The notes below the pieces were generated by a model. That model was not told where the DNA came from. It worked only from the letters and a program-made list of their open reading frames with translations, and made no database searches. The position numbers and the translations under genes are program-made. From NCBI GenBank assembly GCA_038659295.1, contig JASNGC010000003.1, positions 186,001 to 250,000 of the forward strand: a DNA stretch of 64,000 bases, in the 5' to 3' direction. The stretch's first letter is position 1; every line of letters starts with the position of its first letter. Shown here in pieces: positions 1 to 64,000 of the stretch. The stretch is from Enterocytospora artemiae (Eukaryota > Microsporidia).

Positions 1-327
1 TTAAAAGAAGACTCAAAAGCCATCAGAGTTGAGTATAGTACCCAAGAAAGTGAGGAAATAGACCTTATAGCTGCAGAGTTAGAGGAACTGCTGGAAAGTC
101 CTGTAGAGGATTTCAATAATGGTGGGCATGACACTATTCCAGCAGACAGTAGTAGCATTGATAGAACTTTCAAAGCCGTTTCTTCCACTGACAACTCAAG
201 AAAAGAAAAATTGCTTGAAAAGATTAAAGAAAAAGAAGAATTATTGAATAAGGCTGCAAATCCGATATTAAGGAGGAGATTCGAACAGCAAAAAAGAGAA
301 TTGGAGGAAGAATTAAGAAAATTATGA
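1..327 (+). CDS. C-terminal end of an unidentified coiled-coil protein (partial)
   Basis: The window opens inside an open reading frame in frame 1 that runs without a stop to TGA at 325-327. The visible 108 residues are the C-terminus only. The segment is highly charged: an acidic stretch (repeated Glu around residues 17-34) followed by Lys/Glu/Leu-rich heptad-like sequence (EKIKEKEELL, RRRFEQQKRELEEELRKL) that should form a coiled coil ending at the stop. No domain is recognised, so no function is proposed. The start lies outside the window. A 63-codon ORF that begins on the ATG overlapping this stop (324-515) looks spurious. Confidence 0.7.
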   Translation, partial: LKEDSKAIRVEYSTQESEEIDLIAAELEELLESPVEDFNNGGHDTIPADSSSIDRTFKAVSSTDNSRKEKLLEKIKEKEELLNKAANPILRRRFEQQKRELEEELRKL

Positions 328-582
328 ACTATAGGATGGATTTCAAAATTATAATCACGTTGTTTTGGTGTGCTTTTACAATAGAATATGAAATAAGGTG
401 GGTAATATATACTATGATAATATTTATAAGTAAAAATTGTTTTTCAAAAACAGGTATTAATGAGTTAAGGACAATGATGTCCTTTTGGAGATTGTGTGTT
501 GATAAAAGTTTATAATCTTACATTACAGGTATTACAATGATCCTCTTTGAACCTATATACAAATAGCCTGGAGCCAAATTTA

Positions 583-3500
583 TTAATTTCTCTTTTCACT
601 CATAACAACAATTTCTCTTTCAAATATCTTGCTTGACAGAATATCCTTTATTTCGATCTTTTCAATTTCATTGCAAATGTTTCTAATATAATCTAAATCA
701 ATTCCCCTGTTTGAATATTGATTAAGTATAAAATCGCCTAGGTCTTTAATATTGGCAAATGGTTCACGATAGAAAGAAATTAAACTGGATTTATATAAAT
801 CTAAAGAAATAAACTCACCAGCATTGTTATTTTCTGAAGCAGTGAGATCACCATTCTCAAGACTATTTTCATCTTTATCAATTTTTAGGAGATTACTCTC
901 AGATTTATTATTTCTAGGTTTTATTGGAGCATCCTTTTCTTTAAGTTTACCGTCGAATTCTTCTATTTCTTCTGAATCGTCACAACCCTCATATAAAAAG
1001 GTTTCCAGAAACTGTCTAATTCTATTTTTAAGAAATCCAATTGACTTGGTACTTTGGACAACAAAAAATATCCAATCATTCCCCAAGTATGATTTTGTGT
1101 ATGCAGAAACAATATATCCTAATGTCTCCTTGGTCCTTAGTTCATTGAAAAATGATTCCGAGCAAATCTGGCCAATTAATTTGGAAATAGCTATTAATTG
1201 CAAGGAATTATCCTTATGAATGCTTGCTGAAGCTTCATATTCCAGAGTATCAGCAAGATTTATTTTATTTAAGTTCTCATAAGCCCTAAATCCCATCATT
1301 ATTGCATTGTTGATTCTATCTTTTGTATAGAAGCATATTTCATTTTGATCAAAATAATACTTAACATCTGAAGGCATGGAAACAGAATGCTTATCAGAAA
1401 TATTCTTAAAAAGTTGCAAAACATCGGAATAAAGTATATTCCCAACAGAAATAATGTCCACAAGACAATTTGACCAAGGCGAATAAGAGACATTGGAAAA
1501 CTCAGCCAATCTGTTTTCAACCGATATAAATTTTGATCTCATAGCCTCATACTGAATACTTTTGAGTTTTTCCAATGTGTGTTCGGTAGTAGTTAATCCA
1601 TGAGTACAGGTGTTTTTTAGTACCTCTAAAAGTCGATCACTAGGGCTTCTTGAAATTCTTGAGTTACATTCGTCAACTAACTCATCCTTAGCTATTTGAA
1701 AAAGGCATTCTGTCAGGCAAGGAGTTGTGCTACTACTATATATGCCATTTATAATAGATTCATACAACTCTTGCGCCTCGTTGATGAACATTTCTATCAT
1801 TTTAACCATTTTATTACTGAATCCTGAGGCATGAACTCGTATTGCACCTGCCACAACCACAACAGAAACACAAAGATGATAATTCTTCAATAACCGATCA
1901 TATTTCTCTGAAAATACATTGTAAACCATCTTCACAAAAATTGAATATTCAATTTCAAAAAATACGTCAGACTTCAAGATAGCATAGACTTCCGAATGAG
2001 GAGTGGAAAATGAATCGGTAAAAAGATAATGTATCGATCCACAATTGAATTTTCTAAACAATGGAAGAATCTTTACATTATTTAGCATAACCACTTCATT
2101 ACAATAGGCATCTTTCAATATGACTGCATTAGAATGACCATTGGCCATAGGTGTCAAACTACAATCAATATTCTCCTTTGCATCATACAATGTGAGTATA
2201 TTTGTCAATATTTTACTGTCAAGAAGTTCATTCTTGTAATTTATCTCCGGATAAGCTCTCTTATTAAAAAAATGATTATTATGATCAATGTATAATATAT
2301 TCTCGTGAACTTTATATTCTACATTGAAATATCTCTCGCTTCTATTAAAGTAAGCTGTCTTGAAATTGTACAACATATCAGTTTCATGACCATAGGCCTT
2401 ATGCCCTTCCATACTCACATCCAGATATATATCACTAGATACAAACACTACAATCCATTCCTTATAATTTTTGAAACAATTAAGTACTGCCGAAATCATT
2501 TCATAATTGTACTCTTCATATGAATAATTGTGGAAAAGAACATATTCTTGCGGGTACCACTGTAAATTGTATGCAACAGAGCTAGACAGATCTACTGGGG
2601 CTTCATTAGGAATAAATTTAAAATTATCCAGGGAGAGATTCTTAATTCTGTTATATTCATCTTCACAGATATTTAAATTATTCAAATGGAATGAGACCAA
2701 TGATAAAATATATGAAATATTACTGTGTACAATGGAGTCAGTATCGGAAGAGTCATATGTCCTATTATGAACAGTACTTTGAGTATCGCTATTGTATCTG
2801 TGGTTAATTTGATTAGTCAGGCTTATTACAATTGTTATCAGCGTAAATTTGCTGTTTTCTGAATATTCCAGGGAAATACCAAATCCTAAGCTCTTCTTTT
2901 TCAAATCTGACAATAATGAGCCTTTTTCATTGCTCAGCAGCATACCTTCTATAAACCCTATCGGATTTTTTTTAAACATTGTGGGAACTGGAGGTGCTGT
3001 GAAGGTTATTCGAAGTTCCGAATTGTCCTCAAGAGATTTCATGTGAATTAATTTTTGATAAAATATAGGATCAAAAATAGATTTAACATTCAATGTACAA
3101 GTGGGAGATGATGAAGCATCTATATCCTCTATACCAACATTTCGTACAATTGATGGAGCGTTAAATTCATCTATACATCCCCTCATCGGTACCTTAGAAT
3201 ATATCTGGCCATATTCCTCCAACTTCTCTATCGAATCACTACCAACAATAACAGCAACCATCTTGTTGGAGGTGTAGGTTTCCTCCCAAAATCTCATTAC
3301 CCTTTCTCGAATGTTATTGTGCCTTAATGTTTCCGTATTACCTATAGTGAATATTGACTCTGGAATTCCTTTATGCATAAACTCCTTTAAAAGCGCCTCA
3401 TATCGGAAGTCCGGTGAATTTAAGGCGTTTAGATACTCTGAGTTGACAGCCTCAATTTCCCTCTCTACAGAGTCCTTATTAAAAATAGGCCGTATAAAAA

Positions 3501-3846
3501 AATTTGCAAAGATGCTGTTAAGCTCTTTTAAATGGTTGGACTCTGCACAACAATAGTAGACCGTCGTCTCTGAAGAGGTATATGCATTGCTGTATCCATT
3601 GTGTGTCGAAACAAACTCATCCAATGTATTTTCTGAAGGATATGCTTCTGTTCCTAAAAAAAGCATATGCTCTAGAAAATGTGCAATTCCTGGGAAGTCT
3701 GCTGGCTCATCATATGAGCCCACCTGCACAGATACTGCACAAGAAGCAGTCTTGAAAATGGAATTACTCACAAGTACTAATCTCATACCATTCGAAAGTG
3801 TTTTGAATTTATAGACATTGCTGTCTATAGAACTCTTTAAAATCAT
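583..3846 (-). CDS. Insulysin-like M16 zinc metalloprotease (IDE/STE23 family)
   Basis: This 1087-residue protein has the inverted zinc motif HxxEH of M16 proteases at residues 56-60 (HFLEH), followed by the family sequence MLFLGTEAYP. The distal zinc ligand is Glu137 in AVNSE, 77 residues after the second His, the same spacing as in insulin-degrading enzyme. Length and the conserved N-terminal half fit the A-type insulysins (yeast Ste23/Axl1), which cleave peptides inside a closed chamber. A low-complexity acidic and Lys/Asn-rich insertion lies near the C-terminus (about residues 965-1020, EGCDDSEEIEEFDGK onward). The ATG is preceded by CCC (cttacccgcatATG). It is divergently oriented to SMC3, with 328 bases between them. 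The peptide substrate cannot be told from sequence; microsporidia usually carry expanded M16 sets. Family call is firm, paralogue call is not. Confidence 0.9.
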   Translation of the reverse strand: MILKSSIDSNVYKFKTLSNGMRLVLVSNSIFKTASCAVSVQVGSYDEPADFPGIAHFLEHMLFLGTEAYPSENTLDEFVSTHNGYSNAYTSSETTVYYCCAESNHLKELNSIFANFFIRPIFNKDSVEREIEAVNSEYLNALNSPDFRYEALLKEFMHKGIPESIFTIGNTETLRHNNIRERVMRFWEETYTSNKMVAVIVGSDSIEKLEEYGQIYSKVPMRGCIDEFNAPSIVRNVGIEDIDASSSPTCTLNVKSIFDPIFYQKLIHMKSLEDNSELRITFTAPPVPTMFKKNPIGFIEGMLLSNEKGSLLSDLKKKSLGFGISLEYSENSKFTLITIVISLTNQINHRYNSDTQSTVHNRTYDSSDTDSIVHSNISYILSLVSFHLNNLNICEDEYNRIKNLSLDNFKFIPNEAPVDLSSSVAYNLQWYPQEYVLFHNYSYEEYNYEMISAVLNCFKNYKEWIVVFVSSDIYLDVSMEGHKAYGHETDMLYNFKTAYFNRSERYFNVEYKVHENILYIDHNNHFFNKRAYPEINYKNELLDSKILTNILTLYDAKENIDCSLTPMANGHSNAVILKDAYCNEVVMLNNVKILPLFRKFNCGSIHYLFTDSFSTPHSEVYAILKSDVFFEIEYSIFVKMVYNVFSEKYDRLLKNYHLCVSVVVVAGAIRVHASGFSNKMVKMIEMFINEAQELYESIINGIYSSSTTPCLTECLFQIAKDELVDECNSRISRSPSDRLLEVLKNTCTHGLTTTEHTLEKLKSIQYEAMRSKFISVENRLAEFSNVSYSPWSNCLVDIISVGNILYSDVLQLFKNISDKHSVSMPSDVKYYFDQNEICFYTKDRINNAIMMGFRAYENLNKINLADTLEYEASASIHKDNSLQLIAISKLIGQICSESFFNELRTKETLGYIVSAYTKSYLGNDWIFFVVQSTKSIGFLKNRIRQFLETFLYEGCDDSEEIEEFDGKLKEKDAPIKPRNNKSESNLLKIDKDENSLENGDLTASENNNAGEFISLDLYKSSLISFYREPFANIKDLGDFILNQYSNRGIDLDYIRNICNEIEKIEIKDILSSKIFEREIVVMSEKRN

Positions 3847-4174
3847 ATGCGGGTAAGAGATTTAAAGTTTTTGAATAGGCAAAGAAATGGTAAATCAGTG
3901 GAATATTATATTAGACAGAAATCATATTTCATAACCCAACTGAAACACATTGATCCTCGAGATCTACAGAATAATATTATCTAATCGTATTTTTACTTCT
4001 CAAGGCTGAACGATTGTGTTTCCAAGTGATTTTTAGGGCACGGTTCCTTCAGCACCTGAGTTCAATAGCCTCATATATACCCTAATCATGATTCTATAGA
4101 GTAATAAGCACAATCCCCATCAATAAAACTTTATCTTTTCTACAGAATATTTTTTCTATTTTTCTCTCCTTCAA
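3847..4174. other. Intergenic region between divergent M16 protease and SMC3 genes
   Basis: A 328-base A+T-rich spacer that must contain both promoters. A CCC-type motif lies next to the protease start, and a pyrimidine-rich run (ttttctatttttctctcctt) lies directly before the SMC3 ATG. No RNA gene, repeat or convincing ORF is seen. Confidence 0.5.
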
Positions 4175-7069
4175 ATGTTCATCAAAAGTATCACATTGGA
4201 AAACTACTACAGTTTCAAAGAAAAGCAAGAAATCAGCTTTTCAGAGAAAAATATCATTGTTGGAAAGAACGGATCTGGAAAATCCAATCTAATCTCCACA
4301 ATATTTTCGATATTTTTAGTGGACAACCACAACAATAATCTATTGACCAACCCCCATTTTAATAAAAACGAGGATAATTCCACGGTTTCTATAGAAATTG
4401 ATAACAGGGAAAGGAGATTTCCATTTCCAGAAACCTTTGTCTTAAAAATGGTTTACAATACGTCACCACAATATTTTCTCGATGATAGACCAATAACAAC
4501 AGAGGAGCTCGCAGGATGGATTGAAAATGCAGGACTCCACAAATATAACTTTATTTTTCAAGGGTTCAAGGCAATCTACGATTCTTTTGGCTTGATTAGT
4601 AAGGTATCTGGAGCAGAAAAGTTTGAGGAAAATAAGCTGTTGGCATTAGAGTATCTGAATGAAAATGGAGTTGATGAGATGCTGGAAAAGCTAGAATATA
4701 AGTCAGCAAAATATAGGGAGTTTAGTAAGAAGCTGGAGAGGTTTAATAAATTGCAGGCTGTTAAAAAACAGGCTGAGTTTGACCTAGCGAGGTATAAAAT
4801 TCAAGAGCTCAATGAACAGATTGGTGAGTTAGATGAAGAGAATACATCCTACGACGTTGAAAGAAAACCAGAGGAAATTATAGAATTGGAAATAACTGAG
4901 CACAGGGAAAATATCCATAAGAAGGTCAAGGAAATTGAAAATATAGAAAAATTCTTAAGAAGCGTTGATAAGTCGGTTATAAGTAGTTTAACAGCCGTTC
5001 ATAGATCTTCAGAGAACAAAAGTAATGTGGAGCAGGGTGATTTAAAAAGAAATCAGCTGATCAATGTATACGACAAAAAGATAGAATCCATTGAAGCACT
5101 CAGAAAGGAGAAAGAGCTGGAGGTCGATCAACTTATAAAGGACATTGATCAAACAAGTATTGAGTTGAAGGCATTGAAGTATTTTGAGATAAATGGCAAA
5201 GGTGTTGAGGAGGTTGAGAAGTTAGAAAAACTAAAGCATCAGAAAAAGTTGGAAATTGCCAATTTCAAAATAGCCTCCAAGAATCTTGATAAACTAATTT
5301 CAGAAAGAAAATCGCTTTGGATTCGTGAAAAGATAATTAGTGAAAAACTACAGGAACTGAAAAATAGTGAGAAGAGGATTAACGAGAAGATGCTGTATTT
5401 AGGCCGGCAGGATTTTAATATTTATGAAAGTATAAAGGATAAAGAAGGTGTGATTGGGACGGTGTTTTCAGTCTTTGATATTCCGGAGGAGATAGTTTGT
5501 GCATTTGAAGCTGTGTGTAAGGCATCGCTGTTCTACATTATTGTAGAAAATGAGGAGGTGTCTCTGAAGTGTATTAAAAATTCAAAGGGAATTGCTACAT
5601 ATATTCCACTAAATAAAATTAGGCCCAATCGATCAGAAAATTTAAACAACCTGGGTCTTTCGAAACTGTCAGACAGTATACCTACAGAAAAGTACAGAAA
5701 AGTATTGGATTTTGTTTGCCGGAATTTCTATATTTGTGATGGCTTGGAGAAGGCAATGTCTTTTTCTAAAAAATACAAGATCAATGTTGTCACATTGTCA
5801 GGAGAAATGGTATCGTACAATGGAATTGTAACTGGTGGGTACGAACAGTCCAACTCAATTTTAAGGGAAATAAAAGTGATTAAAAGGGAAATTAAAATGG
5901 AATCGGAGAAACTAGACAGTATTAGAAATGAAATACTAGAAACCTCAAGAGCCATTGATTTGTATAGCTTGGAGGATGAAGATGATGAAAAGGCCAGTCT
6001 TATTAGTTTAAAGGCAATATATTCTTATTTAGAAATGAAGATAGAGTTTATGAAGAATAAAAAGATCAGTGTGAGAGAGATAGCCAATGTGGAGAGGGAT
6101 TTATCGAGGCTTCAAAATAGCCTTCAGCAGGCCTCAATAGAGTTAAATGAAGTGAGGTTGCTACTTTCAGAAAAAATATCGAAAAAGGAAAAGATTGATC
6201 AGATTATTGGTTTTATTAAAGAGAAGAATATGAAGGAAAATGAGATTAAGGAACTAGAAAAGATGGTTAAAGCACTTGAAGAAAATTTATTGGTTGAGGA
6301 AAAGAGAATTGATTTTGATGACACCCACAAGCAATTTTTAATTGAAAGTAGGTTATCTATAATGAAGCAGTATGGTATTTCTAGTTTCGATGATATTTGT
6401 GCCGTAAAAGATTCTAGACCGGCTTGTCTGTCCAGACTCAAGAAGACTATTGTAGAGTTGAAGGAATATTCAATGTTTGATTCGGAAAATAAGGCTCTTA
6501 GCTTTAGGGGCTGGGATAAGATGTTGGATATTGAAAATGTCAAAAGGGAATTGAAGAGAATGAGAGATGACAAGAATCAGCTCATCAATTTTATTGAGGA
6601 TCTGGAAATGAAGAAATCAGAAACTATTGGCTCGACATTTGACCTAGTATCTTCAAATTACTCACACTTTTATAGGAGTATTACAGGAAATGATAGTTCC
6701 TTGATACTGGATATGGAACATTTTAAGGTAGATCTAACCATTAATGGCGTGTTGACGGACATAGGTATATTAAGTGGAGGACAGAAGACCGTTGTGTCTA
6801 TATGTCTAATATTTGCCATTCAGAAGGCTGATCCATCACCATTCTATGTCTTCGACGAAATTGATGCCAGCCTAGATCCTCACTACTGCTCCAAGATCTA
6901 TAATCTGATTAGAGAAAGTGAAGCTCAATTTTTCATTACAAGTTTCAAGGAAGAGTCTCTTGAATGTGGAGACAAATTTTTTGGAGTTGTTTCACAAAAC
7001 CAGTCATCTTTTGTCGGGGAAATTAGCAAAGACTTAGCACTACAAACACTTAAAAGTACAGTAGAATAA
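4175..7069 (+). CDS. SMC3: Cohesin ATPase subunit SMC3
   Basis: Structural-maintenance-of-chromosomes ATPase of the cohesin ring, which holds sister chromatids together with SMC1. The 964 residues show the full SMC layout: N-terminal Walker A GKNGSGKS (residues 30-37), two long coiled coils flanking a hinge (about residues 420-560, with YIPLNKIRP and VTGGY), the signature LSGGQK starting at 866, and Walker B FYVFDEIDASLD with Asp894-Glu895. SMC3-specific cues are the NFIFQG segment after the first ATPase half and IFAIQKADPSPFYVFDEID. It is shorter than typical SMC3 (about 1200 residues), mainly in the coiled coils. SMC1, SCC1 and SCC3 are not in this window. The ATG lacks a strict CCC triplet but follows a CTCC-rich tract. 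Confidence 0.93.
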   Translation: MFIKSITLENYYSFKEKQEISFSEKNIIVGKNGSGKSNLISTIFSIFLVDNHNNNLLTNPHFNKNEDNSTVSIEIDNRERRFPFPETFVLKMVYNTSPQYFLDDRPITTEELAGWIENAGLHKYNFIFQGFKAIYDSFGLISKVSGAEKFEENKLLALEYLNENGVDEMLEKLEYKSAKYREFSKKLERFNKLQAVKKQAEFDLARYKIQELNEQIGELDEENTSYDVERKPEEIIELEITEHRENIHKKVKEIENIEKFLRSVDKSVISSLTAVHRSSENKSNVEQGDLKRNQLINVYDKKIESIEALRKEKELEVDQLIKDIDQTSIELKALKYFEINGKGVEEVEKLEKLKHQKKLEIANFKIASKNLDKLISERKSLWIREKIISEKLQELKNSEKRINEKMLYLGRQDFNIYESIKDKEGVIGTVFSVFDIPEEIVCAFEAVCKASLFYIIVENEEVSLKCIKNSKGIATYIPLNKIRPNRSENLNNLGLSKLSDSIPTEKYRKVLDFVCRNFYICDGLEKAMSFSKKYKINVVTLSGEMVSYNGIVTGGYEQSNSILREIKVIKREIKMESEKLDSIRNEILETSRAIDLYSLEDEDDEKASLISLKAIYSYLEMKIEFMKNKKISVREIANVERDLSRLQNSLQQASIELNEVRLLLSEKISKKEKIDQIIGFIKEKNMKENEIKELEKMVKALEENLLVEEKRIDFDDTHKQFLIESRLSIMKQYGISSFDDICAVKDSRPACLSRLKKTIVELKEYSMFDSENKALSFRGWDKMLDIENVKRELKRMRDDKNQLINFIEDLEMKKSETIGSTFDLVSSNYSHFYRSITGNDSSLILDMEHFKVDLTINGVLTDIGILSGGQKTVVSICLIFAIQKADPSPFYVFDEIDASLDPHYCSKIYNLIRESEAQFFITSFKEESLECGDKFFGVVSQNQSSFVGEISKDLALQTLKSTVE

Positions 7070-7375
7070 TTATAAAGGTATTTGATTTATTTCTGTTGGT
7101 TTTTAACAGTTTGGTGTTTCTTAGGTTAATATTATCGATTTGAAATACTTTTGGTAAAGGACTGGCTGATAAATAGTAGAAAACAACATCTATTTATCGA
7201 AAATCGTGGGCTGGAATGTGTGCCTAAAGTACGCTGGAGTTATTAGTATTAACAAATTAATTAGCATTTTAAATCTTTAGGAATTAATTTTAGTTAGAAC
7301 ATTTACTTATAGAAATATATAAAGATCTAATCAACTTATAAATAAAGCATTCCAAGTGATGTCTTATACTATTCA
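7070..7375. other. Intergenic region, SMC3 to transposase-like gene
   Basis: About 306 A+T-rich bases between two convergent 3' ends. No RNA gene, ORF or repeat is seen. Confidence 0.4.
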
Positions 7376-7906
7376 CTATAGATTTGTTAATATTCTTAGC
7401 ATAAGCTCAAAAAGTTTGTAATCTGGTAGAAATCCCCTGACATCATCAAAAGTTGCAGGATGCGACAGGAACACCTTCATAATCTCATCTTCATGTGTAT
7501 AATTACTGCTCATGTGCTCATAAATTGCCTCATAGAAAAGTTCCTTTTTCGATTCGATTTCTTCGTATATTAGGACAGAGGTCCCTATTCTAATCTGTAC
7601 AATCTGAATTATATCCTCATGACTGACCCCTTCCCCAAAAAGTCTTAGATGATTCAATAGATCAACAATGGAAACACGAAATTTACTGGACCAAGTTCCA
7701 TGACGCACTGATTTGTGCCTTTTGCATGCCGTGCATGCCCATAGGTATCCATCACTACGACTGGAATCACTGTAAATTCTTAGTTCTACATTGCAATACT
7801 GGCAATAAAGATTTGATGGCATACAGTCGAATCTTTGCATTTCCCCAAAAATAAGCAGCATATTTGGATTTTTGTTAAATTTGAGTTCATCATATAAATC
7901 CTTCAT
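7376..7906 (-). CDS. ISXO2/Merlin-type transposase N-terminal zinc-ribbon protein, catalytic domain absent
   Basis: A 176-residue protein starting at the ATG at 7906, preceded by CCC (atacccagaaATG). A zinc ribbon is formed by CQYC and, about 25 residues later, CTAC in the context SDGYLWACTACKRHKSVRHGTW. This Cys/Trp pattern followed by Ser-Arg and a helical segment is typical of the N-terminal DNA-binding region of ISXO2-like (IS1595/Merlin) transposases, which are widespread in microsporidian genomes. The DDE/DDN catalytic core that should follow is missing: after about residue 110 the protein continues into an unrelated-looking helical tail and stops. It is either a truncated element remnant or a host-retained DNA-binding protein. 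The clean ORF and start signal argue against random decay. Terminal inverted repeats were not found by eye. Confidence 0.6.
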   Translation of the reverse strand: MKDLYDELKFNKNPNMLLIFGEMQRFDCMPSNLYCQYCNVELRIYSDSSRSDGYLWACTACKRHKSVRHGTWSSKFRVSIVDLLNHLRLFGEGVSHEDIIQIVQIRIGTSVLIYEEIESKKELFYEAIYEHMSSNYTHEDEIMKVFLSHPATFDDVRGFLPDYKLFELMLRILTNL

Positions 7907-8231
7907 TTCTGGGTATTTTATGAAAAAAACCAAACTTTATTTTCTCTACACAAAATACGTTAAATGACAGTTATTTTGGTAAAAATCCAAGACATGGGGA
8001 AAAAACAGGTACTAAAACCCTTAATACAGCTTATTACCTAAGTTTTGGATTGTAAGGCACTCATCTCAAGAAATGAAATGTACAATAAAGCATTTATTGA
8101 AAAATTGTAGGAATCTTTTAAAAATACAAATGACAATATGTGTTTAAACCACCAATAGCCTCTCGTGATCCCATTGATCTTATGGCATAGCAGATCGTTG
8201 GTCTATTTAACTTCAATTAATTTATTTACCC
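7907..8231. other. Intergenic region upstream of two divergent genes
   Basis: A 325-base A+T-rich spacer between the transposase-like gene and the endonuclease III gene. CCC motifs abut both start codons (7917-7919 on the minus strand; tttacccATG for the plus-strand gene). No other feature is supported. Confidence 0.4.
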
Positions 8232-8972
8232 ATGGACTTATACTTCACCATAAAACAACAGCGCAAAGGCATTTCTGCTCCGGTTGATACGATGGGATGT
8301 GCAGCATTTAAAGATGATCCAAAAAAAGTCTGTTTAAACGATCGATTTCAATCAAGCTATGATCCGAATGATCTCATCAGATTTCGAATTCTGGTATCGC
8401 TCCTACTTTCGTCCCAGACAAAAGACGAGGTGACATTTACTGCGGTTAATAATTTGGAAAAGCTTCTTAATCCCCTTTCGCCCCAAAATGTTTTATCAGC
8501 AGAAGAATCTGATATACACGAATGTATTAAAAAAGTTGGCTATCATAACAAGAAGCTGGTGTATTTAATAGAGATAAGTAAAAGAGTGGTGGATTTCGGA
8601 AACTTATCATCGAAAGAAGGTCGACTGGAAGCCAATGGTTATTCCATGGCCCTTCCTTCAAGTCTTGAAGAATGTTTGAAGTTGCCTGGAATAGGTAAAA
8701 AAATGGCTTTTTTGTACTTACAACACGGATTTGGTTATTCTCTGGGAATTGGTGTTGACACTCATGTTCACCGAATAGCCAACAAAATAGGTTTGGCTGA
8801 TTCAAAAACGCCTGAGCAAACAAGAATTCAACTGGAAATGAAATTTGATCAAAGGGAATGGGAAAGTATAAATACTGTGTTAGTAGGGTTTGGACAAACA
8901 ATCTGCACAAAATCACACCCCAAGTGTAATCAGTGCATATTGGGAAAATCCTGCCCAAGCTATGAGTTTTAA
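8232..8972 (+). CDS. NTH1: Endonuclease III homologue (NTH1), bifunctional DNA glycosylase/AP lyase
   Basis: Base-excision repair enzyme that removes oxidised pyrimidines and nicks the abasic site. The helix-hairpin-helix is LPGIGKKMA (residues 151-159) with the catalytic Lys at 157, followed by the catalytic Asp in GVDTHVHR (Asp176). The C-terminal 4Fe-4S loop is complete: Cys225, Cys232, Cys235 and Cys241 in the exact C-x6-C-x2-C-x5-C spacing. Length (246) is close to bacterial Nth and shorter than yeast or human forms, which carry N-terminal targeting extensions. The start ATG follows directly on CCC (tttacccATG). All catalytic residues are present, so it should be active. Its Fe-S cluster implies dependence on cytosolic Fe-S assembly, which microsporidia keep via mitosomes. 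Confidence 0.95.
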   Translation: MDLYFTIKQQRKGISAPVDTMGCAAFKDDPKKVCLNDRFQSSYDPNDLIRFRILVSLLLSSQTKDEVTFTAVNNLEKLLNPLSPQNVLSAEESDIHECIKKVGYHNKKLVYLIEISKRVVDFGNLSSKEGRLEANGYSMALPSSLEECLKLPGIGKKMAFLYLQHGFGYSLGIGVDTHVHRIANKIGLADSKTPEQTRIQLEMKFDQREWESINTVLVGFGQTICTKSHPKCNQCILGKSCPSYEF

Positions 8973-9241
8973 TTGAGAATTTTAGGATTAATGGCTCGTG
9001 TCGTGTGCCCTTATTTTAATCATGTCACGTATTGATTTTTAAAACAATAAAAGCCAGATAAAAACGAAGACCACATCAATATAAGAAGTAGAGCAAGCTG
9101 CGGAGTATAATTTTAATCCTACGAAAGCAAAAATAAAGATTTTTGCAATACTTATTTCGTAGTGTTTCTCAATCTTTTCAACAATAAACTTTTATATATT
9201 GTTCCTATAAATAAAATTTTCAAGCTGTATCAGCCCAGTCC

Positions 9242-9742
9242 ATGGATAAGTGGTATGAGCCAGGAGAAGATAGTTACACAATGGTGGATTTAATCAAGGA
9301 GGAGGCCATTAATGACTCATTGGTCATAGATTTGGGATGTTCAACAGGTATAATCACCAATGCAATAAGCTCGACCAATATTGTGCTTTCACTAGATTTG
9401 AATACAATTGCACTTCAGCAGCTGCAAGCAAAAAATACAATAAGAACTAATCTTCTAAAGGGAATTAACCAATCAAAAATCGATGTAGTTATTTTTAATC
9501 CTCCATATGTTCCTGACTTCGACTGTTCAATTCTTGGAGGTGGAGAATATGGAAGAGTGGTTATTGATAAATTCATTGAGGAGGTTTCTGTCAGAACCAT
9601 ATACTTATTGATTATAGAAGCGAACAAGCCGATTGAAGTGGCAGAGAAACTTTCTTCTGTGGGATATGATGTTGAACTTAAAAAAGTAAGAAAAATTGTG
9701 GGTGAAATAATAATCATATTCAAGTGTGTTAGAAACTATTAG
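9242..9742 (+). CDS. MTQ2: eRF1 glutamine methyltransferase catalytic subunit (MTQ2/HEMK2 type)
   Basis: Class I SAM-dependent methyltransferase of 166 residues. Motif I is VIDLGCSTGI (28-37), and the substrate-amide motif NPPYVP is at 86-91, diagnostic of HemK/N6-type enzymes. The opening YEPGEDSYTMVDLI is characteristic of MTQ2/HEMK2, which with Trm112 methylates the GGQ glutamine of translation release factor eRF1. It is compact compared with yeast Mtq2 (221 residues), with short loops. The ATG is preceded by CCC (cagcccagtccATG). It is tandem with the NTH1 gene, separated by 269 bases without a visible feature. Confidence 0.9.
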   Translation: MDKWYEPGEDSYTMVDLIKEEAINDSLVIDLGCSTGIITNAISSTNIVLSLDLNTIALQQLQAKNTIRTNLLKGINQSKIDVVIFNPPYVPDFDCSILGGGEYGRVVIDKFIEEVSVRTIYLLIIEANKPIEVAEKLSSVGYDVELKKVRKIVGEIIIIFKCVRNY

Positions 9743-9799
9743 TGCATCTTGATAGTTAATAAAAGGTAATCCCAACAGAAGACACACTTATAAGTGATT

Positions 9800-10519
9800 T
9801 TATTTTCGGAAAACTATTACAATCACCTTATTTTTTGTTAATATAAATAGGTGATTATCGCAAATATCATACCCACGTATAGGCCCTATTATTCTCTTAT
9901 CGATAAACTTAGCATCTACTTTTAATATAGATATAGAGTCATGCTCCACTTTTATGGTAAAATGATCAAATATCAAATCACTAGCTTTTGGTAAAAGCAT
10001 ATCCTCAGGTATTTCAGCTAGATATTCATCAAAGCACTTGATTGTTCCACTTTTGTAGTATATCTTGACCCCATTGCTGTATTCCTCTATTTTTTGGATT
10101 TGATGTGCTCGAAGATAGAACATAATTGCCTCTATGTATGCCTCAAACCTATAAATATCCAGTATATCCAATAAGATTTTCAGCAAAAAACGTCTTACCG
10201 ATGGAGACAGAGATGTGTATCTGAAAAGCAGATAGCTTGTTTGAATTTCCTTCTGCTGCCTAATGGTTAAATCCTTATCAAACGAATATATTATTATTTG
10301 GCCGTTACTAATCAGTAAAATGTATTTCTTCGCCGTAACTATTTCGCTTCCTGAAATCATCAACTCCCTAAACTCAAGAGACTTGTAGTTTACAAATTGA
10401 ACTTTTTTATAATTTATAAATTTGACTGGAGGAATTTCATACATCTCATTTGGTTTGTTTGATCTGAGTGACAACTTTAGGGATGTTATTATTTCGTCTC
10501 TTAAACCTGCAGAATGCAT
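9800..10519 (-). CDS. Hypothetical protein, 239 residues
   Basis: An uninterrupted 239-codon frame starting with ATG at 10519. I do not recognise a family. The sequence alternates short beta-like stretches (YILLISNGQIIIYSF; GVKIYYKSGTIKCF; HLFILTKNKVIVIVF) around a central helical segment (SPSVRRFLLKILLDILDIYRFEAYIEAIMFYLRA), which might be a beta-propeller-plus-helix arrangement as in some trafficking subunits; this is only a suggestion. No signal peptide or membrane span. It converges with MTQ2 (57 bases between stops). No CCC motif precedes the ATG, so the start is less certain. Confidence 0.65.
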   Translation of the reverse strand: MHSAGLRDEIITSLKLSLRSNKPNEMYEIPPVKFINYKKVQFVNYKSLEFRELMISGSEIVTAKKYILLISNGQIIIYSFDKDLTIRQQKEIQTSYLLFRYTSLSPSVRRFLLKILLDILDIYRFEAYIEAIMFYLRAHQIQKIEEYSNGVKIYYKSGTIKCFDEYLAEIPEDMLLPKASDLIFDHFTIKVEHDSISILKVDAKFIDKRIIGPIRGYDICDNHLFILTKNKVIVIVFRK

Positions 10520-10748
10520 TTGTTTTGAGCGAGGATCTTCTTTGATTTGTGAAACAGAATTAATGTTTCAAGATAATAAACTTTTTAATGCTGATCAAAA
10601 ATGCCATTACTCCAGAGTAAGACGAAGTTACATTCTTTTACCGATCCAACAATGCCAAGAAACCATTTACACTCAGAAGTTTCGATATTCTAGTGTGGAG
10701 GGTTGATTCATGCAAATTTCAGAAGCTGAAGACACCAGAATTTATTGA

Positions 10749-12962
10749 TTAATCCAACTTCGGCATATTAAACTTATCACCACTATTCTTTGGAGGTAGA
10801 AAGTTTTGTTGAGAGACCTTCAGGGTATTTTCAAACTGTCTACTCAATGATTTTGCTTTGAAGCTTTTGATAAGATTCCTAACAATTGTTTGTGAAGACT
10901 TTCTGTTCGAATTGACTATTTGTCCATGAATTGACTGACATTTGTCGATATCAATGCCCAATATTTCGTGAAAAGCCTTTGGTCCATCGGGTTTTGCCAG
11001 GCACTTTGTTAGGGCTGCAGAGATCATGGCCTGACTTTCGATAATATTTGGTAAATTGTAGGCGATAATCAAATTCTGAGTTGCGGTAAAGGTATCGAAA
11101 TTATCATTCCCCTCAATAAAAAATTGGAGAATTCTATTTAGCATCATTGGACAGTCTATTTGGATCATGTGTATCAGATAGCTCTGTAAAAGAGGTAGTG
11201 AAGATCCTTTTGAGGAAAAGACATTAAACAAGCTTCTCATAGATGAATAATATTCTTTATAATCCTCAATCACGAGCCAGTCATTTACGAACTTGTTTAC
11301 TTCCAGCTCTACAAATGGTACTATATTTTCAACAGGCAAGTGGCCCAAGAGATCGGTATTAAAGCCTGCTATTTGATCATATGACCACTTACACAAATTG
11401 TCGTAAATATGTTTTAAAATAGGAACTGGAACATCTCCAAGACGTTGAAGCACAAAAAAGCATCTGTCGAATGGTGCATTCTCCATGAACAACGCATAAA
11501 AGTCATTCCTATACACAGAATACTCTTGGGGATTAATTTTCAAGTAATAGTAATACTTAATGACCTTTTCTTCATCCCATTTTCCCTCAAAGCTTTCATG
11601 AATTCCCAGACGGGTGTGGACGAACGCTCTGATTTCATCTCCAGAGTGTGACGCACCACTTGCTTTTGAATAAATTCGCCTTAACTGTTCATCTGTAAAT
11701 TTATAAAACCCTAGAATTTCGAGTGCCAGTTTCACAGATTCCTTATCTGAAAAATCTAATTGCTCCAAATACATAGGAGTGCTTGAATCCCTCATCAAGA
11801 AAGAAGTCAAACACTTTAAATAAACACTACCGAACATTAAACCAGATAGTAGGATTTTTCCATTAGAAGCCTTTGATAGTTTACGAATGATAAATGAAAT
11901 TAGTCTTGAATGGTCTGCCTCTAAAGTCTTTCCATGCTCAGTCAAAAACTTGGCGACTATCTCAGGATAGTTCTTAGAAACAACCGTAAAGAATGCGTAA
12001 TAACTGTCAATATCTTTTTGCTCAAATTCATTATCCTCTAAGGCATTCACTTTTGAATATACTCTAATGCATTCCGTGACAACCGGAGTGACCATGCTAT
12101 CATTTCTGCTGGTTGAAAATACTCTAGTCCAAAACTGAAGGGCCGGCACGAAACACTCCATATTTTCAATAAGGGCTTTGAAAACATAGTTAAATGCACA
12201 GCTGGAAGCATTTCCACCGATTTGTGATGATTTAGAAGCTCCAGATGATGATGAAAACTTCATGTTCGTAAGAAGTTGGACCATGGCTGGATCGACAGGA
12301 AATGTGGGTAGGATTTCGAGAAGCCTGTTCTGTTGCACACTTCCTATGCCTTCAGAAAAAAATTCTATGGCCTGGTAGGGAAATTCACTGGCTTTATTGT
12401 AAACAATTGAATAATCAAATGTTTTGGGGATGATTTTAAGAAGCTCTTTAAAAATAGGAATGATAATTCCTGCAAACTCATCCTTGAACTGGCATAAAAA
12501 TTCTGAAGAAACAATTTGAACAGCCTTCTTTAGCTCTTGCCTTCTTTCTACTGAAATGTCGGTTGAATAGTTGATTGCCTCTAGAAATTCTAACAGAATT
12601 TTGTACCCTTGTTTAACATCCAACCTAGTTAAAATAAAGTTATAAAACGTGGGCATTATGGTTGGCCAGCAGTATAGCCCCAGCAATGCATATATTTGAC
12701 ACATTTTGTCTGTCTGATTTTGACGAGCATACTCAGTCGCAAATTGAATCTCCTCATGCAAATTAAGTGTTTTGATCTTACTCTGAATCCTTAACTCCAA
12801 AATCTTACATATATAGAAATGCACAACCGAATCACTGCTTTTGCACATTTCAACTAAGGGATTGCAATTGGGGAAGGCCACAAGCCTGTTTATCTCTGCT
12901 TCTAGAGAGTTTATCATTCTTGGGTTGCTCTGCAGTTCATTTATAATCTTCAGTATTTCCAT
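10749..12962 (-). CDS. Karyopherin-beta/exportin-like HEAT-repeat protein
   Basis: A 737-residue all-helical protein. The N-terminal 180 residues follow the exportin-N plan: a first helix pair, VVHFYICKILELRIQ, then a segment LGLYCWPTIMPTFYNFIL that matches the conserved WP..WP.F turn of CRM1/exportin-5 proteins, then a helix with VERRQELKKAVQ. These are features of nuclear export receptors that bind Ran-GTP. Length is well below the usual ~1000, so C-terminal repeats are reduced. I cannot decide between exportin-1, exportin-5/Msn5 and another member. A Ser-rich loop lies at about residues 231-245. The start ATG follows CCC immediately (ctagcccATG). An AATAAA lies a few bases after the stop on the minus strand. 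Confidence 0.5.
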   Translation of the reverse strand: MEILKIINELQSNPRMINSLEAEINRLVAFPNCNPLVEMCKSSDSVVHFYICKILELRIQSKIKTLNLHEEIQFATEYARQNQTDKMCQIYALLGLYCWPTIMPTFYNFILTRLDVKQGYKILLEFLEAINYSTDISVERRQELKKAVQIVSSEFLCQFKDEFAGIIIPIFKELLKIIPKTFDYSIVYNKASEFPYQAIEFFSEGIGSVQQNRLLEILPTFPVDPAMVQLLTNMKFSSSSGASKSSQIGGNASSCAFNYVFKALIENMECFVPALQFWTRVFSTSRNDSMVTPVVTECIRVYSKVNALEDNEFEQKDIDSYYAFFTVVSKNYPEIVAKFLTEHGKTLEADHSRLISFIIRKLSKASNGKILLSGLMFGSVYLKCLTSFLMRDSSTPMYLEQLDFSDKESVKLALEILGFYKFTDEQLRRIYSKASGASHSGDEIRAFVHTRLGIHESFEGKWDEEKVIKYYYYLKINPQEYSVYRNDFYALFMENAPFDRCFFVLQRLGDVPVPILKHIYDNLCKWSYDQIAGFNTDLLGHLPVENIVPFVELEVNKFVNDWLVIEDYKEYYSSMRSLFNVFSSKGSSLPLLQSYLIHMIQIDCPMMLNRILQFFIEGNDNFDTFTATQNLIIAYNLPNIIESQAMISAALTKCLAKPDGPKAFHEILGIDIDKCQSIHGQIVNSNRKSSQTIVRNLIKSFKAKSLSRQFENTLKVSQQNFLPPKNSGDKFNMPKLD

Positions 12963-13439
12963 GGGCTAGAAAAAATTATGCAAAAAATATAACGCCTGGA
13001 AAACGAAAGAATAGGTGATAAAACAGCGAGGATGTGGATGGCTCTTCTGTAGATCTGTCAACTCACCAAAATGAAGTCTAAATAGTAATTATGCACCCAT
13101 TATTCAGTCCTTGATTAGAAGGACTATTACGTAAATTGAGTATTATTTCTTGAGTGTAAGGTAATGGGATATTGAAGAATCAGTTTTTTAACGGTTATTG
13201 TGTTTATCATTAGCATTAAAGTCACAGAACCACATAGATCATTGTGTAAATTTTAAAAGTCATTATTAATTTAGGGTTATCGAATATATACCACACGAGA
13301 TTTTCAATCCTTGTTTAGAAAACAATCTTATATGATTTAAATACATAAACTTCAAAGAATTTATAAAATATAATTGGTTAAATCAAATCAGGTTTCAAAT
13401 ATTAAATTTAAGGAGTTTATTGCTTCTGCTAAGGATTTC
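12963..13439. other. Intergenic region, no supported feature
   Basis: About 477 A+T-rich bases between the exportin-like gene and the next plus-strand ORF. I searched by eye for tRNA boxes, snRNA motifs and short ORFs with a CCC start signal and found none. Confidence 0.4.
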
Positions 13440-13958
13440 ATGAATTTCCACGGGCATAATTCAGTTACAGTAGATAAACTTAAAACACTCGAAGAGTCTT
13501 CTAGATTGGTGACGCCATGTCAAAATCCTATGCACAAATACAACAGCCATCCAATTTATATCACCGAACCTGACAATCTCCCAAATGACATTATCATGGA
13601 GATTACAAAATTTTTGCCAATATACCCATCAATAGGAAAAAAATTTCAAGATTGTTTTGTAAGTAGGTTATCAATCCACTCAAAAATCCACAACATCAGG
13701 CAACTGTTGGAGAAATTTCTATTGCTACGGCCAAGCCCGGAAAATAGAAGTGTACTGGCAATTGTATTTCCTAAACCCCTTAATTTTAAGGAGATCCATG
13801 AGTCATTAAAATCGATAGAATTCAAAAGAAGCCAAGCACACAGTAGGATTTCCCCAATAATCGCCTCAAATGTGCAAAATCTTGAATTCTTTTTCAAAAA
13901 ACGTTTATTTATGCACAATTATGGTCTGGATAATCAAAAATATGGGCATGATATCTGA
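13440..13958 (+). CDS. Hypothetical protein, 172 residues, doubtful
   Basis: The frame is open from 13374, but the first ATG is at 13440, giving 172 residues. No family is recognised. A segment LPNDIIMEITKFLP at about residues 49-62 resembles the start of an F-box, though the remainder of that domain is not convincing. The rest is basic and helical (SKIHNIRQLLEKFLLL). There is no CCC motif before the ATG. A 90-codon ORF exists on the opposite strand (13646-13918), but the plus-strand frame is longer and has the more protein-like composition. It could be a rapidly evolving gene or a relic. Confidence 0.4.
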   Translation: MNFHGHNSVTVDKLKTLEESSRLVTPCQNPMHKYNSHPIYITEPDNLPNDIIMEITKFLPIYPSIGKKFQDCFVSRLSIHSKIHNIRQLLEKFLLLRPSPENRSVLAIVFPKPLNFKEIHESLKSIEFKRSQAHSRISPIIASNVQNLEFFFKKRLFMHNYGLDNQKYGHDI

Positions 13959-14066
13959 GAAATTCCAATAAATTTTTTGGCTGGATGTTTTCAAAATCAC
14001 AGATTAAAAAATAATTTTATTTATCAAACCCTCAAGCTATAGATTCATTATTATTACCACACACCT

Positions 14067-14345
14067 CTATCTAAACAGCATCTTAAACAAGATTAGCAAA
14101 AGAATTGTTACAATTGCTCCTGCAAGAATGATATATTTAAGATATTCGTAAAACCACTTCCACTTGGTTTTTATTGATGTGGATTTCAATTCTGAGGTTT
14201 GCGATTCTATTTCTAGAGAACTTTTAAACACATCGTTTGTCAGATCACCCAGATCCTGAGTTTGCTTGAGCCGGTCCTTCAGAGTTTCCTGAAGCTGCAT
14301 CAGCTGCACATCAACATCGGCGGTTAAATCGTCGGTTTCCTCCAT
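14067..14345 (-). CDS. R-SNARE, synaptobrevin/VAMP-like
   Basis: A 92-residue tail-anchored protein with one SNARE helix and a C-terminal membrane span. The zero-layer Arg is at residue 25 (LKDRLKQ). Seven residues later the LGDLTND segment aligns with the ELDDRAD of synaptobrevins. A Trp/Lys-rich juxtamembrane stretch (KTKWKWFYEYLKY, 60-71) mirrors the KYWWKN of VAMPs, and the membrane anchor covers about 71-91. There is no longin domain, so it resembles Snc1/VAMP rather than Ykt6, Sec22 or VAMP7. It should act in fusion of secretory vesicles with the plasma membrane or endosome. The start sits 9 bases after CCGG rather than CCC. Confidence 0.78.
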   Translation of the reverse strand: MEETDDLTADVDVQLMQLQETLKDRLKQTQDLGDLTNDVFKSSLEIESQTSELKSTSIKTKWKWFYEYLKYIILAGAIVTILLLILFKMLFR

Positions 14346-14536
14346 CCGGAATCTATAGGTATGAAATATAATATTATTTTAAGGGGATAGTACTGAAAGA
14401 CTATTGGTAAGAACTCATATGAAGGAAACAATCAATCGATATTTTTGCTCAATAAATAGTTTTGTTACATTCCTGATTCGTCCCCACAATTTATTCATGA
14501 TAGGCTAGATAAATTCACAAAAGCAAGAGAAATTTT

Positions 14537-15754
14537 TCAATCCTCAAACAAGCTGTTGATAGCTCCGTAGTTCAGCTTTGAAGTTACTTTTTTATCTAAA
14601 CTCTGAAATGCTTCCTCAATAGTCCCAAAGTTGTGTCTTTTCTTTCTGGACCTGATGGCTGTAGTTTTAGGCTTCTTTGCTTTTTTGGCCTCCATTTCTT
14701 TCAGATATTCGCCATACATGCTTTCCCATATGGCCGATTTGCTCTGAACCTCTGCTTCATCCAATACAAAACCATCCAAGGAAAATTCACTCGAGTCGGA
14801 TGCATCAACCATCCTGTCTGGCTTGGATGTGCTCTGACTCTGAGGAGTTGACAGAATACCATTCATTTCAACCGAATCAGAAAAACAAGTGGTTTCTTTG
14901 CAACTATTCAGGTATCTCATTTTTTGCTTCAAAATGGGCGGTAATGATTCAGCCTCTATCCATATCTTATTAAAATCGTCAATCTCTAGATTGCCTGATT
15001 CGGTCTCTGCAATTTCTCTGATCCTTCTATTGATTGTAAATACTGAGGCATGAACAACTTTGGCAATTTCGTGAATTTCCCTTGGCTCCCCACATATTCT
15101 TGAAGCTAATAGAAGAGCTGCACCACAGGAATTATTTGGGCGCCTACCTACTAAAATCCAATCCTTTTTCATCCTACTTATCAGTCTCATCGCTAGATTT
15201 AGGACCTCCCCATTTTTGAACTTAAGTTGTGACACAAACCGATGCATGTAGAGCGAAGGATCTATCAAAGGTATTTCAAGGCAAAGAAGACATCTCAACT
15301 TCAGGAATACTTTTCCAATCTGGAACATATCAATTCTGAGTTCATTCGAAAAATCAATTAGCAGATGAGGGGTGGACTCCTGTCGACAGGAGATGTAAAC
15401 ACACGCACTAAGTGTGTATAGAATCGATTTTCCCTTTGTCATGGAGTGGGCCAGGCATATCTTGTACCATCTGAATGCACATTCAATGTGCTCCTGTCCT
15501 AAAGACAACCTCATGCAGATGTTTTTAATGGTGTTTTTTATGTAATAGCTTGAATCGATGAATTGGGTACCAACATTGGAGTTGTCTACACTAATAATCT
15601 GTCCGTACATGGATGGCTTACTTCCATCTGAATTGAATTGTATGGTGTTGACAATCAGATTTTCCTCCTGCAGCATTCCACACTGCCCACAACATATTGT
15701 TCCACGAGTATTATCTGTTTCAAACTCGTTGGATCCACAATTCGAGCAAATCAT
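14537..15754 (-). CDS. BRF1: TFIIIB subunit BRF1 (TFIIB-related factor)
   Basis: RNA polymerase III initiation factor. The 405-residue protein begins at the ATG at 15754, which follows CCC (tgccctcaATG) and places the zinc ribbon at the very N-terminus: Cys3, Cys6, Cys22, Cys25 (MICSNCG ... CCGQC). Two cyclin folds follow (about residues 70-260; GRRPNNSCGAALLLASR marks the second, as in TFIIB/Brf1). A charged C-terminal part includes a Ser/Asp-rich segment and KKAKKPKTTAIRSRKKRHNF, resembling the Brf1 homology region that binds TBP and Bdp1. TFIIB itself lacks such a tail. It would serve transcription of tRNA genes such as the two in this window. Confidence 0.88.
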   Translation of the reverse strand: MICSNCGSNEFETDNTRGTICCGQCGMLQEENLIVNTIQFNSDGSKPSMYGQIISVDNSNVGTQFIDSSYYIKNTIKNICMRLSLGQEHIECAFRWYKICLAHSMTKGKSILYTLSACVYISCRQESTPHLLIDFSNELRIDMFQIGKVFLKLRCLLCLEIPLIDPSLYMHRFVSQLKFKNGEVLNLAMRLISRMKKDWILVGRRPNNSCGAALLLASRICGEPREIHEIAKVVHASVFTINRRIREIAETESGNLEIDDFNKIWIEAESLPPILKQKMRYLNSCKETTCFSDSVEMNGILSTPQSQSTSKPDRMVDASDSSEFSLDGFVLDEAEVQSKSAIWESMYGEYLKEMEAKKAKKPKTTAIRSRKKRHNFGTIEEAFQSLDKKVTSKLNYGAINSLFED

Positions 15755-15971
15755 TGAGGGCAAAAAATATTCGATTTCATTTAACCAACCAAAAAAACAC
15801 TTTAAGAACGAGTTACAACCCCGACATTTGTTGTAGCTTCAGAAGTGCCGGTGAATTATGGTTCTAGATATGAAACCCGCACAATTATAGCCTGCGGCCA
15901 TAAACATCTCGAATCACCGATAAATATTTTCGTTTCGAGAACATTTAAATATTAAAATACTCTCCCCACAA

Positions 15972-17201
15972 ATGAGCTTCAGGGATGAATTAAATAAATT
16001 CTTTGAAAACTCCAGAAAGAAATTGAAAAGCTCGGACATCACAATATGCATGGGTAATGAGGCATGCGACATAGACTCGTTCATTAGTTCTTTAGTCATA
16101 TCAATGCATGAAAAGTGCATCCATGTTGTAAACATGAGAAAAGAAATTCTGGAAGCCAAGGGAGATCTAATGTTTGTCTTAAAATACTTCGAGATCTCTT
16201 TGGATGATCTGATCTATCTTGAGCGTCCAGTGGGAGATTTCTCGACAGAAGCAAGAAAATTAGGTACCATCTTCAAATCAGGTGATTTGGAATATAAGCT
16301 GAACGATAAGAACATCAAGCTAATGATCTTGGACCATAATGAGCCTATCATTGAATTGAAAGATGCTGCCATCGATCTCATTATAGATCACCATCCACTT
16401 TCTGGATCTGCGCTGAAAGCCAGGAGGGTTTATGTGGATATTGATATAGGATCATGTTCTACACTTGTTTCCAAATTCATTGGACATTCTTTAACATCTA
16501 CAAAAAACAACAAAAACCCTGACTTTGTGTCTAATTTCTTCTGTGAACACATTGCCAGGCTGTTAATTGTCCCAATTTTTCTAGACACCAAGAAACTATC
16601 GTCCATCGCCAGCCACTTTGATAAGGGAGAGTTTAAAAAATTGAAAAGTAAAAGTGGGATGAAGATGAAGGAAATTAGATCTATTCGCAAAAGCATTAGA
16701 AAAGCGCGTTTAAACGACTCCAACCTTCCAAGTGAGGTTATTATGCAGAAGGATTACAAGGAATATCACTATCGTGGGCTGACTTTTGGATGTGCCACTG
16801 TAAAGTACGATTATGAGAAGTGGGTGGACCGGGAAATGGAGGAGTATGGCAAGAAGGGGGCCAAGAATGGGGGTGTGTTTTTTGAGGCCTACCTGAATCA
16901 ATTTCGTCGAGATCACGGATTGGACTTCCTATTTGTGAACAGAAAAGCTAAAGGTTTGAGATACATTATTGTCGTGAATTGCATGCTGGAAAAGCTGATT
17001 GCTGATGAGCATGGATTTAAGCCCATTAATTACAAGGGTTTGAAATATTATTCCATCAAGGTATCTCTTTCTAGGAAGGTTCTGATGCCACTTGTACAGG
17101 ATACTCTTGACAAGGTGAATTTGAGTATTCCTGAAGCCCGAAAAACTGGAAATATTGATTTACAACAGATAAAAGAGGCTATTGAGAAGAAAAATTCTTA
17201 A
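15972..17201 (+). CDS. PPX1: DHH-family exopolyphosphatase (PPX1/Prune type)
   Basis: A 409-residue phosphoesterase. Metal-binding motifs of the DHH superfamily are present in order: GNEACDIDS (28-36, Asp33 and Asp35), the DHN motif (121-123), the signature DHHP (139-142), and a following Asp-rich strand VDIDIGSCSTLV. The C-terminal half carries the DHHA2 domain, with basic FRRDHG... and SLSRKVL substrate segments. Yeast Ppx1 cuts inorganic polyphosphate from the end; Prune proteins share the fold, so the exact substrate remains open. The ATG is preceded by CCCC (actctccccacaaATG). A divergent promoter is shared with BRF1 (217 bases). The stop codon overlaps an AATAAAT signal. Confidence 0.88.
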   Translation: MSFRDELNKFFENSRKKLKSSDITICMGNEACDIDSFISSLVISMHEKCIHVVNMRKEILEAKGDLMFVLKYFEISLDDLIYLERPVGDFSTEARKLGTIFKSGDLEYKLNDKNIKLMILDHNEPIIELKDAAIDLIIDHHPLSGSALKARRVYVDIDIGSCSTLVSKFIGHSLTSTKNNKNPDFVSNFFCEHIARLLIVPIFLDTKKLSSIASHFDKGEFKKLKSKSGMKMKEIRSIRKSIRKARLNDSNLPSEVIMQKDYKEYHYRGLTFGCATVKYDYEKWVDREMEEYGKKGAKNGGVFFEAYLNQFRRDHGLDFLFVNRKAKGLRYIIVVNCMLEKLIADEHGFKPINYKGLKYYSIKVSLSRKVLMPLVQDTLDKVNLSIPEARKTGNIDLQQIKEAIEKKNS

Positions 17202-17400
17202 TAAATGGGTATTTTATTAATCAACTTTAAAAATCTTCGTGAAATGTCTTATTACGCTGAAAACTCTGTATAAAGAATATAATCTGGATGAATACCCAAC
17301 CCAACTTTTATCCAAAATAGTGCAATAAGAAGAGGATTCGACTCATTTTGGACATACCTGGATAAACACCCAGCAAAAATTTAATTTTCAAGCATTCTAT

Positions 17401-17817
17401 TTAATCTTCCTCCAATTCTTCAGATGCATCCATGGGGTTATTCTCACTTTTGGACCGTCTCACCAACCCAGCCTCTTCATCAGGCAATATATACATGAGA
17501 AAGTCGTACATGGATGTTGTCTTTGCAGCCTTGGCAACATCTGTGGCCTGCAAAATCTTTCTTTTTGATTCTTCGGTATGCATCCACGCCCTAAGAGTGA
17601 ACTCTTCAATAAATTTCTCGGCAGCCAAGCTAAATAAAATTGGGACTTCTGATGCTACCATCTTGACATTTTCTTCAACCTTCATTAATCTCTTTATTCT
17701 TGCAAGGGGCAGCGTGATATCCTTTATGCTTAAGCGTGTAGTCTCCGCCTTTCTCATTTCTAGTTCCCAAAATTTTAAGATTTTCTTGGTAAAGTTGTCA
17801 AAGCTTTCGTCCACCAT
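17401..17817 (-). CDS. HAP5: CCAAT-binding factor subunit NF-YC/HAP5 (histone fold)
   Basis: A 138-residue protein starting at the ATG at 17817 (an upstream TTG opens the frame but is an unlikely start). The central histone-fold domain is a near-textbook NF-YC: LPLARIKRLMKVEENVKMVASEVP, then LAAEKFIEEFTLRAW and HTEESKRKILQATDVAKA. With NF-YB it forms a histone-like dimer that recruits NF-YA to CCAAT boxes. Neither partner is in the window. The C-terminal tail is acidic. The same fold family includes NC2-alpha, which is encoded separately at 21862, and the NF-YC-specific TLRAW.HTE segment separates the two. No CCC motif precedes this ATG. Confidence 0.88.
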   Translation of the reverse strand: MVDESFDNFTKKILKFWELEMRKAETTRLSIKDITLPLARIKRLMKVEENVKMVASEVPILFSLAAEKFIEEFTLRAWMHTEESKRKILQATDVAKAAKTTSMYDFLMYILPDEEAGLVRRSKSENNPMDASEELEED

Positions 17818-18055
17818 AGCCAGAAAAGGTTTTTTGTATATCTGGGATTTTCGAAACAAATCTGAAACAACAATAAATTAAGTTCTGCAGGTCTTGGTAG
17901 TTCGGTTTCCCAAGCTTGTCAAATGATTTCTTCAAATAATCGCATGGTATTCTTTGGAGTTTAAGATAGTATAAAGCTACAAATTATCAAGTGCTGACAA
18001 GATTCCGCCTGCACGGTCTAAAATGTATTTTTTGAATTTTAATCGCTTCCCCTAG

Positions 18056-19042
18056 ATGTCCACAGAAATATTCAAAAAAATCCAAAGGTGCTTTCATATG
18101 TCCGATTCACAGCAGATTTACGGTAGAGAATTAGAGCAGAATACCATTGTGAACTTTCTTTTATCGAAGGCTACGAGCCTGCATATTACTGGCAAACCAG
18201 GAACTGGAAAAACTACAACGGTAAAATATGTTTTACAGAATAGAGGATTGGTGAGTGATGGCTACAAAGATGAAGTTACATCTGAAGACATTGATAGGAA
18301 CTGTATCTATGGTTTAACTACACATAAAAAGAACATTGATAACTTTTGGTGTCGAGATACAAAATGCCGTAAGAACCAGCAGGATATCGATTCTGGCATA
18401 TCTATAGCAACGGTAGATTCTGATTTTGTCTATATCAATTACTATACCTCTCCAAATATCAACAAAGCAATAAAATCATCTGCAAAGCCGATTATTGTTA
18501 TTGATGAATTTGACAAATACCTTGAAGAGAAAAAAGCAGAGTGTATCAAGAATATTGTACTAATCAAGAAGCGAAATCAAAAAATAATCACAATAAGCAA
18601 TAATCTTAAATTATCCTCGCTCCATGTCGACTTATTGAAATTCTTACCATATAACTCGGATGACATATTAAATATCCTGGAAGGCAAAATACTGAATGAA
18701 ATCGGTGTAGAAATTGCTCCAAAGAATGTTTTGATGTATATTTCAAAGAAGTTTAATCAAACAGGTGATCTTAGGCATGTGTTCAAATTTATCCTTGAGA
18801 TCTACAATAGAAAGACCAATGAAGAAAACTATTTGATCTGTTTAAGTGAATGCATTGATCCAAAGGTGAGCAATTGTTCAGAAACTGAAATGAGTATTCA
18901 CCACAAGTTAATTAGTGAATGCATGGACGAGATGAATAATGTGCAGGCATATAAGAAATATCTTCAGAGTTGTAAATTATTAAGGATAAAGGGTGTTGAT
19001 TCAAATGATTTTGGAATAATTTGTGATTTGTTCAAGGAATAG
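18056..19042 (+). CDS. ORC1/CDC6-like AAA+ ATPase
   Basis: A 328-residue initiator-type ATPase. Walker A is GKPGTGKT (46-53) and Walker B is IVIDEFDKY (147-155, Asp150-Glu151). After the ATPase core comes the sensor-2 region GDLRHVFKFILEIY, characteristic of the Orc1/Cdc6 clade. It is very short: Orc1's BAH domain is missing and the C-terminal winged helix is only partly present. A Cys-containing loop (FWCRDTKC, about 97-104) is inserted between the Walker motifs. Its role would be origin recognition or MCM loading; Orc1 and Cdc6 cannot be told apart here. The ATG is preceded by CCCC (cttcccctagATG). MCM2 follows on the same strand. Confidence 0.78.
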   Translation: MSTEIFKKIQRCFHMSDSQQIYGRELEQNTIVNFLLSKATSLHITGKPGTGKTTTVKYVLQNRGLVSDGYKDEVTSEDIDRNCIYGLTTHKKNIDNFWCRDTKCRKNQQDIDSGISIATVDSDFVYINYYTSPNINKAIKSSAKPIIVIDEFDKYLEEKKAECIKNIVLIKKRNQKIITISNNLKLSSLHVDLLKFLPYNSDDILNILEGKILNEIGVEIAPKNVLMYISKKFNQTGDLRHVFKFILEIYNRKTNEENYLICLSECIDPKVSNCSETEMSIHHKLISECMDEMNNVQAYKKYLQSCKLLRIKGVDSNDFGIICDLFKE

Positions 19043-19313
19043 TTGTTCAATGTGGCAATCTAAAATTCAAATAAATATTGTTTAAAGATTAGAATATTGA
19101 TCAGATACAAGAAATCTTTTATATGGATACAGCATTATGTACTATATGTGTCACAAGAAAGCCAACTAATCTTGAAGGATGTCTATGTCCATAGTATCAC
19201 GAGATTCTATCAGGGCACACTGGACAATTCATTGGAATTCAGGACTTAAATTTCTACCATCCAAATCACCATTTATCTTCACTTTAATTTTTTCTAAAAT
19301 TTTTAAAACCCAA

Positions 19314-21533
19314 ATGAATGATTCAAACTCCTTGGAAGAAGAGTCGCATCTGTCACTAAATATATCTAGTTTTTCCGAAGGGTCCAGCCCAGATTCTGAT
19401 GTGGAGGCTGAATCTATCTATTCAAATGATTATTTGGACGAATCTAATGAAGGGATTGAGATGAATTCGATAAATAATATATTTCTGGAAAATAACAATG
19501 ATGTGGTAGATGATGGTTCAATCCATACAGAACTTGTAAATAAGTTAATTAACTTTATTAATCAGAAGTATACAAAAGCGATTAGAGATATGTGTTCTGA
19601 GAACTTGGAGAGTATTGTAATTGATTACTTGGAGTTGAAAGATTTTTACGAAGAAGTAGATGAAAACCCAGAAACTTTCCTTGAGACACTTCAAGAAGCG
19701 TTAACAAAATCTACCTTGAAGTATTTTCCAAATTACAATCAGATTAAACCCACGATTCATCCTAGAATTGTCAATTTGCCGGTTATCGAAGAGTTAAGAG
19801 GACTTAGAAATTGTCATCTTAATAAGTTAATCAGAATCCATGGTGTAGTAACTAGAAGATCTGGCATATTTTCCCTGTACAACATTGTCAAATACACCTG
19901 TTTGAAGTGTAAATGTACATTTGGCCCGTTCATAGGGAAAGATTTTTCCAAGATATATCCTTCCAACTGCTTTGAGTGCCAATCAAGGGGTCCTTTTGTA
20001 GTCAATTCGACGGAGACGGTTTATAAGGACTTCCAAAAGATTACAGTTCAAGAAGTTCCTGGTACGGTCCCACCGGGAGCACTTCCCCGTTCAAAGGAGG
20101 TGCTTCTCTATTTTGATCTTATCGATAGCTGCAAGCCAGGAGACGAGGTGGATGTTGTGGGTGTTTATAAGAATAATTTTTCACTTAGTTTGAATATTAA
20201 AAACGGATTTCCAGTATTTAATACCGTGATCGAATGCTCTTCTCTAACAAGGAAGGAGATAACTCAGTGTGAAATTACAGAGGACGATATTAGGGAGATA
20301 AGGGACTTAGCAAAGAAACCTAATATTAAAGAGATTCTAATAAACAGTGTTGCTCCTTCTATATATGGCCACAAGGATATCAAAACTTGTATATTGTTGA
20401 GCATGCTATCGGGTGTACCGAAGGAGAAGTCTGGAATGAGAATCCGAGGAGACATTAACGTTCTGTTAATGGGAGACCCTGGAACGGCAAAGAGCCAGTT
20501 TTTGCGGTTTATTCAGCAAACCTCCCACAGAGCTGTTCTTGCCACTGGGCAGGGGTCGTCCAGTGTAGGGTTGACAGCATCTGTTAGGAGAGATCCAGTT
20601 CTAAAGGAATGGACTCTGGAGGGAGGAGCTTTAGTTCTGGCAGATAGTGGAATATGCTGTATCGATGAGTTTGATAAGATGAATGAAAATGATAGAACGA
20701 GTATTCATGAGGCTATGGAACAACAGTCTATTTCTATTTCTAAGGCAGGAATTGTTGCATCCTTGCATGCCAGATGCGCAGTTATTGCAGCAGCAAATCC
20801 TGTTCGTGGCAAGTATAATCCAGCATTAAGCTTTTCGCAAAATATCAATCTAAGCGATCCAATCATTTCCAGGTTTGATCTTCTGTGCGTCGTTAAGGAC
20901 ATCATCGATGAAGCCGAAGATGCTAGAATGGCGAAATTTATACTGAATTCACATCAGAGGGATTTATCCAGCAACAATCACAATCCAGTGTCGATTGATC
21001 AATCTCTTCTAAAGAAATATCTTCTTTTTGCTAGGAATAATTATCATCCAAAAATTCCAGAATTTGAAACAACCAAAATCTCCCATTTATATTCTGATTT
21101 AAGGAAAGAATCCATGCATTCTGGAATTCCTATTACGGTTAGGCACATCGAATCGATCGTACGAATTTCTGAAGCGTTTGCAAAGATGAGATTGAGCAAT
21201 GTTGTCTCCAAATCAGACATTGACCAATCTATTGCAATCACACTACAGTCATTTTTATCGGCTCAGAAATATTCAATCACAAAGCAACTTAAGAAGAAGT
21301 TTAGTAAGTATTTCGAGGAAAATAATGATGATCTACTGGTATATATCCTTAAGAAAATGTTTAACGAGGTTGCTGATTTCCATTTAAATTGTGTCTCCAA
21401 GGTTGATTTTGTCAACAGGTGTAAATTTTCTGAAATAAATTTGTCGGATAGTTTTTTTTGTAGCGAGAGATTTGACTACGAGGGATTTGTATTAGAGGAT
21501 GGGAATATTTTGAAGAAAAGAATAAATTATTGA
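19314..21533 (+). CDS. MCM2: Replicative helicase subunit MCM2
   Basis: Subunit of the hexameric MCM2-7 helicase. I take the ATG at 19314 (739 residues), preceded by CCC (aaaacccaaATG) and giving the acidic Ser-rich N-terminus expected of MCM2. An upstream in-frame ATG at 19179 would add 45 residues of unrelated hydrophobic sequence. The zinc finger is Cys196/199/219/222. MCM2-specific sequence includes SRGPFVVN.TE, the segment PRSKEVLLYFDLIDSCKPGDE and NGFPVFNTVIE. Walker A is GDPGTAKS (387-394), then CIDEFDKM (Walker B), and the arginine finger is ISRFDLL. All ATPase motifs are intact. It lies 271 bases downstream of the ORC1/CDC6-like gene on the same strand. Confidence 0.95.
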   Translation: MNDSNSLEEESHLSLNISSFSEGSSPDSDVEAESIYSNDYLDESNEGIEMNSINNIFLENNNDVVDDGSIHTELVNKLINFINQKYTKAIRDMCSENLESIVIDYLELKDFYEEVDENPETFLETLQEALTKSTLKYFPNYNQIKPTIHPRIVNLPVIEELRGLRNCHLNKLIRIHGVVTRRSGIFSLYNIVKYTCLKCKCTFGPFIGKDFSKIYPSNCFECQSRGPFVVNSTETVYKDFQKITVQEVPGTVPPGALPRSKEVLLYFDLIDSCKPGDEVDVVGVYKNNFSLSLNIKNGFPVFNTVIECSSLTRKEITQCEITEDDIREIRDLAKKPNIKEILINSVAPSIYGHKDIKTCILLSMLSGVPKEKSGMRIRGDINVLLMGDPGTAKSQFLRFIQQTSHRAVLATGQGSSSVGLTASVRRDPVLKEWTLEGGALVLADSGICCIDEFDKMNENDRTSIHEAMEQQSISISKAGIVASLHARCAVIAAANPVRGKYNPALSFSQNINLSDPIISRFDLLCVVKDIIDEAEDARMAKFILNSHQRDLSSNNHNPVSIDQSLLKKYLLFARNNYHPKIPEFETTKISHLYSDLRKESMHSGIPITVRHIESIVRISEAFAKMRLSNVVSKSDIDQSIAITLQSFLSAQKYSITKQLKKKFSKYFEENNDDLLVYILKKMFNEVADFHLNCVSKVDFVNRCKFSEINLSDSFFCSERFDYEGFVLEDGNILKKRINY

Positions 21534-21861
21534 TTGGTAGAGTTGTCTGTCTACTCAAATGAGAAATATTATCAAAATTCAAATATTCTTTACATCCAAC
21601 TCGATAACACAGACATTTAATATTCAAATGGCTTGATGTTAACTAATGCGTATGCATCTATTCTTGTTGTTGAATTAATGGTATAATTATAGGAAAGTAA
21701 TGCCCTGACCATCCTTGAGAATAAGCTTTATCTGGAAATACCATTGGATAGAGGTTTGTGTTGATACTGCACCAGTATATTGTGGTGCCGAATGTACCTA
21801 CGGCGATTGTGTACTTTGTCCTGTTTTATATTTTTTGTTGGGATTCACACCCTTACCTAAT
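21534..21861. other. Intergenic region, MCM2 to NC2-alpha
   Basis: A 328-base spacer. The frame of the following gene is open upstream from 21715, but no ATG lies in that part, so it is treated as leader. It ends with CCC before the NC2-alpha start (cacacccttacctaatATG). Confidence 0.4.
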
Positions 21862-22311
21862 ATGACACTTTCAGATTTACAAAAGAAGAAGAAAACAAGA
21901 TTTCCGATATCCAGAATAAAAAAGATTATTCAGCAAAATGAAGATATTGGCAAAGCAACTATAACAGTCCCCGTTTCACTGAGTAAGGCAACAGAACTAT
22001 TTCTTAAGGAAATATTAGATAGAATTGTATCGAATGCCATTGAAGAAAGTAAGAAGAAAAGGAAAAAAACAGTTGGCAGTGATACAGACAAGGCCAATTC
22101 AAAGAAAAGCGATGGATCTGTCATGGACAATTCTATTTTCAGTGGCAAGAAAAAGGATACTTGTAGCGATATACCACCAAACGATATCCAGACGGAGGTT
22201 CAAAATATTCAGTCAAAAAACAAAATTATTGTGAAGAGCATGGAAGGAATATTTGAGATGGAGAGATATAGGTTTTTAAAGGAATTAATCAAAGAGGATG
22301 GTGACATCTGA
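21862..22311 (+). CDS. Negative cofactor 2 alpha (DRAP1/BUR6-like histone-fold protein)
   Basis: A 149-residue protein from the ATG at 21862. A histone fold occupies residues 10-65: KKTRFPISRIKKIIQ, EDIGKATITVPVSLSKATELFLKEIL. The TRFP..RIKKI opening and the VPV.LS.A.ELFL helix match NC2-alpha/DRAP1 and its relatives Dpb4/CHRAC. NC2-alpha pairs with NC2-beta (Dr1), clamps TBP on the promoter and blocks TFIIA/TFIIB entry. A Lys-rich segment (KKKRKK) and a charged C-terminal tail follow. The alternative is the DNA polymerase epsilon histone-fold subunit; I prefer NC2-alpha because of the TRFP start. Confidence 0.72.
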   Translation: MTLSDLQKKKKTRFPISRIKKIIQQNEDIGKATITVPVSLSKATELFLKEILDRIVSNAIEESKKKRKKTVGSDTDKANSKKSDGSVMDNSIFSGKKKDTCSDIPPNDIQTEVQNIQSKNKIIVKSMEGIFEMERYRFLKELIKEDGDI

Positions 22312-22785
22312 TGTCATGGAATAACAAATAAATGTATCATACAAGACATGAAAACTGTTTCTCTAGGATTTAATTTTTTATATGGAAAGTATATAACATG
22401 AAAGATTCGTTTTCTAACTAGTTTGCTGCCATCTTGCAGTTTGAACAGTTAATAAGGAAATGATTTTATAATAGAAAGTGTCTTTTAATTCATCAATATC
22501 GTAGGATTTAATCAAAGATAAGTTATCTTGTGCCTTTGATGTGAGAGTGATGGGCTTCCATTTCCTGACACTGTTGTTATTCAATTGGCTGTAAACTCAT
22601 TAGCATATTACATCAGCTATGCTCTATTCCCTGTCTTTAACTTGCTGTTACATAACTGAAATATTCCCTCCATGCAGAAATAAATAATTTACCAAAAAGT
22701 CAGTTTTTGATAATAATTTATTGTTTTCAAGAAGTTCTTATTATATTCTAAATAGGCGTAGTACTACAAAATAAGAGTAGGTCAA
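22312..22785. other. Intergenic region, no supported feature
   Basis: About 474 A+T-rich bases between convergent genes. No tRNA promoter boxes, repeats or credible ORFs were seen. Confidence 0.4.
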
Positions 22786-23961
22786 TTACTTAAACTCGTT
22801 CATTATCTTTTCAGCTATTCGTACGATAGATCCATATTTTTCATCATCTATCACCTCATATTCCTTTATCCACTGCTGCCTCACAACAAATCCTCTTTTA
22901 ATTCCCTTGCCAACTTGTTCATAATATTTGGATATTTCCATCTTTACAGAATTTGTTTTTATCCGTATTATATCATATGAATCGTTTTTCCTAAAGCTTC
23001 TCAGTATTTTTAAAAATGAATCATTTGTCCGAGTCTTTATGGAAAAAGTATGCAGCACAGAGTCCATATTGTTGCATATTTGAGAATCACCCAGACTGGA
23101 GCTTCCTTCTAGAACATTCGATTGTTCATTCTCCTTCATTTTGGTGTCATCAGAAATATGGAGGGAATTCTCCACCAGATCAGCCAAAGAATTCGTCGTT
23201 ATCTCATTTTCAACAGGTGGGCCATTCTTTTCATCATTGATCTGATTGGTTTTTATTATACCGTTCTCTCTCGTGGCTATCCTCAGGGAAATTTCTACAT
23301 TTTTAAAATTAGTAGATTTGCAGAAGTCTTCATACGAAATAGATAGATCAATCTTGAACTCATCCTTATCGTTGGAAAGATCATTACTCACCTTAATATC
23401 TATTACATTTTCAACAATTTGGTTATAGAAATATTCCTTTCCAATCTCTACCGTTGGAGTTAAATTGAAAATGTTTTCAAAATTCTTCCGGTCAAACTCT
23501 GCTTTCCTGGGATCTTTTTGTCTCATGCAGGACTTCAGGTTGTCGAAATATCCATTTATGATTGTTGATTCAGCCTGATCTCTGAAGATTAGATACGTTC
23601 CAGTCTGCTGAAAAACACAACAATCTATAGAGTACGACTTGTAGAAGATGTAGTCGCTGGGTAATGAGGAGGATATTGGTTTGTTAAATGTCTTGACAAA
23701 GGGTTTTGTATACAGAACATTCAAGCCATTCTGAGAATCGCCAGTATCGACCAATTCGCCACTGGGCACATACTCCACCTTTATCTTTTCTGAATCAATT
23801 CGTTCGATATAAAATATCCCATTTGAAAACGAGGACGAGGCAAATTGGAGATGATCTAATTCAAGAACTTTGCTGCCAAAAATCAACTCGAACATGTTTG
23901 ACACTGTACAGATGGGTTTTTCCATCGAAAAAATCGAAGTTGAGTTGAAAAAATTGGACAT
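22786..23961 (-). CDS. Hypothetical protein, 391 residues
   Basis: The long frame begins with ATG at 24009, but the second in-frame ATG at 23961 is preceded by CCCC (atgcccctgagagtATG) and is preferred. The CCCC motif lies inside the longer version's coding sequence. No recognisable domain. The N-terminal half has alternating strands (VLELDHLQFA; GIFYIERI; TYLIFRDQAES). An acidic Asn/Glu-rich middle (about 240-290) is probably disordered, and the C-terminus is basic and helical (KGIKRGFVVRQQWIKEYEVI). No signal peptide or membrane span, so it is likely cytosolic or nuclear. No function is proposed. Confidence 0.65.
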   Translation of the reverse strand: MSNFFNSTSIFSMEKPICTVSNMFELIFGSKVLELDHLQFASSSFSNGIFYIERIDSEKIKVEYVPSGELVDTGDSQNGLNVLYTKPFVKTFNKPISSSLPSDYIFYKSYSIDCCVFQQTGTYLIFRDQAESTIINGYFDNLKSCMRQKDPRKAEFDRKNFENIFNLTPTVEIGKEYFYNQIVENVIDIKVSNDLSNDKDEFKIDLSISYEDFCKSTNFKNVEISLRIATRENGIIKTNQINDEKNGPPVENEITTNSLADLVENSLHISDDTKMKENEQSNVLEGSSSLGDSQICNNMDSVLHTFSIKTRTNDSFLKILRSFRKNDSYDIIRIKTNSVKMEISKYYEQVGKGIKRGFVVRQQWIKEYEVIDDEKYGSIVRIAEKIMNEFK

Positions 23962-24355
23962 ACTCTCAGGGGCATAGAAATTTTTAAAAGTGGAATAAAG
24001 GGGCAGCATATATGCTTATAGGTATAACTTAAGGAGATATCCTGTATTGCTGATCATTTTGTGGATGATCTCACTTATTCACCACTAGGGATTTTAAATA
24101 CTAGAAATCCTGACATCAAAAGTCTCTAAACACTGCACATATCTAAGTAATTTTGGAAAAGTAATAGGGCTATTCAAATTCCAGCCCAAAAACTTATTTA
24201 TTTTTAATCGACTTGCCAGAATACTTCCTTGTTCTCTATAGAATCTATATAGAGCATATATTTCATACCTATTATTACATGATAATTATTCCTTTTCAAT
24301 ATTATCCTTTCCCCTTAATTTTTGTTAATTTTCCTCGGAATAGGGGGTACAACAT
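23962..24355. other. Divergent intergenic region
   Basis: About 394 A+T-rich bases separating two divergent genes. GGGGG lies 9-13 bases before the plus-strand ATG (taggggg tacaacatATG), and CCCC lies before the minus-strand start. Nothing else is recognised. Confidence 0.4.
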
Positions 24356-24970
24356 ATGCAAGCAAAACTAGAACAAGAGGAAATGAAGAATTCCCATGGC
24401 GATTGTGGAAATGAAAAACCAACGAGTGGCATATGTGCAGACAATAAAGAGATGGATGGAGACATTAGGCATGAAAGTAATCCAATAGATCCTGAAGATA
24501 TCTTAGAGAAATCAAGTACTAAGCTTCCTGAAGGTTCCGCCAATGCAGTAAAAAACTCATGCTCTGAAGTAACAACAAAAGATTCAGCTGCCAAAAGTTG
24601 TGATCTAGAAAATCCTGCTAAGGATCTAAATCCTCCACCTGGTGTCACAATTATCCATTTTGGTGAACATCACGAGCCAATTGAGAATCTTGATGAATAT
24701 CTACTAAAACAGGAGCAACTGTTGAAAAACCTGAATCAAAAACAGAAGGAGGTAGGTGTTGAGATCCGTAGTGAATCCAAGTATTCCACCACTCCTTTGA
24801 ATCCAATGAACAAGAGACTGAATGTGAATTATCAACCTGACGTACAAGTTATTGAAAATGCAACACTGGGTTTATTGGCTGGATACAAGAGGAAAATGGT
24901 ATTGATTGGTATAATTTCCATAGGAGTTGTTGGAACAATATGGTTGTGGAGAAATAAAATAATAAAGTGA
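24356..24970 (+). CDS. Putative tail-anchored membrane protein
   Basis: A 204-residue protein with a long acidic, Ser/Asn/Asp-rich and probably disordered N-terminus, a short Gln/Lys-rich coiled coil (EYLLKQEQLLKNLNQKQKEV, about 120-139), and one hydrophobic span at the extreme C-terminus (MVLIGIISIGVVGTIWLW, about 180-197) flanked by basic residues on both sides (YKRK before, RNKIIK after). A single C-terminal span with a short basic tail is the plan of tail-anchored proteins; strong basic flanks are commonest in mitochondrial or mitosomal outer-membrane anchors. No SNARE zero layer is seen. The family is unknown. Confidence 0.6.
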   Translation: MQAKLEQEEMKNSHGDCGNEKPTSGICADNKEMDGDIRHESNPIDPEDILEKSSTKLPEGSANAVKNSCSEVTTKDSAAKSCDLENPAKDLNPPPGVTIIHFGEHHEPIENLDEYLLKQEQLLKNLNQKQKEVGVEIRSESKYSTTPLNPMNKRLNVNYQPDVQVIENATLGLLAGYKRKMVLIGIISIGVVGTIWLWRNKIIK

Positions 24971-25078
24971 TTTGTTGAGTTTATACATGTTCTCCTTTAT
25001 TAAACTACTAATGTTTGTTGCAACCTATATAAATATTACTGTTTAAGGTAAAGTTTTTTGTGTATTTTTATCCCAAAA

Positions 25079-25906
25079 ATGTATTCCAACAGTCTACTGC
25101 CATCCAGAACTTTCACCGTATTTGTGAGTGTGTGTAGATACTTGATACCGTTGTTGACACTGTTTTCCTTTATAATTCCTCTAACGGATTTTAACCTTCC
25201 AGAACACCATAGGAATTCAAAGTATAAGTTAATTTTCGGCAGATATTCTCAACTAACAGAATTAGGACTAGTCTTCACTGGAATTACAACCATTCTTTTT
25301 ATCTGTCTTTGTTTAACTAAAGTCATAAGCTTCAAGAACTCAACAGGTTCCGGGGACTCTTCCTTGGAAGAAATCAGTGGATACAAACCATCCTTAATCA
25401 TAATTCTCTTTAGATCACTATTTAACTTGTCATCGGTTATGGAGGTTATGATTACAATTTACTATTGGACAATGCTAATATTTGTTAAGAATGCCTTTAC
25501 CAACCCCTCTGATGACTCGGATGGCATTCCATTTTACCATGAGTTTATAAAGCATATTTTGCCATTATTGACCTTGTCTTTGATGAATTATTGGATCAAC
25601 AATGACAACTCTAGCATTGGCAAAAAAGTTTCACACCAAAAGGTATACAATGTAGATGGTAGTAAGAAGTTTATGGAGACTAACAGGATAATTCATATAG
25701 TTTCGTTACTATTTATTAATTTGTTTGGTATATTCTACACAGTTTTGACATTTATGAATATCAGAAACGGAGAATATACATATGAATTCCTAAAGTCCAT
25801 GTCCAATGCAAAAATATCTATGTTCTACACGCTTGGAATACTTCTTTGCAATGTTGTTTATGTCCTGATGAAGTTTGTAGAACACAAGATGTATTTGGGT
25901 AATTGA
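25079..25906 (+). CDS. Six-span membrane protein, FAR-17a/AIG1-like
   Basis: A 275-residue protein. The start is the ATG at 25079, directly after CCC (tatcccaaaaATG); the in-frame TTG upstream is ignored. Six hydrophobic spans are visible, in the order RYLIPLLTLFSFIIPL, ELGLVFTGITTILFICLCL, the region around SLFNLSSVMEVMITIYYW, HILPLLTLSLM, IVSLLFINLFGIFYTVL and FYTLGILLCNVVYVLM. The pattern Y-x-x-LT-x-x-x-L in span 2 and the HxxxxHILP segment before span 4 resemble the conserved Thr and His of FAR-17a/AIG1/ADTRP proteins, ER-type six-span lipid hydrolases in animals and fungi. This is an inference from topology plus two motifs, not a firm homology. Confidence 0.55.
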   Translation: MYSNSLLPSRTFTVFVSVCRYLIPLLTLFSFIIPLTDFNLPEHHRNSKYKLIFGRYSQLTELGLVFTGITTILFICLCLTKVISFKNSTGSGDSSLEEISGYKPSLIIILFRSLFNLSSVMEVMITIYYWTMLIFVKNAFTNPSDDSDGIPFYHEFIKHILPLLTLSLMNYWINNDNSSIGKKVSHQKVYNVDGSKKFMETNRIIHIVSLLFINLFGIFYTVLTFMNIRNGEYTYEFLKSMSNAKISMFYTLGILLCNVVYVLMKFVEHKMYLGN

Positions 25907-26015
25907 TACAAGAGGTTTCCCAATTATGAAAGGATCATATTCTATCTATCTTGAATACATTAATTGAACTCTATTATATCTTTCTTGCTCAATGCATTTT
26001 ATTCTTACAAACTAT

Positions 26016-26462
26016 CTACACCTTCATGTTTTTTAATAAGTTGATGAATATATCGATGTTTGTGTTAGATTCATTCTTTTTAAGGATATTTGCAAAGGAA
26101 CTGTCCTGGATCGTATTTGAATAATCCATATCTTCCAGGTCGAATATATCTTTGATTTCATTCTGGAAAGTGTCTTTTGGCCCTATAAAAATACAGGTTT
26201 CACTATTCCTCTTTTTTTGTAAATGCATAACAACTTGATTTGACTTCTGGCAATTTACCTTTTCAATTGCCTTTGCTTCTCTTAGCAAGGATGCTCTTTT
26301 TTCCTTAAAGCATTTCTTAGCTAGTGATTTGGATTTATCTTTAGGTTTTAAGAAATTCATAAATGGAGCTATTTCTGGTTTTTTGAGGCCCGGAAATAAC
26401 GCATACACATTCTTGGGATTTTTTTGGTTTACTTTAATTTTGATATTTGCACTTGATTTCAT
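26016..26462 (-). CDS. Hypothetical basic protein, 148 residues
   Basis: It starts at the ATG at 26462, immediately after CCC (ggatacccTATG), although the frame is open further upstream without an ATG. The N-terminal 70 residues are very basic (IKIKVNQKNPKNVYALFPGLKKPE; KPKDKSKSLAKKCFKEKRASL), suggesting RNA or nucleolar association. The C-terminus is acidic (DIFDLEDMDYSN) and ends in a short amphipathic helix (IDIFINLLKNMKV). No family is recognised. It converges with the membrane protein gene at 25079. Confidence 0.55.
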   Translation of the reverse strand: MKSSANIKIKVNQKNPKNVYALFPGLKKPEIAPFMNFLKPKDKSKSLAKKCFKEKRASLLREAKAIEKVNCQKSNQVVMHLQKKRNSETCIFIGPKDTFQNEIKDIFDLEDMDYSNTIQDSSFANILKKNESNTNIDIFINLLKNMKV

Positions 26463-27035
26463 AGGGTATCCTCTAAAGCTTCCTTTTATAGATAAAAAAA
26501 TCAAAAAAGGAAGCTCTGGAAGTGATCTTGAATAAAATCTAGTATTATCAAGAATGGCGTATGCTTGATATATGCACGATTCTTTTCCTGCCCTGATTCT
26601 AAACTTAAAATTATGTTGACAAGAAAATGTTTTTCAGACACAATCAAATATTTCTACAATTTACTCATTTGTTTAAGTTTTCAAATCAACCACTTTTTTA
26701 ATTTATTCCAAGATTGATCACCATTTTCACATCAAGTTGTCAAAAATGGCGAAAACATTGACAATATTTGATTACTTTAGTTGAAAGGTTATTTGGTCTA
26801 TATCAGTTTGAAATGGGGAAAGTAGATGAAACACGTAAGATTGTTGCAAATTATAAGGCAAAGTAAATGGTGATTCATCCGTTGGGGGATGCTTTTCATT
26901 TGATTAACACTTTTAATTAAGTCTAATGATCTGTGTGTAAAATATAAATCTATGGCTATAGTCAATGAGGTACTTGGCGAATTCCATGGACCTGCTCGTG
27001 TAAAGCTCTCAAATAACATTGTATCCTTGTCGAGG
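26463..27035. other. 573-base region without a convincing gene
   Basis: An A+T-rich stretch. An 89-codon minus-strand ORF (26798-27067) overlaps the end of the PRP9-like gene by 32 bases, has no recognisable features, and is not called. No RNA gene or repeat is seen. Confidence 0.4.
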
Positions 27036-28205
27036 TTAATTTGATTCATATTTAGTACTATTAACATGCAGCCCTTTTCTGCTCTCAGCCTTATATAGCT
27101 TTGCTCTCATCCTTATCACTCCTCGGAGAGTAAATACCCCGTAATACTTATCCAACTCTTCAGACACACCGAGCTCATTCAATTTGGCCAAGTGGGAGTT
27201 CCCATGAAAATGGTCCATATACTCTTTTTCTTCTGTGAATCCTTGTAGGCATACTTGACACCTATAGGAGTCTAAATCACAGGCTTCGGAAGAAGCTTCA
27301 CTCGACGACGTACTTTTCAATTCATCAAAAATCCTTTTTATGAAGCCCTTCTTCACAGCGCTTTCGTATGGCTCGCGTTTTTTGACTAGAAACAATCTGT
27401 TTGAAATCCTCTTATGACGAATTGATTGCTGATGGAATTTAATCATTTTTTTGTTGATCATTTTCTTACAAAGCATACAAAATTTACAACCGTAAAAACG
27501 ATCTAAAATCAACACTTGTATATTTTCACCATAGCCTCCTGATCCGTCATTCGAAGAACTACAACCCTTTAGTAATGCTTGGAGAACATTGCTATACCCC
27601 TGAATATATCTCAGGCAGTTCGAAATTACTCCACAATCATCAATATCTCTTTGGATATCTTTATCCATCTTTATCGGCCTTTCTTTATTAAAAAAGTTAC
27701 TAGAAATGAACTTTTCGAACTTTTCAGTCTCATATTCCAGCTTTCTTAGGTTGTATAGACCATAAAGAACATTTAAATAAAAAATAATTCTATCCAAAAT
27801 AGTATTTTTTGAATACTGGATTGATGCTATATTCATAAAAACATTACATGATTGATTGTCTTTTGCTTTGTGGTCATCTACACAGTGTGTTTTTTCATCT
27901 GCTCCAATCTGTATGGCATCTTGACCTTGATAACGACATATCGAAAGATAAAGCAGTATCTTCTTTAAATATGTGCCAGTGCTTAGAAAATAATATGCTT
28001 TGTGGTAGTGTTTTCTAAAATTCTTAATCTTAATCTGTGAAGAATCATCCTGATAATCCCAACAATCAATTTCACGAAAAAGCCGCCTTTTGAACCTCCT
28101 ATACTTTCTTAACAGCTTAAATTTGATAAATTTGTTAATTTCATCTTCATAATCACTTTTTAACTGTTTTAGAGTAGCTGCCCAAATTAGATGTTTATTT
28201 GCCAT
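27036..28205 (-). CDS. PRP9: Splicing factor SF3a subunit 3 homologue (PRP9/SF3A3)
   Basis: A 389-residue protein with two C2H2 zinc fingers in the arrangement of Prp9/SF3a60: a central finger CMLCKKMINKKMIKFHQQSIRH and a C-terminal matrin-type finger YRCQVCLQGFTEEKEYMDHF..SH. The latter is followed by LAKLNELGVSEELDKYYGVFTLRGVIRMRAKL, which matches the HA.GMRCLGI....F..VT.I..A..LW.KL tail of SF3A3. The N-terminal half is helical, with a TYLKKILLYLSI segment like the YL.Y.T...IF region of SF3a60. SF3a is part of U2 snRNP and helps it bind the branch site, so this organism probably keeps a spliceosome. C2H2 zinc-finger ribosome-biogenesis factors are the main alternative. No CCC motif precedes the ATG. 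Confidence 0.7.
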   Translation of the reverse strand: MANKHLIWAATLKQLKSDYEDEINKFIKFKLLRKYRRFKRRLFREIDCWDYQDDSSQIKIKNFRKHYHKAYYFLSTGTYLKKILLYLSICRYQGQDAIQIGADEKTHCVDDHKAKDNQSCNVFMNIASIQYSKNTILDRIIFYLNVLYGLYNLRKLEYETEKFEKFISSNFFNKERPIKMDKDIQRDIDDCGVISNCLRYIQGYSNVLQALLKGCSSSNDGSGGYGENIQVLILDRFYGCKFCMLCKKMINKKMIKFHQQSIRHKRISNRLFLVKKREPYESAVKKGFIKRIFDELKSTSSSEASSEACDLDSYRCQVCLQGFTEEKEYMDHFHGNSHLAKLNELGVSEELDKYYGVFTLRGVIRMRAKLYKAESRKGLHVNSTKYESN

Positions 28206-28378
28206 AGATTATGGCCTTTACGAAACGTATTTAAAAAATAAAGCAAAAATACCTAAAAAACCAGCATAGTTGCCATGGATATATGTACAATACCTTTAAA
28301 TTCACACTTAGGTATGTAGCTACGAATTATTTTTATTCAACCAATATCCTTACAATAAAAGCGGTAGCTTGTACCCCA

Positions 28379-29557
28379 CTAATAGTCAACATATCTAAGC
28401 TGCCCCTGAACTAAGTATTTTAACTTTGGCAGTTTGGGCTGAGGACTCAATACTTTGTTCTTTTTCTGGTCTATACAAACAATAAAACCACTTACGGGCG
28501 ATGTTATCACATCATCTTCATCCTCGGCTTCTGATAAGGCCAAAACAGCATTTTCAATCATATCTACTTCTGCAACTCCCATAGTACCCACCTTTCTATC
28601 ACCTCCAAGTGGAAGAGCACTGTCGGGTGCAACATATTCCTCCCCAACCTTGACTATAGAAAGATTCTTAGAATTAAGGACGATTCTAGATGGAATTAGA
28701 GGATTAGCATACTCCACCCCATTAAAATATCTGTGGATAGATTTAGACGACGAATTTTCCGGGATAAACCCGGTATTATAAATAAATGTACTAGAGACTG
28801 TATTTATAGAATCTACTTTTGTTGGATAATTTAGGACTTCATGAATCACCTTTCCATAGACTCTTTCATCTCCAATCACAACAATTTTATTGACACTAAA
28901 TATTTCGATTATACTTAACAACCTCTTGGACTCATATTTCGGACCTAAAATAATATGATTCAGCTTGGTCTCCTTTGAAATTATTCCCTGGAGAGACTTC
29001 AGTTGTTTTTCGTAAATCTCTCCATTCTCAATATCATTAGAACCGTAAAAGAGACATTTGGGATTGTTCAACTCAAAATAATGCTCAGATAGACCTTCTA
29101 CAACCATCGATGATAAGGTGCCAGGAAAAATATTTCCCTTTGATGGATCTATTTCGGTAAACCGTACATTTTTATGCATCCTAATGAAATAATTACAAAT
29201 AGTGACTGAAGCAGTCGATCGTCCCTTTCCAATTATTAATGTGTTACAGCACCCTATCTTGCCAGACTGTGGCCTAGCAATCTCATCAAATACCTTAAAA
29301 ATACCAGAAAATGGCGAGTATTTTGAAATGTAGCCAACTTCGCGTGGCCCTTCAACTTTAATACGACATCCAGTAAATGTAAAAATAGCAGTTCTAATAT
29401 CCGAAAGTGGATACCATCGGTCCTTTATCAACTCAAGTCCCTTGATCTCCGCCAGCCCAATTTCAACCTTAACTCTTATTTTCAGATTCTCACCCACCTC
29501 CAGTCTGTATTCTTCTCCAGAAGATAGTTCAATCTCAAACTCATTGCAAAAATTCAT
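28379..29557 (-). CDS. CLP1: mRNA cleavage factor subunit CLP1 with a degenerate P-loop
   Basis: A 392-residue homologue of the Clp1 component of pre-mRNA 3'-end cleavage factor. The N-terminal beta domain (LSSGEEYRLEVGE; TAIFTFTGCRIKVEGPREVGYIS) and the central ATPase domain (FTEIDPSKGNIFPGTLSS; LFYGSNDIENG) align well in character with Clp1. The C-terminal domain has SRIVLNSKNLSIVKVGEE and the conserved ending (GQLRYVDY). The P-loop, GxxxxGKS/T in relatives, reads GKGRSTAS (110-117), so both the second Gly and the catalytic Lys are lost. ATP binding or RNA kinase activity is therefore unlikely, leaving a scaffold role. The ATG is preceded by CCC (taccctcacttatATG). The tRNA-Leu gene lies 33 bases upstream on the same strand. 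Confidence 0.85.
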   Translation of the reverse strand: MNFCNEFEIELSSGEEYRLEVGENLKIRVKVEIGLAEIKGLELIKDRWYPLSDIRTAIFTFTGCRIKVEGPREVGYISKYSPFSGIFKVFDEIARPQSGKIGCCNTLIIGKGRSTASVTICNYFIRMHKNVRFTEIDPSKGNIFPGTLSSMVVEGLSEHYFELNNPKCLFYGSNDIENGEIYEKQLKSLQGIISKETKLNHIILGPKYESKRLLSIIEIFSVNKIVVIGDERVYGKVIHEVLNYPTKVDSINTVSSTFIYNTGFIPENSSSKSIHRYFNGVEYANPLIPSRIVLNSKNLSIVKVGEEYVAPDSALPLGGDRKVGTMGVAEVDMIENAVLALSEAEDEDDVITSPVSGFIVCIDQKKNKVLSPQPKLPKLKYLVQGQLRYVDY

Positions 29558-29579
29558 ATAAGTGAGGGTAAAAAACCAG

Positions 29580-29584
29580 AAAAA
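29580..29584 (-). terminator. Pol III T-run terminator of tRNA-Leu
   Basis: Five consecutive T on the minus strand, six bases after the tRNA 3' end (AATTTCATTTTTC context), the usual RNA polymerase III stop signal. Confidence 0.6.
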
Positions 29585-29590
29585 TGAAAT

Positions 29591-29672
29591 AGCATCCGCA
29601 GGATTCGAACCCGCGCCCTCTTCGAGGAACCGAGCTTGAATCGGTCGCCTTAGACCACTCGGCCAGAATGCT
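29591..29672 (-). tRNA. tRNA-Leu (anticodon CAA)
   Basis: 82 bases folding as a class II tRNA. The acceptor stem is AGCATTC/GGATGCT (one G-T pair). The D arm GCC..GGC contains the A box (TGGCCGAGTGG). The anticodon stem ACCGA/TCGGT is perfect, with loop TTCAAGC giving anticodon CAA, which reads UUG. A long variable arm CCTC-GAA-GAGG follows, and a T arm with GGTTCGAATCC (B box). The long variable arm could suggest tRNA-Ser, but the CAA anticodon and loop are leucine. No intron is present, although this isoacceptor has one in baker's yeast. CCA is not encoded. Confidence 0.95.
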
Positions 29673-29900
29673 TGGGAGACGCCTAACTACTATAATTGTT
29701 ATTGGAAATAACCAATCCAGAGTAAGAATTTACTTGTTTATCAATATGAGAGATACCAGTATTGTATTAATGCAATGAGCTGCCTCATTATTTTTCCAAA
29801 TAATTTCAAGACTCACAATGTAATTTGTTATTAATTCTAAAAACGCCTTAGATGCTGTGTACTTCTTAATCCATGCACATCTATTGTTTAATATAATGGT

Positions 29901-31178
29901 CTATGAATTATTTATTTCTGTCCTTATGGCGCAAATCACATCTGTAATATTTCTGTTCCGGATTTTACGGTCAGAATATACAAAGTAATTGTACCCCGAC
30001 TCTATATTCAGGTATAGTTTATGATAATTACCAGAAATATGTTTTAAAACTGTTACATTCGTATTAGAGTTACTGTGTAAATAGCCTCGTTTGGTTTTAG
30101 GTATTTTGATTACCCGATATTCTCTATCAACAAACATCAGCGACTTTGATGGTTTCAAGGAAATTTCTGCATTTGTAGACATTCCAAGTATATTCTCTGT
30201 AGATTTGATATCCTTTACACCATCTTTACCCGAAAGCATATCTTGATCACCATTCTCTGACTCACTAGAGCTGCTGCTATCAGACATATTGTCTATGGCC
30301 TTCGTTTCCACATCTTTTCCCATGCACTTCCTATCACCGTTATTTTCATCACACTTTTCTAAAGACACCCTGCTAGGAGAAAAAAACCTTATTTTAATTT
30401 GGTTAAACCCGAATATGGGAGAATTATTCAATGATCTGCCAAGCTCTACATGGGATATATTGAAGTTATAGTACATGTCAGATCTATTATGAAATTCTTT
30501 GGAGGAGCTGATGATTCCATCCGAATCAATCTTTGCAAAGTACTCAAACAGTAAAGATCCTGGAGTAAATAATGTGAACTGGTTTGACTGCATATCACCT
30601 CTATTTGTATATATATGGTCCTCAATTTTCTTTGATTTGGTATTCTCACCCACTTTATTTCTAGCCACACCTTTTAATTTTCCTTTAATATACCTTTTAT
30701 TAGGTTTAGTTACAACCTTCGGGATAAATGAAGGGATTTCATTTTCAAGAGGTCCATTATAATTCCCTGGGTTTGAAAATATGGAGGTGGCAACCTTTGG
30801 AAGGTTTCTATTGGGTTTTAATCCATTAGAATTGGTAGATATTGGATCCTTATAATTTGTTCTTAAATTCTCTGTGGTTGGATTTATATTATGGAAATAC
30901 AGTCTATTGCTTTTTCCTTGGTTTATACTCAGGTGATTATTGTTTTGGGTGGTTTTTAGCAAATCAATTATTTTTCTCCCGTTTATTCTGATATCATGTC
31001 CTGAGATCTCAGATCTTTTTTTATGAAGTTGGGCTGTCAAATTAGTATCTATTTGACCAGATATTTCATTAATTCCTAAATCTGAACCATTTTTGGCACT
31101 TGATAGACTGTTCTTAGAATCCAATGAAGTGGTAGATATAAATCGGAGGCTTATTATAAAAAATAGCTCTAGATTCAT
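29901..31178 (-). CDS. Hypothetical, possibly secreted Ser/Asn-rich protein
   Basis: A 425-residue protein with a hydrophobic N-terminus (MNLELFFIISLRFISTTS) that could act as a signal peptide, though an Arg interrupts it. The remainder is low-complexity, rich in Asn, Ser and Lys, with a poly-Ser/acidic patch (SDSSSSSESENGDQD, about 300-315). A more ordered C-terminal region contains beta-like stretches (SLMFVDREYRVIKIP; YHKLYLNIESGYNYFVY). There is no membrane span after the N-terminus and no recognised domain. Such fast-evolving secreted proteins are common in microsporidia and may be exported to the host or spore wall; this is inference. No CCC triplet precedes the ATG. Confidence 0.6.
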   Translation of the reverse strand: MNLELFFIISLRFISTTSLDSKNSLSSAKNGSDLGINEISGQIDTNLTAQLHKKRSEISGHDIRINGRKIIDLLKTTQNNNHLSINQGKSNRLYFHNINPTTENLRTNYKDPISTNSNGLKPNRNLPKVATSIFSNPGNYNGPLENEIPSFIPKVVTKPNKRYIKGKLKGVARNKVGENTKSKKIEDHIYTNRGDMQSNQFTLFTPGSLLFEYFAKIDSDGIISSSKEFHNRSDMYYNFNISHVELGRSLNNSPIFGFNQIKIRFFSPSRVSLEKCDENNGDRKCMGKDVETKAIDNMSDSSSSSESENGDQDMLSGKDGVKDIKSTENILGMSTNAEISLKPSKSLMFVDREYRVIKIPKTKRGYLHSNSNTNVTVLKHISGNYHKLYLNIESGYNYFVYSDRKIRNRNITDVICAIRTEINNS

Positions 31179-31574
31179 AAACTTTGTAAGTGCAGTTTAC
31201 AAATATGTTTTACAGTAAAAACAGTTTTAGTAAACAAACAAATTATTACAAATAATGGTTCTTTACAAGAAAACCAAAATTTACAGAGTACTTCAGATGT
31301 ATCACCAACCCGACTATATGTCACAGCATATAAAGTAAGGATACTTTTTATCGATCATACACCCAATATCGTAAATCCTTTTGGTAAGAAAAGATTCAAC
31401 TGGTTTAATATTGTTATAAATCAGAGAGTCCACTACCATGATATTGTTAGAACAATTTCCCTTGAAAGCATACTACAGGTCAAAGGAAAATGCGTGCCAA
31501 TCCTCAGATATCTATTGCCCTCTCAAAGATAAACTTAGACATTCGTTTTAGTCAATTATTTTACCCTTCCATTC
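31179..31574. other. Divergent intergenic region
   Basis: About 396 A+T-rich bases between a divergent pair. CCC lies 10-12 bases before the TFB4 ATG (ttacccttccattcATG). No other element is recognised. Confidence 0.4.
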
Positions 31575-32288
31575 ATGACTTTCTGTGTAATAGTCACAGA
31601 TACTGTAGAATACTCATCAGTCCCAGAACTATCTATTTTTATATCCGCATTTACCAATTCTTCCCACTCCAATATTTTAAAAATAGTGAATGCTATGAGT
31701 GTTATATACGATTCGACAACCGACGATTTAAACAGTATTGAAGAGAAACAGTGCACAGATTCCCAGGGTGTATCTGCTAAAGACTTGGGGTTTTCCTTGC
31801 TTATGGAGCCAGACAAAATTTTAATTTATAGACTTGATAACTCTGAACTAAAAAACTCCAAAGATCCATCGAATGTCTTAAACTCGCAGGCTATTTCAAA
31901 TCTCCAAAATCCTAACAGGAATTTGAACTTCTCCAATTCTCAAATTCCAAACTCTGAGTACCTGAAGTATCTGAACTGTCTTTTTTCGGCCAAGCAGCAG
32001 AATATCATGATCTATGGAAACACAACAGGATCTAACTTAGATTATATCATTCATATGCTGATTGAAGCCACAAACGGAATATTAGTAAACAATATTAAGG
32101 ATTTATTTAGATTATGCGGCAATGTAGAATGGTATAACAACCAAATACGTGTTGGTAGTGGGATAAAGTGTCACTGTTGTGATAAATATGTGAACATGGG
32201 CTTATGTTGCACGGTGTGCCTAAGTGTCTATTGTAAATTTATACCAATTTGTAAAACATGTAAAACTAGGTTTGTTTTTCCAAAATGA
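31575..32288 (+). CDS. TFB4: TFIIH core subunit TFB4/p34
   Basis: A 237-residue homologue of the p34 subunit of general transcription and nucleotide-excision-repair factor TFIIH. The N-terminal half is a von Willebrand A-like domain (LSIFISAFTNSSHSNILKIVNAMSVIYDS; QNIMIYGNTTGSNLDYIIHMLIEATNGI). The C-terminal C4 zinc module CHCCDKYVNMGLCCTVCLSVYC..IPICKTC is the diagnostic p34 sequence (human CSVCLSIFC..SPIC.TC). It is compact relative to yeast Tfb4 (338 residues). It pairs with p44 (Ssl1), which is not in this window. The start ATG follows CCC (acccttccattcATG). Confidence 0.9.
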   Translation: MTFCVIVTDTVEYSSVPELSIFISAFTNSSHSNILKIVNAMSVIYDSTTDDLNSIEEKQCTDSQGVSAKDLGFSLLMEPDKILIYRLDNSELKNSKDPSNVLNSQAISNLQNPNRNLNFSNSQIPNSEYLKYLNCLFSAKQQNIMIYGNTTGSNLDYIIHMLIEATNGILVNNIKDLFRLCGNVEWYNNQIRVGSGIKCHCCDKYVNMGLCCTVCLSVYCKFIPICKTCKTRFVFPK

Positions 32289-32711
32289 GACACAAAGATT
32301 CCGGGATTCTTTTGCATAGTTTATCCAAGCATTGGATATTTAGCACTTTTAAATAAATTCACCAATCTATTTTATATATACATATTTTAGCTCATATATT
32401 AGACATTCTACATCTAGTTTAAAGTGTAACCAATGTAACTCTTATATTTAATCTCTACCGTACAAGTTGTTTTGATCACTCAATTAGACTTTCCTGCTTA
32501 TTGTTTCAAATAGTTTGACTTTTTAGTAAAATATCTATATTGGATTTTCAATATAAAAATATGGAATATTGATTTGTTATTTTGGGTATCTTGACACAGA
32601 CCTATGCACAATATTAAATGATAAGAGTACTATACCTTAGTTTGATTAAATTACTTTTTCTAATAATACTTTCTTGACCATCATAACTAAAAAAATATTT
32701 TTTATGCATCC
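32289..32711. other. Intergenic region, no supported feature
   Basis: About 423 strongly A+T-rich bases upstream of the repeat-bearing secreted protein. I see no RNA gene, repeat or ORF. Confidence 0.4.
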
Positions 32712-33845
32712 ATGAATTTCATTTCATTCATTACTGTTTGCTGCTGCTATGTCAACGAAACATCTAGTATAAAGCCAAATCCATTTGATAAATATTTAAC
32801 AAAGCAGCAAGAAACCTCAGCGGTTGTATCAAGTCCTCAATCTTCTACGATGTCGTTTTCTTCTGTAGATACTTCAAAATCTGAAAGTTATAGTTCAGAT
32901 TTCTATGATTCACCTGCATACAATAGTTATTTTGCCAAATCCAATAGAACCAGTACCTATCCTACATCATTCAGCCAAGACGACCAATATGTTGAAAAAA
33001 ATAAGTCGTATCAGAAAAAAAAAGATAATATTTTAGAGTCAACCAAATCAAATTTACTAGAACCAATGTGTCCTGTTGTCCCGGAGCCATTGTGTCCTGT
33101 TGTCCCAGAACCAATGTGTCCTGTTGTCCCAGAACCAATGTGTCCTGTTGTCCCGGAGCCATTGTGTCCTGTTGTCCCAGAACCAACATGCCCTATTATA
33201 CCAGAACCACTATGTCCTGTTATATCAAAGCCAATTGTTCAACAATCACCTTACTGTAAACCTATTTATCAAAATCCATATATTCATTTAAATTCTAGCA
33301 TTAGTACCTCATACTATCCCTCTAACAATTATTGTGCTGATGTTTGTAGTAAGAATAACTGTGTAAATGACTACCATTTATGCTCTAATGGATGCCCCGT
33401 AAGGATTAATAGACAAGCTTATCAAAGATATATCCTTCGTAATCCTCATTTGCGGTCTCAAGGCAACACCGTAGTTAACAATGATCGATTTGGATATGTT
33501 GACAGTGATATCTTTGTTTCAGTTGAAACTTTATTAAGTGGTATTAAAACACGCAGGCACTATTTTCTCTGGTGGAATTACTATACCTCAGTAACATCAT
33601 TTGAAAAAAACATTTCTTTCTCTTATTTATTTTCTGTAATTAAAAATTGCAGATCTGATAAGCCATTAATTCATGTCCACCGGGAATTTATGTGTGGAAA
33701 TATCTTTGGACAGTATTATGACAAAATGATCTTGAGTGCCTGTACTGATCGGTTAGAATGGCTTTATGATGAATTTAATCGCTGTGAAATCAATGATCCA
33801 TTTTTTTCACATCCAGATATTTCCTGTGTGATCTCTACCAACTAG
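32712..33845 (+). CDS. Putative secreted protein with seven Pro/Cys octapeptide repeats
   Basis: A 377-residue protein beginning with a short hydrophobic stretch (MNFISFITVCCCYV) that resembles a signal peptide. A Ser/Tyr-rich region follows (about 20-110), then seven tandem copies of E-P-x-C-P-V-V-P (residues 117-172). After that comes a Cys-rich region (CADVCSKNNCVNDYHLCSNGC) and a possibly folded C-terminal domain (about 220-377) with aromatic-rich RRHYFLWWNYYTS and scattered Cys. Cys/Pro-rich repeats of this kind suit disulfide-linked spore-wall or polar-tube proteins, but no homology to a named family is claimed. The ATG lacks a CCC motif. It lies upstream of the RNA polymerase gene on the same strand. 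Confidence 0.7.
   Translation: MNFISFITVCCCYVNETSSIKPNPFDKYLTKQQETSAVVSSPQSSTMSFSSVDTSKSESYSSDFYDSPAYNSYFAKSNRTSTYPTSFSQDDQYVEKNKSYQKKKDNILESTKSNLLEPMCPVVPEPLCPVVPEPMCPVVPEPMCPVVPEPLCPVVPEPTCPIIPEPLCPVISKPIVQQSPYCKPIYQNPYIHLNSSISTSYYPSNNYCADVCSKNNCVNDYHLCSNGCPVRINRQAYQRYILRNPHLRSQGNTVVNNDRFGYVDSDIFVSVETLLSGIKTRRHYFLWWNYYTSVTSFEKNISFSYLFSVIKNCRSDKPLIHVHREFMCGNIFGQYYDKMILSACTDRLEWLYDEFNRCEINDPFFSHPDISCVISTN
33060..33227 (+). repeat. Seven tandem 24-bp repeats encoding EPxCPVVP
   Basis: Seven in-frame 24-base units (33060, 33084, 33108, 33132, 33156, 33180, 33204) encode EPMCPVVP, EPLCPVVP, EPMCPVVP, EPMCPVVP, EPLCPVVP, EPTCPIIP and EPLCPVIS. The first five are nearly identical in DNA. The last two have diverged, which suggests recent expansion from the 5' side. 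Confidence 0.95.
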
Positions 33846-34042
33846 GATATATTATTAGCTAATAGGTTATTTTCTAACAAAACTTATCCAATAAATCAAT
33901 TATAAACAAAGCTCAAGTATACATTTGAAAGGAAGTAGAACTTATAACTTTGCCTTTTAATATCGCTATCTTCGTGTATGGCATGCCTGATTTTTTCATG
34001 ATATTCTTGTTCTCCACTTCGAGAGATTTTTCTCACCCCTGC

Positions 34043-37000
34043 ATGTCTTTAACTCGTGATGATATTAGAGATATCTTTTTGAGTGGATTAGTTGGCCGGT
34101 ATAACGATAGTGTCATTTTAAAAGCACTAGAGACAGATATTCTGGTGTATTTTCCATCTTACCACACCTCTTCAACATTTCTGAGTGAGTGGGGCCAGCT
34201 CTTTGAACAATTTGATGCTGGATACACTCTTTTTGTATCTGAATCAATAGATCTTAAAAAGATGGTGTATTCAAGTAGGAAGAACATTTATGAAAATACA
34301 AATAACAAGTTTAATGAGAGTGCTCCAAGAAAATGTATCTTCATAAATCCCAAGGAGCTTCCTTATTACGTTGAAAAGAACAAACCATGTAATGCTATTG
34401 CTCGTTTGAATGATGAAAACATAAATATATCCTCGGTTGTTTTTGATGATGAAACTTTTCATCTTGTTGATCAACTGTCAGTGGATATTCCAATCAAGCT
34501 AGCATTTACCTCATCACCAATAATATTTTATAACTATTTTGAAGGGACCTTTAAAGTAGCAAACACCACAGATATTGACAATACAGATGGTAAATTCGCT
34601 TTTGAGTGCTTTTATTCTCCATTAGACCATTCAAATGGATATTATAAACACTTAATAGAAACCAGTGAAGTAGTGTATTATAAGACTGATTTAGACATGA
34701 ATGCCGGTGAATCAAATGTGCTCAAACAAGATTTTGCGGGGATCAAATACCAAAGTAATGCTGTAATAGATGATTTATCGGCTAGTCATTCTACAGCCAA
34801 AGCCATTGATCTGGTTACTTCCCTACTTCATAGGCAGTTGTTTGACTTCAATTATGTTTCCCATTTTATTGATATTAGTAATACACCTATATCCCAGTAT
34901 GTGTCAGACAGATTAATGTGCTTAATTAAGTGTATATATTCTCTGAATGGAGAGGAATGCTGTGTATGTTTTTCATTGGTGAATGAGATGAATTTGATAT
35001 ATTCGATATTGGAAAAGAGAGTAGTTAAAAATTATAAAAATGATCAGAGTGATATCGATAGAGATAAATTTATTGATCGCAATATTATCAGTGACATCAT
35101 TACCATGGAAAATATCAAAACGGCCTCTGATAGTGGTGGGTCAGAATCGATGCATTTGGAAGGAGTTTTTAAAAATACTTCTGTCCCTGTTAACATCACT
35201 TTTATTTCTTTTCCACCTTATGGATACAGTAAGATTGGTTCTACAGTCATATTCTTTGATTTCTGTCCGTCTCTTGAAAAGTACAATAAAATTTTCCTTT
35301 TGCCAGAGGGGTTTAAGGTCAATTTAGATCGACTTATAGAATTTGATCAAAAGGTCGAGACTGAAATAAGGCCTACAATAAAGAGTAGGAAGTTAGAAGT
35401 ATATACGTATACAATCTATGGAAATGTAAATAGAATAAAAAGAAAGACAAAAGATTTGGAAATTGTAAGGAACATAGCATGTAACACATCCAGTAGTGAT
35501 ATATGTAGCAATACATACAAGACATTTATTCGTGTGACTACTACCTGTAATTTTGGCAAGGTTAACACAGCAATTTACCTTTCTCAAATATTATCCACAC
35601 CAGTATTAGCACCGCACCTTCTCGATGATAGAGATGCAAAGTGTGAATTCTCAGAAATAAAATATGGAACTGTAACTGGATATGAAGAATTTGTTCTCAA
35701 AGAAAAGTTACATGGTGACAATAATGTAGTCTATTTTAAAATGTTCCAGCTTTCTATCATTAATGGATATCATAAATTGATCATTCATTACGATATTATT
35801 GATCGTATACTGATGACAACCAATTGGGGTACAAATGATGTTAAGCTGTATATAGTATTGAAGTATCCCCCAAAAGTATATGAGCATGAGAGGACGGATG
35901 CACATACCATTAATGATGAGATTTACTATACCACCAGGCTTTCCAATGATCAGTTTCGTTATTTCGACGATTCCTTCGATATCTCCATTACTATACCTAA
36001 TTCCTTTATTGGCTCGAGTCCTGTAGATGAAATACATAGTGTCAATCATCTAATACGTATTCTAAGTAGATATAGTGATAATATCTATATAAGCAGGGTA
36101 GTGGAGGTAAAGTTAACTAATTTACCACTTAAAGAAGTCTTAGAAAGAGTAAGTGGGTGTAACAGTACCTCCATTAATGGCATCAGCACTCTTAGTGATG
36201 ATTCCTTTGGCATATATTATCTATTACTCTGCTTATTTTCCAGGAAAGGCAGATTTTTGGTTAATAAGATCTCCCCCTTAGATTTAGAATATCTATTAGA
36301 AATAAATATTGAAGAATTTTGTAAGAGAATGGAAGCTGTATTGAGGTTTGGAATGGAAAAAGAGGCAATAAAGGAAGAAATAGTATATTTATACAATAAT
36401 GTGAATGGCAATACTGAGAATGATAGCCGCAGTTTATTTGTATTGACTAGATCTATTATAATTACCCCGCTAAGAGTCTATTATAATTATGAGATGCCCA
36501 CAGAATCCAATAGAGTACTAAGGTATTTCGACCCCGATAGATTTTTACGAGTCTCTATAAGGGATGAAGATACAGAATACAGGTATCAGAATGATTTATC
36601 GACAAGCAGTGAATATATTTACGATTATCTTAGGAGATTAATGCTGAATGGAATATTCATAGGAAATAGAAAGTATTTCTTTTTAGTTATGACCTCGTCA
36701 CAGATGAAAGAACATAATGGGTGGTTTGTAAGCACATATATTTCTGAGACTGGTAACTTAATTATTGGCACGGATTACATTAAGTCTTGGCTAGGAAAAT
36801 TTACAGCAATTAATAATATTGGTAAGTATGCCATGAGAATTGCTCAGGCATTTTCTTCGACAACTCCAACCCTAGATGTAGCGAATTACTTGCTCATAGA
36901 AGATATCCATAGAAATGGTTATGACTTCACCGATGGTGTGGGATTGGTTACGGTGGAATTGGGCAAGACCATTGTGGAGTGTTTTAATAGGAATAAAAAC

Positions 37001-40000
37001 GTTTCCATAAATTATCTACCATCAGCATTCCAGATCAGATATGCTGGTTGCAAGGGAGTGATAGTTGTGCAACCATTCTTAAGTGACAAAAGTAGTAAGG
37101 AATATAAGGAATGGACAGACAGGAATAGAGTTTCCAGAGAATTAGTCTGCTGCGATTTGATTATTAGAAGAAGTATGAAGAAATTCGACTCTAGCCATAT
37201 TAATTTAGAAATCATTACTTATTCAAAATCTACTCCTTATTACTTAAATAGACAGGTTATTATGATACTAGAAGGGCTGGGGATTCCATCCTATATCTTT
37301 ATACAGCTACAAGATGCATATGTTATCCAGGTATTGCAGGAAATTGTCAATGATACGGGCCGATTTATTTATAGAAGCTGTAATATCTTTCCAAAGCCTA
37401 TAATCAATACAGACCATTCCTTCTTTAGAAAGTTGCTATATCCCTGCTTTAACAATGTACTAGATGATATTAATAAGAAGTGTAGGATAAAGATAGATCA
37501 GGGAAGATCAGCAATTGGCGTTATCGATGAATTGAATATACTAGAGGAGAATGAGGTATTTATGATGTATAAAGAGGAGGAGGCAAGTGATTTCATGACC
37601 AAGGCATATCATAGTGCTGCCAGTGGCAATGTCACTTCCTACGGTATTTGGAAGGTGCCCTTGGGTACTGCTCTTGTATCTAAAAACCCAACCATGCATC
37701 CTGGGGATTTACGCATAGTAACATGTGTGGATCGGCCGGAGCTACATTATCTGAAAGATGTTGTGGTGTTTAGTCAGAAGGGTGGTAGACCGGTGTTTAA
37801 TGAGTGTTCTGGAAGCGATTTAGACGGAGACATATTTAATATAACATGGAATGCTAAACTGATTCCAAAGGTACTGTTTAAACCTTATGATTATAACAAT
37901 GTAGGTGGTGATGCTAGTGCTGGTAGTCGTAGTAACTACATGAGCTCTCTTACTAAAAAAGTTGTATTGAACTCTGATATTGTCAACTTTTTTATTAGAC
38001 ACATGAGAACTTATCAACTTGGACTAATTGCCAGCTCACATATGGCCAACTCAGATAAATATTCTATATTTTCTCCGAATAGCCTAAGATTGTCCGAGCT
38101 GTTTAACAAATCAATAGACTTCGTTAAAACTGGATCATCAGCCACAATTAGCGAGGATCTATTACCTAATGAATATCCTGATTTTATGGAGTTGTCTCCA
38201 GGATACTATTCTGGCAAAGCGTTGGGGCAGTTGTATAGAAGGTCTCATATAAGTATGAATACAGAAGGAAGTTGTGAATGTGGGGTATGCTTTAACAGGA
38301 TATGCAGTAGTTTGAATGAAACACAAGAAACAATATTAAGGGGATCCAATGTAATATTGAGATACATCGATAAATATGATAATGATTGGGATAGTAGTGG
38401 CCAGGGGGCCAGTGTCACGAGAAATGGCACTAGGAAGGACTCCGCCAATTATCACCTTGATATCCTATCACTTTTATCCAAATTCGGTTTAAAAGATGAG
38501 GGATCTTTGTTTACTAGTAAGGATCCTACTATACAGAAAGAACTAAGAAATACTGTCCGAGCATACACTAACAACACCAGCATATTTACGTATGATTTTG
38601 ATGAATGTAGAGATAAAATCCAATCCAACATGTTCCTTGCTAATGATAGTTATAGGTTAAATGGATTTGTAAGGAAGGTAGTCATGGACAGCAATACTTG
38701 TTGGGATGAAGGAAAATACTCTGGATGTGTATTCAACTCCAACATATTGTTGAAAAATGATGTTAGTGATGATGAAGTATTGAGTGATGCACTATATAAC
38801 GATCCAGTTACTAATAATGTTATTCATGGTAAGATTCTTGCAAGAGCTAATGTAAGCCGTTTGAATTCCTTTTTTTATTCTCTAGAGTCTCGCAGAGTTC
38901 CAATTTTTAGAGATGCATTTAATTTGTTACTAATAACAGAAACCTATTCTATAGATGAAATTGATAAGGTGGTAGATCTGCTAGAGCATATTAATACCAA
39001 ACTTGGTATTGATTATAATTCAAGTAGCGGCAATGTAGGAAATATACATAATAATTCTTTGACTATTGATTTCACTAGAGCACTTTTTTCTTTAAATAAC
39101 AATGCTTTATTTTCTCTGGGAGTTGCTCTTTGCTTAGATACTGCTATTTTTAGGAAGCTGAGTTTATTTTTTTCTTCTCCATTAAAACTATCTAGACCAG
39201 AGCGAGCCCCAAGAATCTGTCGGAGACAAACGTTAATAGTATCTGGGATGCTGGATGAAAACGAAGAGGTTGAATTCTTACGAAACAAGACAACTTGTTT
39301 GGACAGTATTAATATGGATAATGGCAAGATGAACCAATACACTATTAGTGACACATCTTATCATTCAGTTATATTAAAAAATCCTGGAAGTTGTAATAAA
39401 GATTATTATAGAGATGAGTGTAGAAATACTCTTATGAATATCCTTCATGCAATAGATACCCAATCACTACTAACAAAATTTCCAGAAATCAGAATCTCAC
39501 TCAAATTTACTCCAGGAAAGGTTTATATTAAAAATATTCCTGTGGTCCTATATAATTCTGGAATGAAAGTTAGAGATGTATTGAAAAAGTTTATAGTTAA
39601 TGAGGAATATGAATGCACTGGTATTTCTATTAACAGCGGTATAGCTGTCGACAATATATGTTATTTCAAAGTTTCTTTAGTATTCAATGGGTTTAACTAT
39701 CAACTGATCTATGAGGTGCCAAACAGCGTTAAACCAATTAATAATGACCCACACATCTCTTCAACTGATAATTCTATATTCATTGACCCTGATTTCTTTA
39801 ATCACAATCTACCTTCTGGAATTTTCAAGGAAAATATGGATATTGGAAGTATATTTATTGTTAATAACCATGAAAATGACTTGATAATCAAAATTGAAAG
39901 AAGCAGTATGATTTATCAAAAAAATATTGATCAAGAAGTTGAATCGACCAATAAACATCGGTATGATGACTCTGTTGGTACTGATTTAATTGATAACACC

Positions 40001-40438
40001 CTCGTTCAAAACAAATTTAGGAAAAATATTAGGATTACTCAAAAAACTGACAAGGAAAGAATCAAGTCAGCTATGGATGGCTTTAACATAGATGATGTGC
40101 ATCGATTAGTTTTACAGTACTTAAAATTATTACATGCTGAGAATATATCCACAAAAACTGAATTGGTTAAATTAGAAAAGATTGTCGAATCGAAATTTAA
40201 AGATGGAGTAATTCGGGAGGAAGTGTATGAAATAGACTTTAACAGATTTGGTCAGAATCGGAAAAAAAATCAAAACACAACCAACTATAATAATGCTGAC
40301 AATCACAAACTACCTATATATCTTAAAGAAACAAATGTTTTCCTACGTAAAGAGTGTTTTGTTAAGAAGACTGATTTCAGTGGCTTCTATAGAATATTCT
40401 CGAAGTTGTGGAAGGCATACACATACGATATAATATAG
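34043..40438 (+). CDS. RNAi-type RNA-dependent RNA polymerase with a putative degenerate Dicer-like helicase N-terminus
   Basis: A 2131-residue protein, taking the ATG at 34043 after CCCC (tctcacccctgcATG); the frame is open from 33950, with other ATGs at 33983 and 33998. The catalytic double-psi barrel of cellular (QDE-1/RDR) polymerases is unmistakable: ALVSKNPTMHPGDLRIV, then VVVFSQKGGRP and NECSGSDLDGDIF with Asp1259, Asp1261 and Asp1263. These enzymes make double-stranded RNA that feeds Dicer and Argonaute. It is about twice the usual length. I read the first 520 residues as an inactivated superfamily 2 helicase of Dicer type: SYHTSST (39-45) at the Walker A position, VVFDDETFHL (132-141) at DECH, LAFTSSP (153-159) at LTAS, VCFSLVNEMNLIYSIL as motif IV, and STVIFFDFCPSLEKY (400-414) at the motif V region, then a DUF283-like VTTTCNFGKVNTAIYLSQIL (about 498-517). 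The ~800 C-terminal residues are unassigned. Confidence 0.93.
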   Translation: MSLTRDDIRDIFLSGLVGRYNDSVILKALETDILVYFPSYHTSSTFLSEWGQLFEQFDAGYTLFVSESIDLKKMVYSSRKNIYENTNNKFNESAPRKCIFINPKELPYYVEKNKPCNAIARLNDENINISSVVFDDETFHLVDQLSVDIPIKLAFTSSPIIFYNYFEGTFKVANTTDIDNTDGKFAFECFYSPLDHSNGYYKHLIETSEVVYYKTDLDMNAGESNVLKQDFAGIKYQSNAVIDDLSASHSTAKAIDLVTSLLHRQLFDFNYVSHFIDISNTPISQYVSDRLMCLIKCIYSLNGEECCVCFSLVNEMNLIYSILEKRVVKNYKNDQSDIDRDKFIDRNIISDIITMENIKTASDSGGSESMHLEGVFKNTSVPVNITFISFPPYGYSKIGSTVIFFDFCPSLEKYNKIFLLPEGFKVNLDRLIEFDQKVETEIRPTIKSRKLEVYTYTIYGNVNRIKRKTKDLEIVRNIACNTSSSDICSNTYKTFIRVTTTCNFGKVNTAIYLSQILSTPVLAPHLLDDRDAKCEFSEIKYGTVTGYEEFVLKEKLHGDNNVVYFKMFQLSIINGYHKLIIHYDIIDRILMTTNWGTNDVKLYIVLKYPPKVYEHERTDAHTINDEIYYTTRLSNDQFRYFDDSFDISITIPNSFIGSSPVDEIHSVNHLIRILSRYSDNIYISRVVEVKLTNLPLKEVLERVSGCNSTSINGISTLSDDSFGIYYLLLCLFSRKGRFLVNKISPLDLEYLLEINIEEFCKRMEAVLRFGMEKEAIKEEIVYLYNNVNGNTENDSRSLFVLTRSIIITPLRVYYNYEMPTESNRVLRYFDPDRFLRVSIRDEDTEYRYQNDLSTSSEYIYDYLRRLMLNGIFIGNRKYFFLVMTSSQMKEHNGWFVSTYISETGNLIIGTDYIKSWLGKFTAINNIGKYAMRIAQAFSSTTPTLDVANYLLIEDIHRNGYDFTDGVGLVTVELGKTIVECFNRNKNVSINYLPSAFQIRYAGCKGVIVVQPFLSDKSSKEYKEWTDRNRVSRELVCCDLIIRRSMKKFDSSHINLEIITYSKSTPYYLNRQVIMILEGLGIPSYIFIQLQDAYVIQVLQEIVNDTGRFIYRSCNIFPKPIINTDHSFFRKLLYPCFNNVLDDINKKCRIKIDQGRSAIGVIDELNILEENEVFMMYKEEEASDFMTKAYHSAASGNVTSYGIWKVPLGTALVSKNPTMHPGDLRIVTCVDRPELHYLKDVVVFSQKGGRPVFNECSGSDLDGDIFNITWNAKLIPKVLFKPYDYNNVGGDASAGSRSNYMSSLTKKVVLNSDIVNFFIRHMRTYQLGLIASSHMANSDKYSIFSPNSLRLSELFNKSIDFVKTGSSATISEDLLPNEYPDFMELSPGYYSGKALGQLYRRSHISMNTEGSCECGVCFNRICSSLNETQETILRGSNVILRYIDKYDNDWDSSGQGASVTRNGTRKDSANYHLDILSLLSKFGLKDEGSLFTSKDPTIQKELRNTVRAYTNNTSIFTYDFDECRDKIQSNMFLANDSYRLNGFVRKVVMDSNTCWDEGKYSGCVFNSNILLKNDVSDDEVLSDALYNDPVTNNVIHGKILARANVSRLNSFFYSLESRRVPIFRDAFNLLLITETYSIDEIDKVVDLLEHINTKLGIDYNSSSGNVGNIHNNSLTIDFTRALFSLNNNALFSLGVALCLDTAIFRKLSLFFSSPLKLSRPERAPRICRRQTLIVSGMLDENEEVEFLRNKTTCLDSINMDNGKMNQYTISDTSYHSVILKNPGSCNKDYYRDECRNTLMNILHAIDTQSLLTKFPEIRISLKFTPGKVYIKNIPVVLYNSGMKVRDVLKKFIVNEEYECTGISINSGIAVDNICYFKVSLVFNGFNYQLIYEVPNSVKPINNDPHISSTDNSIFIDPDFFNHNLPSGIFKENMDIGSIFIVNNHENDLIIKIERSSMIYQKNIDQEVESTNKHRYDDSVGTDLIDNTLVQNKFRKNIRITQKTDKERIKSAMDGFNIDDVHRLVLQYLKLLHAENISTKTELVKLEKIVESKFKDGVIREEVYEIDFNRFGQNRKKNQNTTNYNNADNHKLPIYLKETNVFLRKECFVKKTDFSGFYRIFSKLWKAYTYDII

Positions 40439-40583
40439 TTTTGGTATGGATATAAATTGTTACATATATTTCTTATTCTATACATGTGGTTTAGAATGCA
40501 GATATTGCTATCAAATTCTCTAAAATCATTAAAATTCTATAATATTTATTAGAAAGATCAACTTTTATGTATATTCCACAATA

Positions 40584-41081
40584 TTATTTTTTACCTTTAC
40601 TTTCCTTTACTATGTTTTCAGGTGTAGGACCAAAGTCAATAAAATTGTCTATGAATTCTTTGTACCATGTGTTATTGCTTTCTGATTGAGAGATATACAG
40701 TGGCAATCCACATTCAGGTAAATATGGTTGAATGTCCATACCATAATCAAGCACATCATGGTATTTGCTAGAGCCTAATTTACTGGCGTTTGAATGGACT
40801 ATATGTGTGTTGGCCTCGGGACTGTCCTTAGATTTTTTGGTTACAGTGATCACAGTCTGCATATTCACCTTACGTTTATGGCTCTTACTTAAATCAAACG
40901 TAGTAGCCTCTTCAAACGATAGCATTTTCGTACTGGGATTGTTTAGATGAATTGCATCCGGGACTTCCATCGTTTTGGAAGCGCCATTTTCCATTTTACC
41001 ACTTAGGATCTCTTTTAGCTGCTCGGTAGTCACGGCTTGCGTTGAGTATCTCCCTCCTCTGATTCGTCTTCTTTCCACCAT
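40584..41081 (-). CDS. Hypothetical protein, 165 residues
   Basis: A 165-codon ORF with ATG at 41081 and a basic N-terminus (MVERRRIRGGRYST). The middle is Ser/Lys-rich and probably disordered. The C-terminal segment has aromatic and Pro residues (GMDIQPYLPECGLPLYISQSES) and ends in KESKGKK. No domain, signal peptide or membrane span. The Arg/Gly-rich start hints at nucleic-acid binding. No CCC motif is seen. It converges with the RNA polymerase gene (145 bases between stops). Confidence 0.55.
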   Translation of the reverse strand: MVERRRIRGGRYSTQAVTTEQLKEILSGKMENGASKTMEVPDAIHLNNPSTKMLSFEEATTFDLSKSHKRKVNMQTVITVTKKSKDSPEANTHIVHSNASKLGSSKYHDVLDYGMDIQPYLPECGLPLYISQSESNNTWYKEFIDNFIDFGPTPENIVKESKGKK

Positions 41082-41367
41082 TTACTGGTCAGATCTTTCA
41101 AGGTTTAAAAAGCTTGAAACAAAAAATGAAACTTTAGTCTTTCTCAAATTTCAAAACAACTGCATCAAAGGATTTCCATCTATCTTGGTATCTCATATAT
41201 ACTCGATCTTGGAGAGAAAAATTTTGTGAAAGCATGTCCAGTGTACAGGGTTTATTGGGTCAGAATCATATGCTAATTGAATAAGAGCCTTCATTTATTT
41301 CGATAAGATAGTAAATATCTCAAGCATTGGTTTTCTGATACACCAGATCCAACTTAAAAGTTAGCCT

Positions 41368-41703
41368 TCAGTCCCATTTCCTTTGCTTATTTCTTTTCTT
41401 TTTATTTTTCTGCTCCACATTAATATCTTCCAATAAATTTTTGTTGTAATTGTGGTTTTTGTTGTGGTCAAAACTATTCTTACTGTTGGGGATGAATTTA
41501 TGATTAATATATTTCATCAGAAGACTTTCCATTTTGGAAATTTGCTTCAAAATGGGTAATTCCGGCAAATAATTGCTCTGTCTTCTATTTTCTAAGTCTA
41601 TGATGCCATCTTCCTCATCAAAATATTCATTCACAATTCTCAAGATTCCATCCGGCAATTCTTTGCAGAATTCTTCTTTGGTAAATAGAATGTTAGTCCT
41701 CAT
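41368..41703 (-). CDS. Hypothetical protein with a basic C-terminal tail, 111 residues
   Basis: A 111-codon ORF whose ATG follows CCC (tagccctctATG), which supports expression. An acidic helical N-terminal half (FTKEEFCKELPDGILRIVNEYFDEEDG) and a helix (LKQISKMESLLMKYINHKF) are followed by an Asn/His/Lys-rich linker and a strongly basic end (KNKKKRNKQRKW). The basic tail suggests a nucleolar or ribosome-assembly protein. No family is recognised. Confidence 0.6.
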   Translation of the reverse strand: MRTNILFTKEEFCKELPDGILRIVNEYFDEEDGIIDLENRRQSNYLPELPILKQISKMESLLMKYINHKFIPNSKNSFDHNKNHNYNKNLLEDINVEQKNKKKRNKQRKWD

Positions 41704-41842
41704 AGAGGGCTAACAATTTAATGTAAATAAACCACACACACATTAATTATAAAAGAGTTGCTTCCCTGAACAGGAGATAAAAAGTTAAAGCCTACCATTG
41801 GCATGCTTTTAAAGACAACTGCTAACAAATACTCTTCTAAAT

Positions 41843-42397
41843 TTACTTACGACTGACAAATCTCTTCTTCATCTTCGAGTAATCTCCATTTTTTCTATGC
41901 GGTATGTAAGAAAATACCAAAAACCGACTTCCTAGAATACTTTTCCATGCATCAGATATCTCTGCTTGAAACTCGGAATCTGAAATCCACAAACTGATTC
42001 TATAGGACTTATCCTTTTCATTAAACACCATCCCACAAATATTTGTAAAGGCTTCGGTGGCACAGAACACGAGGGTAGATCGAAAAAGCTCAAAAAGTTC
42101 AGAGTTATAGGGTACATCCTCTTCAATCCCGGCCTTGTTCCTTCCATCCGTCTTATTAATTTCCAATACTATCCTCCCGCCATTTATATTTGCACCATCT
42201 TCCCACTCAGGCATTATGGAATTCTTAAAAAAGTATGTATCATTAATCTCCTCCAATCTCAACTCTCTCAAATGGTCAATGGCATACATCAACTCTGGAA
42301 TAGTGCTGATTTCACCGACACACTCGATTGAATCAAGCCATGTTTTGGTAGTTGCTTCACCATTTCCGTGTTGATAAAACTTCCAAGTATCATCCAT
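41843..42397 (-). CDS. mRNA cap-binding translation factor eIF4E
   Basis: A 184-residue eIF4E. Cap-stacking residues are kept: Trp20 in TKTWLDS (human Trp56), Trp65-Glu66 in PEWEDGAN (human Trp102-Glu103) and Trp137 in RISLWISD (human Trp166). The linking sequence FFKNSIMPEWED..N.NGGR is classic. At the dorsal position equivalent to human Trp73 (DFWAL), which grips eIF4G and 4E-BPs, this protein has ELMYAI, so the usual Trp is missing. The end KRFVSRK resembles the KNRFVV end of the family. The start ATG lies after CCC (tcaccctctacATG). The protein binds the m7G cap to start translation. Confidence 0.88.
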   Translation of the reverse strand: MDDTWKFYQHGNGEATTKTWLDSIECVGEISTIPELMYAIDHLRELRLEEINDTYFFKNSIMPEWEDGANINGGRIVLEINKTDGRNKAGIEEDVPYNSELFELFRSTLVFCATEAFTNICGMVFNEKDKSYRISLWISDSEFQAEISDAWKSILGSRFLVFSYIPHRKNGDYSKMKKRFVSRK

Positions 42398-42859
42398 GTA
42401 GAGGGTGAAAAATTCAAAGAAATATCGATTATTTTTTTAATTCTATCTATGCTGTAGAAATGGATGAGTGTTGTTACTACAGCCAAAATAAAGTAGTGAG
42501 GTGTATTTAGAGATAGAATGGCTCAAGCACCCAGGAGATACATCTTAATTTTTAAACAATTTATTAAAAGCAGTTTCGAACAACGAATAGTTTTAAAGTG
42601 TTATGAAATTCAAGACATATCATTTAAAGTTTGTTACTTAGCATAATAATTGAAACAAACCTCAGCAAAAATTTTTCATCACCAAATTAGTATAATTTCT
42701 GTCTATATCCGAAAATTGATAAATTAAAATCTATACATCTAAGGAATCTCTCCACTCCCAATAAATATTTGTATATTTAAATTTAGCTATATCAGACGTC
42801 ATTGGTTCATGGCACTCCAAAAGTACAAAAAGTATTTCTTAATTTAAAATATTTATTGG
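42398..42859. other. Intergenic region, no supported feature
   Basis: About 462 A+T-rich bases between eIF4E and DRG1, both on the minus strand. The part next to eIF4E holds its promoter (CCC at -8). No RNA gene or repeat is seen. Confidence 0.4.
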
Positions 42860-43951
42860 TTAAACACCCTTAACTATTTGCACCACATCGCAATCATTCA
42901 GTACATGATCTTTCCCTACCTTTTGTTTTTGATGTTTAACTGATGTCCCCCACACAATAGCATATTTGAACTTCGATAAAATTTGCCTGTGGATAGAGTT
43001 GCAAAAATCTGCAACAGTTCTTCTTTTTTCACGTAAAATCACAGGCTCTTCGTAGTCCACCTCCTTACCCTTTGGTTTTGGATATATTCTTGTAAAGTTA
43101 AGATATTCCCAAGACTTCTTCATCAAAGTATCAAAGTTCCAGCACTTGTCTGCACTTATGGGAACAGCATGAGGAATACGGTAAATTATATCCAATTCTT
43201 CTATGGATATGGCATCTATCTTGTTTAGAACATAAATTGCGGGGATGTATTTTCTATTTCCTGCAACCGAATCTATAAACTCATCGATAGTAGGATTGCC
43301 CTGAATATTAACCTCTGCATTACTAATTCTAAATTCATGCAAAATATTCTTAATCAACTCGATATCAAAACTTCCACCAGTGCAGTTAATACCACCCTTA
43401 TCTCTCTTAGTTATCTTGATACTTGGTGGTTGTTTGTTGAGTCGAATACCTGATGTCTCCAATTCCCTTTCGATAATTTTCTTGTGTGTCATAGGGCGTG
43501 TCACATCAAGACATATAATAATTAAGGAACATGTCTTGGCAACTGCAATAACTTGCTTTCCTCGCCCCTTACCGTCCTTGGCACCCTCTATTATTCCTGG
43601 TAAATCAATGATCTGCAACTTTGCTCCATTGTATTGCACTACACCGGGGATGGCTGTCAGTGTAGTAAATTCATAAGCTGCCACCTCACTATCAACTCCA
43701 GTCAACTTTGACATGAGGGTACTCTTCCCTACACTCGGAAATCCCACAAATCCAATTCTGGCAACCCCAGTCTTCGACACATCGAATCCCCCTTCAGTAT
43801 TCGTGCTTCCCTTCACAGGAGCGATCAGCTCTTTCCTCAGCTTTGCTAACTTTGCCTTCAAAAGCCCTAGATGATTGGAGGTTGCCTTATTTTTCTGCGT
43901 TCTAGCCATTTCCGTTTCAATTTCTTTAATTTTCTCCAATGTAGCAGACAT
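42860..43951 (-). CDS. Developmentally regulated GTP-binding protein DRG1 (RBG1)
   Basis: A 363-residue Obg-like GTPase, close to the 367 residues of human DRG1. It opens with the helical [38 protein letters not shown] in character (residues 5-43). G motifs in order are G1 GFPSVGKS (about 69-76), G3 DLPG in [12 protein letters not shown], and G4 NKID. The S5D2-like insert is present ([17 protein letters not shown]). A C-terminal TGS domain ends in [31 protein letters not shown]1 associates with translating ribosomes together with a DFRP1/Tma46 partner. The ATG follows CCCCC (ccccctgaaATG). Confidence 0.93.
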
Positions 43952-44560
43952 TTCAGGGGGAAAAAGAAAAAATTCAGCGAAATAATTCTCTGCAAAAGAA
44001 CATCAGTGATACAAATGGAATTCCATATTTTTGTAAAGTTATGGATTTGTAATATCAGATTTGTTTTCTGTTAGGGTCTATCAATAGGTTATGTATCTCA
44101 AACACAATTCTATCTATTATACATAATTTATAAGTCAATTATCCAATTTATTAATACAATCGATAATATTAAAATATATGCTTAAAAATGTCTTCCACTT
44201 GCAGATCCTTCATGCAATTCCCCTGGCTTCACTGTTCAATTGCTCTAAAATAATTTTATATTTCTGGAGTTATCCAAACATATTGGGTATCCCATAACTA
44301 TTGAATACAGTTATTCTGAGAACCGCATTATTAACATATAAAGAAGATATTTTTATTTCCATAGCAATAATATTAAAAATTGTTGATATTTACAGATTTT
44401 CCAAAGAACACATTTGAGTCGTAATTTCTGGAAAATATTGTCAGCGTTGTTGTAAATTGTAGAAGTACTAAGGAAGCTGCATTCCTAAGTGAGTTAAATC
44501 ATTTACAGAATTATTAACACCACTATCATTCTAAAGATACTTTACAACACAAAACAGTTA
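43952..44560. other. Intergenic region between DRG1 and the tandem membrane-gene array
   Basis: About 600 A+T-rich bases. From about 44470 onward the sequence begins to resemble the 3' flank of the tandem repeat units (for example cagttaaaaacctctctattac at about 44555 against the corresponding region at 45575). The remainder shows no gene. Confidence 0.4.
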
Positions 44561-44728
44561 AAAACCTCTCTATTACTAAATACCGAATCTAAGTCATTTT
44601 TTATTGATTATAGTAATCAAAGATCATTGATGGCGGATGATCTACTAAACCATTCTTGACTTCCTCAATCGCTATGTTGTCTTCTCTTTAGAGAGTGATA
44701 AACGACCTCACAAATTTCTTTAATATGA

Positions 44729-45268
44729 CTACCTAAGGATATCACTTCCCCCATGCATAGAATTTAAATATAGATGTGGAATAAGGGATATCGCGTACCA
44801 TTGGTATATATAACTCAGATACCTCAAAAACATATTAACAGGGTGCTCCTCTCCTTGAACAGGATAACAAACATCATAAATAATATCTACTGATATTATA
44901 GATCCAATAAGAGTAGCACACACAGGATCCAAATATAAGGTGGAATAAATGATATTCCGAGTCGCCATAATATGGACAACACATATCTTAGTAAAGGGTT
45001 TGTCACTGTGGTATCTTCTCAAATCTTTCATAAACTTTTCAAGCAAAGAGAGTCCAACAATTATAAACACTGCGTATATTACTATCTCCTTATGTCGATA
45101 TGAAAATTGTATAACTGCATTGAGATAGGAAGCTATATCATTAGAAAGGAAAGAGGCTTTATCTTAAATAAAAGAAGTTTTATCACCAGAAGAGAAAGGG
45201 ACATTTTCCTTAGAAATAGATTTCAATGGATTTACATATTTGGGAAGTGGATAAGCCTCAGCATTCAT
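44729..45268 (-). pseudogene. Diverged copy of the tandem membrane-protein family, interrupted by a stop codon
   Basis: Reading the minus strand from the ATG at 45268, which sits in the same cataatacccccatc promoter context as the two intact copies, gives 34 codons and then an in-frame TAA at 45164-45166. The same frame continues without further stops to 44729. The continuation matches the intact paralogues: IASYLNAVIQFSYRHKEIVIYAVF against EASYFDIFKQFSYQYKEVAAFVF, and YLDPVCATLIGSIISV against FLTPLYAAIIGSVVFV. The N-terminal Pro/Ser-rich part is short, and the C-terminus has drifted, ending earlier than the homologous position of the intact stop (about 44635). It is most simply a pseudogene; stop readthrough is possible but unsupported. 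Confidence 0.75.
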
Positions 45269-45671
45269 AATACCCCCATCTCAAAACTTCATATTTATTA
45301 TGGAGTAATATCCATGGGGGAAATGGTAAGAATGGTTAATTTATATTATAATAAGCTTTTTTGAAGGTGAACTGTATTGTCCACTTCAACAGCAATATGA
45401 TTCTGATATTTCAGTGATTTACCATCAAAATACAATCTATATCAAATATTAAATGAACAATTGGAACTTCATTGACTCATCGTACTCTATGGGTAACGGA
45501 TATACTTTACCACCTAGACCGAGACCTTTCCAACCCCACCATTCTAACCCGTCACACCCATTTCAAAAAATATTTTACAGAATCTTAAAAAACTCTTTTA
45601 TTACCAAACAGTTGAATTTAGTCACTTTTTATTAGTCGAAGAGATCAAAAATCCATTAATGATGGAGGCGA

Positions 45672-46451
45672 TCACAATGCTGAATCAGCAGAAGTAGCAT
45701 CTCCATACTTAGCTTCTCTACTCGATATATGTTCCGCCCTATTTTGAGCAGAGTAAAAAATCCCAGCTGTACAAATTACGAACACCACCGATCCTATAAT
45801 AGCAGCATACAAAGGAGTAAGGAATACAAACGGGAGAGCAGATGCCACGGCTGCACCAAATCCAAGGGCCGAGTATAACCTCATGGGGAAACTTTTTTTA
45901 TCATTCTTATGTACTGGCAAGTATCTCATAAGCATCACAAGACATAAGGATATGACAAATACGAATGCAGCCACCTCCTTGTATTGATACGAAAATTGTT
46001 TAAATATGTCGAAGTAAGAAGCTTCTTCCTTAATCTTATTTGGAAGAGCGAATCTCGAGGGAGGGTTTTTAGGTGTAGTATCTGATGGAACAGGCAACAC
46101 TGACTTAATATCAATGTGGGGATTAGCTGTTGTATTTGTATCAGGATTGCCTAGATTCGCAGGCGTTGTATCCATAGGTTGTACTACTGGTTTTGAACTT
46201 ATTAACGACTCAAACTTAGCGCGATCACCAGCAGCAGCACTGGGAGTAGGATTAGGTGTTGTGCCCATTGGATCATTCTGAGGACCAAATACCTTAGATG
46301 GCACCTCAGGCTCTGCCGAAGGCGATAGCACCTCAGGCTCTGTGGAAGGCAGAGTACTACCATTGCCTTTATTAGCATCATTGCTACCGGTCATCCAAAC
46401 CCAATTCCAAGCCCGACTCAATAAATTCGGAGTCTCTTCTGTTTTCGTCAT
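45672..46451 (-). CDS. Tandem family membrane protein, copy A
   Basis: A 259-residue protein. Its N-terminal region is Pro/Ser/Thr-rich and lacks a signal peptide: a unique start (MTKTEETPNLLSRAWNWVWMTG), an internal near-duplicate STEPEVLSPSAEPEVPS, then a low-complexity linker. The conserved C-terminal part has three hydrophobic spans (VAAFVFVISLCLVMLMRYL; ALGFGAAVASALPFVFLTPL; YAAIIGSVVFVICTAGIFY) and a charged tail. From SPSAEPEVPS to the stop it is identical in DNA to copy B. GGGGG lies 5-9 bases upstream of the ATG (cgatgggggtattATG). The family is unrecognised. The arrangement, a variable exposed N-terminus on a fixed membrane anchor, fits a lineage-specific surface or organelle membrane family. 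Confidence 0.75.
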   Translation of the reverse strand: MTKTEETPNLLSRAWNWVWMTGSNDANKGNGSTLPSTEPEVLSPSAEPEVPSKVFGPQNDPMGTTPNPTPSAAAGDRAKFESLISSKPVVQPMDTTPANLGNPDTNTTANPHIDIKSVLPVPSDTTPKNPPSRFALPNKIKEEASYFDIFKQFSYQYKEVAAFVFVISLCLVMLMRYLPVHKNDKKSFPMRLYSALGFGAAVASALPFVFLTPLYAAIIGSVVFVICTAGIFYSAQNRAEHISSREAKYGDATSADSAL

Positions 46452-46912
46452 AATACCCCCATCGTAAAAATTTTATATTTATTACAAATCAATATTCCAT
46501 GGAAGGAAATAGTAGGAGAATGATTTAGACACGATCAATATTTCATATAAAGAAAAGTGAAAAATAATAAATTTACACTACAATGAACTTTTATGAAATA
46601 TTTTTAAATGTATATAGTCTTCCAAGATATTAATTATGGAATACTTTAAGGGGTAATTAAGGGGTATATTAATAGGTTGATCACGAAAGATAATATGATT
46701 CATATGTAATAGCTTGTTTGAAAGTGAAATGCATTGTTCATCTCAATAGTTGCATAACTCTGGTACTTCTAGTTATCTACTGTCAAGATACAACTTAATC
46801 ATTTATAAATCTTTCAAGAAAGGCAGTCCTTGTATCAAATGTTGGAGTGAACAATAGTAATACCTGGATTTTCATCAATTCCTCTAGCTACTATTCTATG
46901 GATGGCAGATAT
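46452..46912. promoter_or_regulatory. Upstream region of copy A and 3' flank of copy B in the tandem array
   Basis: The bases next to 46451 repeat the promoter seen upstream of copy B (47964 onward) and of the broken copy (45269 onward): a C run, then atcgtaaaaatttt, then tatttattacaaatcaatattccatg. The remainder is diverged spacer. A 70-codon ORF here (46847-47059) is a shadow of the repeat and is not called. Confidence 0.55.
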
Positions 46913-47033
46913 GTCACACCCATTTCAAAAAATATTTTACAGAATCTTAAAAAACTCTTTTATTACCAAACAGTTGAATTTAGTCACTTTTTATTAGTCG
47001 AAGAGATCAAAAATCCATTAATGATGGAGGCGA

Positions 47034-47963
47034 TCACAATGCTGAATCAGCAGAAGTAGCATCTCCATACTTAGCTTCTCTACTCGATATATGTTCCGCC
47101 CTATTTTGAGCAGAGTAAAAAATCCCAGCTGTACAAATTACGAACACCACCGATCCTATAATAGCAGCATACAAAGGAGTAAGGAATACAAACGGGAGAG
47201 CAGATGCCACGGCTGCACCAAATCCAAGGGCCGAGTATAACCTCATGGGGAAACTTTTTTTATCATTCTTATGTACTGGCAAGTATCTCATAAGCATCAC
47301 AAGACATAAGGATATGACAAATACGAATGCAGCCACCTCCTTGTATTGATACGAAAATTGTTTAAATATGTCGAAGTAAGAAGCTTCTTCCTTAATCTTA
47401 TTTGGAAGAGCGAATCTCGAGGGAGGGTTTTTAGGTGTAGTATCTGATGGAACAGGCAACACTGACTTAATATCAATGTGGGGATTAGCTGTTGTATTTG
47501 TATCAGGATTGCCTAGATTCGCAGGCGTTGTATCCATAGGTTGTACTACTGGTTTTGAACTTATTAACGACTCAAACTTAGCGCGATCACCAGCAGCAGC
47601 ACTGGGAGTAGGATTAGGTGTTGTGCCCATTGGATCATTCTGAGGACCAAATACCTTAGATGGCACCTCAGGCTCTGCCGAAGGCGATTGCACATGTCCA
47701 GTAACTGAACTGGAAGTTGAAGAAGTTGTTGCCGCAGGCATTCCAACAATCGGAGAAGGTGTAGTAGTGCTAGTACTCGAAGGTGTATAAATAGAATTAC
47801 CTTCAAATCTGGCTGTATGAGTAGGTTTACTTTTAACTGGAGGAACATGAGTAGGTCTACTTCTAATTGGGGTATTAGAAATAGGGCCACCAGTTGCAAT
47901 TCGAGGAGTATACTTAACAAGTCCGGGAGTATCTCTATCATCATTACCGTATTGATTTGACAT
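47034..47963 (-). CDS. Tandem family membrane protein, copy B
   Basis: A 309-residue paralogue of copy A. The first ~92 residues are unique: a charged start (MSNQYGNDDRDTPGLV), a basic Pro-rich stretch with the repeated unit RPTHVPPVKSKPTHT, and a Ser/Thr tract (TPSSTSTTTPSP; ATTSSTSSSVTG) suitable for O-glycosylation if exposed. From SPSAEPEVPS to the C-terminus it is identical to copy A, including all three membrane spans and the tail. The GGGGGG-containing start context (cgatggggggtattATG) is conserved. DNA identity that includes the 3' non-coding flank but stops abruptly inside the N-terminal coding part points to recent gene conversion or very recent duplication with N-terminal replacement. 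Confidence 0.75.
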   Translation of the reverse strand: MSNQYGNDDRDTPGLVKYTPRIATGGPISNTPIRSRPTHVPPVKSKPTHTARFEGNSIYTPSSTSTTTPSPIVGMPAATTSSTSSSVTGHVQSPSAEPEVPSKVFGPQNDPMGTTPNPTPSAAAGDRAKFESLISSKPVVQPMDTTPANLGNPDTNTTANPHIDIKSVLPVPSDTTPKNPPSRFALPNKIKEEASYFDIFKQFSYQYKEVAAFVFVISLCLVMLMRYLPVHKNDKKSFPMRLYSALGFGAAVASALPFVFLTPLYAAIIGSVVFVICTAGIFYSAQNRAEHISSREAKYGDATSADSAL

Positions 47964-48258
47964 AATACCCCCCCATCGTAAAATTTTTATGTTTATTACA
48001 AATCAATATTCCATGTGAGGAAAGTGGAAAATAACAAATTTATATCATAATAAATTCACATAAAATATTTTTAAAGTAGATAGTCTTCCAAAATATTGCT
48101 TATAGAATGCTTAAGGAGTATATTAATAGGTTGATCATGAAAGATAATATGATTTACATGTAATGGTTTTTTTAAGAGTGAAATATGTTATTTATTTCGG
48201 CAGTTACACAATTTTGATATATCTAGTGATACACTGTCAAAATACAATTTAATCATCT

Positions 48259-49422
48259 TCAAACATCCGTAAATCTTCTAAAATCTACAAACATTTTATG
48301 GATCGTTTTTCCGGTGCTGATATAAATGTGATCATTTATTAGTTCAAAATCCACACAATTTGTTAATTTTGTCTGAACAATAAATGGAGACTGATCTTTT
48401 CCAATATTTTTTAAATCAAACAGATAGATATCCCCCGATGTAGTTAAGGAGATAAGGAGATGATCTTTTATATCGAATGTTTGGCATGAATCGTACAATT
48501 CAATACATCCAACAAAGATAGTATCACCAATATTTAATGAAATCACATTTTTTCTTACCAAATCATACTTTTCTAATGAATTGTTTATTGTAGAATCAGC
48601 AACTAGCTTGTCATCGGATTGTAGACTGTAAATCACTGAAATAATGTGCTTACTCATGGAAACTATTAAATTCCCATAATACATTACTTTGGTTATGACA
48701 CTTTTGTGAATATTGTGATAGGTATAGCTGGGAATGCATACAAACTGCTGTGTCCCAGTTTTTTGGTATTCTATCAGACTATTTTCAATATTCCATTGCT
48801 TTATTGTCAGGTCTGCTCCAGAACTGATAATTTTCGAGCCGCTATCATTGATGTCGAATGTCAAAATTTGATCTTTATGGCATAAAATCCCTCCAATTAC
48901 GACTGCACATGTGAAGTTAGTAATATCCCAGGCTCTAATGGTTCTATCCTCACTACAGCTTGCTATGAAATTGCCAATCTTCTTCAGAAACTTAATTTCA
49001 CCCGTATGGCCCCTCAGCTCACCGATCATCTTACCTTCATAGAGATCGAGAACTTTAATAAGACCAGACATCCCTGCGACGGCGAATAGATGATAATAAG
49101 CATTTGGCCGACACTTTGGGGGTATATTGGAAATATCATCACTATCTGGGCTTTTTTCAAGATACTTGGCGTTTAAGTGGGCTGTATGAACCTTTTTACA
49201 TCTTTCATTGCTTGCAATAATATTGTAGCCTACGTCCATATCTATGAATTCACAACACAGAAATTTCTCGTTTTTGTCTCCATCAATATGGGACTGCAAT
49301 TCCCTAAAAGTATCAGTAAATAAAACGCACGATCTATGACCAACAGCAGCCAAAACATTTAAAGTTGGGTGGGCTTTTATAAAACTTAGCTGTCGTTTGG
49401 AAAAAGTGGCAGATGTATTCAT
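48259..49422 (-). CDS. WD40 protein resembling Polycomb PRC2 subunit EED/ESC
   Basis: A 387-residue beta-propeller from the ATG at 49422, which follows CCCC (ggatccccttATG); the frame extends upstream only to a TTG. Repeats show the EED order and spacing: VAGMSGLIKVLDLYEGKMIGELRGHTGEI, then SCSEDRTIRAWDI, then IGGILCHKDQILTFDINDSGSKIISSGADLTIKQWNI, then a linker with HNIHKSVITKVMYYGNLIVSMSKHIISV. In EED the corresponding stretches are a GG..GH.DEVLS.D....KI.S.GMD..LKLW repeat and a DIH...VDC.R..GD.ILSKS segment, a distinctive non-canonical WD repeat. EED binds trimethyl-lysine and activates the H3K27 methyltransferase. Enhancer-of-zeste and Suz12 are not in this window. A different WD40 protein cannot be ruled out without a profile search. 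Confidence 0.68.
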   Translation of the reverse strand: MNTSATFSKRQLSFIKAHPTLNVLAAVGHRSCVLFTDTFRELQSHIDGDKNEKFLCCEFIDMDVGYNIIASNERCKKVHTAHLNAKYLEKSPDSDDISNIPPKCRPNAYYHLFAVAGMSGLIKVLDLYEGKMIGELRGHTGEIKFLKKIGNFIASCSEDRTIRAWDITNFTCAVVIGGILCHKDQILTFDINDSGSKIISSGADLTIKQWNIENSLIEYQKTGTQQFVCIPSYTYHNIHKSVITKVMYYGNLIVSMSKHIISVIYSLQSDDKLVADSTINNSLEKYDLVRKNVISLNIGDTIFVGCIELYDSCQTFDIKDHLLISLTTSGDIYLFDLKNIGKDQSPFIVQTKLTNCVDFELINDHIYISTGKTIHKMFVDFRRFTDV

Positions 49423-49558
49423 AAGGGGATCCAAAAGAGACAATTTATAATTTATTGGTGTGTTCAATGATTACTACAGTTGGTATCAATAATAATGTTT
49501 TATAAATAGCTGGAAGTCAATCACCAGTATAGCTGTATGTTGTTACAAGTTCCTGCTA

Positions 49559-51793
49559 TTACAAATCATGTAGCTGCTCGTATGTTAATTTAAAAGACAG
49601 AGGCTCAAACGCCTCTCCTCCACCAGAGTAGAATTTTGAAAAAAACTCAATCCAGTTTAGTCGCAATGCATGCAAGCATGAGCTAAGCCCTTCAAGACCT
49701 ATCAGCAAGAGCATGGTGGCTACAACATAAACTGGGCTGAGACAGATTGCCCAAATCCAACTCTCATTCCCTATGGTAAATTGATGCAGAACTGATGTCA
49801 GCTGGACATGAGCCAGTGAAACTGCCCAAAGTCTTAGATATGAGCTTGTGTTTGAAATAAGTCCAAGCCCAAACTCAATTGTGTGAATTCCAGAATTTAT
49901 CCATAAATCAAGCATCTGGTCACTTCTTACTTTTCTTTTGCCTATCAGGTACATGGGTTTTGTGAAAAACATCCAGGGAATACAAGCTATTATTACTGCT
50001 GCTATGGACAGTTGTACATACATTTGGTATGGAAACATCTCGTCCCGAATATTAAATGGGTCGGTATACATTCCTATCAGGGTTGTAATTATAGAGGGGT
50101 GGTTTACTGTGACCAACCACTTGTAAATACATAAAAATACCAGGTATCCCAGAAACATTGTAAAAGCTATTGTTTGGGGTATGCTAACACAGTAGAGAGT
50201 TAGTAAGTCATTTTCATAAATTGAGTTTGCCAATGATATTATCGATCCCAAAAGCATATGAACAAATCCTAAAATCAAACTTAGCTTCATCTTCAAGGAA
50301 TTTGTAAAGGCCATCTTGTTTGCTGCATGGTGCCAAATTGGATCCAGACCAAAGGGATATGTCCTATTGGCAGTATTAAACTGGGAATCAAATAGCGCTA
50401 TTGGCCTGGATGCAAAGTCTGAATAAATAAAACCAAACCATATTGATGAAAATGAGCATGTTAGAATTACATATCTTCCTTCTAGAATTATCTGTAATAC
50501 CCCACAATTATGATTTAATTTATCGAATTTATAAATCATATATCCAGACATTAATAGCAGGATTAATCCATGAAGTACATCTCCAAACATTACCCCGAAC
50601 ATTAATGGAAATGTAAATATCATGAAAATGCCGGGGTTGATCTCTTGATACTTTGGTATTCCGAAGACATTTGTGAGATTTTGAAAGGCTTCGGTAAATT
50701 TGTTATTAGAAAATGATGTTGGAACTATTTCCTCCTCTCTCTTCTTGGTTACTTCATAATAAAATCTACATTCTTCAAATGATTTCAACTTTTCCAAATC
50801 CTCCAAATCCTTTGTTCTAATCCAAGCATCCCCGACAAAGCTCGATCCTAAATCCTGTCTTTCTCCAATATCTTCTATTCTATCAATGATTTTGTATTTT
50901 GGCGACTGATAGGTCAGTTTATTTAAAGTGCTATATATTTGTCTTTCTCTGTAAATTAGCTCCATCCAGGTCTTATACATCCTTTTTACAGTCTCTAACA
51001 CCTCACCATGCTTTTGCTCAATTTCCTTGCAAATACTTGTTTCTCTTTCAAAAATATCTTCCAAATAATCCAAGCCACTCAATTTGTCGTTAGTTGTGGG
51101 GACTTCTCCATTTAACAATGCCTTTGAATCATAAACACGCCCACCCATGGTTTCAATGATATTAATGACTGTTTGGGTTGGATATTTACCATATACACAG
51201 ACTATATATACCGTCTTTTGCTTATCTGCATATTTTAGATCGACATCGTCCATTTTAAGGAAAATATTTCCCCTGAGAATCCCCCTTAGAATTTTTTTAA
51301 TTAAAAACTTCTTATCTCTATCAACAATTGCTGAAATGAAGTTGTAAGAAATTTTACCTCTCTTGGACCTTTTTCTGTCCGAATTAGAGTTGTTTTGTGC
51401 AGAGAAGCAATCCTCATGTGGAGATACGGTAAATCTTCCACAAAAATTTGATGATTCCATTGCCATCGCATAATTGCCTTCATAAATTTGACGAAGGTTC
51501 TCATGCTCCTTTCTTAAACATCTTAGCTCCAGAATCTGTTTGTAGCTGGTATTAATAGATTCTTCAGCTTCTTTGAAGGACATCGCTTCTGAAATCTCCT
51601 CAAATGTATCAAACTCCTTTCTCATGTACTGTAATCGTTGCTCTAACTTTTCTATTAGGATCAAGCTAATATTTTGCTGATGGCTCGATTTAAATTGTAT
51701 CAACTCTGTATTTCCCAACTTCTCTAGTGTTTCTCTGACATTTTTGTCTCTAATATAAAGAGAGATGGATGTCATTTCATCTGATCTCAACAT
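49559..51793 (-). CDS. VPH1: V-type proton ATPase subunit a (VPH1/STV1)
   Basis: A 744-residue membrane subunit forming the proton half-channels of the vacuolar ATPase. The N-terminal cytosolic domain (about 1-350) contains coiled coils (ERETSICKEIEQKHGEVLETV). The C-terminal domain has about eight spans, with the conserved GVMFGDVLHGLILLL (family: MFGD.GHG) and the essential Arg in SNTSSYLRLWAVSLAHVQL, which releases protons from the c-ring. It is shorter than yeast Vph1 (840) through trimmed loops. No CCC motif precedes the ATG. It would acidify vacuolar compartments, possibly including spore organelles. Confidence 0.94.
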   Translation of the reverse strand: MLRSDEMTSISLYIRDKNVRETLEKLGNTELIQFKSSHQQNISLILIEKLEQRLQYMRKEFDTFEEISEAMSFKEAEESINTSYKQILELRCLRKEHENLRQIYEGNYAMAMESSNFCGRFTVSPHEDCFSAQNNSNSDRKRSKRGKISYNFISAIVDRDKKFLIKKILRGILRGNIFLKMDDVDLKYADKQKTVYIVCVYGKYPTQTVINIIETMGGRVYDSKALLNGEVPTTNDKLSGLDYLEDIFERETSICKEIEQKHGEVLETVKRMYKTWMELIYRERQIYSTLNKLTYQSPKYKIIDRIEDIGERQDLGSSFVGDAWIRTKDLEDLEKLKSFEECRFYYEVTKKREEEIVPTSFSNNKFTEAFQNLTNVFGIPKYQEINPGIFMIFTFPLMFGVMFGDVLHGLILLLMSGYMIYKFDKLNHNCGVLQIILEGRYVILTCSFSSIWFGFIYSDFASRPIALFDSQFNTANRTYPFGLDPIWHHAANKMAFTNSLKMKLSLILGFVHMLLGSIISLANSIYENDLLTLYCVSIPQTIAFTMFLGYLVFLCIYKWLVTVNHPSIITTLIGMYTDPFNIRDEMFPYQMYVQLSIAAVIIACIPWMFFTKPMYLIGKRKVRSDQMLDLWINSGIHTIEFGLGLISNTSSYLRLWAVSLAHVQLTSVLHQFTIGNESWIWAICLSPVYVVATMLLLIGLEGLSSCLHALRLNWIEFFSKFYSGGGEAFEPLSFKLTYEQLHDL

Positions 51794-52081
51794 ATTTGTT
51801 TTCCACTCCTATAGTAATTAATTAGATTGGTGAAACATTTGAAAAAACATTATAAAACAACTAGAAAAAGTATGAACAACCCAAGTAGGCAGGACCATTG
51901 CCAATCAAATCTATGCGGTACGAAGTAGCCGCTTCCATAGTATTTCCAATGGTCAAATTTCAAATAATTCTCATGCTAAGGCAAAAATACAGCTTGGTAG
52001 CAACACACTAACAAGATTGTAATCTAAAACCAATTCTTAAGAAAAGAGATCTGGCTTGAATAATATCTTCTATTCAATTTA

Positions 52082-52375
52082 TTATTTGTCAAAGCTAAAC
52101 TTTAATCTCGAAGCATCACACACAAGCTTTTCGCTGCCATTTTTGTTCAAACAGACACACTTAACCGCAGATCCTCTGATGGAACATACTCTTGCATCCG
52201 ACAAGCCATTACTTAAATGTAGTTTTTCATCACTTCGGTCAAACTCAACCTGTGACAACTTCATATTCAAAAATGGATCAATCCCTGTTAAGATTCCTGA
52301 AAGAACCATCTGATTTTTTAAAAAGACCGTAATTCGACAATTTCTGTGAGTTTTGAAAAATTCATAGAAAATCAT
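52082..52375 (-). CDS. LSM2: LSM2, U6 snRNA/mRNA-decay Sm-like protein
   Basis: A 97-residue Sm-fold protein. The opening MIFYEFFKTHRNCRITVFLKN matches the LFYSFFK...G..V.VELKN of LSm2. Sm1 has the GILTGIDPFLNMKLSQVEF pattern (family: G.L...D.YLN.KL.....), and Sm2 is CSIRGSAVKCVCL (family: CFIRGSVVRYV.L). LSm2 sits in the LSm1-7 ring (mRNA decay) and the LSm2-8 ring (U6 snRNA). Its presence beside PRP9 and SmD2 supports a working splicing or decay system. CCC precedes the ATG (aagcccattcagATG), and the stop lies within TAATAAAT. Confidence 0.92.
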   Translation of the reverse strand: MIFYEFFKTHRNCRITVFLKNQMVLSGILTGIDPFLNMKLSQVEFDRSDEKLHLSNGLSDARVCSIRGSAVKCVCLNKNGSEKLVCDASRLKFSFDK

Positions 52376-52556
52376 CTGAATGAATGGGCTTTTTTTAAGA
52401 AGATAATTTTGGATAAGGATTATGGAATAACTAGTTTAATGTTTTGACTGAATTTACCAGGGCAATAAGAGCCATGAGGTTTAGTATGAAATTCAAAGGA
52501 GACATGGGTACTTTGTAATATGAAAACTCTAGAAATCAAGGATATTACATGAAAGA

Positions 52557-55500
52557 TTATCTCTTGATCAACGACAATAGCCTGCAAAATAAATGGACAT
52601 TCATCATATCCTCTAAGTTCCCGAGCAATATTAATCTTTTCCGTGCGCGCGTCAAAGCAACATTCAGCCTCTCTTCAGAAATATGGCATTCTGTGTTTGA
52701 AATTGGATCAAACACAACCACAATAACATCATCCTCACTCCCTTGGAATTTATCAATTGTATAGACCGGGTTTTCTGTAATGGCTTGGGTTAAGGTCACC
52801 TGAGAGTTAAAATAACACAGAATAGTACATTTTGGAAGAGATTGAACAAATTCACAGTAGTCAATTTTTCTTGTGTCCAGGTACTCAACTGGCATGTCAT
52901 TCTCATCATCTATCCTGCCCATAACCATCTTATTAGAATAGAATAATATGTTACTCAATCTCATAATACACTCGCTCATTCTATACTGCATTTTTAACTC
53001 ACAATATTGCTCATCCATTCTTAGAAAGTACTCAAAAGCACTTGTCGATCCCCCTCTTATAGGTTTAATTTGCAGGTGATCTCCCACCATCACAAATTTA
53101 TCACAAAGTGATATTGGAATCATGGCAAGCAGCAGTCCTATCTGAGAACCTTCGTCAATCACACAATAGTCGAAACGTCTCTCCAGAAAAATAGGATCTT
53201 TAAGACTAAAACAGGTCCCAACCACCAAATCAACAGAATTGAATATTTCTCGAAGCATCTCAACTGAATTTGTCAACGGACATCCAGAAACCTTCTTTGA
53301 TTCACTTCCATGAATTGTGTCTACCAATCTGTCCAAATTATCATTCGCTTTGTAATAATTCACCCCTTCTAGTTTCGATAATAGATTTTCAATTGCCAAG
53401 TGTGTGTAACAAATTAATAGCACCTTCTTCTTATAAAAAATCAATACTTTGATTAGAAGTGCTATCAATGTACTCTTTCCAGTCCCAGGCATCCCATGGA
53501 TAATTTTATGCGTTTGGCAATTCAGTCCTGCAACTAAACCATTTCTCTGATCTTCATTTAATCTTGAAAAATCGGATTTATAACTATCTGGAATCTTTAT
53601 TGGCTTGTACATAACAGTCTGGGTGAGACAGTCCAATGTGCTTTTAGATGAATTGATTAGATCACAATTTAAATGAGATATATTAATTTTGTGAGGATTG
53701 GTATATTTAATATCATAGTTTTCTGCAATTTTTAAGTCTGCATTGATATCTATAGACTCCCCACTTATTTCGATATCTTCGAACGGGTCACTTCCATCTT
53801 CTAAATCAGCTTCTTTACCATAACTAGTCGTACATATATTTTGCGAGATCAATTTTGAGTCCAAGGTTTTTATTTCATCAGGTAAATCTAAGCCATACTC
53901 CTGTCCAGGTAGGATAAAAGGCATTGACTTTTGAGCATATCTTGGATATGCAACATACAATAACGAATACAGACTAAATTTGTAAAATATTTCTGAGTTA
54001 TCCCTGTAAAAATATACTTCTGATTCTGGAATTATTTTACCCGATAGTTTAATGTGGAAATAGATACAGGGGTTATATTGTTGTTCTAATGCAGATTTGC
54101 CAACAGTATTTATATCCATTCTGTCACATAAAATATCCTCATTTACTACCTGAATATGATCATATTCTTTTATAGAAATAATCCTTCCTTTACAAATGCT
54201 TTTTTTTACGTTTGAATTAATAACAACCCAATCATCTACATTTGGTGTGTCATCCATCTCATTCTTATTGGCCCTAAGTACTATAGTTACTGGTTGTTCT
54301 CCATTTTCACCTTCATTAAATCCGAAAAAACTGCAATTTGCATCCTCCAAAAAGCCTAATTCCGTTTTGTTTTCTATAAAAGCATGAATATACTTATCCT
54401 TTACATCTGATTCCTTTTCAAGTAATTCAAGTTGTATTCTTAAGAAATGGCTTGGATTCAACTTTCGAATTTTATTGTAGATATAACATGGACTGTCTGA
54501 TAAGCAGTCACACTCTCCAACGGATCCTTGGCAGGCAATTATATTTCTTTTAATAACAATGTCTCTAATTTCGGAGTGCTTAATCTTAACATCAAAGAAG
54601 CTCCCGGTCAGTGAGTAGAATATCATTGGTCTTTTAAAATAAACCTCACTGTCAGTTTGTGAATGCCTATCCTCAACTATTGTAGAATGACTTTTGATAT
54701 TTTCAATATTTTTGGTGTGGTCATCTATTTCTACACTCTCAATTTTCAATCTGTTACTAAATTCTTCATACAGCATCATAGTATACAATAGTACCTGTGC
54801 TCTATGTTCAATACTTGGATATTTGCCAGTTTTAATTTCTATGACATGATCCTTGCTGATACAATCGATTTTTCCTCTTAATCCAAAATTTGTTGAGACA
54901 AGTGGATACTCGATGTCAGTCACCACTAAGTTACCAGAAACAAACTTCAAAATGCTTTTAACATGTCTTAATAATTCGTTTAAAATCTGTTTTTCTGTAA
55001 TATTGCAGGAAAACAGTTCAATTGTCCTCTTATTAATAATTTCAAATAAAATATTTTTAACATATGGAAATGATAGTACATCATTAATATTGTAAACTCC
55101 AATACCATCGCTTAGAAAGACATTGTCGTCATACAAACGATCTTTCAGGTTTTTGGAAGAATTATTAAACTTCCCAGATGAATTGCTCTTGGTACATTGA
55201 TCAATCATCTTTAATACTTTGGTTTTGTCCTTTAAAATTCTCTGAATAGTTTCGTGTATAATGGTTCCAACCACCAATGCCGAGTTTTTCCATTTAAATC
55301 CAATATCCGCAACTTGTTTGTTCATTAATACCATATTACCACATTTTAAGCCTTGCAAGAAGGTGGTTATAGATATAATGTCATCGTGAATAAATAGCAA
55401 GTAGTTAAAGCTATCCACATAAATAGTGTTGGAATCTATATTTATAGAATGGTTGTGACTAGATGGTACACTATTATCTTGACAATAACACTCTAATACT

Positions 55501-56429
55501 GAAATACATATCCCCATCTTCCAATCTATTCTAGTCCACTCACCACTTACACAAACTTTCTTATTTTCTTCATATAAAATAACAAATCCGTCATGTCGAT
55601 CAATTTTGTCAATTATGAGTCTGTAGAAGTTTCTCAAATCAACAGACATATTTTTTGCATTATTGTTTGTACTTTTAAATACCTCTTTATGGCTCATAGG
55701 TTCATCACACTCTGTAGAATTCAAATCGATGGAGTTTGAAAATGAAATACTAAATGCTTCATCCTCAGAATCAACCATATGCTCGTTTGTGGTCAATGGG
55801 CATGGACCATCTAAACATGGTGGGGGATAACTGGCACTATCTCCATGCACAACCCGAGAAGAGTTTAAAGTACTACAAATGATCGATGGTTCTGAAGAAC
55901 TCAATATACAAGAGATATCAGAGAATTTGGTTTTCAGGTTGGCCGAGATTTCGCCCTCTGAAAAATCTGATTTGTTAGTTGGTTCAACAAATGAGATAAT
56001 TTCAGCTTGTTGTTGTCCATCTGTAGTTCCAAAATTCTTCTCCAAATTGTTGTAGGAAGAATCAGAATCCATAAGAAGAGTTCCAATCTCGGTATTTTCT
56101 AAAAATGAGGAGGCAGCCTCTGAATTTGCTTTGCATGAACTTTCCTCTCGACTTAATAAGTTAAGTTCTGATGGATTATACGAATTCTCGTGGTTGCTTT
56201 GTGAGATTTTTTCTTTGATCTGGGTATTTTTACTAATTTCAGATTCTCTACTGCTGCTGATTATAGACCTCTTCTCATCATTGCCTGTAGATTCTGTATA
56301 TTTCTGTAATTCTTCATAAAATTCAAATGGATTCTCCTTATTAAGACAAATTCTCTTTCTTGATTGAGTGGCATTGCAATCACTTTCTGAATCCTTCCAT
56401 TGCACGTTTTTAACATTCCTATTGTGCAT
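52557..56429 (-). CDS. DNA2: DNA2 nuclease-helicase
   Basis: A 1290-residue enzyme for Okazaki-flap removal and DNA end resection. After a ~280-residue Ser-rich acidic N-terminus comes the RecB-type nuclease: FGLRGKIDCISKDHVIEIKTGKYPSIEH (Asp and Glu-x-Lys at about residue 530), with a Cys cluster (CQGSVGECDCLSDSPC) for the Fe-S cluster typical of Dna2. The C-terminal superfamily 1 helicase has Walker A GMPGTGKST (about 976-984), motif II IDEGSQIGL, GDHLQIKPI, QYRMSECIMRLSN, KFQGSEDDVIVV and LNVALTRARKRLILLG. All catalytic motifs are present. CCC precedes the ATG (gataaacccatATG). Confidence 0.94.
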   Translation of the reverse strand: MHNRNVKNVQWKDSESDCNATQSRKRICLNKENPFEFYEELQKYTESTGNDEKRSIISSSRESEISKNTQIKEKISQSNHENSYNPSELNLLSREESSCKANSEAASSFLENTEIGTLLMDSDSSYNNLEKNFGTTDGQQQAEIISFVEPTNKSDFSEGEISANLKTKFSDISCILSSSEPSIICSTLNSSRVVHGDSASYPPPCLDGPCPLTTNEHMVDSEDEAFSISFSNSIDLNSTECDEPMSHKEVFKSTNNNAKNMSVDLRNFYRLIIDKIDRHDGFVILYEENKKVCVSGEWTRIDWKMGICISVLECYCQDNSVPSSHNHSINIDSNTIYVDSFNYLLFIHDDIISITTFLQGLKCGNMVLMNKQVADIGFKWKNSALVVGTIIHETIQRILKDKTKVLKMIDQCTKSNSSGKFNNSSKNLKDRLYDDNVFLSDGIGVYNINDVLSFPYVKNILFEIINKRTIELFSCNITEKQILNELLRHVKSILKFVSGNLVVTDIEYPLVSTNFGLRGKIDCISKDHVIEIKTGKYPSIEHRAQVLLYTMMLYEEFSNRLKIESVEIDDHTKNIENIKSHSTIVEDRHSQTDSEVYFKRPMIFYSLTGSFFDVKIKHSEIRDIVIKRNIIACQGSVGECDCLSDSPCYIYNKIRKLNPSHFLRIQLELLEKESDVKDKYIHAFIENKTELGFLEDANCSFFGFNEGENGEQPVTIVLRANKNEMDDTPNVDDWVVINSNVKKSICKGRIISIKEYDHIQVVNEDILCDRMDINTVGKSALEQQYNPCIYFHIKLSGKIIPESEVYFYRDNSEIFYKFSLYSLLYVAYPRYAQKSMPFILPGQEYGLDLPDEIKTLDSKLISQNICTTSYGKEADLEDGSDPFEDIEISGESIDINADLKIAENYDIKYTNPHKINISHLNCDLINSSKSTLDCLTQTVMYKPIKIPDSYKSDFSRLNEDQRNGLVAGLNCQTHKIIHGMPGTGKSTLIALLIKVLIFYKKKVLLICYTHLAIENLLSKLEGVNYYKANDNLDRLVDTIHGSESKKVSGCPLTNSVEMLREIFNSVDLVVGTCFSLKDPIFLERRFDYCVIDEGSQIGLLLAMIPISLCDKFVMVGDHLQIKPIRGGSTSAFEYFLRMDEQYCELKMQYRMSECIMRLSNILFYSNKMVMGRIDDENDMPVEYLDTRKIDYCEFVQSLPKCTILCYFNSQVTLTQAITENPVYTIDKFQGSEDDVIVVVFDPISNTECHISEERLNVALTRARKRLILLGNLEDMMNVHLFCRLLSLIKR

Positions 56430-56638
56430 ATGGGTTTATCAAGAGTGAAAATAGAATAGACGGCATCCAAAATACTTAACTGAACCAGGATATGTTGAAT
56501 AGATAAGACCGCACTTAAAACAAACTGTGAGTTACATAGATTTTTTATAATTAAAGAATTAAGAATTGAAAGGCAGCCCAATAATGGTATACTATACTAC
56601 TTTTTCAGAGAAATCTATTCTAATTTAAATAAATTTAT

Positions 56639-57565
56639 TTATATCGATATGTCAAAAATACCATCTGTATCTATGGAATACTTAAGGGTATAGTATGTCG
56701 ATACTGTATAAACTAGTAAAATCGGGATCAACCATAATGAATTGGTGATATTGACAACCAAAACGATGAAATAAATAAGTAGAATTATAGGGAAGTAAAG
56801 TACTTGCCAGCTAAGGCATTTGTTTTTTCGTAAATAGTAAATAACCCAAGCAAAGATTGTGATAATTATTCCAATACTAAGAATCATAGCCCAATTTTCA
56901 TAAGCAAACTCTGCAATATGGAAAAATAGATTATCATCTGCACTTTCCAATTTTGTAGATTCTGCATATTCAGGAGTATCATTCTGGCCTGAAGCCTTTG
57001 AATCGGTGATATTCTCATCTTTTGGAAGATCATCAACCTCAGAATTTATAATATCTTCATCCTTCGGGAGATCGTCAGTCTTGGAACTAGTTGTCTCATC
57101 TGAATTATTAACTTTTGAACTTGGATCACGATTCAATACAAAACATGTACTCACCTGATTCTCTTCGTTAGAATTGGAACCATCTACACATGTCCTTTTA
57201 TGTATCGACCTATCTACACATATATCTTTATGTATCGACTTATCCACATATGTCTCCTTACGTACATTGCACTCAATATTAAAAATACTATCTAGTTTCT
57301 CTCGTAAAAACTTAATATTATTGGCCACTTCGGAAAGTCTTTTATCAGTAACTGAAGGGTCAATTTTTGAACAATTCATCTCTTCAATATTAGCTTTTTC
57401 GCATCTATCTTTCAAAGTATTCTCATATTTGAATTGGTTTATGAATTTCGACATAAGATTCAGTATAATCTCTTTATACAATTGAAATTTGTCGGAATAA
57501 CTACGGCAGGACACATATTCCTTGGACTGCTCATCCAGATAGTCAAGATACTCACTATCTTTCAT
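56639..57565 (-). CDS. Hypothetical membrane protein with two short internal repeats
   Basis: A 308-residue protein. The N-terminal ~100 residues are helical and charged. Next comes a 10-residue repeat VD(K/R)SIHK(D/R)(I/T)C present twice plus a partial copy (about residues 107-130). A 14-residue acidic repeat (DDLPKDEDIINSEV, DDLPKDENITDSKA) lies at about 162-190. The C-terminal ~95 residues hold three hydrophobic spans (WAMILSIGIIITIFAWVIYYL; VLYFPIILLIYFIVLVV; LWLIPILLVYTVSTYY). There is no N-terminal signal, so the long N-terminal part is probably cytosolic. The layout, with repeats before three C-terminal spans, parallels the tandem family at 45-48 kb, but I see no sequence similarity. 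GGGG precedes the ATG. Confidence 0.65.
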   Translation of the reverse strand: MKDSEYLDYLDEQSKEYVSCRSYSDKFQLYKEIILNLMSKFINQFKYENTLKDRCEKANIEEMNCSKIDPSVTDKRLSEVANNIKFLREKLDSIFNIECNVRKETYVDKSIHKDICVDRSIHKRTCVDGSNSNEENQVSTCFVLNRDPSSKVNNSDETTSSKTDDLPKDEDIINSEVDDLPKDENITDSKASGQNDTPEYAESTKLESADDNLFFHIAEFAYENWAMILSIGIIITIFAWVIYYLRKNKCLSWQVLYFPIILLIYFIVLVVNITNSLWLIPILLVYTVSTYYTLKYSIDTDGIFDISI

Positions 57566-57909
57566 AGTCTAAACCCCTCGTTTTCAGTAAATTTTTAATA
57601 ATCTATTGATTAGAGCTTTTTAATGGAATGATTTAGAAATTAGATCAAAAATACAGGAAGAATGCCGATGATGGAGAAGAATATTATTGATATATCTTGC
57701 AGTTTATGAAAAAATCAATATCTATGTTAGGAAAATGAATGTTGAAAAGAACACAGTTTTTGTTAACACAGTAGTAGAGAAGAATTACTCTTTACTTAAT
57801 TTTCACAAATTCAAATTAAATATCTCCAAATGTTTTATTTAAAAATTATTTTTTGATATTGAATATGCATAAAAATAGAACTATTGTGATGAAAAGACCT
57901 GCCTCACCC
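57566..57909. other. Intergenic region between membrane-protein gene and tRNA-Trp
   Basis: About 344 A+T-rich bases including the promoter of the gene at 57565. No additional gene or repeat is seen. Confidence 0.4.
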
Positions 57910-57914
57910 AAAAA
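57910..57914 (-). terminator. Pol III T-run terminator of tRNA-Trp
   Basis: Five T on the minus strand starting two bases after the tRNA 3' end (GGTCATTTTTGGG context), the RNA polymerase III stop. Confidence 0.65.
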
Positions 57915-57915
57915 T

Positions 57916-57986
57916 GACCGCGACCGGGATCGAACCGATGACCACCTGGTTTGGAATCAGAAGCGCTACCACTGCGCCACGCGGCC
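57916..57986 (-). tRNA. tRNA-Trp (anticodon CCA)
   Basis: 71 bases. The acceptor stem is GGCCGCG/CGCGGTC (one G-T pair), the D arm GCGC-AGTGGTA-GCGC. The anticodon loop TTCCAAA gives anticodon CCA, with a stem of four pairs and one A-C mismatch at its base next to the loop. The T stem ATCGG/CCGGT carries the B box GGTTCGATCCC. No intron, no encoded CCA. The A-C mismatch next to the anticodon loop is slightly unusual, but all promoter elements are intact. Confidence 0.92.
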
Positions 57987-58213
57987 TCACACACCTGGCT
58001 ATAGCACAGTAACGACAAAAGAAAATGTTCTTAAAATAACGTGACGCATGGATTATTTATTTGTCATCCATCCATACTACTATGAATGGAGGTAACTGAA
58101 AAGGTTTATTTTCTACTTTGTTATTATAGAATACATTAATATTGAACCTCTCTCTTCTCCAGTCTATTGGCATTTCATAGAATTCTATGAAATACAGATG
58201 TTTTTGTAAGCCC

Positions 58214-58927
58214 ATGGACTTTATCGATGAAATAATGAGAGAATCTGGCTGTGGAAGGGACATCGCCAAAAAATCTTGGGTGGAGTCAAACAATCAATTG
58301 GACAGAGCAGTAGACCTTGCCAAGAAATACTACCATGCTACTCTGCCGTTAATTGCTACATACTCCAATGGAATTCTTATTAGGTTTAATTCTAAATCCA
58401 CATTTTATAGCTACTCAGAGCCGGAAAATATTGAGTTGAAACAAATGCTGGTGAATGGAGAGTTTGACAAGGACATTTTGGGTTTGTCTGAGGATATGAC
58501 TGATGCAATTATAGAATGTAGAGAGACTGAAGAGTATTTTGACAAAAACCACATTTCAGAGAAGAAAGTGGACAAAAATTCTTCTAAGGTTAACTCTAAG
58601 GACCCTTCGGTTAATGCTGTTAACGAAGGAATTAAGAAGATGAAAATTCATTCAAATAACAATTTATCGTTGTCAGAAAAAAATCTGGATTATTCATTCC
58701 CCAAAGAAATCGTTTTCGATGAATTTGGAACTTTACGATTCAGAATTGTTTATCAAAATCGATCAATAAGATGTAAGATCGATGAGAATGCTACAATAAA
58801 ACGAATTATTGAGGAAATACACCAAATCTGCAACAGACTTCCCAAGTTTGACAAGAGAGGCGAGTTCTTGGATGAAGATGAGTCAGTAAGGGGAATTAGA
58901 CAATGTACAATAAATATGAAGTTTTAA
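58214..58927 (+). CDS. p47/Shp1-like Cdc48 cofactor (UBA-SEP-UBX)
   Basis: A 237-residue protein from the ATG at 58214, which directly follows CCC (gtaagcccATG); an in-frame ATG at 58187 would add nine residues. The domain order is that of p47/Shp1: a UBA-like helical bundle (DFIDEIMRESGCGRDIAKKSW..., about 2-38), a SEP domain (YSNGILIRFNSKSTFYSYSEPEN, then LKQMLVNGEFDKDIL, about 45-90), a Lys/Ser/Asn linker, and a shortened UBX domain (LRFRIVYQNRSIRCKIDENATIKRIIEEI) at about 175-235. These proteins link the Cdc48/p97 unfoldase to ubiquitinated substrates and membrane fusion. The UBX Phe-Pro-Arg loop is not obvious. Confidence 0.78.
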   Translation: MDFIDEIMRESGCGRDIAKKSWVESNNQLDRAVDLAKKYYHATLPLIATYSNGILIRFNSKSTFYSYSEPENIELKQMLVNGEFDKDILGLSEDMTDAIIECRETEEYFDKNHISEKKVDKNSSKVNSKDPSVNAVNEGIKKMKIHSNNNLSLSEKNLDYSFPKEIVFDEFGTLRFRIVYQNRSIRCKIDENATIKRIIEEIHQICNRLPKFDKRGEFLDEDESVRGIRQCTINMKF

Positions 58928-58975
58928 AGTCCTGACAACAAATATGAAGTTTTATTAAAGTGCCCTTACAGCCAC

Positions 58976-59548
58976 TCATTTATAAGTTCTTGCACGTATT
59001 TTCTTTGTCAACTCTATATTATATATCCCAACAACCTCTTCGGGAAACAATTCCAACGGAATTACAGCCAGGCAGAGTTCCTTGATGCAAAATTTGGAAG
59101 GAGAGAGCTCTGTGACACAACAAAGTGCACGATCAAGCATCTTCACATCCCCTTCGAATGTGGAAACCAGTTGAACTCCTCGTTCTATAAGTCTGACTCT
59201 CAATCCAAACAAAATATTATAAACATTATCAAATAGGAAATCAAACCCCAGGATCTCAAAGATGATTGGCTCGTTACGAAATAACAATTCCCTGTCGAAG
59301 GTTTCCTTGCTGTTAAAGTTGCAGAATCTGTCATAATATTTAAGTTGGAAATCTTGGATATCCTCGCACTTTAAGGCCAGAAAAATGGAGAAATACACAG
59401 AGTTTACAGAATCTAAAGTGTGCCGACAAAGATTCCTGGACGATTCTAGGGAAATTATATGGAATATTTGAATTGCTGTGCTTTTAACACGAAGAGGCAG
59501 ACCAAAGTGATTTATAAAGTCAACAATAAATGACTCTGAAGATGTCAT
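58976..59548 (-). CDS. Cyclin-like protein (cyclin C/H/K group)
   Basis: A 190-residue protein with one recognisable cyclin box. GLPLRVKSTAIQIFHIISLESSRNL fits helix 1 of transcriptional cyclins (G..L.V..TA...F.R), VYFSIFLALKCEDIQDFQL fits the T.VFLA.KVEE helix, and RNEPIIFEILGFDFLFDNVYNIL fits the E..IL..L.F......PY..L helix. The second cyclin fold is weak. It would activate a CDK such as Cdk7, Cdk8 or Cdk9-type kinases, with the particular partner unknown. The ATG follows CCC (tttgacccattaATG). Confidence 0.58.
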   Translation of the reverse strand: MTSSESFIVDFINHFGLPLRVKSTAIQIFHIISLESSRNLCRHTLDSVNSVYFSIFLALKCEDIQDFQLKYYDRFCNFNSKETFDRELLFRNEPIIFEILGFDFLFDNVYNILFGLRVRLIERGVQLVSTFEGDVKMLDRALCCVTELSPSKFCIKELCLAVIPLELFPEEVVGIYNIELTKKIRARTYK

Positions 59549-59636
59549 TAATGGGTCAAAATAATTGCAACAGTTTAATGCTGTACTTGTTAGCCATCAT
59601 GAACATTGTTAAATACGATAGTACGAATCAATTTTA

Positions 59637-59846
59637 TTAAATTCCCTTTACAATCATGATTATGCTATCTCCCCTAACGATAACATCTCTTTTTTCTTTT
59701 GTTTTCACAACACAGTTAAAATGCTTGTCATACATCTTGAGTTTTCCAACAATGTCAGTGTTATTTCTAAGTGTTATTTTAACCTGGGTGTCTGTTGTTT
59801 TTGCAACTTTTAGAAACGAAAATGGGGAATTGTAAAGCAGATTCAT
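59637..59846 (-). CDS. Spliceosomal core protein SmD2
   Basis: A minimal 69-residue Sm fold. PFSFLKVAKTTDTQVKITLRNNTDIVGKLKMYDKHFNCVVK corresponds to PLSVL......NTQVLI..RNN..L.GRVKAFDRHCNMVLE of SmD2, and RGDSIIMIVKG to RGDSVIVVLRN. The loop between the two Sm motifs and both terminal extensions are nearly absent (human SmD2 has 118 residues). It belongs to the Sm ring of spliceosomal snRNPs. CCCC precedes the ATG (taacccctcatcATG), and an AATAAA-like signal overlaps the stop. Confidence 0.85.
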   Translation of the reverse strand: MNLLYNSPFSFLKVAKTTDTQVKITLRNNTDIVGKLKMYDKHFNCVVKTKEKRDVIVRGDSIIMIVKGI

Positions 59847-59935
59847 GATGAGGGGTTAGTTAACTTATACCATTTGTAGAATAACCATTGTGATAAATAT
59901 CTGGTTGGTACTTCTGACGATCTGTACCCCCGAAA

Positions 59936-60493
59936 ATGTCCAAATTTGCTGAGTTTCGACTGCGGAATGACATCGAAACAGTGCTCTTCCCAATTGAAAT
60001 GACCTATCTTATTTATAATGATTCTGGAGAGTATGTAGAACAAAACTTCGGATTTTACTCAGGAGAAGATCAATCATGTGGGCACAAGAAAAGTATTGTG
60101 TATACAGAGAATGGCATACTATCGCATCCACAAACTCCCACAATCATCAAAAATCCAAATAAGTTTCCCTACTTGCTTACATTTAATTTAACTTTTGACT
60201 CGCAAGTCTATTCAAATATATATTCATTTTCTATATTTTTTCCAGATGACTATCCCTTCAGCTCGCCTAAGGTGTTTATCAAAGAAGATCTATTTCACCC
60301 GAATATTTACAAAAAGTCCGTGTGTCTGAAGATACTTAGATTAGGTTGGATGCCAGCCTTTAACGTAAATAGTATCGTGGTGAGTATCCATGATATTTTT
60401 GAGAACCTCTCATTTGAAGATGCATTCAATGAGGAAGCTGGTGAGTTACTTAAGAATGATTATGAAGAGTTTGTAAGAAGAGCGAAAAACTAA
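59936..60493 (+). CDS. UBC12: E2 conjugating enzyme, UBC12-like (NEDD8/Rub1)
   Basis: A 185-residue E2 fold. The catalytic region is HPNIYKKSVCLKILR, with the HPN motif and the active Cys ten residues after the His. It is followed by LGWMPAFNVNSIVVSIHDIFENLSFEDAFNEEAGELLKNDYEEF, which resembles the NILR.DW.P.L..NSI...L..LF..P...DPLN.EAA..L of Ubc12. PDDYPFSSPKVFI is the standard E2 strand pair. The N-terminal part is longer and diverged. Its job would be transfer of NEDD8/Rub1 to cullins, though a ubiquitin E2 is possible. CCCCC precedes the ATG (gtacccccgaaaATG). It is divergent from SmD2. Confidence 0.75.
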   Translation: MSKFAEFRLRNDIETVLFPIEMTYLIYNDSGEYVEQNFGFYSGEDQSCGHKKSIVYTENGILSHPQTPTIIKNPNKFPYLLTFNLTFDSQVYSNIYSFSIFFPDDYPFSSPKVFIKEDLFHPNIYKKSVCLKILRLGWMPAFNVNSIVVSIHDIFENLSFEDAFNEEAGELLKNDYEEFVRRAKN

Positions 60494-60529
60494 CTGGTAA
60501 ACAACTGCTCATAACAAAGTATTTATTTC

Positions 60530-60967
60530 CTAGAAATTCTTAACTGGTATATCCACTTTTTGGCTCTTTTGCAGACATAATACAACAAGAGATCCTTGGT
60601 ATAGGTATGTATCAACTATATCATATCTCAAAGATATTTTGTCATATGTTTCATTTGATTTCAAAAGCAATTCAATCGTGCCATTTTCGGAACAAATATT
60701 AGGATCCTTGATTTCGAAAATAAAAATCTCATTGTTAGACTTGTATACATTTACAATACAGTTATGGAAATCCTCTTTAAGGTTGGTGCCCAATAATATG
60801 TCTTTGGTTACATTTTTGATGCATCTTTTAGTTGATTTTTCAGTATTAGAAAATTTCAAAACTTGTTCCAAGATATTTTCTGTGGTAAGAGCATAAAATC
60901 TACTTATGGGATCATGTGTACCACGATTTGCTGGAGCTTGGTGAGTTGTTGTGATTTCTTCTGCCAT
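60530..60967 (-). CDS. Hypothetical protein, 145 residues, possibly beta-rich
   Basis: An ORF whose ATG has two CCC triplets upstream (tttcccaacccttactgATG). The first ~45 residues are hydrophilic. The remainder alternates beta-like strands (NCIVNVYKSNNEIFIFEIKD; GTIELLLKS; KISLRYDIVDTYLYQGSLVVLCLQK) as in an OB-fold or Sm-like barrel. No family is recognised. It is convergent with the UBC12-like gene, only 36 bases between stops. Confidence 0.62.
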   Translation of the reverse strand: MAEEITTTHQAPANRGTHDPISRFYALTTENILEQVLKFSNTEKSTKRCIKNVTKDILLGTNLKEDFHNCIVNVYKSNNEIFIFEIKDPNICSENGTIELLLKSNETYDKISLRYDIVDTYLYQGSLVVLCLQKSQKVDIPVKNF

Positions 60968-61269
60968 CAGTAAAGGGTTGGGAAAATCCCTAAGTTAAAC
61001 GATAAAAATATCTTAAAGTCAATTTAGTTAGAAATAAATATATTGTATTCACACCAGTCTAGGTTGTACAAATGGAAAGAGCGGAGTATTGTATATGGAG
61101 AACACCATAGCAAATATTCAGAAAACTGAATTGGTTTTCATTAACCAACAATGCTTCAATAGATTCTACAGAGTCATTCAAATATACAATAAAATATAAT
61201 CCAATAAACCTACGAGGCTACTTTATAACAGAATGAACTGAAAATACATTTATTTGAATGATTAATATC
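60968..61269. other. Intergenic region, no supported feature
   Basis: About 302 A+T-rich bases between two minus-strand genes. It holds the promoter of the 145-residue protein and the 3' flank of INO80, with AAATAAA just after the INO80 stop on the minus strand. Confidence 0.4.
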
Positions 61270-63894
61270 CTATATGCCTTCGAACACCCTCCCCTTAATA
61301 ACAATTCTTTGCATCTCATCTTTTTTATTGGCTGTTTCCATTACCCTTTCCTCAATTGTATTTTTAGTAATTAACTTATACACTGTTACATCTTTCTTTT
61401 GACCAAGCCTATGAACTCGATCCATAGCTTGTTGGTCTACCGTTGGGTTCCAGTCACTGTCATAGAACACAACAGTGTCTGCTGCAGTGAGATTAATTCC
61501 AACCCCACCAGCACGGGTACTTAGAATAAATACAAAAATATCCTCATTGTTTTGCCATTCCTCAACCAATTCCTTTCTTTGATTAACCTTTGAGGATCCA
61601 TCTAACCTTAGGTAAGTATATTCTCGCTCAACTAGAAATTCCTCAAACAAATCCATCATTCTGGTCATCTGAAAATATATCAGCACCCTGTGGTTGTCCA
61701 TCTTCAATTTCTTTAATAATCTATCGACAGCAATCAACTTGCCAGAATCATTAATGAATGTGTTTAAAGGGGGAATGCAGGTGTGTTTCTCCATGTAAGA
61801 AATGCTAGAATGGTTTCTAGAAACACTGGGTGTTGTCATCAGACTATCATTTCCATAATTCTCCAAAGTATTTGACAGTTTAAAATCAATAACCTTTTCA
61901 TGTAAAAACACGAATCTCTTCAGCGTATTTCTTCTAAATCTACTACTTCTTTTCATTTCATTTAAGATCCAGCTGTTTTTATCGGCTAAATCACCATGCC
62001 ATTTGTAGCCGTATACCAATTTTTGATGGAGACCACCCTGACAGAACTTGTCTTTGGCTTGTGGAGCCATTTCAAAAGTAACAATATTTTCAATGACTCG
62101 GCTTCTTTCCTTTACATTACAAAATAAATCATCCTCAATAACTCCCCTCCCCACAACCAACTTCTCCTTCGAGCGATAGCCTACTGTGGCTGAATCTCCT
62201 CCTACAGTGAACCCCATACTACAAATGGGCTCCAACTTCTCAAATAAATCTGGGTGGTTGCACACCTTCTTCAGATGCATCACAATATTCTCATAGTCCA
62301 TTTTGGATTGAATGATTTCATCATAAAGTAAAAGCTGTCTGTTACTCAGCTCACATTCAATTATAACTATCTCCTTTGCCCCAATTTCATCCTTAATGTC
62401 ATCCTTGTGTCTGCGTAGCATAAATGGCTTCAGGATTGTATGTAGTTTACTGATCTGCTGCTCATCAATATAATTTTCTCTAGAAAACCACTCCGAAAAT
62501 TCATTCAAGCTATCAAAAAGTGTGGGCATAATAAAGTGCAGCAATGCCCACAACTCAGTCATCGTGTTCTGAATCGGTGTTCCAGTCAACAACAACCTAT
62601 TCCTTGTCTTGAAACTCAAAAGGCTTTTCCACCTTAGTGAGGAATTACTTTTTATGGCCTGTGCCTCATCCAAAATCATATACTGAAACTTCATCTTCTT
62701 CAATATATTTTCATCTCCAATTGCAATTTGATAACTGGTAACTATCACATTCGCACTTTTGAACTCCTTTCTCAGCTCTTTTCTTTCTGAAACCGACCCC
62801 CAGTAACTCACTACCTTAAATTCCGGAATAAACTTCTCAAATTCATTTACCCAGTTGTGTAAGGTAGAGGCTGGGGTTACAATGATAAATGGTCCATCAA
62901 TGCCGTGCGACTCATAAAGATATCCCAAAAAAGCAATAGATTGAATGGTTTTACCCAAGCCCATATCGTCGGCCAGAATACCATTAATCCCCTGGTTATA
63001 TAAGCTAATGAGCCAGTTCACACCTTTAAGTTGGTAGTCTCGGAGCGAGGCCTTTAAAATAGTAGGCTGGGAAACCTCCCTATGCACATAAACGTCGCTG
63101 CCAATTCCTGTTTCATGTCCAGTATCGGCGCCGGATTGATGGCCTGATTTATCAAATTCTTTAGCTATTTCCATTTGTTTCCTGGCTGCCTCAATTCCCT
63201 CTTTCATGCCTTCCAAGTCCTCATTATTACATTTTCTATTCAGGAAATAACTAGCAAATGACTCTGTTTGGTTCAGTAAATAGTTGAATTTCCTTCTCTG
63301 CCGATTTTCTTCATCAATCTCCTTCAATCTCTTCTTGTTCAAAATCGCCTTCTTTTCTTCATTCTTTATCTTTTCAGCTTTACTTTTTATTGATTTCTTC
63401 AAAAATATTGACAGCTCTTTATGAATTCTCTTCGATTTCAAAACGGGATTTATCTTACTTGTCTTCCCCAGGCTTCTTTTGACTTCTCTAGCACAAAGAA
63501 TAGATATTTTCTTGTTTTGGTTCAAAATATTTGAGTAGTTCGAGGTATGGATCCTATAGGCAGAACCAAAAGACTTACAAATAGAAGTTAAAATGTCTGA
63601 GACAGAGGGGACAGTCTCGGAAAAGATACTCTTGCCATTGGACGTACTTTTATCTACACAGGTATTGTGAGGTAACTCACGTCTTGCTAATGAGGTCTTG
63701 CCCATCATGTCTGCATTCCCAAACTCCTTCCCCTTCTCTCTTCTAATTTTCTCCATAAATATTTCTATTTGATTATTTGTGAAGTTGCGAGTCGGTTTTT
63801 TTGACAATACTTTCCAAGTTTTACAAAATTCCGGCATACTTTGTCCTAAGTCAGAATAAATCTTTTGCAACTGCTTCAATTCGGATTCCTTCAT
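61270..63894 (-). CDS. INO80: INO80 chromatin-remodelling ATPase
   Basis: An 874-residue Snf2-family ATPase. The N-terminal ~260 residues include the DBINO/HSA-like basic helix (KKRLKEIDEENRQRRKFNYLLNQTESFASYFLNRK), which anchors actin-related proteins. The ATPase core has LRDYQLKGVNWLISLYNQGINGILADDMGLGKT (about 283-316), DEAQAIKS, LTGTPIQN, and the C-lobe STRAGGVGINLTAADTVVFYDSDWNP...DRVHRLGQ (about 825). The NQGINGILAD and VVSYWGS segments and the DBINO region favour INO80 over SWR1 or ISWI. The Ino80 insertion between lobes is present but shortened. DEGH-box variant: ADDMG instead of ADEMG. CCCC immediately precedes the ATG. It slides nucleosomes and exchanges H2A variants. Confidence 0.9.
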   Translation of the reverse strand: MKESELKQLQKIYSDLGQSMPEFCKTWKVLSKKPTRNFTNNQIEIFMEKIRREKGKEFGNADMMGKTSLARRELPHNTCVDKSTSNGKSIFSETVPSVSDILTSICKSFGSAYRIHTSNYSNILNQNKKISILCAREVKRSLGKTSKINPVLKSKRIHKELSIFLKKSIKSKAEKIKNEEKKAILNKKRLKEIDEENRQRRKFNYLLNQTESFASYFLNRKCNNEDLEGMKEGIEAARKQMEIAKEFDKSGHQSGADTGHETGIGSDVYVHREVSQPTILKASLRDYQLKGVNWLISLYNQGINGILADDMGLGKTIQSIAFLGYLYESHGIDGPFIIVTPASTLHNWVNEFEKFIPEFKVVSYWGSVSERKELRKEFKSANVIVTSYQIAIGDENILKKMKFQYMILDEAQAIKSNSSLRWKSLLSFKTRNRLLLTGTPIQNTMTELWALLHFIMPTLFDSLNEFSEWFSRENYIDEQQISKLHTILKPFMLRRHKDDIKDEIGAKEIVIIECELSNRQLLLYDEIIQSKMDYENIVMHLKKVCNHPDLFEKLEPICSMGFTVGGDSATVGYRSKEKLVVGRGVIEDDLFCNVKERSRVIENIVTFEMAPQAKDKFCQGGLHQKLVYGYKWHGDLADKNSWILNEMKRSSRFRRNTLKRFVFLHEKVIDFKLSNTLENYGNDSLMTTPSVSRNHSSISYMEKHTCIPPLNTFINDSGKLIAVDRLLKKLKMDNHRVLIYFQMTRMMDLFEEFLVEREYTYLRLDGSSKVNQRKELVEEWQNNEDIFVFILSTRAGGVGINLTAADTVVFYDSDWNPTVDQQAMDRVHRLGQKKDVTVYKLITKNTIEERVMETANKKDEMQRIVIKGRVFEGI

Positions 63895-64000
63895 GGGGTT
63901 GCAGCAGAAAAATTATTTAGTAGCTAGAATTCGAAGTTTTATAGGGATAAAATGGATGAAAACATTGGTTTAATACAAATATGAGCTAGGTTTATTGAAG

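Follow-up and report, generated by a model that had tools for sequence, protein, structure and literature searches.

The window analysed here, a stretch of 64,000 nucleotides from the microsporidium Enterocytospora artemiae (contig JASNGC010000003.1, positions 186,001 to 250,000), carries at 34043..40438 on the forward strand the gene of an RNAi-type RNA-dependent RNA polymerase (RdRP), a single uninterrupted open reading frame which, read directly from the window, begins with an ATG at 34043, ends with a stop codon at 40438 and encodes 2131 aa. In one 35-row alignment the first methionine is listed as invariant; a second alignment, built with a shorter query, does not list it as such. That the gene encodes an RNAi-type RdRP, as the initial annotation proposed, is borne out by the sole strong Pfam match of the protein, the catalytic core PF05183 at aa 807-1400 (36461..38242, forward strand; E=1.8e-141, 473 bits, above the cut-off, 1-581 of the 582 positions of the model), and by the catalytic DLDGD seen in the sequence at aa 1259-1263 (37817..37831, forward strand); the longer SGSDLDGD is present as well, at aa 1256-1263 and thus one residue off from the 1257-1264 given earlier. 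The PDB relatives of the protein are RNA-dependent RNA polymerases, including RDR2 and QDE-1, and in the whole 3.0-Mb, five-contig assembly this gene is the single PF05183 match. Pfam finds no RNase III domains in the protein, and RNase III lies in a separate gene on contig C2. On both sides of the core, the protein resembles the helicase-RdRP fusions of other eukaryotes: the RdRP N-terminal region at aa 441-800 (35363..36442, forward strand), which has a weak PF25358 match (E=0.08), agrees with the post-helicase region of the fusions at 98.7% (E=3e-16, profile-profile), and the first part of the C-terminal extension at aa 1401-2131 (38243..40435, forward strand) is also common to the fusions, with 97.8% (E=1e-12) for 37 rows against 21 fusion C-termini and a confident alignment over 92 columns. 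The other window genes named by Pfam are ordinary neighbours, namely an M16 peptidase (586-3846), SMC (4175-7066), DHH-DHHA2 (15972-17198), MCM (19179-21530), the V-ATPase 116-kDa subunit (49562-51793), Dna2 (52560-56429) and SNF2 with DBINO (61273-63894). Directly upstream of the RdRP gene, a 377-aa frame (32712-33845, forward strand) contains 6.8 tandem copies of a 24-base unit, giving repeats of the kind CPVVPEP(M/L); at a guess, it is perhaps a secreted or spore-wall protein.

A sequence search with aa 1-800 at E<=10, over 4934 candidates, returned no N-terminal relatives, because this part of the protein diverges too fast for word-based search, and the relatives were therefore gathered via the core. 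The core search gave 105 proteins, from which 41 with 35-51% core identity (P0001-P0042, minus the plant protein P0023, which was dropped) form the microsporidian set; 12 of the 41 carry microsporidian names, including Hepatospora, Vittaforma, Nosema, Vairimorpha and Binucleata, and the others are assigned by similarity. The core starts between aa 700 and 1000 in 33 of them. The N-terminal profile has 40 rows including the window's protein (P0017 and P0036 were left out for their short N-termini), while residues were counted over 36 complete N-termini, again including the window's protein and with 11 named, as P0001, P0008, P0026 and P0039 are incomplete there. Mean pairwise identity is as low as 17-20% over aa 1-440, and aa 441-560 evolve equally fast (19%).

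By conventional searches the front of the protein bears no trace of a helicase. At E<=10, Pfam gives no helicase family for the window's RdRP nor in scans of 4 and 22 relatives, and a 35-row profile finds no helicase among PDB sequences. For profile-profile comparison, a fusion profile was assembled from 27 RdRPs whose N-terminal helicase bears motifs of the GxGKT, DExH and QSRGRAR types; they were taken from 33 scanned proteins, with P0105-P0108, P0128 and P0132 left out. A Dicer profile was made from 25 entries out of 91 listed Dicers (P0141, with no P-loop match, was dropped). The fusion helicase matches the 25 fungal Dicers at 100% (E=3.7e-95) and is thus of Dicer type. Against the fusions, the profile of the whole microsporidian N-terminus reaches 98.9%; since this value contains the linker shared by RdRPs, the N-terminus was compared in separate pieces. 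With the 40-member profiles, hhalign then matches aa 1-200 to the RecA1 half of the fusions at 85% (E=6e-6) and aa 280-440 to the RecA2 half at 92% (E=7e-7), while the mismatched pairings of halves give 0-4% and the matching halves of the fungal Dicers give weak values of 2% (RecA1) and 16% (RecA2). The window's sequence alone scores 1.5% for RecA1 and 0.3% for RecA2 against the same fusion profiles, which is not significant. The kinship that the initial annotation expected from profile-profile comparison is thus visible in the family profile and not in the single sequence. The degenerate RecA1-like half occupies aa 1-162 (34043..34528, forward strand) in register with the fusions, and the degenerate RecA2-like half, with the segment that follows it, aa 285-440 (34895..35362, forward strand). 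RecA1 followed by RecA2 upstream of the RdRP core is the order of the fusions, as detected here by profile-profile comparison only and, for RecA1, depending on profile depth. Both halves agree with the fusions in order and in register, which supports a descent of the N-terminus from a Dicer/RIG-I-type helicase, as far as sequence comparison can tell, and makes the fusions the right comparison for the microsporidian protein, as had been suggested.

The matches were controlled with shuffled profiles, for which match columns only were used without realignment; the columns were moved either individually or as ten-column blocks, with 200 rounds of each kind for every one of three pairings. Under these settings the observed values are 73% for RecA1, 91% for RecA2 and 80% for both halves against the whole helicase, and the observed score was equalled or exceeded by 0 of 200 shuffled profiles in each of the six sets (0 of 1200 overall). 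The nearest shuffle scored 31.8 against the observed 35.5; it belongs to the block shuffles of RecA1, among which one shuffle reached 53%. Reversed profiles scored 9-19. When the window's sequence was removed from the profile, RecA1 stood at 63% and RecA2 at 92.5%; in twenty random halves of the family RecA2 ranged over 68-95% and RecA1 over 2-92%, so that the RecA1 result depends on the depth of the profile. Profiles built over the whole length of the proteins, one from 22 microsporidian RdRPs and one from 16 fusions, match at 100% with a score of 1700, which comes mainly from the polymerase. Their Viterbi path runs over columns 20-1800 against 32-2126 and places motif I on motif I; a stricter realignment retains RecA2 and what follows it (columns 246-1484 against 364-1657) and drops RecA1.

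The N-terminal segments named in the initial annotation were found at their places and in their order, and motifs I, Ia, II, III, IV and VI stand in register with the fusions (all on the forward strand). At the position of motif I the protein has YFPSYHTSS (aa 36-44, 34148..34174) where the Brachionus fusion P0044 has YLPTGSGKT, so the Walker A sequence is absent; motif Ia aligns with YTLFVSES (aa 61-68, 34223..34246); motif II with VVFDDETFH (aa 132-140, 34436..34462), LIFDEIHHA in P0044; motif III with TSSP (aa 156-159, 34508..34519), TASP in most fusions; motif IV with CVCFSLVNEMNLIYSIL (aa 307-323, 34961..35011); and motif VI with TVIFFDFCPSLEKY (aa 401-414, 35243..35284), in which the QSRGRAR arginine finger is absent. 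In this register VCFSLVNEMNLIY faces LVFVRSRKTARLL, and FFDFCPSLEKY faces LFDPLWSLVQYVQSRGRAR. Several scaffold positions are kept throughout the family, for example Y36 (34/36), P38 (32/36), F134 (31/36), T156 (32/36), P159 (35/36), S288 (33/36) and F405 (32/36). The catalytic motifs are lost, as had been claimed for the single protein: within the first 700 residues of the complete N-termini, neither GxGK[ST] nor QSRGRAR occurs in any of the 36. At the aligned Walker A column K is found in 4/36, and the commonest residue at any of the six columns aligned with TGSGKT reaches at most 13/36; at motif II, D is found at 135 in 18/36 and E at 136 in 6/36, with DE kept by a few sequences such as P0014, P0015 and P0022. 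Moreover, motif I carries a signature of the fusions. A proline directly before its TG is present in 26/27 fusions and 0/25 Dicers, and a tyrosine two residues ahead of this proline in 12/27 fusions and 0/25 Dicers; the fusion-type proline is found in 32/36 and the tyrosine in 34/36 of the microsporidian proteins. With the scaffold kept and both catalytic motifs in none, the RdRP N-terminus is, as judged from these alignments, a predicted ATP-dead derivative of a helicase-RdRP fusion, and a comparison with other microsporidian RdRPs, which the initial annotation had advised, finds the same N-terminus common to those sampled (36 complete N-termini).

Two further elements of the expected helicase are not detectable. 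Where Hel2i would be expected, the 122-residue linker of aa 163-284 (34529..34894, forward strand) gives 0.2% in hhalign, which is no detectable Hel2i similarity, the length of the gap alone being compatible with such an insertion. The DUF283-like segment claimed after the helicase did not hold up, as the family profiles of aa 440-620 and aa 485-585 both score 0.1%, with no detectable DUF283 similarity. A DUF283 fold at this place is rejected. The Dicer segment used for the comparison, P0131 aa 527-678 with the rows aligned to it, does contain Pfam Dicer_dimer, at 588-674; a profile-profile comparison of the intact fusions likewise found no DUF283, with 0.1% or less. The DUF283 search of the genome was silent everywhere, its controls included, and carries no information.

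As to the origin of the polymerase, a careful tree of the core was built with 14 microsporidian rows (13 of the 41 relatives and the window's protein), from which P0105, P0096, P0102 and P0080 were excluded for long branches or deep placement. The microsporidian rows stand beside the 15 rows of a Brachionus-type fusion clade with a support of 98/95, in which 12 rows have intact helicase motifs; of the other three, P0106 and P0043 have incomplete N-termini and P0048 has a damaged helicase. Nine named fungi and P0083 together form a group of ten at 92/89, and a second fusion group with Macrostomum, Bremia and Oopsacas lies elsewhere in the tree at 93/97. The fusion rows were partly gathered with a fusion helicase as query, so this sample is biased, and an AU test does not reject a grouping of microsporidia with fungi at 0.05 (p=0.061). 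When the two fusion groups are used as separate profiles (P0125 and P0080 left out), fusA gives 88% and 93% and fusB 58% and 85%; as equal-sized fusA samples overlap fusB, the comparison does not decide between them. A direct descent from the helicase of Dicer itself is disfavoured, with at most 16% against the fungal Dicers. The order of helicase and then RdRP seems to be inherited from the fusions, and this suggests that the microsporidian polymerase would come from the helicase-fused type known in rotifers, oomycetes, amoebae and cnidarians and not from the plain type of the sampled fungi.

The same genome also holds other genes of the RNAi pathway. The only Piwi match (E=9.6e-77) lies in a 756-aa frame with PAZ and Piwi, and a Dicer-like gene, a 1584-aa frame with RNase III stretches, is found on contig C2 (L005:1875-6629, reverse strand); with the RdRP, Dicer-like and Argonaute genes, three core RNAi proteins are present. 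For the 1584-aa Dicer, Pfam gives no helicase at E<=10, which fits a survey of fungal Dicers, where incomplete helicases are described in a microsporidian clade (PMC12663654). The sole hint of a decayed helicase in this Dicer is a stretch resembling motif V near aa 287-307 (EGIDYSRFKEIICFD), which scores 0.3-2.7% against the helicase profiles and is not significant. A genome search with P0044 returned the RdRP itself only. With the complete Dicer P0131, it returned three proteins that are DEAD-box helicases as judged from sequence; as this search missed the genome's own Dicer, it gives weak support to a lack of further Dicer-type helicases.

Fusions of helicase and RDR are described in earlier papers for Dictyostelium, oomycetes, Hydra and Nematostella (PMC4791657; PMC3661229), and according to the former they coincide with helicase-less Dicers, a fact whose significance its authors call unclear, the domain being absent from both proteins in many eukaryotes. 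Our sample covers Brachionus P0044, Macrostomum P0122, Bremia P0125, Oopsacas P0130 and others; Dictyostelium RrpA/B/C and the RDRs of Hydra and Nematostella, known from papers, lie outside it. The suggestion of a new architecture accordingly goes too far, for a helicase followed by an RdRP is already known, while the ATP-dead state in the sampled microsporidian proteins is new. With the fusions these share the order of parts, motif spacing, N-terminal linker, core and part of the C-terminus, but their helicase is much diverged and all 36 are without GxGK[ST] and QSRGRAR. A parallel is P0048, an RdRP of the Brachionus-type clade, whose N-terminal helicase also looks damaged: on inspection of the sequence motifs II and VI seem broken, and Pfam gives a weak match to ResIII (E=0.014); unlike the microsporidian proteins it keeps GAGKS, and it stands inside the fusion clade apart from them, so its loss was probably a separate one. 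Among the literature matches listed, no title or abstract reports a microsporidian RdRP with a degenerate helicase; in the passages of a paper on transposons in microsporidia, where the RdRP was sought with a Neurospora query, this domain is unmentioned (PMC7313128). That paper cites a 2018 study by Huang, which reportedly deals with microsporidian Dicer and Argonaute.

Other RNAi systems also combine a helicase of this type with an enzyme. The DExD/H domain of mammalian Dicer keeps its ATPase motifs conserved in sequence, unlike the microsporidian domain, and is joined to RNase III and not to a polymerase. In C. elegans DRH-3 works with RdRPs, as does Hrr1 with Rdp1 in S. pombe. The C. elegans RIG-I-type helicase DRH-1 works beside the RNAi enzyme Dicer (PMC11095941); in contrast to the microsporidian case it is a separate, ATP-hydrolysing protein. 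The best precedent is mouse Dicer, where the animals tolerate loss of the putative ATPase but not of the DExD/H domain, which locks the enzyme in a closed state (PMC9645528); this is likewise an RNAi-protein helicase with an ATPase-independent structural role. By analogy with mouse Dicer, we propose that the RdRP domain may act as a structural lid or RNA clamp.

More specifically, the N-terminus would be the dead descendant of a working helicase-RdRP fusion, kept as an ATP-independent RNA-gripping or structural lid, a reading to which we assign a probability of about 0.78. The ancestor would have been an RdRP with a working Dicer/RIG-I-type helicase at its N-terminus; the ATP-binding loop and arginine finger would have been lost no later than in the last ancestor shared by the sampled microsporidian proteins, both RecA halves being retained after the catalytic loss and presumably still folding as two RecA domains. 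Loss of the ATPase site with both halves kept indicates a role without ATP, and the same dead motor in the sampled relatives suggests that it still has such a job. Placed where RNA enters or leaves the polymerase, the dead domain may grip the single-stranded template or the newly made duplex, so that the product would pass to a Dicer lacking a recognisable helicase of its own; the putative binding could concern RNA or a partner, and a docking of Dicer on the dead domain is a guess. It is a tentative and rather doubtful generalisation that microsporidia keeping RNAi have no ATP-using Dicer-family helicase, that of Dicer being lost or past recognition and that of the RdRP dead, and that the dead RecA pair serves them as a clamp passing double-stranded RNA from polymerase to Dicer.

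The fast evolution of aa 1-440 (17-20% identity) and the vanished catalytic motifs could also mark a decaying helicase remnant with no present role. Microsporidian genomes readily discard useless sequence, which counts against such a remnant; since moreover the frame is open, the core begins at aa 700-1000 in 33 of the 41 relatives and individual positions are kept in 31-35 of the 36 sequences, we regard mere decay as quite unlikely. It is even harder to believe that the domain still binds or hydrolyses ATP via unusual residues: a few sequences have DE at motif II and 4/36 have K at the Walker A column, but GxGK[ST] and QSRGRAR occur in 0/36 and no residue at the TGSGKT columns exceeds 13/36, so this seems extremely improbable.

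Two further rival readings concern the identity and the origin of the domain. Neither Pfam nor PDB searches find a helicase in the window's protein, the profile or the scanned relatives, the single-sequence scores are insignificant and the RecA1 signal is unstable in subsamples, all of which would suit some other alpha/beta domain with coincidental motif matches; yet each of two separate segments matches its own helicase half, with order and register correct, 0/200 shuffles in any of six sets do as well, and both the Viterbi collinearity and the core phylogeny speak for the fusions, which makes coincidence very improbable. Alternatively, microsporidia may have made a fusion of their own, in which a helicase, for example that of their Dicer, was attached to the RdRP and decayed later. 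The own Dicer without a recognisable helicase and the AU test, which does not reject a core grouping with fungi (p=0.061), are in line with this, and Dicer-to-RDR transfer has been proposed for other lineages (PMC4791657). However, the helicase profile fits the fusions (85%, 92%) far above the fungal Dicers (2%, 16%), the Y.P signature is fusion-type, the core groups with the fusions at 98/95 and the C-terminus is partly common to them; a separate joining is thus unlikely, and descent from a working fusion is preferred. With this descent, some 440 front residues of microsporidian RdRPs that were blank in Pfam are accounted for, and a conserved pseudo-helicase on an RNAi polymerase offers a natural experiment on what this helicase does beyond the use of ATP.

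Two minor observations were made on the fusion proteins and other RdRPs in the course of the Pfam scans. In the Brachionus fusion P0044, aa 5-93 give a weak match, below the cut-off, to a RIG-I C-terminal-domain-like family (PF11648, E=0.00066). The helicase-RdRP P0104 has at aa 1251-1378 a poly(A)-polymerase-like domain, PF22600, with which P0122, P0132, P0133 and P0135 are listed as well.
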